Origin: Polytrichum commune
Taxonomy: Eukaryota > Streptophyta > Polytrichopsida > Polytrichales > Polytrichaceae
Direction: 5' to 3'
DNA length: 64,000 bases
Assembly (NCBI GenBank): GCA_950295325.1
Contig: OX485808.1
Location: 684,501 to 748,500 of the forward strand
In this document: in pieces, positions 1-64,000 of the stretch
Position numbering within the stretch: the stretch's first letter is position 1
Layout: every line of letters starts with the position of its first letter
Made by a program: the position numbers and the translations under genes
Notes under the pieces: model-generated
The model's database searches: none
The model's input: only the letters and a program-made list of their open reading frames with translations
Told to the model about the DNA's origin: nothing

Positions 1-1166
1 AGTTGGCTAGCACCTAGTCTTCTCTCAACCTCCTCCAAGTGTGGATCCGTTCTAGGGGCCGGTAGTGCCAAAAGAGGTGCCGGTTCCCTAACCGCTAAAG
101 GTCGGGGACCGGTGTCCACAATGGCATATGGAATTTGGTTCTCATACTTAGCGGGTTCTACCGCTACCACCCTAGGGCGTATGGGGATGAATTGTGGGAT
201 CAATTCATCCTCCCTTCTCCATAGCCTTTCGTGATCTTTATCCAAGTTTTCAATATCTCTAGCCGCACGCTTGGCATCCGCCAAGGTCAAGGGATTCCTT
301 TCTAGAACACCCCTAATAGTTCCGGACTTAAAAAACCCTTGAATGAAAAATTGCTTTAGCGTGTCGTCGTTGAGCATGGTACCCACAAATCTAGTGCACA
401 CTAAATCAAACCTCCTAATGTAAGCCGAAATTTCTTCCTCCCTTCCTTGCTTCAATGACGACAATGCCCTTAATGCGGTACTTTGACCCACTTCCGGCCT
501 AAATTCGTTAAGAAACTCCCTTTGTAATTGTTCCCATCCCCTAAAATGTCCCTCGGCATGATCCCGATACCATTCATAGGCTTCCCCCTCTAGAGTGGTA
601 GGAAACCACACTAACCAATAACCCGGGTCGGTTATGAGGAAGCTAGCCAACCGTTCGATATACCGTTCCATGTGCCGAGAGGGGTCCTCATCCTTGGTCC
701 CATAAAATTTAGGGAGATGAGATGGCATATCCATCGCCGCTAAATTTTGTGGAACCACAATTGGTAGGCCTCTTGGCCTAACCAATGGGTCTATTGGAGG
801 TATAGGAGGTATGGGCGGAATTGGGGGTATGGGTGGTGGATCCATCCCCCGTTCCTCGGCCATGGTGACCGGTGAACTATTCAACAATCCCCTATCAACT
901 TCTACCGGGAATTCTTCTCTAAGTGTGTAATTTTCCGAAGAAGTTTCACCACTCAATTTGGAGGGAGTGATCTCCTCTTCAAGTTGAGCTCCAAGTTCTA
1001 AGGTGTCTAGAATTGACCTAGTCCTAGGTTCGACGTTCAAACAACTCTCTATTCTAACATTATCTTGTTCTAATCTATCACTGATTTTAGAGGACCGCCT
1101 CTTTCGAGTAGATTTCTCTAGTCCTACTATCAAACTTGGTTTTTGTGAGCGAGTCCTACCTTGCAT
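1..1166 (-). CDS. gag: Gag (partial) of Ty3-type retrotransposon copy A
   Basis: The ATG is at 1166 on the minus strand and the frame stays open to the window edge, giving about 388 residues. It matches the N-terminus of the 2079-residue polyprotein of the complete copy. It holds a basic N-terminal stretch, a proline-rich PPIPPIPPIP run near residues 111-125, and the capsid-like retrotransposon gag domain (about 150-310, with LPKFYGTKDEDP and a W-rich EGEAYEWY motif). The zinc knuckles lie beyond the window edge. Whether this copy is intact cannot be told, because protease, RT and integrase are not in view. Confidence 0.9.
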   Translation of the reverse strand, partial: MQGRTRSQKPSLIVGLEKSTRKRRSSKISDRLEQDNVRIESCLNVEPRTRSILDTLELGAQLEEEITPSKLSGETSSENYTLREEFPVEVDRGLLNSSPVTMAEERGMDPPPIPPIPPIPPIPPIDPLVRPRGLPIVVPQNLAAMDMPSHLPKFYGTKDEDPSRHMERYIERLASFLITDPGYWLVWFPTTLEGEAYEWYRDHAEGHFRGWEQLQREFLNEFRPEVGQSTALRALSSLKQGREEEISAYIRRFDLVCTRFVGTMLNDDTLKQFFIQGFFKSGTIRGVLERNPLTLADAKRAARDIENLDKDHERLWRREDELIPQFIPIRPRVVAVEPAKYENQIPYAIVDTGPRPLAVREPAPLLALPAPRTDPHLEEVERRLGASQ

Positions 1167-2075
1167 TCCATAAGAATCGATCGACCCTCACTTGACCACA
1201 CATAATCCTAGCAATTCCCCTCTTAATATTTTCACTTGTCTTGGTGTGGTTATAATTTTTTTAGGAGGTGAGGAAAAGAACCTACAAGCCCACTTAGGTG
1301 AAAGAATCCCAATAGGGGATAGGCATGTTCATGTTAATTTTTTGGTTAAGTCGGAGCATCACCTCCGCACCTTCCCGCAAATTAACACTCACCACAATAC
1401 CGATTGTGAGGGGGTGACCTTCCGAGTAGATTATGTTAAAAGTCGAGGCTTCACCCTTCAACTTCTCACACCATCCACAATTCGGGAATTACCCTCTACA
1501 ACGGATAACAACAATCACGAGTACAAAAGGCATTCCTTAATTAGTTAATGAGTTCACTTTGAAGAAATAAACATACCTTGAGCAATCGCATCCCCCTGTG
1601 AGTTAGCACTCCCCTCAATCGTGACTCAATGTAACAACACCATAAACTTTGTGAAATATTAATTTAATCTAGAGCATGAAATGACAACTCCCAAAACTTT
1701 GAGACTCACCCCGAGGTGAGTGTCAAAGTTCAATGTCCTAAGGTGAATTTACCCTCTAATGTTTTAATGAGCTACTCGGTTATAGGTTCCTTTTAAGTTC
1801 TTAGCAAATCCCCAAAAAGGTTGAGGACGTACCTTCGCCGCGCTCCTTCCTCAAAAATGAATTTGCGTAATTGACAATGCAATTCATTCCAAGGAATAGT
1901 TGAAATACAATGAATTCAAATGTAACCCAAAGAGAGAATACTTACCGAGTTTCGGGTGCTCCTTCCCTTCTCTCAAGTTTGTGTCTCCAATTTTTCCTAG
2001 TTGCCTCCAAGTCTCCTAGTCGCCTCCAAGTCTTGTAACTACCTTCCGCTTCGCTCCCGGCGGACGCACCAATTA

Positions 2076-3574
2076 TGTGAGGCCAAACCCCCCACCCTTA
2101 AGCGTCCGTAGTCCGAGTAGTGGGTTTGGGCTCACATTCCTCCGCGGTATTGGATTTGGACTTGGATGAGTCCATAGTGCAAGGTTCACCCTTCAAGTGG
2201 TCTTGGATTTAACTAGCTCCTTCATAAACCCAGCTCCTTCATAAACCCAGCTTCTTAGCTTCTAACTAAACAAACCCAGCTCCTTCATGAACCCAGCTCC
2301 TTAGCTTCTAACTAAACAAACCCAGCTCCTTCATAAACCCAGCTCCTTCATGAACCCACAACTTTGTAGTTGTAATCCCCAACTACCTCACTAATTATTC
2401 AAGCCCTTAACTAATCTTCCTACCTAATTTCCCTAATTCTACTAACAACCCCTTTCTAATCACACAATTCTTCTCTAATCCTAAAATCCTAAAATCCTAG
2501 AGAGGAGAGGGGGAGAGAGAATTTCCTAACTTCACTAAGACTAACTAATCCACACAAGTATATTTTTGCACTCATCACAACATCAAGTGCTCAACTCTTA
2601 AACATGGAACTTGCAACCACGTGTATTCAAAACATGAACTTAAAGTACCACAAATTGGAATCATGAATTAACTTTAAAATCCTTCACGTCGACACTAATT
2701 CTACCAAGAGGTCAAGCCCTCTTCAAGGCTAACAAGCCTTGGCTCTCAAACTAAAAACTAAGCACACACATGTGCTCCAATATGGCTTCCCACACCCCCA
2801 CTTATAACTCGTGGGGTGCCTTGGAGCACAAAGGAAAGAGAGGATGAGTGAGGGAAGAATGAGGGATTATATAGTAAGCTTGAGGGGGTGAGCACCCTCA
2901 AGGCTCACGATAAGCCCTTGAGATTTCCTCCTACTTAGTAGGCGCCAATCCTATCTTCTAAGCCTTCCTCCCTCAAATGATCAACAAGGATCCTAATTCG
3001 AACATTTAACTAGCCTTGGCTTTCTACCTACCACACTTTACCAAACTTGGGATGCTTCAACCCAAACTTAGCCTCCTTCGCTTTCCGCCGCCATAACTTT
3101 CTCCCCTTACTTTCCCAAATCGTCGCTCACCACGTAATTCAAACCACGATGCTTAACTCGTGATTTGATTGGTGCTTTGAGAATTTGCTTATCCTCCACC
3201 TTGCCTTCTTCCTTGGGCCTTCCCCATTAAGTGGCCATGATGAGGTGGTCCACTTGTGCGCTCCATGTGATCCTCCATTCATCCCAATTCGAATGCACTT
3301 GCCTCTTGAGTCACTTTGGTTGTCTCCATCCATTTGTACTAGCCTACTCACTAACTACTCAATCCAAGTTCTCCTTACCTATCCTCATTCAGTCAAATCC
3401 TTCCGAAGGTAAAAACACAATAACAACTCACATCCTAGCCTCTTACAACATGGTACTTCTAAGACTAACATTTCACTTTTTTTATATTTTTGTGAAGTAA
3501 CATGCTACTTCAAAGTGCATCAACTAACGTTTCAAGGGTCTAAGACTAAATGTGGGCATCCTTTTGGGCTCACA
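2076..3574 (-). repeat. 5' LTR of copy A, shortened variant (1499 bp)
   Basis: It is bounded by TGTGAG..CTCACA, the same termini as the 1993-bp LTRs of the complete copy. About 560 bp just inside one end (after 2211) is missing. In its place are tandem copies of a roughly 45-bp unit, CCTTCATGAACCCAGCTCC followed by TTAGCTTCTAACTAAACAAA, at about 2213-2365. The rest aligns closely with the other LTRs. Confidence 0.9.
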
Positions 3575-4225
3575 AGGGTCCTCACTGGGGAATTGAGCCG
3601 TGCGCGAGCGACACTCCAACTGGTGCCATCCGAAACGTGGGCTGCAACACATGCTTGATAGTGGATGGACAATGAACTTGGTGCTTCGTTAGGGTCAATG
3701 TGTTTGGAGATTCATTAGAGTGAAGTTTATTCATGGTACATGTAACCTCCCTTTGGCAGGGAACCCTATGTAATGCACAAGGTCATCGAGTTCGTGATGT
3801 GCCCATGTACTCATAGATTTTGGGACTGATTTTTGGACTGATTCTGATAATTTGTTTTTGTAGGTGTGTAAAATGAGGTTCCACATTTCACGGAAATGAA
3901 ACTAGCAAGATTTTTCGTAAGTCTTGAACTGTAACAAATTTAACAGCCCGGATCTATAGTGGCAGATAAATTGGCACCATGTCCAGAAATAACCGGTTGA
4001 AGTTCAAGACTTAAGGAAATTTTCTGATGCGCTCGGGGCCATGGACCGCCCCTTTCACACGGGGCACCCGCCCGACTGCTAAAATCCCATGAGTGACGCC
4101 CGCCCGACTGCAAAGTTCCATGAGTGACGCGGGTAGGTAGGTGGGTAGTAAAGCGGGTAAGAGAAAATGATGACATGTTAGGAAACCCGCCATACCCACC
4201 GGGATGGGTGGCGGGATTCAGTCAA
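3575..4225. other. Intergenic, no gene recognised
   Basis: No convincing ORF was found. Two imperfect copies of a roughly 40-bp unit (CCCGCCCGACTGC..ATGAGTGACGC) lie at about 4067-4130, followed by short GGTAGGTAGG-type repetition. Confidence 0.5.
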
Positions 4226-4560
4226 GCCCATTATTCCAAAGAGAACACAACTTATCTGCTGAATAATATTGTGTTGTCACCCACGAGCTAATGGTCAAAC
4301 TTATCATACCGATGGGATCCTTTGTAAAATACTCACTAAAACAGTACAAGGATCTTTGAGTGATTGGGATACATATTTGATTCATGCTTTATGGGCATAT
4401 AGAATTCCATACAAACTTACGACTAAATTTACACCATTAATGAGCGTTTGGGAGTACTGGAATCATTGGATGCACATAGATAAAATTCTAGAAAAATTAG
4501 ATCCCGTGTGTACACTGTGGACCATGAATTATTGTTGGGAGCCTTCGGCCCCTCACTAGG
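4226..4560 (+). pseudogene. Decayed retrotransposon integrase fragment
   Basis: The conceptual translation carries the run that follows the catalytic glutamate region of Ty3-type integrases: HPRANGQ, then DGILCKILTKTV, SDWDTYL, ALWAYRIPYKLTTKFTP. The same section of the intact polyprotein at 47691-53930 reads HPQTNGQTERVNGIL..ALWAYRTTYKVTTRATP. The catalytic E and most of the domain are missing and there is no surrounding element, so this is a relic. It comes from a different family than the complete element, judging by divergence. Confidence 0.75.
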
Positions 4561-5055
4561 TCTAAACTTAATATGGACCCAGACAAACAACCATGCACCA
4601 AAAAGTGAAGGTGCTGATTTTTTTATTACATGCCCAGAGAGGACAATATTGAAGTAAATTGAAGGTTGGCCATTCTCTTGTCTTCTTTTGGGCTTCACTT
4701 GTCTTCACTTCTTGTGAAAGTCAATCGAAGATGTGGCTTGCAAATCTTCTCACAATAATTGTTACAAAAAATGATCAATTTAAATTGTACATGTTCATCG
4801 TAGTTTACTTGTGACATGTACCTTGTGTTGTCACTACACTGGTAAATATGATATTTAGTAGTTGATTTAAATATAATGTTGATACCACCCTGCCTAGCTC
4901 AAAACTAAAGTTTATTTCTTTGATAAGTAGTGATAGAAGATTTTTCCATTGCAACTCTTTTGATTGGAGTTGGTAGAACTAACATTATTAAGTAAAGAAC
5001 GAAACATATAAATTCATGACTAAAAGTTGTGTACCTTTCTTCAGGCTATATTCAC

Positions 5056-5086
<31 letters not shown>

Positions 5087-6457
5087 TATTTTTACAAACC
5101 TTTATTGGTTTTTAAAAAAAAACTTTAATAACAAAATAAAGATCTGTCCATATTCAGTTTCACGGGACGGGGATCTGTGTGTAGGCAGGGTAAAGATAGG
5201 GACTAAGTTATGCCAGGGACCATAGTCTTCAAAAAGAAGCCGAACGACGGTTACTAAGGGGAGTAATCATGAATTGAGTAGGGGCCAAACAACCCTGATG
5301 TGAAAGAGGTCACTTCGCAGTTGGAGTGACGTGTGGGCCGTGAGCCACCAGAGGTCGATTTCGACTGCGGCCATAGCCAAGAATTACAGCCAGAGTCCAC
5401 CAGTGCAGACATTGTAGCTATGCAAAAGAGAGAGAAGAGAGGAGCGGCGAATTTGGACACGGGCGCCGGTCGAAGAGCATATTGTTGTCTGTGAGATCAA
5501 GAACTGGACCATAGCCGTTGTGAGTAGGAAACTGTGTGCGAGGCCAATTGGGAGGAGCTTGCTCGATACCAGAAGCAATGGAAGATATTGGAGGATCGGC
5601 GAAGAAGAAGAATAGCGGGAGAACCAGTGAAGAGTGTAATTGTGTGTAAGACATTCTCCTCTGCCAATTCCTTTGGGTGATCATAGAGTTCCATGGCCTT
5701 AGGGGTGAGAGGGAGAGTTTGAGCTGATCAAAGGAGAAATCTGAGAGATATAGACAGGAGGCACCAGAGAATTGAGTCATCAGGATAGAGACATAGGAAG
5801 AGAATGAACGATCTTTGAAGGAAGAGAGAAAATGAGTACAGAAACAAAGGCAAACTCATTAAGACCTGAAGAATTCCTCAAATTTCTCATCTGAAGAGCC
5901 CCCTTCTGTATTGGCTGTCTCATAGGAATCTTGCTGGTTGGTCTCCTCGATGTTCGGTTCCTCCACTCGATAGTAACCTACGCAAGAGAGAAGGGTGGAA
6001 AAGAGTGAAGGAGCTAAGTATTGATGCGACTCATTGTTGAACAATGTGAAGTAGTCCGATTTATTAGAGGCTCAGTTTGTGGGACCATGACATAGGGGTC
6101 AGTCAATGCAGGCCAAGGAGACCTATTGAGAAAGACCACCTGTCTGCTTGAGTTATAACAAGAGGTTCTGTAATGTCTTTTCTGTGGTAGAGGGTGTTAA
6201 ACTCAACATCCCACCCAAACCCAATACCCCTCAAATCTAGCACAGTAAGTACATGTTGATCTTGAGATGCTCCACCTTAACATCAACCTCCCAAGATGCT
6301 GTGGGGTATCTGCCAATAAAAGTTTCCACATTTGTGACTGTGCCAATTGGAAATCTATTAACGCATACTTTGGTGCATTGGAATCCCCTTTCTATTGCGG
6401 CGAGACCACATTCAGATTATTGCAATCTGATAGTACTATATACACTTAACACTCAAA
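4561..6457. other. Flank left of the 12-kb transposon; no gene recognised
   Basis: Several short ORFs occur (for example minus strand 5418-5780 and 5859-6044, plus strand 6267-6449), but none resembles a family I know. A run of TATA dinucleotides lies at about 5055-5092. The sequence just left of 6458 was joined to 18628 before the transposon inserted, so any gene here would continue at 18628. Confidence 0.4.
5055..5092. repeat. (TA)n microsatellite
   Basis: About 38 bp of nearly uninterrupted TA dinucleotides followed by a T-run. Confidence 0.85.
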
Positions 6458-6467
6458 GTATTGAACT

Positions 6468-6521
6468 GGACGAGACTTGTATGTGAGCGTAGAGCGGAGA
6501 GCGGAGAGCGTAGATGAAATA
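6468..6521 (+). repeat. Left terminal inverted repeat with GAGAGCG heptamers
   Basis: The terminal GG-start segment is followed by GTATGTGAGCG and then TAGAGCG, GAGAGCG, GAGAGCG, TAGATG. The heptamer register gives a local array that could bind a protein in several copies. It pairs in inverted orientation with 18583-18617. Confidence 0.75.
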
Positions 6522-6968
6522 AAAATAGTAAACTTGCAAGACTAAAATTAGGACATTTCAAAAATATCCAAAAATATAACTAGAATCTTCCAGAATCTTC
6601 CAATAATAGTAAAAAATTGACCTATTTCCGTGGGATGTATAGGTCAAAATTTTAAAAAAATGGCCCTGAATTTGGAATGGTCTCATTAAGTTTGGAAACC
6701 GTGAGGTGGTTGAATTATTAAAACCAAGGATGATCACAAGAAAAAATCAATGAAAATGGATTTTTGGAGATTGGTATAATTGAAGAATGAGTCAATCAAA
6801 ATACAAAGGAATCAAAATAATGAACTTCCTTCATTTTTATTCATCACTTTTCTCTTTGTCTTATATGTGAGTCTAGTCTATAGCTTGGACTTTAGCAATT
6901 ATCGTATGTGGCCGAATAGATTATATATTGGACTCATACCCACATCATTGTATATACACTTGCATACA

Positions 6969-7436
6969 ATGGGTGATGAGAGATATATGTTTGCTGGATT
7001 AGGATGGGAGAAGGAAATTAGGAGTCTAGCAGATCCTCATATTCCGGTTAATTTATCGCCGGAATTTGAGTTTGTTGCTGGAAATCGAAGTAGTGATGAC
7101 TACGACCTGACTCCATTTTTGCAGTCTACACAAGCATGGAGGTGGAGGACGCGGGAGGAGCAAAAACAACGTGAGAAAAAAGAAAAGAGGCAGGAAGATG
7201 TGCCCGAGAAGGACGTTGATTTGGATGAAGACAAATCAAACGAAACGGAGGAGGAGGTGAAGGTTGTAGGGGAATCTTCGAAGTCTCTTTTATTTCGCGA
7301 ACGGATGAGAGCCTTGCCGCCGCATCATCTGCCGTTGAAGGATCGAAAGAGAGATAAGACAGTTTCTTGTATGAATTTGCTCCGACCGGGTCCACCTCCC
7401 TCGGAATCATCCAAGAAGTATGCGAAACGGAAATAG
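6969..7436 (+). CDS. Small charged protein of the MULE (155 aa), unknown function
   Basis: The first in-frame ATG is at 6969 and the stop ends at 7436. I do not recognise a family. The N-terminal third (MGDERYMFAGLGWEKE..) is mixed hydrophobic and polar and ends in SSDDYDLTPFL. The middle is a strongly charged, probably helical segment rich in K, E and R (residues about 55-105, with EEQKQREKKEK and DEDKSNETEEEVKVV). The C-terminus is basic (SSKKYAKRK), possibly a nuclear localisation signal. It sits between the left end of the element and the convergently transcribed transposase gene. Some MULEs carry small accessory genes, but nothing here shows a function. It could also be one exon of a longer gene. 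Confidence 0.5.
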   Translation: MGDERYMFAGLGWEKEIRSLADPHIPVNLSPEFEFVAGNRSSDDYDLTPFLQSTQAWRWRTREEQKQREKKEKRQEDVPEKDVDLDEDKSNETEEEVKVVGESSKSLLFRERMRALPPHHLPLKDRKRDKTVSCMNLLRPGPPPSESSKKYAKRK

Positions 7437-8078
7437 AGTTGATAGACATAGGAAGCATTGTAATACAAAATTTTGAAGTAAATAAAAATAATCATTGAGA
7501 TTATACCTTTATTAAATCAATCAATTATTGCTTCAAATTAGAATGTTCTATGCTCAAAACAATAATTTAACTCCAAGCATGGAAATTGTTGAATATAAAA
7601 CAACCAACTCTCGACCAAAGGTCCTGTTGCATTAAAAGATAATTATGTATGGCTAGCTTTTAGCATATTGCAATGATAGAACAATATTATTTGATTCCTT
7701 TCCTGATCATCAATATCCATGATTCAGGATAGATTGGTTGTTTGAAGGGTCCAAGTGGTGTAATTCTGCTTTATAAAGGGTAAATAAATTGTTAAGGTTC
7801 CACCTTACTACTATTAAACTTCATATTATGTCTCATCACCTAAAGTGTGATCAGCTGTGTAGAAGCATAACCTCGGTCTTGTAAATAATTATTTTCTGCC
7901 TAAGCTGCTAGTAACATGCGGTAGCCGTGCATAGTCTATATAGTCTGAATGACAAAACACTTTTTATTGAAAAAGACAATATGAATATTGTCTTGCTGAC
8001 TTAGTACATGTAATGACAAGGGAATTTTGAGTGGGCACCGTCCATTGAAAAGAATCTAGGATGTTTGTAGGTTGCCTC
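7437..8078. other. Spacer between the two converging MULE genes
   Basis: AT-rich sequence holding the 3' ends of the small ORF (+) and the transposase (-). No ORF or repeat was recognised. Confidence 0.5.
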
Positions 8079-11000
8079 CTAGTTTTTAGCCAAAGGGTGA
8101 GTCAAGAGTCCGCTTTCTAGGACTAGCTTGACCTCGTTGAAGCTAAAGGTAGGCGCGTGAATGAAAAGGTCGGCCTCGGGATCACGGTTGCAAACCTTCA
8201 AAAATATGAAATACACATGCTTGCAATAAGAGAATTGGGTCCTCCCTCGGAACTTGGTCATCGTCTTCTTGAATGCAGGGCAAGTGCAACCCACGAAAGA
8301 GCTGATGGTGACCTGATACTGTGTGATGGCAGGAGAAACACCCGAATCCAACCCGATAATGCAACCATGTCCTGGATGAGGTATCATATTTATGGAACGG
8401 ATGCAAGCTTTCAGAGAGTCGGAGGAGGCCATGGAGAGTCGTTGCGCGGGATTTGGGCGAGTGGCAGTGCGTTTCACAATCTTGCCGTCTCTCTTGCCAG
8501 GATAGCGGTCTGGTTCTGCGGGAACGGGTACCGCGCTTAGATTTGCAGGCGGCGGAGCAGAAGAGAACAAACGTCTTGGAGAGACCGGCTTCTTCAGCGG
8601 GAGCTGGAATCCAGCCGCTTCAAGGGCAAGAATTTTAGTAGGCTTGAGGTTTGTGCCTAGCTTCACCGGCCAAACGTCTGGAATCGGCGGCATTTCATGG
8701 TCTGCTGAGTGCTTAGCAACCCATTTGCGCTTTGTACCCTTCACGCACCGGTCAATGTCATCGGAGCAGAAGAAGAATTCTGTCCTCTCAGATAAATTCA
8801 TGCGTATATTAGTCCAAACTCCGGTGTAGGTAGGCGCGGCGGTCAAATTGGTGCCTCTCACAATTCTCTCAGTACACTTTTTCTTCGTGACAACTCTCTG
8901 GGCCCAGCAGCACTTCGCCGAGGTCTTGGGGAGTCTTGATATGTGCCACTCATTGACGTTAACCTTTGTCTCTTCGACAACACTGACATGACGGATCCCC
9001 CCCTCGTTCGGCGGGGACGCAGGGATGCTCTGAGGCTCAGGCTCATGATGAATATCTTGGACGATCGTATCATCTTCAGTATCTTCAAGAATGATGGGCA
9101 TCTGCACAGGACGAGCCCTCACGGCACGTCTTGAACCTCTTGGATGTGAGAAGTTAACCTTGTCAGGCCGATGAGACTCCTCTTTAGCTCCAAGAGGCAG
9201 ATCTGCCTTCCGCTTCGAGGACCCGAATACCTCTTCTCCAGCCATGCGAGGAACACGGGTACAAAATTCTTCTGCTCTAGGCATGTCCAGCATGGGGTCT
9301 TCAAGAACTAAAGGATTACCTGTTTGCTTCGCCCTGCGCTCTGCCATCCTTAGTTTGAGCTCCTTCTTTGTAGGGCATGTTCCGCCGACGTCACCTTTAA
9401 GGAACTGGTAGTAATTGACAACCTGTAAGAAGCCTCGAACGAAGTCGTCAACTGTAGCAACGTAGAGGTCACCGCCGTTGTTTCCAAACGCTTGAAGCCA
9501 CTTGTTGTGTATTGTTTCAGCTAGGCTACATGAAGGCATTTCTGCTAGTTCTTCTTCTGAAAATTTCTGCGATACATATTGGAAGTAATTAGAGATTACA
9601 GAAGAGTTGCTTGAGATAAGAGCACAGTGAAATTAATGAAAATGAAATGAAATGTATTGGGAAAACATACCCCGGTCATGAAGCCTCCCCATTGGCGATA
9701 ACCGTAGTGCCAAAATGCAAGCCAGAGCTCTAGTTTGTTTAGGGCCTTCTCTGTCACTGCCCCGGCGGATACCCACCATGCACGTAGCCCGTGGTACATA
9801 CTGTCTGCTTCGTCCATGGTCCTCGCCGTCCTATACTGGTGGCACATCTTCTTGTGTTGCTCCCATAATTCTTCGGGAATGTACTTCTCGGTATACTTAA
9901 CCATAGATTGGGTCCAGTGAAATTGACAGGTTCTCTCCCGGTCATCCATGCGGTCCTCCTTCTTCCCGTTGCCATATATGACCCGAACTGCATTCCAATT
10001 GGCCTGGGCGCTGTCGGCCATGAAACCCTTGAAGTTGGTATCGACAACACCATTCCTCTCCATCACAGCATTGAGATTCTTCCAGAAAACGATATGGGCA
10101 TCACAGTCCTCCGATTGCATGTCACAGCTTGCAATGGTCATGACACGACAATACATAGAGTCATACACGTGGCATGCCATTGTGGTCCATTGTCTAACCC
10201 GTTTCACATGGTCGAACATCATCCAAACATTCTCCAGATCTTCGCCGGGCTGCATACGCTTGACCAAGTCTACCCCACTACCAGGCCCGACTTCCGACAT
10301 CTTGAAGACAAAAACCTTATCAAGATCAGCCCCTTGACCAGGGAATTTGTTCTCCTGAACAAAAGCCCATAAACTGATTCCACGGAGTTTGGTGATAGAG
10401 TCCATGACACCATACCTTCTGAGGTATCGGAAGCTCATGACCTTGTTGCGGATGTTTGGGGAAGCCATGTCCTTGCACCGGTCGAATACAGGAACAAGTT
10501 CCTCTAGAGACAGCTTCTTTGGTGGTGCGTCATCGGGTTGAAGAAGATAGTTGCCAATTAGAATTTTGCTAGCCTCCAACACAACTGCACTTTTGGTAGC
10601 CTGAGGAGTCTTCTCGATCTGTTCTTCAATTAGGCCACTGATCTCAGCCTTAGTGTCTCTGTAGTCGCCCACCTTGACAGGGTGATCGTGAGTTCCAATG
10701 TGGATGCACGCTCTTGTGTGGTTGTTTTTGCCAGCAACATAATAAATTTTTGCCCCACATGTAGCAATACATGTTGGGGGTTCTTTACATACCTTGCAAA
10801 CAAGCGTAGAGTCAGGTGGGGGCGCTCGATCCACTACAAAGGCTTGGAGGGTACAACCCTCAAACTCTGTCTCGTTAACTTCGAAAATACGAGGTCGGTG
10901 GATCAAATATTCGCACTCCTTGTTGTTGCAACGCAGGTGTCCAACGCAAGCGGAAGAACGGAAGGACAAACCAAAGTCGTTTGTGATGTTGGTAGTGATG

Positions 11001-11774
11001 GTCTTCGTCCACACATGGCCGTCGTAACGCTTGTCCATTCCCTGCATAGACTTGGCCTGTGACCGTGCGGCCGTGTGACCAACAGGTGGCAACTCGAAGA
11101 TGACAGCACCATCGAACAGAGCAAGAAGGTACTCTACCCTGTCGTGTCTAATGACCGAGTAGTTTATTTTTTTAAGATTTTTTTTTTCCCGGCATTGTTG
11201 CAAGTTGTTTTAATAATGGTACTATGCTAACAGTATCTTGCGACAAAGGATAGACTTTAGGAGCGTCCCCACCAACTTTAACCTGAGGCGGGGGCTTGGT
11301 GGGACTGACCTCGTCATCTGAAGAAAGTGTAATTACAGAATCTACTCTAGAGTTCTCTACAATAGGCGTCTCAAGACCGGGCTCGAGCTTGACCTTCACA
11401 TCACGTGGCATAGGAGTTTGAATGGTGCAGGTAGAGGAAGAGCGAGGAGTGAGGATCTCAGTAGAAGCAACCATATGAGATTCAGTGAGGCCATAGACTC
11501 GGTAACTACCTGGATGAAGAGTCCAAAACATGTTATTGTTCTCATCTCGATGCGAAATGCGACCAAGGGTGTGTGTAAGTTCTGACGTGACAACATCAAA
11601 TATATCCTCGTCAATAACAATAGTGTCCTCACTGAAACCGAACCGACTACTCAAACGTTGGGACGTCACGTAAGCTAGTCCGCTGTCCTCCATCCGAAAG
11701 GTAAGTGAGACTCTCTCTCCATCAGCATAGAGGATTGCCATCCCCACTTCTCCGTTAGCAGGCACATGAGCCAT
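8079..11774 (-). CDS. MULE-like transposase with GCM/WRKY-like zinc and SWIM domains
   Basis: The gene reads leftward. The 5' part is open from an ATG at 11774 to the A-tract at 11178-11187, the second part from there to 9671. A 104-bp intron (9567-9670, GTATGT..GCAG, phase 0) follows, then the last exon, 9566-8079. Domain order: an N-terminal region ending in VITLSSDDE (a SUMO-interaction-like motif); a C/H-rich domain with HLRCNNKECEYL and later C..C, TRACIH and THDHPV, like the GCM/WRKY-type fingers of plant MULE proteins; an RNase-H-like core with HVYDSMYCRVMTIA (first D), FMADSAQANW (second D), CQFHW and an acidic MDEADSMY segment; a linker with a second acidic hydrophobic motif, PIILEDTEDD; and a C-terminal SWIM finger (CTCP..YCKH, about 8205-8295). 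It would bind and cut the element ends in the nucleus. A 10-A run breaks the reading frame between the first and second parts, so this copy is either disabled or frameshifts there. Confidence 0.8.
9567..9670 (-). other. Transposase intron
   Basis: On the minus strand the exon ends ..ATGACCGGG before GTATGT, and the intron ends GCAG before AAATTTTCAG. Joining the two keeps the frame (phase 0) and connects the WGGFMTG and KFSEEELAEM segments smoothly. Confidence 0.8.
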
Positions 11775-12396
11775 GATGAGGGGAATGAGGACTTGCGCGA
11801 TGACGGAAATGTGAAAGAGGTTTCTCAACATTGTGGGATACCCATTTATTAGAAATGCATTGCCAAAGACAACGATGATGGACATGATCCAAATGACGGA
11901 TGATCTATGAAGGAAAGCATGAATGATACTTCTAAATGTGTAACACCTTAAACCAAGGAGTCTGAAAGAGAGCGGTAAGTAGGTCACGATACTCCAAATT
12001 ATATCAGCCAAGTCATGGGAGACATTATACTAGAGAAGATATTATTTGTTTACAAATAATAGAATTCAATAACAGGCATACATACTAAACATGATAGTAG
12101 CTCAGGAATAGAAAATGCCAAACATTAGAATGCAACATTGGTATTAACGACGAATACGCTTCTGGGGCCCAATATCTGACATGGAAGGATTCCATTAATT
12201 ATAAAAGGTTTTAGCGCCGCCTTGTGTTGTGTATTAATGCATTGTGGATTAATAGAGGAATATTTCAAGAAACTGAAGATTACTTTTCCGAATCCAAGGT
12301 GAACGTAATTATCCAAAATGTGAACATAATGATGGCGAATAGATGTTAATTATGACATAGTTGACAATCATATATAAGAACTGGATTGCTTCATTA

Positions 12397-15300
12397 ATGT
12401 CAAAGATGAACACTAGGTCGAGAGCGAGAGCAGATCGAGAAGGTAGAAGGACCATTCAGAAGCAAAGGCGTATTGAGAGAAGGGAAAGGTTAGAATCAAG
12501 AGAGATCCTAGGAACACCATACAACTTGCGGACCACAATGGGTAGAAGAGGGGTTACTTCTTCTAGGGGGACAGGTTGAGGTTCCAAAGGGGAAAAAACG
12601 TTTGATGTTGCAGATGTAGCTCCAGTAGTATTATTTCATGTATCGGAGGAAGACAACGAAGTTGACAAAGTGGGCAGTGAGGTGATGTTTAACGGCAAAC
12701 AAAATGAAAAGTTTTAATTTGCAATCATAATGTTAAATTCTAATTGGCAATGATATCGGGTGCTTTATGTTGTGTTTTATGTTTGGTGGGCGATTGTGAA
12801 TTGAATTTGGTTTGGGTATCTGGAACAGGGAATGACGCAGACACAGGTTCAACCTGAGGCAACCTCCAGTGCCTCAACATCAGATCATACTGAGGAGCAG
12901 GTTTGTAAAGAGTGTTATCAATTGGTGACTTGAGTGGTCTTGGGTTTAGGGTAAGGGTTCTTCAAATTGATAAAACTTTATAAGGCCAACTTCATAGCTA
13001 ATGACCACATGACATATACAATGACAGAAGATTGGCGATTTCGAACAAGGCGCTGATATTGTTGATCTTCGAGAACTAAGCATGGACAATGAAGAACAGC
13101 AATTCGGGGAAGAGGTAAGTTGTCCAAAACAAAAAACCTTGAATTTTTTTTTGGAATAGTGCTCGGAGATTACAGATCTATTACTTTAAGAAGTTAGAAT
13201 CTAGGTCTCGGCCCCAAGATAGACTTTCAAAGGGTCACTGGGCGACACCTATACATGCCGAGGGAGAAATTTCTGGTGAGGGGGAGGGATGACGGTCGAG
13301 GGAGAGGGGGAGGGTTTGGTGGCGTTCTTGGAGATTCGGCCAATGTATGAGGTGAGGATAGTTAAGTGTGTTATGAGTGTAACCTGATATGAGGTGAGTT
13401 TGCAATGTTGGGTATAGGGCAATCTGGATTTCTGAGATTCGAGGGCCGAGTTGAGTGTCTCGGTCCCGAGCCAGATTTTCTGGTATTCAAATCTCGGGAT
13501 TTTTGGTAGAAGTGCAATATGATCTGAGGTCAATCTGGAATCTTAAGAATAAGGGTAACATGATGTAAGCTGGTATGTTTCTGCAATTTCAGGGCCGAGA
13601 TGAGTGTCTCGGTCCCGAGACAGTTTAGCTGGTATTCAAACTATACTGTCACAATCATAGTTGATTTTGATTTCTAGAGATGTTTTATACAATTGTTATC
13701 TGATATGAGGTTATATATGTGGGTCTCTTGTGTAATCTGATATGAGGATATATATGTGGGTGTGAAGTGTAATCTGATATGAGGTTATATATGTGGGTCA
13801 CAAGTGTAATATGATATAGGTTAAGTTAGCAATGTTGGGTAGTAGTGTAATCTGATCAAAGCTAAGTAAGTGAAATGTGATACAATCAGAGTTAGGGTAA
13901 TGTGCTATAAGGTTAGATATTTCTGAAATTCCAGGGCCGAGATGAGTGTCTCGGTCCCGAGACAGATTCGATGGTATTCAAACTATACTGTCACAATCAT
14001 AGTTGATTTTGATATCTAGATATGCTTTATACAAGTGTTATCTGATATGAGGTCTTTTATGTGGGTCTCAAGTGTAATCTGATATGAGGTTATATATGTG
14101 GGTGTGAAGTGTAATCTGATATGAGGTGTTGTGAAGATAATCTGGTATTGGGTTAGATAGGCTTGGTCTAAGGGTAATCTGATATTAAGTTACAATTAAT
14201 GGTACTTGCATTATTGTGCGAAGAGTTAACTTCCTCTCCTTTTCCTACAAGAGATCTTATATTTGGCTTAGTGTTTTGGTTCTTTATATGGCAGCTATAT
14301 TTAATATTGAGCTGTGTCTTTCCCGCAGGTATTTCAAGTACGAGCTCCTTGCAAAAGGAGCAATAACAAAAGAAGATCTCCCTATATTCCTCTCTGCTTG
14401 GCTTGACCGGTCTAACTCCACGTGCATGTTCTCTGCAAATCAACAGCGTACATGGTCCACATCACATCTCACAGGAGGTGGTTGGTACCTTGACTGTGCT
14501 CCTAGTTTCACTCCTTCCTTTGAAACTGAACTTAGGAAATCAAGGGAGGCAGTTGGAGAATCGGGTGTTGAAATGATTGACTTACAGGGCATTGAAGACG
14601 AGCATGAGAGGGCAAAGGCCCTATCCCGTCGTCTAGAAGAGGATAGGAGGAAGGCGCTTAGAGTAAAGGAAGCAGAGGAGAAAGCGGCACAGAAAGAGAT
14701 GGAAAAACTTCAAAAGTCTCTAGAGAAGACTACCATGAAGGGGAAAAAGAAGATGAACCCCCATTATGAGCCAGAAGGTAAAACTATTGTTTCCCCAACC
14801 CCCACTACTGATTCAGGATCACAAGCTCATACTTTTTCCCGAGGTACAAAACGGGATTCATCATACGACCAGTTGAGTCCAGTTTTTAATTTGGGAGAGG
14901 ATAACGATAGCAACATTGACGAGCTCATTCTCAATGCGTCCATGAACGAAGTCCTTGGCAGTAGCTCTGATGACTACACCTCTTATTACAAGGACTTGAA
15001 AAGCTTCATGATTAAGGTATTCTTCTTTTGCCTCTTACGCCAACATTATCGTTGTAACCTTATAATTGATTAGTCTGACATAAGGTTAATCTGATATAAA
15101 GCTATAAGTGTAATCTGATGTAAGGCTATATTTGAGTGCAATAAGGACAATCTGATATATGGATAGATAGGCTTCATACATGACTAATCTGATGTGATGG
15201 ATATGCTTATGATAAGTTTTAATATGTTCTAAGGCTATATTTTATGAGGTTATATATGTGTGTAATAGGTGTTATCTGATATCGGGTTAGTTTGCAATGT

Positions 15301-17732
15301 TGGGTATTATGGTAATATGATATCAGGTTAGTTTGCAATGTTGGGTATTAGGGTAATCTGATATACGCTTACTTAGTGACATCTGATATAATCTTAGTTA
15401 GTGTAGTCTGATATAAGCTTAATTATTTTAATTTGATATAAGCTTACTTACTTAAATCTGTTATAAGTTTAGTTAGTGTCGAGTTTCGGTGTCTCTTCCC
15501 GAGCCATATTTTATAGTTTTAGATTTGGTGGTATTGGATTATCAGCTATTTAATTTTCTGGTATTCAAACTCTACTGTTTAATATAAGTGTAATATGATA
15601 TGAGGTTACATATGTGGGTCACACGTGTAATCTGATATATGGTTAGTTAGCATTGTTGGGTATAAGGGTAATGAGATGAAAGATTAGAAGTTTCTGAAAT
15701 TCCAGGGCCGAGTTTGAGTTTCTCGGTCCCGAGACAGATTTTCTGGTATTCAACCTCTACTGTCACAATCATAGTTCATATTGATATCTAGATGTACTTG
15801 ATACAAGTGTAATCTGATATGAGGTTATATATGTGGGTCACAAGAGTAATCTGATATGAGGTTATATATGTGGGTCACAAGAGTAATCTGATATGAGGTT
15901 ACATATGTGGGTCACAAGTGTAATCTGATATATGGTTAGTTAGCAATGTTGGGTATAAGGGTAATAAGATGAAAGATTGTTAGAAATTTCTGAAATTATA
16001 AGTGTAATTGGAATTGAGGTTAGACCTGTGTGTTAGTGAATTCTGATATAAGCTTAGGTTAAATTGAGTGTTATCAAGATAATCTGGTACAAGGTTAGAT
16101 AGGCTTCATATAAGGGTAATCTGATATAAGGTTAGATTGGCTACCTATTAGGCTAATCTGAACTTTGATGTAATAGGTTACTCTGATATAAGGTTACATA
16201 TGTTCTTTTATGGGTAATCCCATATAAAGTTGGTTTGAACTGTAAGGTAATAGGTTATTCTGATATAAGGTTACATAGGTTTCTTATATGGTTAGTTTGT
16301 GTGTTTTAAGGCTAATCTGATGTAAGGTTAGTTTGTGTGTTTTATGGTTAGATATGTTTGTCCATTTGAAAGCCCATATTTATGTGGAGATGTACTAATT
16401 TCTGGGTGTGCTTGTTTATTGAACAACATTCCAAAAACAAAGTTCGATTCTACAAGGGGACTACCGGTGTCCAGCCCTGTCTGGACTTCATACTTGCAGA
16501 TATCCTAGAGGGCTTGCCCGTTCCGGGGATATCCAACCCACCAATGTCGATTCCTGCCTGGAATCAAAAGACTCACGAGTGGCTTCAGCCAATCTTTGAT
16601 TTTGCCGATAACCACTTGCATGATGACGGGGCCATCATTTTATTTCACCTTTTTCGAATGACTACAAAAGCCATCATTCTTGGATATTGTGAGTGTTTCG
16701 ATTTTCAAGTTCGGAAGGAGTGGTGGGGTATGAACCGCCTTCATCTGACGTCCCCGATTAATCAGAGTGTCACTGTAAGTTCATTCACTAATTTAATTTA
16801 CTCTTCATTTTTTGTGAAATTTTAAATCTTTGTTTAACACGAATGCTACATATTGATTTCATCATATTTTTTGTTCATTGTTCTCAGTTCACTTATTTTG
16901 GACCATGGCAGACTATGCGTTTCGGGATTACATTGGTCGTGAGGACCATGCCTGGCAAACCTGCTTCCAAATTCTCATTTCAGCCCGTTCCCGCTCTTGA
17001 CCGACACGGGGTAGATGTATCAAGAGATGATATTCTACAGAACCTCGTCTCTTGTGAGGATCAGCTCATGAATGGACCCACCCCGTGGCGTGGTCCAAGA
17101 GAGAAGTCTACTCTTTTAATGCAGATGTTAATTCAGAGTTGTACCTCCCTTGGGGATGTTGTTTTAGACTGCACTGCTGCTACGGGTATGTTGATTCAAT
17201 CTGCCAACTCACACCTAAACTATTCCCTGTTATTTCCAGAGAAATCACACTAATTTTGTTGTCATTCTTTTTATTGTAGGATCTTCCATCCATGTGTGCC
17301 GCAACGTCGAGCGTCACATTGTGGCATTAGAGGCTGATGAGGCCATTTTCCATGCCGTACTACAACCCTTGATTCGTTCGACTGTTACCCCTGAGGTCAT
17401 TTATGTAGCAACGGCAAGTACTGAAGACCCGGAGGGCGATGTACTTGTGGTCCCGAGAATTGTGAAGAAGTCTCGATTCAGTAAGTGAGTTTGTTGAACA
17501 TTTTCTCATACATTTTTTTAACTTTTGAGCGTCGTTGTGATTAATATGGATTCCTAACCATGGTGCTTTTGGAATTTGCAGATTTGGACCAATGAGCTAT
17601 CCTAGTCACCGCCCTTTCTTTTGTGACCCTACGTTTTATCCAAGTCCTCCAAAGACTTGGGAACTCCCTTCCTACACAAATGACACTGCAATTGAACTAG
17701 CTAGTGGAGTTTATCGTACTATTATTCCTTAA
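12397..17732 (+). CDS. Permuted amino-methyltransferase-like protein, multi-exon
   Basis: Exons inferred from GT/AG sites with matching phase: 12829-12900, 13028-13114, about 14339-15016, 16373-16774, 16888-17185, 17280-17484, 17582-17732 (stop TAA). An RS-rich 5' exon may start at ATG 12397, but its join is unresolved. The joined exons from 12829 on encode about 630 residues. The 14339-15016 exon gives a helical domain, a charged coiled coil (EEDRRKALRVKEAEEKA..) and an acidic tail. The exon at 16373 gives LDFILADILEGLP, IPAWNQKTHEWL, DDGAIILFH and KEWWGMNRLHL. The next gives NGPTPWRGPREKS and GDVVLDCTAATG. The 17280 exon gives CRNVERHIVALEADEAIF. The order of target-recognition half first and SAM-binding FxGxG-like motif last matches beta-class (permuted) N4/N6 amino-methyltransferases. 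The catalytic (D/S/N)PP(Y/F) motif is replaced by ADIL, so activity is doubtful. The fold is inferred from motifs only. Confidence 0.6.
13115..14338 (+). repeat. Satellite-like repeats filling an intron of the methyltransferase-like gene
   Basis: The intron is built from two interleaved units. One is a short unit around GTAATCTGATATGAGGTTA with TATATGTGGGTCACAAGT, repeated many times. The other is a longer unit containing GGGCCGAGATGAGTGTCTC and GGTCCCGAGACAGATT, then TGGTATTCAAACTATACTG, at about 13440, 13590 and 13930. Copies are diverged and some are partial. Confidence 0.85.
15017..16372 (+). repeat. Second intron made of the same repeat family
   Basis: The same CTGATAT(A/G)AGGTTA-type units occur dozens of times, with the CTCGGTCCCGAG-type longer unit at about 15480 and 15705. 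Near 15795-15950 the unit GTAATCTGATATGAGGTTA with TGTGGGTCACAAG runs almost perfectly in tandem with about 47-bp spacing. Confidence 0.85.
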
Positions 17733-18586
17733 TCTTATCCAGGTAGATGTATTGAGTTCTGTGATATTGAAGCTCTAGAGTCTGATCGTGAAGACTCCTC
17801 GAATGGGAGCTGAGTTTTTCATTCTATTGACTATCATTGTTGGAAACATGGCATTCAAATGTCTTTACTAATATCTCTGCATGAGTATGTTCAACAATGA
17901 TATGAGGTGCACATCTATATTACACAATGGTCTACAAACACAACTTTGAATAGGATCATACTATACAACTGAAATTCTAGAGGTGAAATCGGTAAAGTAC
18001 ACTGCCAATGTTTGCTAATCCGGGTGGTAACTTAGATATCTGCACATTGGTCATACGGTTGAATTTGTGTTTGTTTGGGTATGCTATGTGTTTAATTTGA
18101 TTTCTAGGCTTATGATTTAGTGGCCCTTAGGCAGGTTAGGTTAGGGTGGCAGATTATACATGAAGGGCAACCTGGAATGGGGTGCCGTTGCAGGCACCCC
18201 CCTGCAATGATTTTTTTTCATTGAGTTTATTGGTCAAAAGGCAAAATCCTTGTTTGTTTGGGTAGGCTAAGTGTTTAACTTCACACTTATAGAGGGTGTA
18301 ATGTATGTGGAGAAATTTTATTAAGAGACCTCCTTCGTGTTTACTTCAAATAGTACATGTTTTTAATTTACAGTAATATGTACTATAGTATACGTGTTTG
18401 GATATTGAACTGGTGACATCATACTGATGTAAGCCCTAATGTTGTATTTTATTAAAATGTTGGCCTATTTCCATGGTAATAGACTACCTAACCATTAAAA
18501 TTTTCTAAAAATAGTTAGATGTTTTTCATTCATTCCCGCGGATATAGGTGCATTTTTCCTCTCATTTCATGTCTCAAATCGAGTTC
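17733..18586. other. 3' flank of the methyltransferase-like gene inside the MULE
   Basis: No ORF was recognised. A short hairpin, GGGGTGCC..GGCACCCCC, lies at about 18179-18201. The stretch leads into the right terminal repeat. Confidence 0.45.
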
Positions 18587-18617
18587 TCCGCTCTCCGCTC
18601 GCATACTAACTTTCCCC
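18587..18617 (-). repeat. Right terminal inverted repeat of the MULE
   Basis: Read on the minus strand it begins GGGGAAAG and then has GTATGCGAGCG followed by GAGAGCGGAGA, the inverted partner of 6468-6507. The 10-bp duplication GTATTGAACT follows directly at 18618-18627. Confidence 0.75.
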
Positions 18618-18627
18618 GTATTGAACT

Positions 18628-19420
18628 TATCAGAGTCTACCTTAGTTCTCACATGGAAACAGGGGTTGTTTGCAGACGCAGGAAATGCCAGCGAGCAGGA
18701 ATGGGGCAAAGAGACTGAGCATGCAATTCCACTTGGACTTGTATTGACCTGGATTTGATGGACCCTATAAGCTGTGTCCTCACATTGTGATGGCGGGTTG
18801 CATCACTGGGAATAAAGCAAATGGTCTGTTCACAAGGAGCTTGGTAAGTACATCCCTATGTTTCCCTTTCCACCAGAGTGTGCATTTTTTAGGTGCACCT
18901 TACTGAATAAGCCAATGAAAGTAGCACTTAAAAGTTCAGTGTTCTATGAAAAATCTCCCAGTGTGTCATCTGTAATGTAGTGGAATGTGATAGATCACCC
19001 TCAGTTGTATGTATTTTATATGTTTGTTGGCTAGAACACTGATGCCATAAAGCATTCGTTTCCATTGCTAAATTTCGGTCATGTATGTGTGTAGTGATTT
19101 CAGGAGAGGGAGAGATTATTTACAAAACAATGTCAACAAATAATGTCATCATGTATGGGCCAGCGTCTTGACATAGTCATTTGTTTGAAGTAGGTGTAGT
19201 ACTACCAAGAGCCATGTGTGAGAGGATGATCAAAATGTACCGTGAGTGGGTTGGGTTGTGATGTTGTCCATAGTCGAGTGAACTGACCTCAGATGTATAA
19301 CCGTGACGGCAGGGGATAAGTTAGTGTTACAACCTTTAAATCCACGCTCCAGGGAGTGTTACGGAACGTGACGGGCTGAGCAGGTTGAACATAGTCAAAA
19401 CCTGGTAGGAATCACCTTAG
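18628..19420. other. Flank right of the MULE; no gene recognised
   Basis: No ORF of note. This sequence continues the flank that ends at 6457. Confidence 0.4.
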
Positions 19421-21952
19421 ATGGCAGCCACCGTCCCAGTTCAGGCGCTTGCACTCGTAAACATTCCCAGAAGACTTCAACAAGTGATGGCAAAAAATCG
19501 AGGCAACTTGGAGAAAGCTGGGATATGGGAATTCGTGTTGTGGGTTTGTGATGTGGAGAAAGTAGTGCACGAAGACAAAGTTGCCAATTTTGTCCATACA
19601 TATCAACTCAAGACTAAAACGGCACTAGTAGGTGCAGCAACAGTGGATTTCTCCACTACCAAGATTTCTGTAGCTTTCAGCTTACCCAACCGAGGTTTTT
19701 CCGTGGACGCTTTACCGGAGATGAAGAAACAAGAGGCAGAAAAAATCTTTGAGTACAAATTCCGGTGGGGGAAAGACATGAGGTGGGGGATTGGATTGGC
19801 GAGACACCACTGGAAAATGTGGTTCGATTTTGTCAATAATTATCTGCTGTTCCGACCAGACGAGGGGAAAATGGACCACAAATATGTGCTCGCAGCCATC
19901 CGAACTTGGGAAGGAGTAGAAGTCAATTGGGCCTTCACAGTACAATAACGAATGAACGAGGAGATACAGGTTCGAAAGGCTCAAAGTCCACCGAAATTGT
20001 ACCTCTATTCAGCATTCTATATTTCATGCTTGTGCGACCCTAAGGTACAGCAAGGGGACCTAACACCACCAAGAGCCTCATCTGCTCCTACCCCCGTGTC
20101 CCCTGCCTCACAAACCTCGGAAGAAAATGAAGCACTTCGAGCAATGACAGTTCGGAAGGTCACCGAGCTACAGAGACAGGTGGGCACTCTACAAGGTAAA
20201 GTGGATTTCACTCGAGAAAAAAATGCAGAGTTGTTGCATCAAGTTAACCAGTTGCTGCAAGAGAAGTTGGTTGACCAACGTCAAATTACCGAGTTACAGG
20301 TGCAGAATGCCGACCTCAAGCTTCAGTTGACCGAGCTGAGGCAAGATCATAGTCGTATGCAGGCGGAGGGAATGGCGAGGAGTCCACCAAAGCCGACCAT
20401 GGTCGAAAAATCATGTAACACCATGGACTCTAACCCCCCAGGTCCCTCAACGGCGACGACCCCCCTTCCCATTGCTGAAACTTTGGTGCCAAACAAGGCT
20501 TTATCAGTTGATGTTTGTACCAGGCTTTGGGATATAGAAAGTCGGATTGCTCTTAATTTTAACCTCCATCAGCTTTATGAGATTCAACGAGACTTGATGT
20601 TGACCATGGTCGGGTTGGAGTTACGAGAGGTCATGGATAGGGAAAAGTTCAAAGGGCTATGGGAATTTTGTTCCAAGTTTAAGGTAGAAAACTTGCTGGT
20701 AGAAATCCTAGCCCGCAAGCACCTGAAGTTGTCAGATCCTTTTCATGCTTTTGTCGTTATGGGCGACATTGGGGGTAGAATTTTCCTATACTATGCGGGT
20801 TGTGAGGAAAAGCTACTTCAACGTCGGGGGTTAAGAAGACAGATTGAGGAGAGAGTTGTGGATTGGACAGACTATAGTACAGTCATATATCAACAATTTT
20901 ACCATCCGGAGCGACAGATCATAGCCCAGTGGAGAGCCAGTTTGGAAGTAGTTTTACCATTAGTCAGGCACGAGGATTACTTCACAATGGTTTTGACTTG
21001 TAGTCTTAAACGAGTCTACAATTCAGACAACTTGGATGACTTCACCGCAACGCATTATGTGTATAATAGGGAGAAGGCCATCGATAGGATAGAAAAATAT
21101 TTGAAGGCTATCGATGGCAAGAAAGCGCCGGTGTTGGCAGTTGAGGCTCAGGTGGAATTTTCCATGGCTCCTCCGGGCTACTGTCCAAGGTATGTACCGT
21201 TCATAGCCATGCCAGTGGGGGGATCGACTGCAAACCAACGTTATCTCGGTAATTACAGAGAATTGTTTGATGCCGAGGGAGAACAACCCGTGCCGACTTG
21301 GCCTGCTTTGGGGTGGATATTGGAAGACTATGGTCTATCAAGGACGGAGACTGTAGCGGCTGACCTGGTATACAAGCGGACTAGCGGAGCATGGTCATTT
21401 GAGCCACCCCCTACTGTCTAGTTGCACCCTCAATTTTGTCCGTGTCCACGTCCCCATAAGTGGGCACCTGATTCGACAATAGCCTCTGTGGAGTACAACT
21501 GGCCGCAAATTCAGGGAGCGCCCGGTTTCAACAGTCCGGGGCAATGCAAGGTTGCTTACATGCGATATTTTGAGGAACATCGAACTCACAAGGATCCCGT
21601 GTGTTTCAGAGCTGCGGTATTTTGTGCCGCTTTGGGTGAGTGGTGCCACCGCTGGAATTTTGCTATTAATATTAATTGCCATCAGAAATCCAGGCAAGAG
21701 TTCTTGATGCTGCTAAAATTGCAGTATAGACCTTCCAGATGGGTTCGACTGGTTGAGGCTATGGCTATGACCCATTTTATTGAAGGGGTCCATCCTAGCC
21801 TCATCAACGAGTTTCCTTGTACAAGAGCGGGGCCATTTGAACGATTTTTGAAGTGGCAGCGTCAAAACAACCCAGAAGGTGTAGCACAGGATGAGGACTT
21901 ACAACGTGCCCTCCTCCGATTGGACGGGAAGGATGCCAAACAACGTCCATGA
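19421..21952 (+). pseudogene. Long ORF with two in-frame stops, plant-transposon-like N-terminus
   Basis: One frame stays open from ATG 19421 to TGA 21952 (844 codons) apart from TAA at 19946-19948 and TAG at 21419-21421. Residues about 1-210 resemble the putative plant transposon protein domain, with the spaced pattern WGIGLARHHW..FVNNYLLF..HKYVLAAIRTWEGVEVNW..YLYSAFYISCLC. The first stop falls inside this domain, which continues beyond it. Then come a Ser/Pro linker, a coiled coil (LQRQVGTLQGKV.. to LTELRQDHSRM, about residues 240-310) and a large unrecognised C-terminal region. The domain continuing across the first stop suggests nonsense mutations or readthrough rather than three genes. 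No transposase or RT lies beside it. The family assignment is from pattern memory, so moderate at best. Confidence 0.55.
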
Positions 21953-22199
21953 TCAAGGAGTCAGGGCCACACAGAAGGAGAAGAGGATGAAAATACCAAT
22001 GCTTCTGTGAAAAGGAGACGCAACGGCAGGGGCGCCAACCAGTAAAGGGGGCTTCGTGCGGTGATACAAATTTTTTGGGGCAGAAAAGGTTGATTTTTGA
22101 ATTTTGATGCACTTTAGGAACAGAATTAGATCTGGTTGTATGTTGGTAAGGGCCCATGAATTCTTTAGATATAGGCAAATTCCAGTTATGCTCTTTGTG
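21953..22199. other. Spacer, no gene
   Basis: Nothing recognised. It ends with TTGTG, the target duplication of the solo LTR that follows. Confidence 0.5.
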
Positions 22200-23179
22200 T
22201 GTCGCGCACCTCTCCATGAGGAGTGCCCGAAACACCATGGGCACAAGGGGGACCCCGGAGTGACACCCGGGACTTGTGGCGCCGTTGGTGAGAGGGCCCA
22301 AGTGATCCTAGTGTGGGTGAGGGCCCCGGGCGTTGGGAACGCCTCCCACCCACGGAGACTAGGAGGCACAAGGGTAAAGCCATGAGCTATGCGTAGCTCA
22401 TGGCGTGGTGATTCTAGAATGCTCAAGAACACCTCAATCGGAGGTGTGAGCTAGGAGTTATGGCCATTTGAGTGGGGCGCTGTCCCGGGACAGCGCCCTG
22501 GTGCAGCAGTGCCTGGGAGTGACTCCCGGGACTGCCAAGGTTCAAAGAGGCATAACGTCCTCATAACTTGCCCAAATAGGGCAAGTGAGGAGTCCATCGG
22601 TATCTACGTGAAACGTAGATGAAGATGGAGTGGTTGGTTGCTAGCCTCGGACATCATACAAGGAAGTTATGATGGTCTGAAGCTGCTAGGGGCTTCTTAG
22701 CCCAGCGGCTAAGGGAGAATGTCCACTTGGCCCCAACTCTTGGTGGAGAGACAAGAGGTTGGTTGACGGTGGGGTAGGGGCCCCGTGTAAAGTCCTAGAG
22801 GCTTATATGGGTGAGGTGGTGTGGCCTCACCCACCCGAGGCCGAACGGCACGGCCTCCATGGGCATTGGCCCAATGTGAGGCCATAGTTATAGTTGCCTA
22901 GTATGGTTCGGGTTGTTGTAGCGTTGCTCCGGCAATGCGATGATCAACATGAGATTGGACTTCCATGGATGGAAGTCCACATCTAAGAATTGGTTACCGA
23001 TGAAGGGGTGAGTCCCAAAATCAAAGTAGGAGGGTTGGTTCCCCTCCTATGAACTATATGGTCCGGGGTAAGAGGAGCTAACCATTAGCATGGCGGAATG
23101 CGAAGGGTTAGCGCTCATAACCTTTGCTAGAATTGAAAATTGGCAAGATTGTCAAGGGGGGCTAGCAAGGGTTGCGACA
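22200..23179 (+). mobile_element. Solo LTR (980 bp), family S, TSD TTGTG
   Basis: It starts TGTCGCGCACC and ends GGTTGCGACA, so the ends are inverted TGTCGC/GCGACA. It is flanked by the 5-bp duplication TTGTG at 22195-22199 and 23180-23184. No internal region is present. It is homologous over its length to 34709-35680 (opposite strand) and to 60742-61716, which still has a primer-binding site. That fixes the orientation and shows it is an LTR left after recombination between two LTRs. Confidence 0.93.
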
Positions 23180-25001
23180 TTGTGGTACCATTTTTTGGTC
23201 TAAATGCTTAAGTTTTAGTTTTGAGATGTAAATGAATGTCAAATTTTACTCAAGACTAGTAAAGTAGTGAAGCATTAGACACTTAGTCACTCCGAAATGG
23301 AAACAGGCTAGGAAAGAAGAGTTTCCTTTGCTGCCCAAAATTTAGAGGATATGAGAGGGCATGGAATTCACATATGACAATTAGCGGTAGCACTTGGAAT
23401 CCTAGCTACAGTCAGTCACCACCTTTCGGGACAGGAAGATAAGAAGGAGGAGGAAGAGGACAGAAGAGAGAGATTTTTTTTTAGTTTTGACCTTCCTCTC
23501 GTGAAGAGAGTGATTTTGTAGTCTCTCCCGATTACTGGGTGTGAAACCCTTAAGTTGCATTGTAAATCATGCTTTTGAAATATATCAAAGTGTAAATTCA
23601 GTTATATCATATGTACCAGTTGTTGATGAAAGTGGAAATTGAACATCTTGTTGTTCGGGTGGAATTTGATTCAGGAGTGTGAAACTCTTGAATAAAGGAA
23701 TGTGGATTTGGCGTATGAGTTGAAGTCATATTAATCCATAATCTCTTGGATAGTATCTTAAGGTTCTGAATTCGAGAGAGGCAGTTTGTCATGTCCAATG
23801 TGAATGTTTTGATGTATGAACAGTCTTCACATCTGCAGTGTGACATTTTTACATAAAGAAATGGGGAATTCTGGGCTGTAATAAAGTCAGTATAAGATAA
23901 GAGCCCCTTTGATAGCATTTTGGAGTGGAGAACTCTGAAGAGTAAATCCCTCGGTGATTAGAACACTCTGAGGTGAAGTCCTTGTTGAATATGTAATCTT
24001 GACAAAGTTAACCCATTGGTTTGAGTAACTTATGAGTAACCCCGGTTGTGTCGTTGTAGTATTTCAACACATGGTATGAATGTTGAAGAGTAACTGTAAT
24101 GTCGGGGATTATTGAGGATGTTTGATCATGCATAACCTATGGCGCATTGAATGTGAAGTTCTCCTGCATGCCAATTTAGAAATTGTTATATGTCTGGAAA
24201 GCATATTCAATTCACACAGCACACAAGTCATGATCTTTATTTCTTGAAACCGATTGTGGGTTTCATTATCACTGTCTTCTACCCTGAAGGATTGAAGTCT
24301 TCGTCGGGAGTTGCTCTTCAGCATTTCCTAGTGTTTGAGCAAAGTATATTCTTGTGGGTCAATTTCAATGAAGAACCTTCTGAGATCTCAATGTAGCGTC
24401 TTTGATATGAAGGCAGTGACTGTTGTGAGGGGTTATCAACCACAAAATATCATATTTTAGCAATCAGGGAAGAGCCGCTTTCATTATTTTGATCTGGTGT
24501 CGTCCCTGGGTGGGAGAGAAGCTTCGGCCTAACAAATCATAGGCTGAATCAGAAGTGAATAGTCAAAGGTGAGAAAGGAACTTGCTGTTTAGAGGAAGGA
24601 ATCGATCGTTGGCCAGTAAAAGAAGAATACTGTGTTGCGAAGGTCTCACAGGTTGATAGAAAATAAAAACGGGAACTGTTTGCAGCACTTGGTTCTGAAG
24701 AATTGAGAAGAAATTGCATGAAGTTTGGATACCTCCCTTCACTACTCGTAGTTGGATCCTGGTGGGAGCAAGTGATTCCATGATCGACGAAGTGAGATGG
24801 CAGTAGGTGAACTGTGTTCAAAATCGGGAAAGTAGCGGCGCAGAAGTGAGCGCAAATTAGCCTGCAGGGAAAGCTGAAAGGAAAGGAAGACGCGCCTGCT
24901 TATCCCATATGGATTGGGGTTCACGCCCAGGGCAGATATAAAACCTATCCCTTCTTGGTGGCTAATGTGTCCAGACGCTTCTCATGACACAAGACTCGCT
25001 A
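23180..25001. other. Intergenic; no gene recognised
   Basis: Short ORFs only. A GGAGGAGGAAGAGGA purine tract lies near 23444-23462. Nothing matches a known family. Confidence 0.4.
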
Positions 25002-25009
25002 CCGGTTAC

Positions 25010-25936
25010 CAGGGTTGTCTATTGTGTCGTGACGGAGGGTAATCCCGACATAATGTCGTGCCGTCACGACACGTATCCGTCACGACATTATGCCGGATGA
25101 TGTCTTTATCCTGCCGGACTTGAATTTTACCGAATTTTTTGTGTATTTACATTACCCCATTGCGGACACGTAGGAGTTACGATGTCCACGTGTGATGACA
25201 TGTCAGCAAAGTAGAGGTAAAGTGGGGAATAAAATTACAAGCGCCCGTCCGCCCCCGTTCCCCCCCGTTCCCCGTACCCTAACCCCGCTCCCTTAGCCCA
25301 TTAGCATGTTCCCTAACCCGTTCCCTACGTTCCCTCCCGTCCGACCCCCCCCGTCCTCCCTTTTCCCGTCCTCCCTTTTCCCGTCCTCCCTTTTCCCGTC
25401 CTCCCTTTTCCCGTCCTCCCTTTTCCCGTCCGACCCTCCCCCCCGTCCTCCCTCCCCGTCCTCCCCGTCCTCCCCGTCCTCCCCGTCCTCCCCCCCCCCC
25501 CCCCCCCCCTGTCCGACCCTTCCCCCCCCCCCCCCGTCCGCCCGACCCTCACCCCCGTCCGACCCCACGTTCCCCCACGTTCCCACACGTCCGCCCGCGC
25601 TCCCCACCCGTTCCCCCCGTCCGACCCTCCCGTCCGACCCTCTCCCCCATCCGACCTACACCCTCCTTAGTAATATTTTATTACTTTGATTTTAACAAAA
25701 TGGTAAACACAATGGCAAAATGGTTTACATGCCAAGGGAAATATGCACATCCACGTCGGCATTTTTTGCCACATAGGACGCCACCTTGGCAAGAAGGTAA
25801 GTATTTTACCCACCCTACTAGGTTGACCCTAGTTTGACCCTACGAGGAGCCTATTGTGTCGTGACGGAGGGGTCCGACCCGACACGACGCGTCATGACGG
25901 CACGACCCCGTCATGATGTCGCGATAGACAACCCTG
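25010..25936. mobile_element. Non-autonomous hAT-type transposon (927 bp), TSD CCGGTTAC
   Basis: The left end is CAGGGTTGTCTATTGTG and the right end is the inverted CGATAGACAACCCTG. Subterminal GTCGTGACGG/CCGTCATGA motifs are also inverted. It is flanked by the exact 8-bp duplication CCGGTTAC at 25002-25009 and 25937-25944. CAGGG termini and 8-bp duplications are hallmarks of the hAT superfamily. There is no transposase; the interior is mostly the C-rich array at 25240-25650. Confidence 0.92.
25240..25650 (+). repeat. C-rich polypyrimidine minisatellite inside the hAT element
   Basis: Strong strand asymmetry. There are five exact tandem copies of the 15-mer GTCCTCCCTTTTCCC at about 25353-25428, followed by GTCCTCCCC units, two long C-runs (near 25490-25510 and 25522-25535) and GTCCGACCC units. 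ORFs read through it on both strands are low-complexity artefacts. Confidence 0.92.
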
Positions 25937-25944
25937 CCGGTTAC

Positions 25945-26120
25945 TGGTGACTAGACTCGTTACTTGGAACTAAGACTGTCTACTTGGAACTTGTGACTAG
26001 GCTGTCTACTCGTGACTCTGGCCTCTAGACTCTTGACTCGAAACTAGACTTGTGACACTACCCTAGGCCGGTTCGCACGCTTAAGACTCGTTCGCTTAGA
26101 CTCGTTACTCGCTACTAGAC
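25945..26120 (+). repeat. Degenerate GACTCG/TTACTTGGAAC short repeats
   Basis: Short units such as GACTAGACTCGTTACTTGGAAC and CTGTCTACTTGGAAC are repeated with drift. They resemble the units of the arrays at 27340-27640 and 28650-29055. Confidence 0.6.
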
Positions 26121-27180
26121 TTTTATTAAATAAAATGATAATTTATTTTATGGACACTTAGAGGTTTCTTCCAGGCTTTGTGGGATGCAGAACTGTGACT
26201 GAGAAATTCACTCTTTATAAGATAAGTAATAATACTCACAAGTGGTCACTAAGTATAGATGAGAAAGTGAATCCTAAGTTAATTGACTGTCAAAAGCATT
26301 TCGTAACCCTTTCAACCTATCAATTAATCTTATTATGACACACTAAAGTTACACCTGACACTTATTTGGTCTTCCCTGGGGTTTTTGAGAGTATGAACCC
26401 AAGCTTAAAAACCTAACTACACTCTTCAAACAATGGAACGCAGTTTCAGCAATTTCAGGAGCGCATAAGTGACATCTATGAAGGAATGTAACTCTCAATT
26501 CAGAACTAAAAAGCAGATAGAATCTGCAGAGCTTTCCATGTGTTTCTTCTTAGCTAAACAGGCGGCGATCATATAGCACTGTCAACATGCATGGATTTCT
26601 TCATTCCCTCCTCTGCATATGTAATTTATCCTCGTCGAGTTACGAATTGTACTAAGGCAAGTGGGCCTTAATCTCCCTGCACCCGCTTCTTGTAGAATAT
26701 GAAATTCGCAATTATTGCAAGATGATTAGCAAATCAAAATCGTGCCCAAGATTGCCATTTTCCATTGTCAACATTGTCAGTGCATGATGCATATAGTGTC
26801 ACTGGTGTTTTTGATTTTCAACTCGATTACCCTATCAATTTTATGTCATCGTTTTGAACCTTACTATGCTCGATGGAGAGAGGATGTTGTGCTGTGAATA
26901 TTACTTGCATGTTGCCATGCATGGTTAAGGGTGCTGCCATGACAAGCGAGTAAAAGGGTGATAGTTGGAACAAATAAATTAAGGTCGTCAGTTCGAGGAT
27001 CTGCATGAGACCGTGGTTGAGAAAGTCAAGCTTGAGTTACACCAGTGGGGCCGTCGACCAAACGAGTGCAATAACTGAAAGCAGGAATTCAATTCTCCAG
27101 AAGGGAATGAATCATGATTGTCCCTTACCATGTATCGCCACCTGAACTGTAACAGGTGTAGAAGACGCACTAAGACTATT
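26121..27180. other. Intergenic; no gene recognised
   Basis: No supported ORF, RNA or element ends were found. Confidence 0.4.
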
Positions 27181-27199
27181 GTCAGATGCGTGCATATGG

Positions 27200-27640
27200 G
27201 CACACTAACGCTTGGAGTGGGGTGCAGAAAACCTCGCTCATTCGTGGAGTAAATGGGCGGCGTTATCCCATATGCTTTGCGGAAGAGCCCAAAAGCCGCA
27301 ATATAACTAGTAAGGGCCGAGTGAGTTACTGGGATCTAGACGCTTACTGGTTACTAAAGACTATAGCCTGCACTAAATTCATGAGACTTGGAACTGGTTA
27401 TTGATTCTTGATTCGAAGACTATGGTCCATACGTAGTAGACTATGGCCTGCACTACACTATGAGACTCTTAACTTGGAACTGGTTACTAATTATGGACTC
27501 CTAGACTCTGGTTACTAAAGACTATAGCCTGCACTACATTCACGAGACTTGGAACTGGTTATTGATTCTGGACTCCAAGACTATGGTCCATACGTACTAG
27601 ACTATGGCCTGCACTACACTATGTTACTGGTCCTTACGGC
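27200..27640 (+). repeat. Duplicated block plus GACTATGG repeat array, copy 1
   Basis: A block beginning AACGCTTGGAGTGGGGTGCAG and including GGGCGGCGTTATCCCATATG and AACTAGTAAGGGCCGAGTGAG recurs at about 28515-28680. It runs into units of GACTATAGCCTGCACTAC, CTTGGAACTGGTTA and GACTATGGTCCATACGTA. Confidence 0.8.
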
Positions 27641-28514
27641 ACTTGCCACTAGACTTTTGCAAATTATAACAACTTGGATTTAAAAGTAAAGAAAGTGAAA
27701 ATATTGGCTTGTTAATTTGGACTGGCTGAAAAGAGGTTGAACAAAAAAGTACCAACTCAGCTTAATTAATTCAAAGGTCTGAGGAGTATGAAAATGGGTG
27801 CTCATTTGTGGTATGGCCTATAGCCACTAAATACTTATGGTAGACCATGAAACCTTTTCCACTGCATTTTCCACTGAAGGCACTTTCTACATATGTAATC
27901 CATTCCAACCCTCCGGGTCCCTTAGGCCCTCAAGCTCCAGTGTAACGTGAAGTGAGACACTCTTGGCATTTTTAGAAAGTTAATTATCACAACACTGAAG
28001 CTCTAGTGTAAAGGGCGCCTAAAGCAGATGCGCACATGTGTACATTGCTCAATCAAGGCCAATTCTGTAGAGCAGGTGGATCGATTTCTTGGATTGTTTC
28101 CTTGTCCACTGATCCTTCCTTGAACTTCTCAAGGAGCTCCTGGTATTTATATGCAAATTATTGCCTTAATTTCAATACAAACCTGTTGAATTTGATCATG
28201 TCCAGACTTACTTGATGAGAAGCGTGCATTTTCATGTGCCGCTTGTCAATTTTTCTGCTGTTGAGGCATTCATCATATCAAGTGCCAAGTTGCGTTCTCT
28301 CCCATTTCATAATTTGAGGTGTTCGAACTAGGCTAAAAATATACGATTGATGGCACCTAGTTTCTCCCCTTCATGACTTGGTGAAATGTCCAAAACTGAT
28401 CAATGAATAATGTTCAATTTGTAAGGGTGGCCTAACTTAAAAGGGACTTTTGCTCACAACATTTAAGGCCGCAAAGTGTAGCGAGTTGTTGTTGAGTAAC
28501 GTTATGGTTATAAT
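27641..28514. other. Spacer between the duplicated blocks
   Basis: No gene or further repeat was recognised. Confidence 0.4.
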
Positions 28515-29055
28515 AACGTTTGGAGTGGGGTGCAGAGCACCTTATTCATTCGTGGAGTAAATGGGCGGCGTTATCCCATATGCTTTGCGGAAGAGCCTAA
28601 GAGCCACAATATAACTAGTAAGGGCCGAGTGAGAGTCTGAGATCTAGACGCTTATTGGTTACTAAAGACTATAGCCTACACGACACTAATGAGACTTGGA
28701 ACTGGTTATTGATTCTGCACTCTCCAAGACTATGGTCCATACATACTAGACTATGGCCAGCACTACACTATGAGACTCTTCACTTGGCTACTGGTTACTC
28801 ATTCTGGACTCCTAGACTATGGCCGGGACACTCTTCACTTGGTTACTGGACTCCTAGACTATGGCCGAGACTCTTCACTTGGTTACTGGTTACTCATTTT
28901 GGACTCTCAGACTATGGCCGACACTCTTCACTTGGTTACTGGACTCCTAGACTATGGCCGAGACACTTCACTTGGTTACTGGACTCCTAGACTATGGCCG
29001 AGACTCTTCACTTGGTTACTGGTTACTCTTTCTGGACTCCTAGACTATGGCCCAT
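28515..29055 (+). repeat. Duplicated block plus GACTATGGCC minisatellite, copy 2
   Basis: The second copy of the block at 27200 is followed by a tandem array whose unit is roughly CTCCTAGACTATGGCCGAGA plus CTCTTCACTTGGTTACTGG, about 40-60 bp, five or more copies from about 28785 to 29050. The repeating peptide read through it (TPRLWPR..SLGYW) is a by-product of the array. Confidence 0.88.
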
Positions 29056-29701
29056 ACTTACCTAGACTCGAGCTTTGACAAAAATTGAAGACATAACCGT
29101 TAATTGAGTAAGTTCCAAAACTCAACTAAGGAGGGGTTTACCCTGGGGTTGTCATACTAATTTCATTCCGTAATCCTTGTGATCTATCAATCAACCTATT
29201 AATGCTAATTACATGTAAAAGTCTGACACTCATTTGGCTTATCCTGCATGGGTTTCTTAGTTGGAACCCAGTTCCAAAAACTGTCTACACATACTTACGC
29301 TCAATTGATAGTATCTGTTTATTTATTTATCCATGTAGTCCATATGGACTAAACTTGTGTTTTGATCATTCAAAATACAAATTTTTCCAAAATTGAGGTG
29401 ACATTCATAATAGAATGTACGCGTCAAGTGACAATCGTATCTGTATCCAAAAACGTCGGCTGTTAACACGTTGGAGTTGAAGTTGAACGTCAACTGATAT
29501 TTGGGTCTAGGGTTTGTGGTTTGGGGCATTTGAGGTTACAATGTTTGTGGCTTACCATTGAAAGGGTTTTTGTCATTCTAAAATGGAACAAAAATTAGTG
29601 GTTTGTTCATAATATGTTGAATATTAAAATCTAGTTAATACCTTCTACTTTCACAAAGTATGCACATGCATTTAAATTAATTAAGTGTGAATGAATGTAA
29701 C
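29056..29701. other. Intergenic; no gene recognised
   Basis: AT-rich sequence without a supported ORF. Confidence 0.4.
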
Positions 29702-29704
29702 TAA

Positions 29705-30017
29705 TGCCCCCTCCCCACCTGACTTTAACAAATATCCGAAGTTTTCCCAAAAACCTGGTCAAAGATCCTTTGGTTATAGGGGTGGCATTCGGGGATGGGA
29801 CAAAAACTAGCCAGCATTCATTGCTTGGTAGAGAAAACAATGACCATCTGTGAAAGCTACTTAACTAATCCTACATGAAAATCTCCGGAGCCCATTGTCG
29901 TAGGGACATTAGGATGCGCATTGGGATAACGGGTTGCCCCCGCTACAACCGAGTGAGCTTTACCCGGTTGGTCGAAAATACTTTTAGTATTAGCCAAACT
30001 CAGGTGGTCAAGGGGCA
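29705..30017. mobile_element. PIF/Harbinger-type MITE (313 bp)
   Basis: The left end TGCCCCCTCCCCACCTGAC and the right end GGGGCA (minus strand TGCCCCTTGACCACCTGAG) form an inverted repeat of about 25 bp. It is flanked by TAA on the left (29702-29704) and TTA on the right (30018-30020), compatible with the TWA target of PIF/Harbinger elements, with one change. A related element is at 59489-59998. No coding capacity. Confidence 0.75.
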
Positions 30018-30299
30018 TTAGGGTTGAATGTAACTGACCCCCCCCCCTTTCAAAAAGTCCTAGGTTTTGGCGCCAAGGCTCCGCGTTTGCTTTCTGGGCC
30101 TTCATGGTAAGCTATGCTTTGGCGAGAGGTCTGGGAATCAAGTTCGAAGTCCATGAAAACTGGTCCCTCAACTGCCAATCCTGTTGGGCTCAACCCATGG
30201 TGCGCATCCCTACACGTTACTGAGGAATGAGAGTATCACATGGTGAAGGTTACGCTAATTGAGAAGTGACGTGGTGCAATGGTCAGGGCGGCCCTTCTA

Positions 30300-32280
30300 C
30301 AACCATGGATGCTGCAGAGAATGAAATGTCCCAGTGCTTGAAATAGGGCAGACGAGTGCGAGAGTTGTGTATGTGGATGGGTAAGGACTTCTGAAGTATG
30401 TGGAGCGACAACTCGGCAGAGGTGACCATTTTAACGATGTGGCAAGGACGTTGGGATTGGGAAGAAATGTTCTTAGGAGGAGGTTGCAGGAACTGGGATG
30501 GAGGGGGGTTTATGATACACCCAGTGTGGCCACAGGAGACGTCATAGCAGCCATTCACAGCGAAGTTCCAGTTATGCGAGCTGGAGTGAACTGGGGCATC
30601 TGTAGGGTTCAGTGCAGACTTCGATTGTCAGGACTGAGGGTCGGCAGACAGGTGGTCCCGGGATGCTTTGAATATAATGCACCCTGAACATATGGAGCGG
30701 CGTCAACTCGGCCGGCTGAGAAGGGGGCAGTACACCATCACGAAGCCCATGATCCTATGGCACATGGACTGTAAGACAATCTTGATTTCTATTTTTGTCC
30801 TTTATTGTTAACCTTGCACTTGAGGTTGTTGCGAGCGTTCATTCACTGTTCCTGTGTGCAGCATATGACAAGTTGGCCAAGTGGGGAATCAAAATTCACG
30901 CGGGCATAGATGGAGGGACACATTTTGTGTTGTGGGCTCGCGCTGCAATGGATAAACGACAAACTACCATATACGACGCGTATGCTGATGCCGTTCGCCG
31001 ATTTGGCCGTCCCCTCCGAGTAAGGTCTGACTTTGCGGCAGAGCATAACATGGTGGAGGCGGATATGAGGAGGGGTCGGCCCAACATATTCCGGCCATTT
31101 CTACGTGGCTCCTCTGTGCACAACCAGCGGATCGAACATTTCTGGAGGCAAGTTTGGACGCATTTGATTTTTTACTATAAACATTTGTTGACACTAATGG
31201 GCCGCCATGGTTTCATAAACCTGGTTAACCCCGTTCAGAGGGCGTCCATGGAGGCTGTATTCCTCCCGGCCATCCAGCAAGACTTGGCAAACTTTGTGGC
31301 GACATGGAACGTCCACAGGGTGCGGAAAATCAACCAAAATGGGCGGGACTTGGCGGGGCATGTACCTGATTGCATGTTCTAGTCATGGGAGCGTGAAGTA
31401 GGGTGAGTTGGTGCATTACTTGGACCTGTTTCTTGCTATTTTCATTACTATTTTGGAGGTATTCGTTGTTAATGGGGGGTTTGACCATATGAGTGTTGAA
31501 TTGGGTGTCACACCATCGGAAGGTGGGAGGCCATTAAATAATTGCAGCCATTTCTTCGCTCCAAACTCAACATTACAACCAACATGTTGGTCTACGACAT
31601 TGCTGACATGCATGCGTGTACATGAATTCACAGGCTTGTGTCACCACCATCCGTGGATGATGATCCTTGGAACATGGAAGATTGGGGCCACGATGACTTG
31701 AACTTGAATAGGAGACCTTACGCACCCGACCCGCCGCAACCCACTCCCTTGTTAGCCCAGGTCCAATTCTCCACTCATGGCGTATAGGATGTCGCCCTGG
31801 GGGATAAGTGTATTGAATCATATGTGATACATGGGTGACTTCCAGTATTTCAAGAGAACGTTGTGAGGAGTTTTGACAGTGCTGGCATAGTTACGTCAAT
31901 GGGACATTTGAGCCAATTCTGATATACACGAGTGGCAATGGAGATTTTACGATACATGTGGACTACGCCTCGGGCGATGTTGTGTCATCGTGTTGAATGT
32001 CGTGCTTGCGCCGTCCATGTGCCTACAGGATGTTGGGGACGTTCGTGACGCTGCATACATGCTTGGCGCTGCAGGCATGCGTGGGAACTTGCAGAGAATG
32101 TACAATCTGCACGTAGCCCTGACATATGAGTGTTTGCATTATGCTGATGAGGGTGCACCCGATCTGTTTTCCCACTGTGACATGGTAATGAATCGAGAAG
32201 CATTACCAGCAGACAGACTAACAACATGCAGACTTCTACAAGCTGCTCTCCAAGGGAGGGATTCTTCCCTCAGTGGATAA
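30300..32280 (+). pseudogene. IS3/IS481-like DDE transposase (eukaryotic integrase-core family), broken
   Basis: The 5' part (about 30400-30655) gives a helix-turn-helix-like segment (VARTLGLGRNVLRRRLQELG). A one-base frame change near 30655 leads into MHPEHMERRQLG..ILWHMD, up to a GT donor at about 30769. The next exon starts after an AG at about 30859 and runs to the stop at 31382. It carries HAGIDGGTHFVLW (first D), RVRSDFAAEH (second D) and VHNQRIEHFWRQVW (E), the DDE core of the integrase-core family found in animals and fungi and related to bacterial IS3/IS481. Acidic segments at about 31628-31760 and a segment at 32026-32280 could be further exons. It would be a cut-and-paste transposase. 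I could not find its terminal repeats. The frame change makes it a likely pseudogene. Confidence 0.7.
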
Positions 32281-33540
32281 TTCTACAACATACTATGCCC
32301 GATCCGGTATCCCATGTGTATCAGTTGATTAGGCATCATGTGAGCTCACACGATTAAGTGTGTAATTGTTGGTACTAGATTATTGTCATGTTGGCCAAAT
32401 GCAACACAACCCGTGGTTCAGACAAAGAAGTTGTAAGGCATCTGGACTGGAGTTGGACTGTCAAATCGATTGCGAGGCTCAAAATTGCTTTTGGGACTGA
32501 TTGTAATACCCCTCTTTTGTGCAGATCATTGCAATGAACGTGACGGAACATACAACAACGTAGCTCTTCTCCGAGACTGGCAACCCACACTGGAAGGCAC
32601 ATACTACCACTCTAATAGAAATCAACTGGAAGGCAAGGAATTAAAGAAGAGAGGGAAGCAGAGAAGGAAGAGACGTGCAAGAACATGAGGAATACAATGA
32701 TCAATGGAATTCAGGATAGCGACTCTTGATTGGCGAGGTGGCCCAATTGATACAGGAGGGGGCCATTCCATCATGGCATTTTGTTGTTATGGTTGTTCCT
32801 CGTAGAACAATGTCACTTTATAGATAGTTGAAATGGCCATAGACAGTAAGGCTGAATATACATATTTCATGAACGGGCTATAAGCAAGTATAGCATGTAG
32901 CAACTGAATCTTTCGAGAGAGAAGACCATTGACGCTCAATCATAGTTGGACTCAAGGCCCGAAAACGTGAGCACGTACCCTCTCGACAAGAGAGTGGTCG
33001 GATACTTGGGCTAAAGGATGTAGGACCTTACGATGTTTATTCTTCTGAGAGTCAAATCTGGCCATTTTTGATAACTTCATCGCGTAATTGACTTGAGTGT
33101 GTGTGTGTGTATTTGCCAATTGTTGCTCTGTGAAATTAAAGTATATCGTTTTGGGAAGCTATTCTAAGTGTTGTTTTACTCTGAATGTATGTTTTGGATC
33201 TTAAATACCAGTGCGTTGGTAAGGGATGATTTCTGGTGGCTGTGAATTGTTCAAAGATATGCAGAAGAGATGGAAGAAGGGTGGGTGCGTAATGTGTGCA
33301 TGTTGTTGAACTTAAGTTGTCATTCCTGAATCCTGAGAAAGGGTGAGAGATTTTTTGGCGATTATGCGTAAAGCTCCATCGGGAATCGTTGACACTCTGA
33401 TGGAGTTGTGTGTTGTGATAATAAAATTGTCTACGATGAATTGGTGGCCATCGCCTGCGAATGGGCACAGTGAGCCGCGTCCTTAATCCCATATCTTTCA
33501 GATGAGGGCAGAGGGGCAAGTTTATAACGTAGGACTCGCA
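32281..33540. other. Intergenic; no gene recognised
   Basis: No supported ORF. A short (GT)n run occurs at about 33096-33110. Confidence 0.4.
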
Positions 33541-33554
33541 GCCCTTTTTGTGTG

Positions 33555-33945
33555 TGAAGTTGGACTATGGCTGGACAATGAGACTATGGCCCTGCCAATG
33601 AGACCCAAGACAATAGATCATGTGACTGATTTTCAAACTATGGCCGATCCATGTTGGACTATGGTCTCTCCGTTCTAGACTATGGCCGGGGGAAATTGTC
33701 ACTGTTACCAGACTATGGTCGAATACATACTGGACTATGGCCGGGTGAAAATGTCATTGATACTCCTCAGACTATGGCCCTTCTCACTGATCCTCCCCAG
33801 ACTTATGGCCCTTCTCACTGATCCTCCTCGGACTATGGCCCTTGCTCCTCCCCAGACTATGGCCTTTCTCACTGATCCTCCTCAGACTATGGCCGATACA
33901 CACTGGACTATAGTCTCCGCGATTTAGTAGACTATGGCCAACTTG
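33555..33945 (+). repeat. GACTATGGCC minisatellite, copy 3
   Basis: Tandem units of the form GACTATGGCCCTTCTCAC plus TGATCCTCCTCA repeat from about 33560 to 33945. The core GACTATGGC is the same as in the array at 28785-29050, but the spacers differ. Confidence 0.85.
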
Positions 33946-34703
33946 GGTCCGAATAGTGGTTCGCGTTGCTTGTCAGTAGACTTTTGTTGACTTTCGAACA
34001 CATCATCACACGCAATATGGGTATAGAAATTCGAAACATATAAAAGAAGAATTGTTCACAAGGAAGTCCATCTGGTGAACCCTAGCTGTCAGGCAATTAG
34101 CGCATTCGGAGAGTTCTTGAGATATATTGTTGGTAAAGAAACTTGGTAGAACATGGCCTTCCAATGAACTGTAAAGATTTTAATGATGTATATGACCACA
34201 AAAGCCAACACAAGACTGCCAACTGTAAAACCAACACCCAAGAATTGAACCCCGTGAAGGAGTAGAGATGTTGGTTTATGTATGTGTTATGGAGGACATT
34301 GCACTCTTTCTGCAATGTACAGACCAACACTGTGTCAAGCTATGAGTGAATAGAGCAAAGCTCATATTTCTTCTCTAGTAATGTGAAGCCCATGGCAGAC
34401 GCTGCACAATACTTGATATATTTTCAAGAGGTTTTCTGCTATCGCAATTGACATGATATTCATCCAGGGGCATGGAATCAATCCCCAGACACCATCTCAG
34501 TCACATTTAATGCTCGAGCAGGGTTCATCTTCACTGGGCACTAGTAACCAAACAACCACTAAACCATCAAATACAGAACAGAATCCACTCAAGTTTGAGT
34601 CAAGCAAGTCTGTGTACAAAATAAAATCAAGAGGCAACACATCGGCCCCTTCAAAATAGTTCATGAACTGCGGCTAGACACATATTCGGGTTTCGATATC
34701 CAA
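33946..34703. other. Intergenic; no gene recognised
   Basis: No supported ORF. It ends with GACTT, the target duplication of the next solo LTR. Confidence 0.4.
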
Positions 34704-34708
34704 GACTT

Positions 34709-35680
34709 TGTCGCAACCCTTGCTAGCCCCCTTAGCAATCTTGCCAATTTTCAATTCTAGCAAAGGTTACGAGCGCTAACCATTCGCATTCCGCCATGCT
34801 AATGGTTAGCTCCTCCTACCCCGGACCTTATAGTTCATAGGAGGGAACCAACCCTCCTACTTTGCTTTCGGGACTCACCCCTTAATCGGTAACCCATTTC
34901 CCCAATGTGGACTTCCATCCATGGAAGTCCAATCCTATGTTGATCATCGCATTGCCGGAGCAACACTACAACAACCCGAAGCATACTAGGCAACTATGGC
35001 CTCACAATAGGCCAAAGCCCATGGAGGCCTTGCCGTTCGGCCTCGGGTGGGTGAGGCCACACCACCTCACCCATATAAGCCTCTAGGACTTCACGCGGGG
35101 CCCCTACCCCACCGTCAACCAACCTCTTGTCTCTCTACCAAGAGTTGGGGCCAAGTGGACATTTTCCTTTAGCCGCTGGGCCTAGAAGCCCCCACAGCTT
35201 CAGACCATCATAACTTCCTTGTATGATGTCTGATCATAACAACCAACCACTCCATCCTCATCTACGCTTCACGTAGATGCCGATGGACTCCTCACTTGCC
35301 CCATTCGGGCAAGTGGTGAGGAAGTTATGCCTGTTTGAACCTTGGCAGTCCCGGGAATCATTCCCAGGCACTGCTGTACCAGGGCGCTGTCCCGGGACAG
35401 CGCCCCACTCAAATGGCCATAACTCCTAGCTCACACCTCCGATTGAGGTGTTCTTGACCATTCTAGAATCACCACGCCATGAGCTACGCATAGCTCATGG
35501 CCCTACCCTCGTGCCTCCTAGTCTCCGTGGGTGGGAGGCGTTCCCAACGCCCGGGGCCCTCACCCACACTAGGATCACTTGGGCCCTCTCACCAACGGCG
35601 CCACAAGTCCCGGGTGTCACTCCGGGGTCCCCCTTGTGCCCATGGTGTTTCGGGCACTCCTCATGGAGAGGTGCGCGACA
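34709..35680 (-). mobile_element. Solo LTR (972 bp), family S, TSD GACTT
   Basis: On the + strand it starts TGTCGCAACCC and ends GCGCGACA. It is flanked by the exact 5-bp duplication GACTT at 34704-34708 and 35681-35685. It is the reverse-complement homologue of 22200-23179. No internal sequence remains, so it is a solo LTR formed by LTR-LTR recombination. Confidence 0.93.
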
Positions 35681-35929
35681 GACTTGCTGAGGGCAATTAT
35701 TTTCACAAGTGGATGGTGCGTTGCAGATGATATGTTGAAACACCCAATGAAGTTTATGTAGCACATGAAATGTTGTTAGAGTTCTAGAGATTTGGCAGTG
35801 TTCATTCGAAAGTCTTTGGTTCCGTGGAAGTTCATTCCATGCAAGTTATCAAATGTTGTTCAGATTGGAAAAACATCAGCCTTCCATTAAATGCAACCAT
35901 CGGCGGGAACAATCAAGATTAGCATGGAA
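35681..35929. other. Spacer between solo LTR and LINE
   Basis: Nothing recognised. The exact LINE 5' end is not visible; GC content rises sharply at about 35930. Confidence 0.4.
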
Positions 35930-36202
35930 GTGCGGGTTCTCGCGGCTGCGTTGGGCGCGATGGCAGGGACCAGAGAAATATTCTTCGGGCAGGCTTAGCT
36001 GCCCAAGTACTACCAAGCGCTACCGGTGCATCCAGTAGCCACCCGTCAACAAGTACGGTTTGACTTGCCAACCGCCCGCGCCATGTAGCAACCGCGAGCG
36101 CCATCCTGCGACCGCGACCGCGAGGCTGCGTCAGCGATGGCGATCGAGCCAGGGCGCTAATGGGCTCACTGCGCGGCTGCGAAGGCGGGGCTACTGTGCA
36201 TA

Positions 36203-36998
36203 TTGTATTCCATAGGCAACCCCTCGGAGCTAAGGATTAGTACTACTCTTGTAGCGAACAATCTCCCGCAACGAGAGTCCCAATCAACCATCACCAAACA
36301 TCTCAAGAAGCTCATTGGAGAAGACAATGTCACCGGAGTCACTTTCGGGTACCAAAACAAACAAGACGACGATAGGCAAGCTGGATGGTGCCACATTCAA
36401 TGCTTAAACGCCGCCGTCTACACCGAATGGTTGCACAAGTCTTCGTATATCTTCGGAAGGAGAGTGGACTTTGTCCCACACAAAGGTAGCATAGATGGCT
36501 CCGACCCTAACCCCACCGCCATTCGCCTCGCACACGCACCGGTACGAGAAGTCATCGCTCAAAAGGCTCAAGCCATGAGCAACCATGCCGCCGCCTCCCC
36601 CTTAGCTCTTCAACAAAGCCATGAAGGACCTCACCGAAACAATGGACGTTAAACTCAACACAATCGCCAACAACATCAACCACAACACGGACACACGAAT
36701 CGAGGCATCCACGAAAACACTCAAAACACATGCGGCCAACATCCACAACATCATGAGTGCAATGGCCATAGAGTTTCAACAATCGAACCATCGCATCCAC
36801 AACATCATGCAAACACTCGCCGCCACCCTCCCGGACCCCCCTCCCCCTCAAGTCAACACCGCAAGACTTCCTCACATACCACATCATCCCATGGACGACA
36901 CCAACGCGGCACAACTAGCACCCCCGGGATTCCATAGTACCCACTACCGGAACTCCCCATCAAGTTACCACAAAGGCCCAAACTCCCAAAATGAATAG
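36203..36998 (+). CDS. LINE ORF1: RRM-like plus coiled-coil, frame-changed
   Basis: The first part (36203-36652) looks like a small RNA-binding fold: STTLVANNLPQRE, then GWCHIQCLNAAVYTEWL and FGRRVDFVPHKGSIDG, the spacing of an RRM-type ORF1p domain. It is followed in another frame (36621-36998) by a helical, Asn- and Ile-rich segment with heptad-like spacing (MDVKLNTIANNINHNT..IHNIMSAMAIEFQQ) and a proline-rich tail. The two parts most likely formed one ORF1 protein (RNA-binding trimer-type), split by a one-base change near 36600-36650. Its stop codon overlaps the ORF2 start (ATGAATAG at 36991-36998), an arrangement that allows termination-reinitiation. No ATG for the first part is certain. 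Confidence 0.6.
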
Positions 36999-39804
36999 CA
37001 ACCCATTAGCATACACATGGACGCTAGCTACATACTATATATGTTTTCTATTACTTATCAATAAAAAGTGCACACGCACTAAGCAATTCAATATCACTCT
37101 TATCCATGTTATTATAGCCCCACTACTATGTGCTCATTTCACCACCTTAACCCCCCACGCTACTCCCACATCATCCCACAATACAATAAACAACCCATAC
37201 CAAGTACACTCTATTACCACCCTACACCATAACCATACTCACTCATACAACTACTCACACAACATAACACTCACAATAATTAAAACACCCACACACACAC
37301 TTTTATATAATACCATCCCAAACTCACACAAAACAACACCTCAAAAAGAAGAGCTATTTTACACACTAAAAGAAACACTAAAAACCCACATATCAGGCAC
37401 ATCCACCCCATCCATACTAAACTCACATACACCTCCACTACCTCACACCACCCCACCATTAAAACATCATCACATTGGATATAGCCACATAAACCGCCAC
37501 AACATTACTTTAGTCAACTTCTACACAATAAGACATACACACTTAAAACGCCCAACATTACACAAAACCTTTGCACAAATTGTTGACCTCCAAACACTCA
37601 TCCTAAGAAGTGGAGACATACAACTCAACCCGGGCCCACTTTCATACATCTATAAAAATCCCCTTATAAAAAACACACAAGAAACAAAACAATACTCTAT
37701 TAAAAACCCACCCGTATTCCAATATGCCCAACTAGTAAGCCTCTCGCCCATACACTTACCACAACACCCCCTTAATCCCATCAAATTAGGCCAAAGCCAT
37801 TCACACCACAAACCAACCGCCCCAAAACCCTTACACCCAAACTCACAATATAACACCATAATTATACATAGACATATAACTATCATATGGGCACTACCCT
37901 ACTTACTCCAAATTCAACCACCACCCGTCATACAATCACATAACAAGAAACCTCAATTAAGCATAAGCACACAACACCGCAATCAAAACCATCTCCTCCT
38001 ACAATGTGGAGATATACACCCTAACCCAGGACCTATGCCTAATCTATTACAAAAACACCCCCCGGCTCACAAAAGACGTCAACATACATATTTCCTACCT
38101 AGTACGATCAAATTCCACCGAGAATACCAACACTTGGCCGAAACATTTAAACCCCTTTTCCAAAACACACATCCGCTACATACACAAATAATACACTCCC
38201 TCCCATACTTGTATAATCACATACAACAATATAATCACCATCCTCCCCCAAGGGTCATCTATGCAATAGTCGTAACCATTAGTCCCTCCACTCTAACATG
38301 TAACACACTCCTACAACACCAACCAATACAAGAATGGACATCTCAACTACTAAAAAGAATGTCAAGATTGCAAAACCCACCAGAAAGACACATAGATACC
38401 CCACACCCATATACACAATTCTGTCATATATATAAAGATACTATCACCCCTCCCAATACAATACACAAACAATTCTATGATTATATACATCTAGACCATA
38501 ACTCCGTTAATATAGAAAAATTCCCATATCTACCAAGACAACTACTAATGGAGGCACTAAGATATAACGAACCTATAAATGAATACACACGTCCCAACCC
38601 CCCCATTACTTATCATTCATCACCCTCGCCCAACCCGGTCCCGCTAACTAGTCAAGAATCATACGCCATAACCTGGAATGCCTCCTCATTAAACACTGTC
38701 ATGCCATGTCTACAAGAACTAATCACGGACCCCCAACAACCCCCATCAATCATCACCATTCAAGAAACCAAGCTTTCCGCCACTAAATCCACAAAATATA
38801 CACAACATATATTCCCTCAATACAAACTTTTCTTTAACAACACACACAACATCACAAGAATCACACGCCAACAAATGACATACAGAGGATATAAAGGAGG
38901 ACTACTACTACTAATACACAACAAACATGCATTTCCATGCAATCTTTCCAAAATTCCCACCCCCGCAAACATATCCCCATTCCTCCAAGTAACGCGCATA
39001 GCAAACCAACCTTTACAACCATGGCTCTTAATTAATTTATATATGCCCTCGCATGAGGAGGACCTACCTCTCATCCCCATTATACAAACTAACATCACTC
39101 ATCAAATAAATACACACCCTAATCACGTATACATCCTATGTGGAGATTTTAATAGAGATGTTGTTTTGATTGGAAGACAAAACGACCAACAAACCACACC
39201 GCCACAACCGGAAGATTACCTTTGGCGATCCTTTACAACCAACCTAGAACTAACCTACATCCCGACAAACACAACATTTTCAAGGCAAGGAGGACATAAT
39301 TACACACAAAATAGCCTAATAGATGGATTTTACATCAAAACCCCACATAACCACCAATTCACCTCAACTACAAATCAAACAACACACCTAAACTCCGATC
39401 ATCTACCTATACAACTCCGAATACCTCCAAACACACTTATAGCAAGAGAACCAATCACAACCCCCGACCCACCACCTAGGATATTCAACCCTATACCCAA
39501 GGAAAACCTAGAAACCTTCCACACCAAATTCTTCGAGGACAACTCAAACCAAATCGACGAGCTCATACAATTGTTAGAAAATAACCACTTGACAAATGAA
39601 CAATGGCAACTAGCATGTCAATCACTAAGTTCCCTCACCGACATCATTACAACCACCGTCCTAGAAACATGTAGTGCCCACCCATTCCCACGCTATCAAA
39701 CAAAATTGCTAAGCAAGGAGGCTACCTCCCAAAGAAACTTCAAAAAGAATGGAAAATACATCTATCTACCTACCATCTTATTAGAAAAACAATATATATC
39801 ATAA
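36991..39804 (+). CDS. LINE ORF2, 5' part: 2A-like motifs and AP endonuclease
   Basis: 937 residues from ATG 36991. Residues 1-50 are hydrophobic. Two 2A-like motifs follow: RSGDIQLNPGP (G208-P216) and CGDIHPNPGP (G340-P348). The apurinic endonuclease spans about 555-815: TWNASSLN (N563), IQETK (E592), INLYMPS, CGDFNRD (D719), SLIDGFY (D778) and NSDHLPI (H804). These are the expected metal-binding and catalytic residues, so the nicking domain looks intact. Past residue about 918 this frame reads out into a non-homologous tail (IYLPTILLEKQYIS). The proper continuation is in the -1 frame from about 39747. The protein would nick the genomic target and prime reverse transcription. Confidence 0.88.
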   Translation: MNSNPLAYTWTLATYYICFLLLINKKCTRTKQFNITLIHVIIAPLLCAHFTTLTPHATPTSSHNTINNPYQVHSITTLHHNHTHSYNYSHNITLTIIKTPTHTLLYNTIPNSHKTTPQKEELFYTLKETLKTHISGTSTPSILNSHTPPLPHTTPPLKHHHIGYSHINRHNITLVNFYTIRHTHLKRPTLHKTFAQIVDLQTLILRSGDIQLNPGPLSYIYKNPLIKNTQETKQYSIKNPPVFQYAQLVSLSPIHLPQHPLNPIKLGQSHSHHKPTAPKPLHPNSQYNTIIIHRHITIIWALPYLLQIQPPPVIQSHNKKPQLSISTQHRNQNHLLLQCGDIHPNPGPMPNLLQKHPPAHKRRQHTYFLPSTIKFHREYQHLAETFKPLFQNTHPLHTQIIHSLPYLYNHIQQYNHHPPPRVIYAIVVTISPSTLTCNTLLQHQPIQEWTSQLLKRMSRLQNPPERHIDTPHPYTQFCHIYKDTITPPNTIHKQFYDYIHLDHNSVNIEKFPYLPRQLLMEALRYNEPINEYTRPNPPITYHSSPSPNPVPLTSQESYAITWNASSLNTVMPCLQELITDPQQPPSIITIQETKLSATKSTKYTQHIFPQYKLFFNNTHNITRITRQQMTYRGYKGGLLLLIHNKHAFPCNLSKIPTPANISPFLQVTRIANQPLQPWLLINLYMPSHEEDLPLIPIIQTNITHQINTHPNHVYILCGDFNRDVVLIGRQNDQQTTPPQPEDYLWRSFTTNLELTYIPTNTTFSRQGGHNYTQNSLIDGFYIKTPHNHQFTSTTNQTTHLNSDHLPIQLRIPPNTLIAREPITTPDPPPRIFNPIPKENLETFHTKFFEDNSNQIDELIQLLENNHLTNEQWQLACQSLSSLTDIITTTVLETCSAHPFPRYQTKLLSKEATSQRNFKKNGKYIYLPTILLEKQYIS
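37612..37638 (+). other. 2A-like ribosome-skipping motif 1
   Basis: It encodes GDIQLNPGP (ORF2 residues 208-216), preceded by a leucine-rich stretch (VDLQTLILRS). The 2A consensus is D(V/I)ExNPGP; here the E is Q. Whether it separates peptides is untested. Confidence 0.7.
38008..38034 (+). other. 2A-like ribosome-skipping motif 2
   Basis: It encodes GDIHPNPGP (residues 340-348) after NHLLLQC. The same variant, GDIHPNPGP, sits just before the endonuclease in several animal LINE families. The E of the consensus is H here. It lies 132 residues after motif 1. Confidence 0.75.
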
Positions 39805-42800
39805 AAAACAACCCAAATTGGCGAACTCACCCCATTATCACACAAGAAATTAACAACCATACCTCTGTCACTATACCCCCACCTCCACATCCTTCCCACC
39901 CATACGAAACATGGTTAGCCAACTTAGCCAACATCGCCAAAGAAGCTAAAAACAAAGCCCGCAAAATAACAACAAACTACACAACCCAACAAATCAAAAA
40001 ATCCATATGCAAATACCAACAACTATATGACAAAAGTCCCAAAAAAATTAATAGAAAAAATCTTCAAGAATATTGACACCCCCCTCTAGACTGCCTAATA
40101 AATCGATTCAATAATATCCTTACAAGCCCCACAGACATCGCACAAGAAATACATGTACAACAATCCATAAGCAATCGACCAACCGTCCTAACATGCCGTT
40201 ATCAACCCGATCACCTACAACAATGCCTATGTGGAGTTAGACAATATCCGTGGCACGACCTCAACGGATTTACTATAGAAAAGAGAGGCGAAGCCTTAAC
40301 TCCCTTACACACATACCTAGACCAAGAAACATACGATATATGTCTTAAAAACCTTACCAACGGGAAAATGCCGGGACCCGATCAAATTCCTAACACCATA
40401 CTAAAAAATATGCCGCCAAGATTCCACAAGCTTCTACTATTATTTTTTACCCACTGTTATAAACAAAAACAAATACCTGAAGCTTGGAAAACGAGCCTTA
40501 CGATACTCTTATACAAAAAATGCAACCCCCATCACCTCACCAACCATCGGCCCATTGCACTTGCCAACACTATTTACAAACTATTTACTAGCACGCTCAC
40601 TAGTATACTCTCTTCATACGGGGAAAAACATCAAATTCTACATGATAGCCAAGAGGGCTTTAGAGCTGAAAGATGCACCGCCCGACAACTTCAAACCCTC
40701 ATCGCCGCATTAGAAGATGCACGACTCACTAACCAAGACATCTACATTCTATACATAGACTTCAAAAATGCCTTTGGCTCTATCGACCATGCTAGACTCC
40801 TCGCCATTATGAAAGACCTCGGTTATCCGCAAGATGCCGTAGCACTAGTAGGAAATATCTATTCACAATCAACTACCACATTTATCGGGGAATACTTCGA
40901 TAAAACACTACCCATACCCATACAAAGGGGAACCATACAAGGAGATACGCTAAGCCCTTACCTCTTCATCATCTTTCTCGAACCATTACTTAGATGGCTA
41001 CAACGCGGACCCCACGGATACACCTTTAAAACCTCTAATACAAAATTAAGCTCCGCGGCCTATGCGGACGACCTAGCGGTAATATCCAACAATACGACAT
41101 CCATCCAACAACAATTGAACAAGCTAGATAGATATTGCGAATGGGGCGAAATGGACCTCGGCATCCCGAAATGCGCAATCACAGGATGCCCAAATAAATC
41201 CAAACTAAATGCACAAGCCTTTAAAACACATTTAACGGCCATCAATATTAACTTCCGAAACCAACCAATACCGATACTAAGCCAACACGAACCATATGTT
41301 TACCTCGGAATCAATTTAGTTCCATCACTACAATGGAAAACACAAACGCACATCACAACAACCAAACTAATCAAACAATGTAAACTCCTAACCACATGCC
41401 CAGCCACCATGAAGCAAAAAATACAAATGGTAGACACAGTCATAAGAGTCGGCATAGCCTATAGCTTTTATGCCGTCCCATACTCACTTCCCGCTATTAA
41501 AAAACTAGATAAAAGAATAATTGCCCTACACAAAAATATATGTGGCCTCCCGAAATGCCTATCAAACGCCGTTACACAACTTCCACAACATATGTTCGGA
41601 ACCGAAGCTTTCTCACTAAAAAACGCCTATATAACATGTATCGGAGAACAACTCATAAATGCCCTCAACGACCAAGGAAAACTTGGAAGAATATATAATG
41701 GATTAACCAAACATATCCTTGCCAAACATGGCGGATCACTCCACTTACCACGAATATCCCCACATGATTGCATGAGATCACCAATTACTAGAACATTATA
41801 CCTACTCAAAAAAACTAGTGACACTCACCTTGGAAGCACACTTGCAAAATTCCCCCTTCACCCTACGCCATTAGAGATACAATGGATGAGTCAAGCACAC
41901 CATATACCCACACTAACTCCCACCACTTCCCTCAAATACTTACATAAATTAATTTTACACAACATAACCAAACTAAAACACATAACGCACCCCAATGGCA
42001 CACACCTCATGACAAATGATGAATTCAAGCACTATTATGCCCCACCCACTAAACTAGTTAAAACCGCCCTAGAACACACGCGTAAGATATTTTGTAAACC
42101 CCCTTGTCACAACCAATGCCCAAATACTTGCCTAACACATACGACACCCAATACTCTCAAGGACGCCTACAAAATACAAAATCATCATATAAACACAAGC
42201 CTAAGTAGACATAACATACACCCCATGCCACCCCCACTACCGGAATATCCAAAACCCCCCTTACACATCCAACAAAACCACATACAATTCCCAATACAAT
42301 CTATCATAAACGACCACCCTCACACATACAAAGACAAACACAAAATCACAAAACAATACACATCCTACCTTTGCCAATGGATACTTCCTAACGAAACCAA
42401 ATACCATAAATGGCTCCCACAAAGAGACTTGTTCCCTTGGAACAACCAAAACACTATAAATCATAACATACTACTCTTAACACAATACTACACCCAAAAA
42501 CTACACCAACACTTCACCAACATTCTCCAAATAAACTTTAGTGAAGCACAAATGAGAGACACAAGATATGTCCGCCCACCACAAGACATACCCCTGTGCC
42601 ACATTCATATCAATGAATGCAACCCAGATAATGACATTGAATGCACACAACACATCATTCAAAGCCAATATGGCGCATCACACATCTATGATAATGACGG
42701 ACGCCACCTAATTACCATTCCCGAATTAAGACTACAATGGCTATGGGAACAATACCAAAATGCATTAAACAAACCACACAACTTAGAACCCCCCATACAA

Positions 42801-43175
42801 TCCTTTGAAAAAGAAGTGGCATGGTTGTATCAAAGATACAAATATAGAATGCCCAAAAACGACCCCCTCAAACTCTCACAATACACCCTCCCCAATGCCA
42901 TCATAGAAAACATCATTGACTCCTTCCACATCACCCATTCCTACTTCTCATCACCAATCACATGTCCTACTACATTGAAACAATTCTCCTCCCCATTTTC
43001 TAGGGACAAGGTATTCGGGTCAATAGGCACAGCATTCCAACATAAATGGGCAGGGGTGGGATATGCCCACCCGCACACAGAAAAAGACACTCAACAAGCC
43101 CTACATTGGGCTAGACTTGCCGCCAAACATAACCCAGACACAATCACAATACTCATAACAACTGACCCAAACTAG
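39747..43175 (+). pseudogene. LINE ORF2, middle: reverse transcriptase, one internal stop
   Basis: The -1 frame relative to the endonuclease is open from 39747 (EWKIHLSTYHLIRK..) except TGA at 40074-40076, then open to TAG at 43173-43175. RT motifs in order: GKMPGPDQIPN; NHRPIALANTIYKL; DSQEGFRAERCTARQL; ILYIDFKNAFGSIDH (first catalytic D); QRGTIQGDTLSPYLF; AAYADDLAV (catalytic DD); then the thumb and a Cys/His-rich patch (CKPPCHNQCPNTC). All RT core residues are present. The reader passes from endonuclease to RT at C-AAA-AAG (39741-39747), which could be a -1 slip site or a deletion. The TGA and TAG both fit TGG codons changed by G to A. Confidence 0.85.
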
Positions 43176-45049
43176 TACCACAACCTCAACCCCCATGAAG
43201 GCCCTTTCCCAGATTCTCACGTTATCTCACATTTCAAAGTAGACACCATTGCATATGATGAACCCACAATACCCCCGGAATTACGAACTAACCCACGAAC
43301 AGAAAATCATGACATCCGCATATTATGTATACACCACAAACACACGTCCCCCGGATCATGTGAATATGCGAATCGTATGGATATAATTAGCACTACCCTC
43401 CAAATACCCACATCATTTCACACACCGGCACCGCCTACACCTATAAACACCTTAGTAAATAGAAGCAAGAAATGGTCCCAACTTATATACCCGCCCCCCC
43501 ATCCACTTACAAACCAAACTTCTAACACTCCCATATACACGAATCAAGACATATGCCTACCCCTCAAATACCACCCACAATTTTGCTATTACACGGATGG
43601 ATCATTCATGCCACCCAATGATATAACCCGAGGGCATTGGAGAAGAGAAAAAGCAGGGTATGGTATATATAACCCTTTCAAAAACCTCAAAATCACAGAA
43701 AGACTACCCGGACTCCAAAATATACTTAGGGCAGAACTTATGGCTATACACCACACCCTCCACCTCCTCACTACCACATACCGGAATGAACCGGCACATA
43801 TCTTACAGATTGTCTCAATGTCTTATACCTCCTGAACACGCAAACTAAACACCCAACACTACACAATAGCCACCCGGATAAAAAGATACTAGAATCCATA
43901 GTTAAGTTGTTGCAATCCCGCACACAAACCACCACACTACACAAAGTCAAAGCCCACACAAACATTCAAGGTAACGAACAAGCCGATAAATTAGCAAAAT
44001 TGGGTTGTGAATTAGAACATAGAGACGCTATAGCCACACATGAGCATGCGCACCCCACGCCATACTACCTCCAAAAAGATTGGTGGCATTCAATGCAAGA
44101 AACACCAGACAAAGGCCCCATCCGACACCTTGGCAAATACATCATCAAACACGATAGAAAACACAACCTATCCATTCTAGCAACCCAAACACATCAATTA
44201 CATAAATGGCTTGATAACAAAGATATCGATAAAACATTATCAAATGACTTTTGGACCAACCCGGCTATCTCAGACAAGCAAAAAACGTGCTTAGTAAAAT
44301 TCCGAACCGGACAATACATGGGACAAGCTAGAAAACAACTCTTTTTTGGTAGAATTGCATACCCATCCCATACATGTAACATTTGCAACTCATTAGAAGC
44401 GGATACATGGCTACATATACTCCTTAAGTGCAAACAACAACACATCCACGCACTAATTACAAAAAGACATAACAAAGCAGTATGGGAAATACGCAAACTT
44501 CTTGTCTCAAATAGAATAACAAGACACTACATACTCATGAACGCAGGTACATATACTGAACTACCCCAAGACAACACAGTACCAACATGGTTACTACCCT
44601 GCACATGTGGTACCCAAAGATGTCATTGTAACGCTAGACTCAAACCCGACATTCTATGCATTATAGGGCACCCTTACAATTCCCCACCACCAGAAGCACC
44701 CACACCAGAAATTACAATTCAATTTATAGAATTCACATACTGTAATGACAGATTCTCCACTGAAACCATAAATCAAAAAATCACAAAATATCAACCACTC
44801 ATAAATAATATCATCGCAAAGGGTTGGAACGTAGCCCCACTTATTGTATTAGCATCTGGTGCTCGAGCCACAACTCACATCCCCTCAATGAACGAACTTG
44901 AAACAAAGCTTAAACTCCCCACATCACAAATTAGGAACACATTCAAACAACTTAACATAATTGCCATACAATATGCACACTCAATATTAATCCACAAAAG
45001 ACGAATAGAAAATAGACAACCCATCACAGACCTACAAAATCATAACTAA
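43176..45049 (+). pseudogene. LINE ORF2, 3' part: RNase H and CCHC finger, one frame change
   Basis: The same frame continues past TAG 43173 without other stops to about 43800: YYTDGSFMP (first D) and ILRAELMAIHH (E) of RNase H. A one-base change near 43798 then moves the frame, and the remainder reads TDCLNVLYLL (D) and VKAHTNIQGNEQADKLAKLG (last D and helix) and runs to TAA 45049. A finger of the type found after RT in I/R1/CR1-like LINEs follows: CNICNSLEADTWLHILLKC. The RNase H would remove RNA from the cDNA hybrid. All four acidic residues are present on either side of the break. Confidence 0.82.
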
Positions 45050-45204
45050 AATTAGAGAGGGGTAGTGGTCAGACCACTAGTTATTAAGTTACCACCTATA
45101 GCTCAGAAAGGCGGGGAGTAGCCGGCTGGTTGGCATAACTTTCCTGCCTATGATTAACTCACTTGCAGCACCAAGTCAAAGTGTATTGCACTAACACGCT
45201 CAGA

Positions 45205-45290
45205 CGGATTCAACGCGAATCGAACCCGGACCGTATTAATACAACACGCACGTCCTTATCCAACCAACCTTGGAACCATGACTTGGCAAC
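45205..45290 (-). other. tRNA-like Pol III B-box region in LINE 3' UTR
   Basis: On the minus strand a GGTTGGATAAGG segment (A-box-like) is followed about 40 bp later by GGGTTCGATTC (B box, + coordinates 45217-45227). The spacing is that of tRNA-derived promoters. It is probably a SINE-like or tRNA-derived insertion or tail; it does not fold into a tRNA I can name. Confidence 0.4.
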
Positions 45291-45547
45291 CAACAACACA
45301 ATCAACCATCATTTATTCTCAAACAAATACGCACGCTTCTTGTCTCAAACAAAGTAGCAAAACCCACACAATTCTAAATTAAAACCCATGCACCTACACA
45401 CCACCCTCCCCCCCCCCCCGGTTCAACCGGTTAAAACATCAGTTACTAACATAGTGTCTACTCCCTGCAAAGGGTGAAGTAGTATTACACCCAACGCCGC
45501 TACCCTGGGGTACGGCCACGGTTGTCCTACGAACATACACTTTATTC

Positions 45548-45593
45548 ACTCCGGTCCCTAGTAGGGACCGGAGTTCTTTTTTTTCTTTTTCTT
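45548..45593 (+). other. Hairpin and T-rich tail at LINE 3' end
   Basis: ACTCCGGTCCCT and its exact reverse complement form a 12-bp stem with an AGT loop (45548-45574), followed by a run of T broken by C (45575-45593). Position and structure suggest the 3' recognition element of the LINE RNA. The tail is T-rich rather than poly(A). Confidence 0.65.
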
Positions 45594-45636
45594 TGAAGAG
45601 GTTACTACCATCTCAAGAACCAATGTTTTATCATGA

Positions 45637-47629
45637 TGTGAGGCCAAACCCCCCACCCTTAAGCGTCCGTAGTCCGAGTAGTAGGTTTGGGCTCACATTC
45701 CTCCGCGGTATTGGATTTGGACTTGGATGAGTCCATAGTGCAAGGTTCACCCTTCAAGTGGTCTTGGATTTAAATGGAATTTCACTTTTAACAACTCAAT
45801 GTACAATTTCAATACGTATGTGGAGAATGCACAAGTTAACTATGTTATTTTAACTTCCTTATGCTCGGGTGCTATTTTGTCTTTGTTTGCTTCTAACGTC
45901 CATCCGGCCGCTTTAGCTACACAAGCCCTTAAGGATATCCCTCTCCTAAATGGAGTCCGTGCCGTTGACTCTATACTACCACTTGAACTATCACTTGTGT
46001 ATTCCGTATCGCTACTATAAGAGGTCTCACTTGGTGTCTCCATACCGTACATAAGCCTTTAAGTATTAAGAAATACTTATGTGACTTATGTCAATCTCTC
46101 CCTCGCACCTTTGGTCTTTGCTTCCTTTGTCTTGCCATCGCGAGAGTGCTCCACATTCTCCATTAATTTGTGCACGTGGTTTATTTTTAAAGAGATGATG
46201 CAAGTGTTAAAAAAAACACTATTCTCTATAGTCAATCTCAAATACATTTACTTGTGAAAGCCACACATAACACTAACTAGCATAATGTAACTAACTACTT
46301 GTTTATGAGCTAATTAGGTAGGCTATCTACTAAGCTCCTTCATGAACCCATCTCTTTACTTTCTAATTACATAAACCTAGCTCCTTCATAAACCCAGCTC
46401 CTTCATGAACCCACAACTTTGTAGTTGTAATCCCCAACTACCTCACTAATTATTCAAGCCCTTAACTAATCTTCCTACCTAATTTCCCTAATTCTACTAA
46501 CAACCCCTTTCTAATCACACAATTCTTCTCTAATCCTAAAATCCTAAAATCCTAGAGAGGAGAGGGGGAGAGAGAATTTCCTAACTTCACTGAGACTAAC
46601 TAATCCACACAAGTATATTTTTGCACTCATCACAACATCAAGTGCTCAACTCTTAAACATGGAACTTGCAACCACGTGTATTCAAAACATGAACTTTAAG
46701 TACCACAAATTGGAATCATGAATTAACTTTAAAATCCTTCACGTCAACACTAATTCTACCAAGAGGTCAAGCCCTCTTCAAGGCTAACAAGCCTTGGCTC
46801 TCAAACTAAAAACTAAGCACACACATGTGCTCCAATATGGCTTCCCACACCCACACTTATAACTCGTGGGGTGCCTTGGAGCACAAAGGAAAGAGAGGAT
46901 GAGTGAGGGAAGAATGAGGGATTATATAGTAAGCTTGAGGGGGTGAGCACCCTCAAGGCTCACGATAAGCCCTTGAGATTTCCTCCTACTTAGTAGGCGC
47001 CAATCCTATCTTCTAAGCCTTCCTCCCTCAAATGATCAACAAGGATCCTAATTCGAACATTTAACTAGCCTTGGCTTTCTACCTACCACACTTTACCAAA
47101 CTTGGGATGCTTCAACCCAAACTTAGCCTCCTTCGCTTTCCGCCGCCATAACTTTCTCCCCTTACTTTCCCAAATCGTCGCTCACCACGTAATTCAAACC
47201 ACGATGCTTAACTCGTGATTTGATTGGTGCTTTGAGAATTTGCTTATCCTCCACCTTGCCTTCTTCCTTGGGCCTTCCCCATTAAGTGGCCATGATGAGG
47301 TGGTCCACTTGTGCGCTCCATGTGATCCTCCATTCATCCCAATTCGAATGCACTTGCCTCTTGAGTCACTTTGGTTGTCTCCATCCATTTGTACTAGCCT
47401 ACTCACTAACTACTCAATCCAAGTTCTCCTTACCTATCCTCATTCAGTCAAATCCTTCCGAAGGTAAAAACACAATAACAACTCACATCCTAGCCTCTTA
47501 CAACATGGTACTTCTAAGACTAACATTTCACTTTTTTTATATTTTTGTGAAGTAACATGCTACTTCAAAGTGCATCAACTAACGTTTCAAGGGTCTAAGA
47601 CTAAATGTGGGCACCCTTTTGGGCTCACA
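45637..47629 (-). repeat. 3' LTR (1993 bp)
   Basis: Termini TGTGAG..CTCACA. It is nearly identical to 54840-56832. In sense direction it follows the polyprotein stop by only about 61 bp. The base run just inside is TAATTGGCGACCATCGGGGG (+ strand), which is not a purine tract in the element sense. Confidence 0.96.
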
Positions 47630-47690
47630 TAATTGGCGACCATCGGGGGATGAATCCAAACATCTCTTGCTCCAAGGGTAAGTTGCCTAG

Positions 47691-50600
47691 TCAAGCTCGG
47701 TACTCCTTACATCTACTTCCCGATGTACGGGTAGGAAATAGCTCACCATTCAACGTTTCCAATTGAATTGAATTATTAGGAAAGACCTCATAGACAAGGT
47801 AAGGTCCTAACCATACCGCATTGAATTTCGCCGGAAATTCAAGCTTTCGTGCGTCTTGAATCATGACCATCATTCCCGGTGTTAGGGCCCTTCTCTTATG
47901 TCGTTTGTCGAAAGTAATCTTTCTCCTTCTTTGGATTGCCTCAATATGTTGAGCCGCCATTCTCCTCCCTTCGTCAAGTGCTTCCAAATCGGTTAGTCGA
48001 TTTCGTAAGGATTGACTTTCGGTAAGTCTCGTACTCACGGCCACCCTAAGTGACTCGACTTCATATTCGATTGGTAGTGTCGCTTCAAGACCATAGACTA
48101 AGGAAAATGGTGTAGCACGCGTAGTTACCTTATAGGTTGTACGGTATGCCCAAAGTGCCGCCGTTAGTTTCGTATCCCAATCCCGCTTCGAGTCTATAAC
48201 CGTCTTGCGTAGTACACTCACCAAAATTCCGTTAACCCTTTCCGTTTGTCCATTGGTTTGTGGGTGGTAGGGAGTAGTCTTCCGGTGATCAATTTTAAAT
48301 TTCTCTGTCATCTCTCGAATCAAGTCATTCAAAAAGTGAGTACCCCTATCGCTTACTAGGATCTTCGGCACCCCGAACCGCGAAATTATGTTTTCGTACA
48401 TAAATGTTGCCGCGTGTTCCGCCGTGTCGGTCTTCACCGTTTTGGCTTCCGCCCACTTGGTGAGGTACTCGGTTGCCACCACAATATATTTCATTCCTTT
48501 TGAAGATTGGGGATGGACCTCACCCACATAGTCGATGCCCCATTTTTCGAAAGGAATTAAGGGTAATGATACATGTAAAGGCATCTCCATTCTAAGGTCG
48601 TCTCGGGCATACCGTTGGCAAGCGTCGCATTTCCTTACATAGTCATGGGCGTCCTTAAATAGTGTAGGCCAAAAGTAGCCCGCTCTAAGTATTTTTTGCC
48701 CGGTGAGTTGACCCGAGAAGTGACCGCCGCAAGCGCTATCGTGGCAAGCGATTAAAATCGCTTCAACCTCCGTTTTTGACACGCATCGTCGTAAAATACC
48801 ATCGGACCCCCTTCTAAACAACCTATGGCCCACTACAACAAATTGCCTACTATTTACCCTCACCTTCCTTCTCTCTTCTTTTGTCCACTCTTTGGGCAAC
48901 TTGTGGGTTGTTAGAAATTCCACTATGCCCGCATACCACGCCGGTGTAGAAGTGACCACAAAGAGGCTATCATCTACTAACATATCATTTACCGGATTTT
49001 TTCCTATCTCCTCCGACAACCTAGACAAGTGGTCCGCTTGTAAATGCATACGACCCGGTTTATATTCCACCGCGTAGTCGAATTCTTCTAATAACAAAAC
49101 CCACCTAGCTAACCTACCACTTAACTCAGCCTTGTTAATTAGATACTTGATAGCCATGTGGTCAACAAAAAATACAACCGGGTTGCACATGAGGTAATGC
49201 CTAAACTTTTTAACGGAAAACACCATGGCTAGGCACTCCCTCTCCGTTGTAGAGTAGTTTCTTTCGGCGGGGGTCAATTGCTTACTCGCATAAGCTATAG
49301 GTTGATCCTTCTCTTTTTCTCCCGTTGCTTGACAAAGCGCACTCCCTATTGCCACATTACTAGCATCACAATAGACGTGAAAAGGTTTACCCCAATTGGG
49401 TGGTATCAACACCGGATAGGTGCTCAACCTATCCCGCAATTCCTCAAAGGCTTTTTGACAAGCATCCGTCCACTCGAATTTGACATCCTTTTTGAGCAAA
49501 TGGGTAATGGGCACCGCTATCTTTGAAAAATTAGGAATAAGTTCCCGGTACCATCCCACATGTCCTAACAACTTAGAGATCACCTTGGAATTGGTTGGAG
49601 TTGCCAAGTCGCTTATGGCCGCAATCTTATCCGGATCGGGTTCTCTACCTTTCTCACTAACAACATAACCCAACAACACTCCCTTATTCACTCCCAAAAA
49701 TGTCTTATCCGGGTTCAATGCTAACCTCATCTTCCTACACCTAACCAATGCCTCCCTAACACAATGTAGGTGATCATCCACATTACTTTGTGTGCTAAAA
49801 TCGTCCACAAAGACGGTCATGAATTTGAACAACAAGTCGGTGAAGATATACATTACTAATCGTTGGAAAGTAGCCGGGGCATTACATAACCCAAATGGCA
49901 TCACTACCCACACAAAAGTACCCCAAGGTGTAGTAAAAGCCGTTTTATGGATATCTTGGAGGGCTATGGAAATTTGATTATAACCCGCATACCCATCCAT
50001 AAAGGTATATCGCGAATGACCTCCAACCTCCTCAAGCAACAAGGTGATAAAAGGTAAGGGGAAGTGATCCTTTTGTGTGCACGAATTCAATTTCCTATAG
50101 TCGACACAAACCCTTAATTTCCCATTTTTTTTCTTTACTAAGACCATAGGAGAAACCCAATCCGTGATTTCCACCGGCTTGATAAACCCGGCCTTCAATA
50201 ACCTTTCCAATTCTGCTTTCACCAACAATTGCAATTGAGGATTCATCCTCCTCTCCTTTTGTCTAATTGGCCTCGCCCCCGGAATTAAAGGAATCCGGTG
50301 CTCTACCATTTCCCTAGGAATTCCCTTAAGCTCATCGTAGGACCATGCAAAAGTATCACTAAACTCATCCACCAAATTGCTATACTCCCTAACCTCTTTC
50401 TCCCCCAATTTGGAGCCCATCTTCATTTGTCGGGTTTTTCCATTCTTTAATTTCACATCCACGTACCGCCAATCCGCTTCCGACACATGTGCTTGTTCCT
50501 CTTTGTTCCGATACCAATCGGAAGGCACATTGGGGTAATCTTTCACATCTTGACCTACAACTATCCCCGTAGACGTGGTCTTGAAATGTAAAGGCTCCTC

Positions 50601-53600
50601 CAATTTCGATGACTTAATAATCACATCCTCCTCTTGAGTCCCATCTACATGAATTAAACTAACCTCACCCTCTTCCACGTCATCTACCCAAGGTGTTAAC
50701 CCACCGCTAATCCACTCTTCCTCGGTGAGCACCTCACATGGCTCCAACAATGAGCCCTCTCCTAAACTAACACTAGGAAATTCACTCCCTAAGCCTACTT
50801 GGTGAAATGTAACCATTACATCAACCTCGGACTCGGGGTACTCCCTTAGCCATTGGGCATAATCCCCATTATCCCCATAATTGTAAAAATTAGGACCTAG
50901 ACTTCCCGAGCCCGAATCTATAACAACCCTTTGACCTTCGGGATGGACGACTCCCACCAATGCCTTGCCAATCTCATTCTCGTTTAAGTCATCAATTTCC
51001 TTCTCCAATGGCAAATACATCTCCTTCTTCATCCATCCTTCTAATGAACCAATGGACACTATGACCCTATTACCCTCCGGACCATAAGTGATGGATGGTT
51101 TAGGTCCACCCCAATTGACCATAGCATTCGCCATCCGCAACCAAGGCCTACCTAGCAAAATGGGGAAGGTGTCCTTGTTGGAGTGCATTTTAATGACATG
51201 GAAGGTGACCAAGTACTCCTCACCTCCCGTAGTCATTCTACAATCCTTGATCATCCCCAAAGGCGTAGTCGAACTTTGATTTGCCATATTTATGACCAAA
51301 GGTGAAGGCCCCGTGAATCCAAGTCCCAATTTTTTCATAGTATCCTCCGGTAGTATATTTAGACTACTCCCTCCGTCGACTAGCACATTAGGAACCACCT
51401 TATCTACTATAACAACTTCTATTTCTATAGCTTTCACGTCTCTTCCACCTTGTGATTGGATCCTAGCGGCTATTTTAGCTTTCACCTTCCTCATCCTCTT
51501 GTGTACCGGCATTCCCTCCTTTAATGTTTTCCTTGCCGTGGGTGAAATTTCCAATAGTTGGCCGAAAGTAATATCCGCCTTGAGTGTACTAAGGTCCGCC
51601 CACAAGTCGTACCCGGTAGATCTTTCCACCTTAGAATTACCCACTACGTCGAATTCGTCTACGGGAACCCCCGGTCCTTCCCATTCACCCACATCGCTAT
51701 TATCCAAGTCATGTACCGCATTAGTCCTCTCCCTATCTTGTAAAATTATATTTTCCCTCTCCACATCCTTAGTAGCTCTTCTAGCTACCCTATCCAACTC
51801 GGAGAGATTAATCTCTTCATCCGAAGAGTAATTTCCTTGCTCTCCTATTCCTACCTCCAACGGGGCATCCCCTCTCCTAGCCCTAGTAGTTACCGCTAGT
51901 GCAGGTGCTTCTTCAACCACACCCTTACCCTTCACTAACTCATATGTAATAGCATTGGTGTGAGGAGGCCATTGACTTTGCTCCTCTCCAATTCTCGTTG
52001 GGAGAGGAAGCATGTCATCACATGTGGCCTCCAACACTCCATCCATGAACCTAACATCTTGGGAGTTAGATGGTCCCGGATCCGTTGGAGGCGCTTGTCT
52101 CCCGTTACTACCATTAGGTGGAACTCCTTGTCTATTTTGTATTGGAATGTAACCGGTTGTAGTTTGCAAGCCCGCCGGTGGATGAAAAGTTTGCCTAGCA
52201 TTACTATGGTCATAGTATAAGTTAGGTGGCCTAAGTTCATTGGCCGGTACTCCTTGTGGCCTAGCACCTCGCATATTATCCCTTGCTTGTTGTTGTGGAT
52301 TAGCCACCGGGTAAGGGACATTAATTATTTTGTCCGGTTGGCGACACGTATCCGAGGGATGACTTCCTCCACAATTGCTACAATTAAACTCTTGACCTTC
52401 GGACCAACATTGTCCTTGAGCGTGCCACCTTCCACAAAAGGGATGAAATTCCTTCTTCTCTAAATTTTGGCCACCTTGCCCTCTAGGTTGTGGTCCTCTA
52501 TTGCTTCCATTTCCATAGTGAGGTGGCGCTTGACCTCGTTGATTTTGTTGAGGTGGGTTACCGTTTCCTCTTTGGTCACGGTTTTGTCCACTTCTACAAA
52601 ATTGACGCGTGTGGCCCGGTTGGCCACATTGGACACACCATAATCCGGAAGAATGCCTACCCGACTCAACCGGGGGTGGAGGCCCCGGTTGTTGACTCCG
52701 GATCATTAATGACATTTGATCCGTGAGGCTTTGCATTTGTTTTATCATAGCCTCTTGGAATCCTAGTTGGCTAGCACCTAGTCTTCTCTCAACCTCCTCC
52801 AAGTGTGGATCCGTTCTAGGGGCCGGTAGTGCCAAAAGAGGTGCCGGTTCCCTAACCGCTAAAGGTCGGGGACCGGTGTCCACAATGGCATATGGAATTT
52901 GGTTCTCATACTTAGCGGGTTCTACCGCTACCACCCTAGGGCGTATGGGGATGAATTGTGGGATCAATTCATCCTCCCTTCTCCATAGCCTTTCGTGATC
53001 TTTATCCAAGTTTTCAATATCTCTAGCCGCACGCTTGGCATCCGCCAAGGTCAAGGGATTCCTTTCTAGAACACCCCTAATAGTTCCGGACTTAAAAAAC
53101 CCTTGAATGAAAAATTGCTTTAGCGTGTCGTCGTTGAGCATGGTACCCACAAATCTAGTGCACACTAAATCAAACCTCCTAATGTAAGCCGAAATTTCTT
53201 CCTCCCTTCCTTGCTTCAATGACGACAATGCCCTTAATGCGGTACTTTGACCCACTTCCGGCCTAAATTCGTTAAGAAACTCCCTTTGTAATTGTTCCCA
53301 TCCCCTAAAATGTCCCTCGGCATGATCCCGATACCATTCATAGGCTTCCCCCTCTAGAGTGGTAGGAAACCACACTAACCAATAACCCGGGTCGGTTATG
53401 AGGAAGCTAGCCAACCGTTCGATATACCGTTCCATGTGCCGAGAGGGGTCCTCATCCTTGGTCCCATAAAATTTAGGGAGATGAGATGGCATATCCATCG
53501 CCGCTAAATTTTGTGGAACCACAATTGGTAGGCCTCTTGGCCTAACCAATGGGTCTATTGGAGGTATAGGAGGTATGGGCGGAATTGGGGGTATGGGTGG

Positions 53601-53930
53601 TGGATCCATCCCCCGTTCCTCGGCCATGGTGACCGGTGAACTATTCAACAATCCCCTATCAACTTCTACCGGGAATTCTTCTCTAAGTGTGTAATTTTCC
53701 GAAGAAGTTTCACCACTCAATTTGGAGGGAGTGATCTCCTCTTCAAGTTGAGCTCCAAGTTCTAAGGTGTCTAGAATTGACCTAGTCCTAGGTTCGACGT
53801 TCAAACAACTCTCTATTCTAACATTATCTTGTTCTAATCTATCACTGATTTTAGAGGACCGCCTCTTTCGAGTAGATTTCTCTAGTCCTACTATCAAACT
53901 TGGTTTTTGTGAGCGAGTCCTACCTTGCAT
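47691..53930 (-). CDS. gag-pol: Gag-Pol polyprotein, Ty3-type, 2079 aa, intact
   Basis: One frame, ATG at 53930. Gag capsid-like domain about 150-310; zinc knuckle C432-C435-H440-C445; two further Cys/His clusters, C499-H503-C508 and C517-C520-H524-C529. Aspartic protease VDGGSSLNIL (D852). Reverse transcriptase about 1235-1440 with RVCVDYRKLN, FMDGYAGYNQI, MPFGLCNAPATFQR and FVDD (1374-1377). RNase H D1522, E1565, D1590, D1633. Integrase HHCC finger H1730, H1737, C1768, C1771 and catalytic D1800, D1861, E1897 (35 residues between the last two). The C-terminus has the GPYLVYEVF-type tail without a chromodomain. It makes the particle, cDNA and integration complex. Gag and Pol share one frame without a stop, so their ratio must be set after translation or by another means. 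All catalytic residues are present. Confidence 0.97.
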   Translation of the reverse strand: MQGRTRSQKPSLIVGLEKSTRKRRSSKISDRLEQDNVRIESCLNVEPRTRSILDTLELGAQLEEEITPSKLSGETSSENYTLREEFPVEVDRGLLNSSPVTMAEERGMDPPPIPPIPPIPPIPPIDPLVRPRGLPIVVPQNLAAMDMPSHLPKFYGTKDEDPSRHMERYIERLASFLITDPGYWLVWFPTTLEGEAYEWYRDHAEGHFRGWEQLQREFLNEFRPEVGQSTALRALSSLKQGREEEISAYIRRFDLVCTRFVGTMLNDDTLKQFFIQGFFKSGTIRGVLERNPLTLADAKRAARDIENLDKDHERLWRREDELIPQFIPIRPRVVAVEPAKYENQIPYAIVDTGPRPLAVREPAPLLALPAPRTDPHLEEVERRLGASQLGFQEAMIKQMQSLTDQMSLMIRSQQPGPPPPVESGRHSSGLWCVQCGQPGHTRQFCRSGQNRDQRGNGNPPQQNQRGQAPPHYGNGSNRGPQPRGQGGQNLEKKEFHPFCGRWHAQGQCWSEGQEFNCSNCGGSHPSDTCRQPDKIINVPYPVANPQQQARDNMRGARPQGVPANELRPPNLYYDHSNARQTFHPPAGLQTTTGYIPIQNRQGVPPNGSNGRQAPPTDPGPSNSQDVRFMDGVLEATCDDMLPLPTRIGEEQSQWPPHTNAITYELVKGKGVVEEAPALAVTTRARRGDAPLEVGIGEQGNYSSDEEINLSELDRVARRATKDVERENIILQDRERTNAVHDLDNSDVGEWEGPGVPVDEFDVVGNSKVERSTGYDLWADLSTLKADITFGQLLEISPTARKTLKEGMPVHKRMRKVKAKIAARIQSQGGRDVKAIEIEVVIVDKVVPNVLVDGGSSLNILPEDTMKKLGLGFTGPSPLVINMANQSSTTPLGMIKDCRMTTGGEEYLVTFHVIKMHSNKDTFPILLGRPWLRMANAMVNWGGPKPSITYGPEGNRVIVSIGSLEGWMKKEMYLPLEKEIDDLNENEIGKALVGVVHPEGQRVVIDSGSGSLGPNFYNYGDNGDYAQWLREYPESEVDVMVTFHQVGLGSEFPSVSLGEGSLLEPCEVLTEEEWISGGLTPWVDDVEEGEVSLIHVDGTQEEDVIIKSSKLEEPLHFKTTSTGIVVGQDVKDYPNVPSDWYRNKEEQAHVSEADWRYVDVKLKNGKTRQMKMGSKLGEKEVREYSNLVDEFSDTFAWSYDELKGIPREMVEHRIPLIPGARPIRQKERRMNPQLQLLVKAELERLLKAGFIKPVEITDWVSPMVLVKKKNGKLRVCVDYRKLNSCTQKDHFPLPFITLLLEEVGGHSRYTFMDGYAGYNQISIALQDIHKTAFTTPWGTFVWVVMPFGLCNAPATFQRLVMYIFTDLLFKFMTVFVDDFSTQSNVDDHLHCVREALVRCRKMRLALNPDKTFLGVNKGVLLGYVVSEKGREPDPDKIAAISDLATPTNSKVISKLLGHVGWYRELIPNFSKIAVPITHLLKKDVKFEWTDACQKAFEELRDRLSTYPVLIPPNWGKPFHVYCDASNVAIGSALCQATGEKEKDQPIAYASKQLTPAERNYSTTERECLAMVFSVKKFRHYLMCNPVVFFVDHMAIKYLINKAELSGRLARWVLLLEEFDYAVEYKPGRMHLQADHLSRLSEEIGKNPVNDMLVDDSLFVVTSTPAWYAGIVEFLTTHKLPKEWTKEERRKVRVNSRQFVVVGHRLFRRGSDGILRRCVSKTEVEAILIACHDSACGGHFSGQLTGQKILRAGYFWPTLFKDAHDYVRKCDACQRYARDDLRMEMPLHVSLPLIPFEKWGIDYVGEVHPQSSKGMKYIVVATEYLTKWAEAKTVKTDTAEHAATFMYENIISRFGVPKILVSDRGTHFLNDLIREMTEKFKIDHRKTTPYHPQTNGQTERVNGILVSVLRKTVIDSKRDWDTKLTAALWAYRTTYKVTTRATPFSLVYGLEATLPIEYEVESLRVAVSTRLTESQSLRNRLTDLEALDEGRRMAAQHIEAIQRRRKITFDKRHKRRALTPGMMVMIQDARKLEFPAKFNAVWLGPYLVYEVFPNNSIQLETLNGELFPTRTSGSRCKEYRA

Positions 53931-54839
53931 TCCATAAGAATCGATCGACCCTCACTTGACCACACATAATCCTAGCAATTCCCCTCTTAATATTTTCACT
54001 TGTCTTGGTGTGGTTATAATTTTTTTAGGAGGTGAGGAAAAGAACCTACAAGCCCACTTAGGTGAAAGAATCCCAATAGGGGATAGGCATGTTCATGTTA
54101 ATTTTTTGGTTAAGTCGGAGCATCACCTCCGCACCTTCCCGCAAATTAACACTCACCACAATACCGATTGTGAGGGGGTGACCTTCCGAGTAGATTATGT
54201 TAAAAGTCGAGGCTTCACCCTTCAACTTCTCACACCATCCACAATTCGGGAATTACCCTCTACAACGGATAACAACAATCACGAGTACAAAAGGCATTCC
54301 TTAATTAGTTAATGAGTTCACTTTGAAGAAATAAACATACCTTGAGCAATCGCATCCCCCTGTGAGTTAGCACTCCCCTCAATCGTGACTCAATGTAACA
54401 ACACCATAAACTTTGTGAAATATTAATTTAATCTAGAGCATGAAATGACAACTCCCAAAACTTTGAGACTCACCCCGAGGTGAGTGTCAAAGTTCAATGT
54501 CCTAAGGTGAATTTACCCTCTAATGTTTTAATGAGCTACTCGGTTATAGGTTCCTTTTAAGTTCTTAGCAAATCCCCAAAAAGGTTGAGGACGTACCTTC
54601 GCCGCGCTCCTTCCTCAAAAATGAATTTGCGTAATTGACAATGCAATTCATTCCAAGGAATAGTTGAAATACAATGAATTCAAATGTAACCCAAAGAGAG
54701 AATACTTACCGAGTTTCGGGTGCTCCTTCCCTTCTCTCAAGTTTGTGTCTCCAATTTTTCCTAGTTGCCTCCAAGTCTCCTAGTCGCCTCCAAGTCTTGT
54801 AACTACCTTCCGCTTCGCTCCCGGCGGACGCACCAATTA
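53931..54839 (-). other. Leader (5' UTR) of the Ty3-type element
   Basis: 909 bp between 5' LTR and gag ATG. An antisense ORF of 118 codons (53956-54312) is present in both copies, but the copies are too similar for this to mean selection. No other feature was recognised. Confidence 0.75.
54818..54835 (-). promoter_or_regulatory. Primer-binding site of the Ty3-type element
   Basis: In sense direction the 5' LTR is followed by TAAT and then TGGTGCGTCCGCCGGGAG, an 18-nt TGG-starting sequence as expected for a tRNA 3'-end complement. I do not identify the tRNA; it is not the initiator methionine type. Confidence 0.7.
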
Positions 54840-56832
54840 TGTGAGGCCAAACCCCCCACCCTTAAGCGTCCGTAGTCCGAGTAGTGGGTTTGGGCTCACA
54901 TTCCTCCGCGGTATTGGATTTGGACTTGGATGAGTCCATAGTGCAAGGTTCACCCTTCAAGTGGTCTTGGATTTAAATGGAATTTCACTTTTAACAACTC
55001 AATGTACAATTTCAATACGTATGTGGAGAATGCACAAGTTAACTATGTTATTTTAACTTCCTTATGCTCGGGTGCTATTTTGTCTTTGTTTGCTTCTAAC
55101 GTCCATCCGGCCGCTTTAGCTACACAAGCCCTTAAGGATATCCCTCTCCTAAATGGAGTCCGTGCCGTTGACTCTATACTACCACTTGAACTATCACTTG
55201 TGTATTCCGTATCGCTACTATAAGAGGTCTCACTTGGTGTCTCCATACCGTACATAAGCCTTTAAGTATTAAGAAATACTTATGTGACTTATGTCAATCT
55301 CTCCCTCGCACCTTTGGTCTTTGCTTCCTTTGTCTTGCCATCGCGAGAGTGCTCCACATTCTCCATTAATTTGTGCACGTGGTTTATTTTTAAAGAGATG
55401 ATGCAAGTGTTAAAAAAAACACTATTCTCTATAGTCAATCTCAAATACATTTACTTGTGAAAGCCACACATAACACTAACTAGCATAATGTAACTAACTA
55501 CTTGTTTATGAGCTAATTAGGTAGGCTATCTACTAAGCTCCTTCATGAACCCATCTCTTTACTTTCTAATTACATAAACCTAGCTCCTTCATAAACCCAG
55601 CTCCTTCATGAACCCACAACTTTGTAGTTGTAATCCCCAACTACCTCACTAATTATTCAAGCCCTTAACTAATCTTCCTACCTAATTTCCCTAATTCTAC
55701 TAACAACCCCTTTCTAATCACACAATTCTTCTCTAATCCTAAAATCCTAAAATCCTAGAGAGGAGAGGGGGAGAGAGAATTTCCTAACTTCACTGAGACT
55801 AACTAATCCACACAAGTATATTTTTGCACTCATCACAACATCAAGTGCTCAACTCTTAAACATGGAACTTGCAACCACGTGTATTCAAAACATGAACTTT
55901 AAGTACCACAAATTGGAATCATGAATTAACTTTAAAATCCTTCACGTCAACACTAATTCTACCAAGAGGTCAAGCCCTCTTCAAGGCTAACAAGCCTTGG
56001 CTCTCAAACTAAAAACTAAGCACACACATGTGCTCCAATATGGCTTCCCACACCCACACTTATAACTCGTGGGGTGCCTTGGAGCACAAAGGAAAGAGAG
56101 GATGAGTGAGGGAAGAATGAGGGATTATATAGTAAGCTTGAGGGGGTGAGCACCCTCAAGGCTCACGATAAGCCCTTGAGATTTCCTCCTACTTAGTAGG
56201 CGCCAATCCTATCTTCTAAGCCTTCCTCCCTCAAATGATCAACAAGGATCCTAATTCGAACATTTAACTAGCCTTGGCTTTCTACCTACCACACTTTACC
56301 AAACTTGGGATGCTTCAACCCAAACTTAGCCTCCTTCGCTTTCCGCCGCCATAACTTTCTCCCCTTACTTTCCCAAATCGTCGCTCACCACGTAATTCAA
56401 ACCACGATGCTTAACTCGTGATTTGATTGGTGCTTTGAGAATTTGCTTATCCTCCACCTTGCCTTCTTCCTTGGGCCTTCCCCATTAAGTGGCCATGATG
56501 AGGTGGTCCACTTGTGCGCTCCATGTGATCCTCCATTCATCCCAATTCGAATGCACTTGCCTCTTGAGTCACTTTGGTTGTCTCCATCCATTTGTACTAG
56601 CCTACTCACTAACTACTCAATCCAAGTTCTCCTTACCTATCCTCATTCAGTCAAATCCTTCCGAAGGTAAAAACACAATAACAACTCACATCCTAGCCTC
56701 TTACAACATGGTACTTCTAAGACTAACATTTCACTCTTTTTATATTTTTGTGAAGTAACATGCTACTTCAAAGTGCATCAACTAACGTTTCAAGGGTCTA
56801 AGACTAAATGTGAGCACCCTTTTGGGCTCACA
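54840..56832 (-). repeat. 5' LTR (1993 bp)
   Basis: Same ends and length as 45637-47629. It carries the promoter in element sense (reading leftward from 56832); I did not locate a TATA box with confidence. Confidence 0.96.
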
Positions 56833-56837
56833 CATGA

Positions 56838-57975
56838 CGTCAATGATGATTTTGAAGAGGAAGCTCTAAATTTCATACAAAGTGTACCATCAACTGATAT
56901 GTGGAGCCCTCCACCAAACAATCCTCTAAGTATTTTTTTCAACTCTAGATGTTTAAAAATCTATATAATATGCTTTAGTATGTTGATTATTTAATGCTCT
57001 CGTATTTTATGGAAACAAAATTTATGTTCATCTACTCACTTTTTGATTGCTTTTTAGAAAATGAAGAACTGCCAGTTGAGAATTAAGACGAGGACATTGC
57101 TTCAACACTTGAAAAAATGAGTATATCTACATCCAATGCCACATTAGTAGATTCCGTCCAGAGAAAAATGCAAGGAATTCTCTCGGAATTCTTTATTATT
57201 GAAAAATTATCCATGCTATCATCAGAAGAAGTTATTGCTTTGGACAAAAAAATCAACATGTTTTTACGGTCCGTAATATTTATATTCAATCCACAAGTGG
57301 CGCCAAGAACCATTACTCTACCTCGAAGTGGAACAAACATAGAAGCAATCCAAGCACATGTTATCATGACAAGACTTGGTCATGGAAAGTCAAGAAAGGA
57401 TAAATAAACAATTGCTTCACAAAAAATCCATCAGGTACCTAAAAACATTGTTTATAAGTTTTAAATTTTTTTCTTCATAAACTATATCAATATTTTAGCA
57501 ATGCAAAATTTGCATAAATTGTACTCACTTATTCTAAATGTTTGTAGGTACATCATCCACACCAAATGAAAGTAGAGTGAGGCCAAAGACCACTGTAGAA
57601 GTACAATAACGGAAACTCATTCTCGAAAACAAAAGCGATTACAACTTGCAAAGGTTTTCAAACAAAAATGTCGTGTTTGTGACGACAATAACATGTTTTT
57701 GCATGGTGAAAATTCCACAAAATGCAAAAATTGTGGAACAACAATTATAAGGGGTGAATTACAATGTGGGACAATTGGCACAAATAGTTCCTTTTATTGG
57801 AAAGATGGTAGAGGTTTTTGATGAAAACACAAACAAATGGTATTTAGGAAGGATTTCAAGCTTTAATGACTCGGTATAATGTATTAATGCTAAATCGTAC
57901 AACATAGAGGTATCAAGTAATGGTAAAGTTATGAAAGGTATAACACTCCCAGATGAAAATATATGGTTTGCTTGA
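56838..57975 (+). pseudogene. Decayed gene: helical segment, zinc ribbon and Tudor-like segment
   Basis: Coding-like pieces in order: an acidic exon at 56838-56930 (NDDFEEEALNFIQSV); 57060-57407 with VDSVQRKMQGILSEF, EEVIALDKKINMFLRS and a basic end TRLGHGKSRKDK; a zinc-ribbon-like stretch at about 57640-57770 with CRVCDDNN and CKNCGTT (CxxC..CxxC); and a segment at about 57806-57975 with EVFDENTNKWYLGRI and SYNIEV..DENIWFA, reminiscent of Tudor or SAND-like small beta folds. Several stops break it (for example TAA after the GELP segment, TAA near 57878). It may be the tail of a transposase or a host gene into which the Ty3-type element inserted. I do not recognise the family. Confidence 0.4.
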
Positions 57976-59485
57976 CAATATGTTTTTATAGAAGGAGTTA
58001 TTTTATGTACTTTGATGGTATTTTAAATCAATCGTATCAAATCCTATAGAGCTCCTCGATGCTTTGTACTACACTTGATGAACTTTAAATTTGTTGATTG
58101 TTTTGTAGGCATGTTTTTTAATTGACTTCCTTGAGATTTAGACATGAACCTCTTTGGTGATAAGTGCCCTTCATGAACCTTTTCATCAACTTTTTGTTCT
58201 TAAATGTGAACCTCTCCTATGATAACTACCTTTTAAAAACTTCATCGATTCATGAATCTTTTGTTCTAATGCCCTTTATCTTTCAATATATGAAGAGGTA
58301 TTGAGATGCTTATGAGTCCAAAGAATGGTATTTTGATCTCCTAAATGATGTTTTTAACAAAAATAATAATATATAAAATGATTCTGCTTCAAAATTTCTC
58401 AATTCATTTATTAAAGTTGTTTGTTTTTTAAAATAGTCAATATTAAGTGTGATATACACATCAAACAATTTGGATATTGCAAATTGAACTAAAATTTAAC
58501 CATGCCTAATTCCATGCGAATTTATCCGATATTGTTATTTTTTTAATGTGTGTCAATTGAATATTAATTTGTTGGTCTATGTAATTTCTAATTTCAAGTT
58601 TGTTTCATCATTCAAATTGAGATCAAATCAAAAAATGATCTCTGGAGCATTTTTTAACCCCTAAATGTTCAACCGTCCAGAATGTGGACGACGGACAAAA
58701 TCAAACACATATTTCTCATCTGTCATTGGTTTTTTGCAGTGAGGATTTTTTACTATATATTTTATAGATAGTTAGCTTCATTCATCTTTGATCCAATTAG
58801 AAAGGGGATGATTTGTGAAATTTCTATGCCTCATTTTATGTTGTAGTGATGCACAAAAAAAATTGAAGATTTTAGTGTAAAAGTGTTCTTCAAAAATTCA
58901 ACTTTGTATAATATCAAGCAACCCTAAATCACCAAAAATCACTACATTTAGACTATCACATTTCAACTAATTAGAAAAAATTTCATGTACAAATTCCTAA
59001 TACCTTATTTGAAATCAAATTACAAAAGAATATTCAATTTCAAATTTCAAATTTTATACAAAAATATTGGTGATAAAAATCGCAAATTTAACTATATGAA
59101 TAAAATCTAAAATTGATAATGCACAACTTTTATTCATACATCAAGCTCAAAATATCCCTTTGCGTTGCATTTTATGATGTATCTAAGCAAAACTGTCAAA
59201 TTTGCAGAGGGGTGCCGACGTTTAGGGGTTAATAAGCTACTTTGTAGCAATGAAATAAAAATGTCAATTTGATTTATTAAAGAAATTAATTACACGTCTT
59301 TCTTCATTTTGGTGCATAGTATACTGTACAATAAGAATATTCTTTAAAAAATGAAAAGAAAGTATTGAAATCAACTCTCAAAAATGCGAAAAACTACATG
59401 CAATGTCCCCATTACTTTAAATTAGCTCTTCAAATACTCTTCAAATACTAAGCCCTGCAAATACTAAGCCCTTCAAATACTTTGC
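57976..59485. other. AT-rich intergenic sequence
   Basis: Strongly AT-rich, with A- and T-runs. No ORF above noise and no repeat ends were recognised. Confidence 0.5.
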
Positions 59486-59488
59486 TTA

Positions 59489-59998
59489 TGCCCCTCCCCA
59501 CTTGACATTAGCAAATAACCAAAGACTGCCCTAAAACCCGGGTAAAGCTCCCTCAGTTATAGCGGACACGTCCGGCTATCCCAATGCACCTACAAGAACT
59601 TGCTCCAAAGATTTCCAAGTAGGTTTTAGTTAAGTAGCTTTCACACATGTTCATTGTTTTATCTACCAACCATTGAATGTGGGTTAGTTTTTGTCCCATC
59701 CCCAAATGCCTTAATACTTACCATCGGATTTTGTTAATGGAGCTCCTCGTGCCCTCATAGCTAAGACTAAAAGCAACCAATCACAAGAGCGGGAGGCAAC
59801 ACTTTTAGAGGTCCTACATTCTTGCCTCTTGTCTAGGTACCGATGGGAGGGTCGGTAGTTTTAGCTTAAAACCTCCACTTTTAAGCCATGCCACATCATT
59901 TGCCAACTAGGCTCGGCACTAGATAATGTCGATGGTGTGAACTCTCATTTTTAAGAACCCACTTTTAGGCTTAGCTAATGTCAAATGGGGAGAGGGCA
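59489..59998. mobile_element. PIF/Harbinger-type MITE (510 bp), TSD TTA
   Basis: The left end TGCCCCTCCCCACTTGAC and the right end, minus strand TGCCCTCTCCCCATTTGAC, both continue ATTAGC, giving an inverted repeat of about 25 bp. It is flanked by the exact TTA duplication (59486-59488 and 59999-60001). It is related to 29705-30017. An internal segment (GTTTTTGTCCCATCCCC..AATGCC) is inverted relative to that copy. Non-coding. Confidence 0.85.
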
Positions 59999-60001
59999 TT
60001 A

Positions 60002-60326
60002 TAATTAGTTGCTTGGGCGTTTATAGATTGTGGACAACCTAGGTGCCCGTGCCCTTACCAAGCGGCGTTCCCATGATGAGCCCCTCATTTAATTCTGACA
60101 TCAATTAATTTGGACCGCTGTTAATGGGGAGTTGCGTTCCGGGACCCGTGCCGGACCTTGCTTGCCTGCCCGCCCGCCCGCGTTTGGGAACCGTGCCCGA
60201 CCATGGGCGCCCGCCACCTAGGATTTTTCCAACCGTTGGATGAAGCTCACCCAGTGAGCGGCTCAAATCTAGTGAGCTGCCCACAGGCCCGGCTCCCTAA
60301 TCCGCGCCTCAGTGACGCGGCACCCC
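60002..60326. other. Spacer; no gene
   Basis: GC-richer than the preceding DNA, with CCCGCCCGCCCGCG at about 60168-60183. No ORF was recognised. Confidence 0.4.
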
Positions 60327-60496
60327 CGTGCCTCCTAGTCTCCGCGGGTGGGAGGCGTTCCTAATGCCCGGGGCCCTCACCCACACTAGGATCACTTGGG
60401 CCCTCTCACCAATGGCGCCACAAGTCCCGGTGTCACTCCGGGGTCCCCCTTGTGCCCATGGTGTTTTGGGCACTCCTTATGGAGAGGTGCGCGACA
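60327..60496 (-). repeat. Truncated LTR fragment, family S
   Basis: 170 bp matching the last part (on + strand) of 34709-35680: GTGCCTCCTAGTCTCCG to GAGAGGTGCGCGACA. It lies 245 bp from, and in the opposite orientation to, the LTR at 60742-61716. No target duplication. Confidence 0.88.
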
Positions 60497-60741
60497 AATT
60501 GGGTGCTTGGGTAGGTGTTGCTTGAGTTAAGAATTATGAGTGGGAGGTTATGTGTGTTGGTATGTGTTATGATGATGATTGTGATTAAGAGTTTTTTTGG
60601 TGTTATAGTATGTGGGAAGTGTAGGGTGTTGTGGATATTGTACTTGGAGCGGTGGTATTGTGATGATGGGGATTACATTAGGTTGTTGAATGGGTTGAAG
60701 GTATAATGAGACGAGTCATCGTGGTTTGTGATTAAGATCAT
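60497..60741. other. Spacer between inverted LTR pieces
   Basis: T/G-rich sequence without recognised features. It could be a loop of an inverted repeat formed by the two LTR pieces. Confidence 0.4.
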
Positions 60742-61716
60742 TGTCACGCACCTTTCCATGAGGAGTGCCCGAAACACCATGGGCACAAGGGGGACCCAGA
60801 GTGACACTCGAGACTTGTGGCGCCGTTGGTGAGAAGGCCCAAGTGATCCTAGTGTGGGTGAGGGCCCCATGCGTTGGGAACGCCTCCCACCCACGGAGAC
60901 TAAGAGGCAGGAGGGCAGGGCCATGAGCTTTGCGTAGCTTATGGCGTGGTGATTCCATAAAGCTTAAGAACACCTCAATCGGAGGTGTGAGCTAGGAGTT
61001 ATGGCAATTTGAGTGGGGGCGCTGTCCCGGGACAGCGCCCTGGTACAGCAGTGGCATGGGAGTGATTCCTGGGACTGCCAAGGTTTAAACAGGCATAACT
61101 TCGTCAACACTTGCCTGAATGGGGCAAGTAAGGCGTCCATCGGCATCTACGTGAAGCGTAGATGAAGATGGAGTGGTTGCTTGTTATCATCAGACATCAT
61201 ACAAGGAAGTTATGATGGTCTGAAGCTGCTAAGGGCTTCTAGGCCCAGCGGCTAAGGGAAAATGTCTACTTGGCCCCAACTCTTGGTAGAGAGACAAGAA
61301 GTTTCTTGACGGTGGGGTAGGGGCCCCGCGTAGAGTCCTAGAGGCTTATATGGGTGAGGTGGTGTGGCCTCACCCACCCGAGGCCGAACGGCATGGCCTC
61401 CATGGGCATTGGCCCAAGGTGAGGCCATAGTTGCCTAGTACGCTTCGGGTTGTTATAGTGTTGCTTTGGCAACGGAATGATCAACATAGGATTGGACTTT
61501 CATGGATGGAAGTCCACATTTAAGGATTGGTTACCGATTAAGAGGTGAGTCCCGAAAGTAAAGTAGGAGGGTTGGTTCCCTCCTATGAACTAAAAGGTCC
61601 GGGGTAGGAAGAGCTAACCATTAGCATGGCGGAATGCAAAGGGTTAGCGCTCGTAATCTTTGCTAGAAATCAAAATTGGCAAGATTGTTAAGGAGGCTAG
61701 CAAGGGTTGCGATACG
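60742..61716 (+). repeat. LTR of family S with adjoining primer site
   Basis: It starts TGTCACGCACC and runs about 975 bp, homologous to both solo LTRs. The end reads GTTGCGATACG instead of GTTGCGACA, so the terminus is mutated. It is followed directly by the primer-binding site. Confidence 0.9.
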
Positions 61717-61732
61717 TGGTATCAGAGCAGGG
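61717..61732 (+). promoter_or_regulatory. Primer-binding site, tRNA-iMet type
   Basis: TGGTATCAGAGCAGGG follows the LTR. TGGTATCAGAGC is the complement of the plant initiator tRNA-Met 3' end, used by many Ty1- and Ty3-type elements. It shows that family S are LTR retrotransposons and gives their orientation. Confidence 0.9.
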
Positions 61733-62060
61733 TTCCAATTTTTGAGCTAGCACTTTGAGGGAAACATGGCTATCAAATGTGCGGGTTATGATGGTGAGCC
61801 TGGGGTTTCCAAAAGGTTGTGAGGCTCAAATTGGAACAAGGATCGTGTGCAAGTGGATTTTGACCATACCATTGGTTCTAATGACAATGGTGGGCATGAG
61901 GGTGGATTTGGTAAGGAAATTGGAGGAATCCTTCGAAAGGGCTCCCGCAAACCTCGAAATGTATTCCGGGGCTAAAATACCAAATGCACCCGAAAGCTTG
62001 GAAGGTGGTCATGTTGGATTGAAATTCCAATCCAAAATGCTTAGAATGGGATGATGTTGG
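61733..62060 (+). pseudogene. Remnant of family S leader and start of gag
   Basis: It follows the primer site. An ATG at 61766 opens a frame soon broken by TGA. Short open stretches continue to about 62054 in other frames. No protease, RT or integrase follows, so the element is truncated. Confidence 0.5.
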
Positions 62061-63579
62061 AACGAACTTGGTGCGAATGTTTAAATGGAATTAACTCCAG
62101 TAAATATAATTTATGATTAATTAAGCTTAATTAATTTTCTAAGCATATTTTCTGATTTAATTGGGCTTAATTAGGATTAATCAAAATATATTAGACTTAG
62201 TTGCATTCAATCTTACTTAACTAGTTTAAATGCATATGAAAACTTTGTGATAGTAGAAGGTATTAACTATATTATATATTATATTAAACTATTCAAAAAT
62301 AAAAAATAAAAAATAAATCATTAATTTTAGTTTCATTTTAGAATGACAAAGTCCCTTTGAATTGTAAGTGACAAAAATTATAACCTCGGTGCTAATGAGG
62401 ATTTTGTAATATTTTTGACTTCCAAGTTAATTACATGCTTTATTGGCAGTTTCACTTTGAAAATGAAATCTAGTCAATTGCTTATTTACTCAATGAAGTG
62501 AACATAGATATTGGATTTGAGACCTTGAAAATGAAGTGCACTCAATATGGGATTTGTGGACAAGTAGCCTTCAAAAAGGCAAGTACAATAGTTTTTTTGA
62601 AATCGGGCGGGCGGGCAGCAGTTTTCGGTCGGGTGCAGAAAAAATGTCGGGCGGCTGCCCCTTATATAATATCCCCCGAAAAGTTTGTGGGGGTACTTAA
62701 CATCCTCCCATGGATAAGTGCAAACCTCAACATAGATCATGTTGTGCAATCGGAATATGCATCTACATTCATGAGCTTCACAAATAAAAATGCAGTATCT
62801 AGACAAGGATTTATAAAAGTCCAAAAAGTAGAAAATGACAAATTAACAAGTAGGAAAAACATTCAATGTTGGGTGATTCTGAAGTTTCTTCGTGTCGAAG
62901 AATGTTGGAAGAGATTTTGCAAAACCCATGAAATGTCTGATCCATCTTGCGTCAAAGTTTTACGGGTTTTGCTCAGCACCTGTCATAGTGAACGTTTGCA
63001 CCGAAAAGCAGCTGGCCTTGCCCCAAAAAACATTGTACGTCACCACTTTCAGTGAAAGCCTTCCAGTTGAGCTCTTCTGTTGTCGTTGTTGCTTTTTGTA
63101 TCGATGGCTGAAACGTGGACACAGTGTTATGTTTTGTGAATCTGGAGCACCTTTTTCCTCGAGTGGGCTACAAAATAAGTTAGCAAAGTTACCTTTGTTT
63201 TTTATTCCGGTGGTACAGCATATTTGCAATCACAATGACGGGAGTAGTCTTCCATCCAGAATCAGAGTCCTGCAAGTATGGTTTCACCTTCTTGTGAGGA
63301 GAGAGTTGGAGAAAACATTATTTGCATGTAGATAGTTCCATTGATGAAGTGGAGAGTTGAGAGAAGGCGCGAGGTACTGTATATTGCTCTGTTTTGTTGA
63401 TGTTTCCGTTCTTGCAGTTTTGCAGTGCACACTTAGAGGTTCAAGCTGACTTTCTCCCCACATTGCACAAAGAGGAGATGGCAAATGCGCAGCAGAATTG
63501 CAGAGGGAGATTTGGGATTATCTTCAGATTGTAGAATGAGGGATTGGGAAAAAGGGTGGAATCAAAGAGAACAGGAAGG
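62061..63579. other. Region upstream of the glycosidase gene; no gene recognised
   Basis: Starts AT-rich (62100-62480), then mixed composition. ORFs at 62498-63055 and 62892-63335 resemble nothing I know. The promoter of the glycosidase should lie in the last part, but I see no confident TATA element. Confidence 0.4.
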
Positions 63580-63771
63580 ATGGGTGGGAGGACGGTGACA
63601 TGCTTGCTGATGGTAAGCTTCATAATGGCGAGCTTGGCAGTTGAGAATGTGAAGGCGAGGATGTTTCAACCGATTTCGGAGCTCAGAGCCGATGACTCGG
63701 AGCCGGGATTTCTTCACCGAAGTGATTTCCCGGAAGGGTTTGTGTTCGGGAGCTCGAGCTCCGCATATCAG
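63580..63771 (+). CDS. Family 1 glycoside hydrolase (beta-glucosidase-like), first exon
   Basis: ATG 63580 starts a signal-peptide-like N-terminus (basic MGGR, then a hydrophobic core TCLLMVSFIMASLA, residues about 6-20). Mature sequence follows, with the family 1 hallmark RSDFPEGFVFGSSSSAYQ. The exon ends at CAG 63771 before GTGCCG, the usual place for the first intron of plant GH1 genes (after SAYQ). The rest of the gene is beyond the window. GH1 enzymes release glucose from glucosides of hormones, defence compounds or cell-wall precursors; the signal peptide suggests secretory, vacuolar or apoplastic location. Substrate cannot be told from this exon. It is the only host gene I am confident of here. 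Confidence 0.82.
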
Positions 63772-64000
63772 GTGCCGAATTTAATTTATCGAAGTGATAC
63801 TTCCCATCGGAATAGGTAGGAGTTCAACATGTGAGTCTTGGGACTACCTAATGTGATCATATCTCTGGAAGAATAATGATACGACTGTCACAAATGACCT
63901 GTCACTGATTTTTTGAATCACTCTGCTCAAAAGGATTGTCAAAAAGATGTTCGGAGGAGGATTTTAGTCGCAAACAGATGAGGGGGACGCTCATTGGACA
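63772..64000 (+). other. Probable first intron of the glycosidase gene
   Basis: Begins GTGCCG after the SAYQ codons. No second GH1 exon is visible before the window ends. Confidence 0.5.

Follow-up and report, generated by a model that had tools for sequence, protein, structure and literature searches.

A single transposable element of 12,150 bp occupies positions 6468–18617 of the window, the whole 64,000-nucleotide stretch of Polytrichum commune DNA that we analysed. It is flanked by an exact 10-bp target duplication and bounded by short, heptamer-rich inverted ends. The data support an element of the Mutator superfamily whose accessory gene has a methyltransferase fold. The best reading of that gene, to which we give slightly less than an even chance, is that a methyltransferase scaffold here serves an accessory protein that targets DNA and probably counters silencing. 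What is new here is an intron array of ATCTGATAT, in a single orientation and specific to one subfamily of the element.

The target duplications read GTATTGAACT and lie at 6458–6467 (left) and 18618–18627 (right), the sole identical 10-mer pair at a spacing of 12,160 among the 51,830 position pairs compared in the window. The left end reads GGACGAGACTTGTATGTGAGCGTAGAGCGGAGAGCG and the right end, inverted, reads GGGGAAAGTTAGTATGCGAGCGGAGAGCGGAGAAC. The left terminus (6468–6513, plus strand) starts with GG and runs through GTATGTGAGCG into AGAGCG heptamers; the right terminus (18572–18617, minus strand) is inverted relative to it, and the imperfect inverted similarity of the two covers about 35 bp in the window copy. 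An exact 10-bp direct repeat and inverted, GG-starting termini with heptamers had been noted in a sequence-only reading of this DNA; both are confirmed, and other copies have the same ends. Terminal inverted repeats are a criterion for Mutator-like elements, and they are present here. Target-site duplications of such elements measure 8–11 bp in the portion of PMC6446971 consulted, a range that includes the 10-bp duplications flanking all eight copies we delimited (one pair has 1 mismatch).

The left-end kilobase was found again at 39 other places, 89–97% identical, with 40 of 465 candidates scored and some alignments beginning 3–38 bases inside, short of the first base. Right ends were likewise found at further places (40 of 1,755 candidates scored), so the other copies with matching ends that the earlier reading proposed to look for are there. 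The family ranges from 12 to 42 kb between ends, with nested insertions in some copies. The methyltransferase-like gene lies near the right end in seven of the eight copies whose limits are marked by 10-bp duplications of their own. The proposed co-occurrence of this gene and the transposase between matching ends holds in those seven and fails in the eighth, C5a, which has no methyltransferase exons and has jumped or survives without them. The right ends of C4d and C5b showed no match within 7 kb. Sequence was read for C7a and C2c outside their middles (about 11 kb and 17 kb), and for C3a, C4a, C2b and C4c short of their far ends. Unlinked genes and termini that fail to recur, the two observations that the earlier reading had named as telling against it, were not seen among the copies read. 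The C3c locus is a composite, and the setting is transposon-rich.

The transposase gene (8079–11209, minus strand) is divergent from the methyltransferase-like gene, and its spliced product of 1,008 amino acids has no internal stops. One exon (9671–11209, minus strand) encodes a possible zinc-finger N-terminal part and a catalytic RNase H core, with conserved D333 and D399 in exon numbering. An N-terminal finger of the WRKY-GCM type is a feature of Mutator-like transposases. The 3′ exon (8079–9566, minus strand) terminates in a SWIM finger that scores below threshold in the window transposase (17.3 bits versus a cutoff of 19.6). None of the 35 transposase sequences scanned (the exon from the window plus 34 out of 86 relatives) reached the MULE models of Pfam; one gave Transposase_mut at E 0.18. 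The predicted core is an RNase H-type DDE domain of the Mutator-group fold and comes closest to ISCth4, with Foldseek TM-scores of only 0.25/0.34 and 9% identity in the alignment. ISCth4, which we take to belong to the IS256/Mutator group, differs in being a bacterial insertion sequence. No eukaryotic MULE transposase was among the matches listed in the structure comparison, which is uninformative either way. The divergent transposase gene that had been proposed is confirmed, its SWIM finger as a sub-threshold match.

An upstream transposase coding part (11172–12029, minus strand) does not share the reading frame of the main exon in the window copy and is continuous in C7b. The window copy is a poor type specimen of the family, because its transposase frame, compared with that of another copy, is broken and because it has no GNHR-type exon (see below). 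The small charged ORF reported earlier was located at 6969–7436 (ORF1, plus strand, 155 amino acids). Its dN/dS of 0.53–0.99 in seven comparisons with the window copy gives no clear constraint, and some copies have an extra stop.

The methyltransferase-like gene is a multi-exon gene at 14.3–17.7 kb on the plus strand, near the right end. Its upstream exons are uncertain; one of these (14329–15015), with splice ends set by eye, encodes YFKYELL...WYLDC... and a charged linker. The exon at 16442–16774, uncertain at its 5′ edge, carries an altered motif IV, with LADILEG at about 16.48 kb in the DPPY position. It is followed by an exon that encodes WRGPREK as well as motif I (VLDCTAATG; 16888–17185), an exon with the SSIHVCRNVERHIVALEADE region (17280–17484) and a last exon that holds the stop codon (17582–17734), all on the plus strand. 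The window copy matches PF01555 (N6_N4_Mtase, Pfam) at 34.2 bits versus a cutoff of 26.7, best on the motif I side, in agreement with the permuted amino-methyltransferase that the earlier reading had recognised from motif order. In C7b, whose gene has nine exons and no stops, a provisional splice scored 18.9 bits, below the cutoff, and the corrected splice 34.3 bits. In the C2a gene, all of exon 4 and the greater part of exon 3 are missing. Motif IV precedes motif I, the permuted order of beta-class amino-methyltransferases, and a profile alignment to CcrM residues 33–259 (E 2.1e-7) sets DIPE opposite DPPY.

Active enzymes of this kind have the motif IV consensus [DNS]PP[YFW]. In all ten sequences compared, the catalytic DPPY position is [DE]-x-[PL]-[ED], and an acidic residue replaces the aromatic residue. 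The eight genomic copies have DILE (once), DIPE (five times) and EYPD (twice), and P0003 and P0004 have DMPE and DQPE. Because of this change in ten of ten sequences, we rejected the idea that the cargo is an ordinary Dam-like enzyme whose active site is of the usual kind. The candidate SAM-binding motif I reads DCTAATG, DWKAGTG (DWKAGIG in C2a) or DLSAGTG and aligns with the DPFxGxG type; in the window type, one of its glycines is alanine.

A remodelled active site might still methylate adenine or cytosine amino groups of the element's DNA and so mark or protect the element, a role discussed in the literature for retrotransposon methyltransferases. The profile match, the motif order and a motif I side like that of the active beta-class enzymes CcrM and DpnA all fit such an enzyme. 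CcrM and DpnA are bacterial, and CcrM has DPPY where the proteins compared here have an acidic residue for the tyrosine. With the motif I glycine also lost from the window type, we regard methylation by this protein as unlikely. Of the two roles that had been suggested for the cargo, marking or protecting DNA by methylation is the weaker, since no copy read has an unaltered catalytic motif. The other role, countering silencing, is supported indirectly by the subfamily-specific, same-orientation motif arrays described below.

Three subfamilies of the methyltransferase-like protein, about 26–46% identical, occupy the same place in the element, and for this reason the cargo looks old and maintained. 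The window type is 41–46% identical to the C7b type and 26–38% identical to the C2c/C3c type. A protein of this kind could aid end binding or assembly together with the transposase and have no role in silencing, like accessory proteins of the MURB type. Such a cofactor would fit the linkage in seven of the eight delimited copies and a transposase that is under selection, as judged by dN/dS values of 0.14 and 0.15 for the two comparisons spanning the greatest distance among those made. The right-hand proteins, however, are only 26–46% alike while left ends are about 90% identical and seven of the nine transposases read are 91–96% identical. No obvious tuning of the cargo to the ends is seen, because it diverges strongly while they and the transposases stay similar, and we consider a role confined to transposition improbable.

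The gene could also be a passenger, an old host or prokaryotic gene captured as in Pack-MULEs and functionless now. Among close copies its dN/dS is 1.10 (C4b) and 0.61 (C7a), values that count as no support for constraint and would be expected if the copies drifted once inserted; both the window copy and C2a show partial decay, and one copy has no such gene. Against this, the gene sits in the same place in three deep subfamilies, the nine C7b exons are free of stops, and protein change is limited where synonymous sites are saturated. Two comparisons speak for long-term constraint. Between the window and C7b, the methyltransferase part shares 107 of 261 amino acids, while pS has reached saturation (0.73) and pN is 0.41. 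C7b and the C2a right gene give a dN/dS of 0.35 over 865 aligned codons without a stop. We find a mere passenger quite unlikely. That the window holds two adjacent insertions with outer ends alike by chance is barely credible despite the transposon-rich surroundings and the composite C3c locus, since seven more copies, each with two ends and a 10-bp duplication of its own, speak against such a pairing.

The reading of the cargo as an anti-silencing protein draws on the arrays. Several tandem-repeat arrays lie at 13690–16161 (plus strand); units of 24, 25 and 37 bp have the core AATCTGATA(T) in common, and a 41-bp unit has the variant AATATGATAT. Within the introns of the methyltransferase-like gene, ATCTGATAT has 18 exact sites at 13698–16119, all on the plus strand, versus 0.285 expected; it is absent from the exons examined and from the other 51.85 kb of the window. 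It is dense in two sister copies, with 32 sites in C4b and 41 plus 20 in the parts of C7a that were read. There are none in C7b, C3b, C2a and C5a, complete copies of another subfamily, or in the 7 kb read of C2c. The C3c locus has only 2, and has arrays of its own in which TGTGATTAG occurs 38 times versus once in the opposite orientation. Arrays are modest in C7b and C3b, and C2a and C5a have none of note. Noncoding arrays in one orientation and private to a subfamily, as in VANDAL elements, are thus found in the window subfamily and the C3c locus. Tandem repeats of any sort share one orientation, and they may be confined to one subfamily even when no protein targets them.

In the proposed mechanism, the methyltransferase-fold protein would have lost ordinary DNA methylation and would act as a DNA-targeting factor, recognising a short motif (the AATCTGATAT repeat) that recurs in noncoding DNA of the subfamily to which it belongs. 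Copies so recognised would be kept open to transcription and transposition, a function like that of VANC but built on a different scaffold. From one subfamily to the next, the protein and its motif array would have changed in step. The analogy suggests a self-protection system like that of thale cress, made of different parts. More tentatively, mosses may have an independently arisen VANC-like anti-silencing system, in which a pseudo-methyltransferase, fused to GNHR in several copies, binds and co-evolves with its own intron arrays. If so, an enzyme that modified DNA would have become a shield that reads DNA and guards against its modification, and Mutator elements would have countered silencing more than once by a protein with private intron arrays, on different scaffolds and in distant land-plant lineages. 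The family would also supply a ready-made set of methyltransferase-fold proteins in which the catalytic motif is consistently altered, so that the question of writing versus reading by transposon-borne methyltransferases could be tested directly.

Arabidopsis VANDAL elements with VANC/VANB (PMC5735166; see also PMC10398659) are likewise of the Mutator superfamily and carry a transposase with accessory genes. In the part of PMC5735166 consulted, VANC21 sites are same-orientation, high-density tandem repeats within introns and upstream regions. Dense short motifs of this kind, noncoding and enriched in one family, and an accessory protein that varies between families are further likenesses. VANDALs are described as non-TIR, whereas the moss element has short inverted repeats. 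Its accessory protein has a beta-class amino-methyltransferase fold, unlike VANDAL's, and is likened to VANC by the array pattern.

Other selfish elements also carry genes of the DNA-methyltransferase type. In the excerpts of PMC5890265 consulted, LINE and DIRS retrotransposons of dinoflagellates and charophytes encode C5-cytosine enzymes, whereas the moss element is of the cut-and-paste kind with a beta-class amino fold. DIRS elements with a Dam-like adenine methyltransferase (cited in those excerpts) are of the amino class, as here, but are described as retrotransposons with a reverse transcriptase and a tyrosine recombinase. Neither enzyme had a Pfam match in the six element ORFs or two spliced proteins scanned. 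Viral Mariner elements, in the part of PMC3627910 consulted, likewise are DNA transposons that combine a transposase with a methyltransferase gene, together with an endonuclease; they differ in superfamily, in their Methyltransf_26 and C5 families and in coming from viral records.

Finally, an additional exon of the GNHR type lies upstream in five of the other loci that were read and is missing from the window copy. Viral and prokaryote contigs gave no methyltransferase relative by two short patterns each, a weak test with patterns drawn from a two-sequence alignment. For a 980-residue C7b query covering the GNHR and methyltransferase parts, 7,993 candidates, all similar in length, were scored and none matched at E 1e-3. 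Only the [DE]GNHR motif of the extra exon resembles a ParB/sulfiredoxin-like domain. The exon has no significant Pfam, PHROG or PDB sequence match, and a phage-type ParB-methyltransferase fusion therefore remains a lead to the origin of the gene.

The element at 6468-18617 is a Mutator-type transposon, and in the copies we read its methyltransferase-like gene is linked to it. The sequence-only reading had reported an exact 10-bp direct repeat at both ends, and it is indeed there: GTATTGAACT flanks the element, and among the 51,830 position pairs of the window with this spacing no other two 10-mers are identical. The left end begins GGACGAGACTTGTATGTGAGCGTAGAGCGGAGAGCG and the right end, on the opposite strand, begins GGGGAAAGTTAGTATGCGAGCGGAGAGCGGAGAAC. 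The genome searched was the 407.8-Mb assembly of 64 contigs, in which the window occupies 684501-748500 of C6; seven contigs hold nearly all bases and are inferred to be seven chromosomes. Copies with matching ends, which the same reading had proposed to look for, exist. The left-end 1 kb recurs at 39 other places with 89-97% identity when 40 of 465 candidates were scored, some alignments starting 3-38 bases inside; for the right-end 1 kb, 40 of 1,755 candidates were scored.

Of the 39 further left-end places we sampled 10, along with seven right-end places, one of the latter picked for its methyltransferase 3′ exon, with further sequence from one locus and two small stretches. Eight elements, window copy included, have both ends and a target-site duplication: GTATTGAACT in the window copy, TAGTATGTTG in C4b, GCCAGAGGTC/GCCAAAGGTC with one mismatch in C7a, ATCAAAATAG in C7b, TATGGGCGTT in C3b, ATATCTAGAT in C2a, GTACCACATG in C5a and AAACTCAAGG in C2c. 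C7a and C2c were read in their outer parts, and C2a and C5a have a different right terminus. Four further left-end copies (C3a, C4a, C2b and C4c) have no delimited far end.

The sequence-only reading had proposed to test whether transposase and methyltransferase-like gene always co-occur between matching ends; the cargo lies inside seven of the eight delimited elements. In the C2a gene, exon 4 and the greater part of exon 3 are missing. C5a keeps exons of the GNHR type, named after a motif, and has no methyltransferase match up to its right end at ~14.4 kb; beyond that end lies a second, weak match to the GNHR gene and methyltransferase. Nine of the ten left-end copies have transposase matches, C4a having a weak match only, in the wrong orientation. 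The methyltransferase is present at four of the seven right-end places (C4b, C7a, C2c and C3c), and no match to it was found within 7 kb of the C4d and C5b right ends. C2d is rearranged, its methyltransferase 3′ exons adjoining an inverted transposase piece, and the C3c locus is a composite of two divergent GNHR/methyltransferase gene sets, one matched in its upstream exons only. Seventeen places of the right-end search match only within query bases 1-339, the methyltransferase 3′-exon part, and are perhaps an amplified rearranged derivative.

The window cargo model has plus-strand exons at 14329-15015 (splice ends judged by eye), 16442-16774, 16888-17185, 17280-17484 and 17582-17731 plus stop, exons upstream of these being uncertain. 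The profile search proposed for the protein matched N6_N4_Mtase (PF01555), most strongly on the motif I side, with 34.2 bits where the cutoff is 26.7; the C7b cargo scores 34.3 bits. DpnA is matched at 3.3e-5, CcrM by the cargo profile at 2.1e-7 (residues 33-259), and PHROG DNA methyltransferase families at best E-values of 6.8e-7 (window type) and 1.2e-12 (C7b). In C7b, nine exons bordered by GT-AG make up the right gene and encode 980 aa uninterrupted by stops, both ends being incomplete. The closest named cargo relative is P0001 of the moss Ceratodon purpureus (60% identical across 66% of the query), and the sole named transposase relative among the matches listed is from the liverwort Riccia (27% over 14%), which makes a moss the likely source of the DNA.

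Motif IV of the cargo is altered. Aligned with CcrM, D-I-P-E stands opposite D-P-P-Y. The motif reads DILE in the window copy, DIPE in C4b, C7a, C7b, C3b and C2a, EYPD in C2c and C3c, and DMPE and DQPE in the protein relatives P0003 and P0004, so that the aromatic residue is missing in all ten sequences (eight genomic copies and the two proteins). In DPPY, this residue stacks on the flipped base. Judged by its sequence, the cargo protein has likely lost ordinary catalysis.

The three cargo subfamilies are ~26-46% identical to one another. Window and C7b types share 107 of 261 residues, with synonymous differences saturated (pS 0.73, pN 0.41), and the C7b and C2a right genes give a dN/dS of 0.35 over 865 aligned codons without a stop. 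Recent pairs with the window copy give 1.10 (C4b) and 0.61 (C7a) over 546 and 545 codons without stops, values that show no more than drift of single copies. An upstream GNHR-type exon occurs in C7b, C3b, C2a, C5a and C3c (EGNHR in C7b, C3b and C5a, DGNHR in both C3c versions, KGNHR in C2a) and is without a match in the window and the fully read C4b. Three divergent versions align at 41-42% identity to the first. The motif resembles ParB/sulfiredoxin-type motifs; searches of Pfam, PHROG and PDB sequences gave no significant match in support of such a relation.

Left ends and ORF1 are ~90% identical even where transposases are only 54-65% identical, as in C2b and C4c (against the window copy, 88-90% for ORF1 and 93-94% for the left end). 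Because ends and ORF1 are so similar despite this transposase divergence, ends appear to have been swapped between transposase lineages. Some copies with ~90% identical left ends and ORF1 have right halves without a long DNA match except in the last few hundred bases, and lineages have apparently exchanged cargo as well as ends. ORF1 itself is under no clear constraint (dN/dS 0.53-0.99 in seven comparisons).

The window element has repeat units of three lengths, 24, 25 and 37 bp, with AATCTGATA(T) as their common core; a unit of 41 bp contains the variant AATATGATAT. ATCTGATAT has 18 sites, all plus-strand and all within 13698-16119; the exons examined and the other 51,850 bases of the window have none. 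The expectation under a first-order Markov model is 0.285 (maximum 2 in 200 runs). Sister copies carry 32 (C4b) and 41 plus 20 (C7a, parts read). No site lies in C7b, C3b, C2a or C5a, or in the 7 kb of C2c that were read. Just two occur in the C3c locus, which bears other large arrays, AGGCCTGAA (41 to 0) and TGTGATTAG (38 to 1). Arrays are modest in C7b and C3b, with none of note in C2a and C5a. The VANC21 target sites of Arabidopsis VANDAL elements are described as densely packed, oriented alike and lying in tandem repeats of introns and upstream regions (PMC5735166), a layout that closely matches that of the window subfamily. The parallel is weakened by the fact that same-orientation, subfamily-private repeats arise from tandem duplication alone; a common core in units of unequal length is not by itself explained by duplication of one unit. 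VANC-like anti-silencing would be the best single mechanism, and we give it slightly less than an even chance.

Methyltransferase-carrying transposable elements are already known, since the texts available describe retrotransposons with DNMTs and DIRS elements with Dam-like genes (PMC5890265) and viral Mariner elements with methyltransferases (PMC3627910). The literature, at title and abstract level and with subscription papers thinly covered, yielded no description of a MULE from a moss that bears a methyltransferase-type gene. Neither 'methyltransferase' nor 'moss' occurs in the main text of a Mutator element survey (PMC6446971) or the available text of a 2026 gene-capture review (PMC13317346). 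The combination found here is new as far as the literature searched reaches.

A plus-strand LINE-like element at 36919-45049 is possibly a second transposable element in the window with a methyltransferase-related domain. A terminal stretch of its reverse-transcriptase ORF (40077-43175) scores above the cutoff for PF12237 PCIF1_WW (E 3.6e-9), the family to which PCIF1, an mRNA-cap methyltransferase, belongs; a literature search for such an element gave nothing relevant. Directly right of the Mutator-type element, three adjoining plus-strand frames at 19421-21952 (175, 490 and 176 aa) have no Pfam match at E 0.01. An integrase core (Pfam rva_4, E 1.9e-36) lies at 30786-31382 on the plus strand, and an uninterrupted Ty3-type polyprotein frame of 2,086 aa at 47691-53951 on the minus strand has gag, protease, reverse transcriptase, RNase H and integrase matches.
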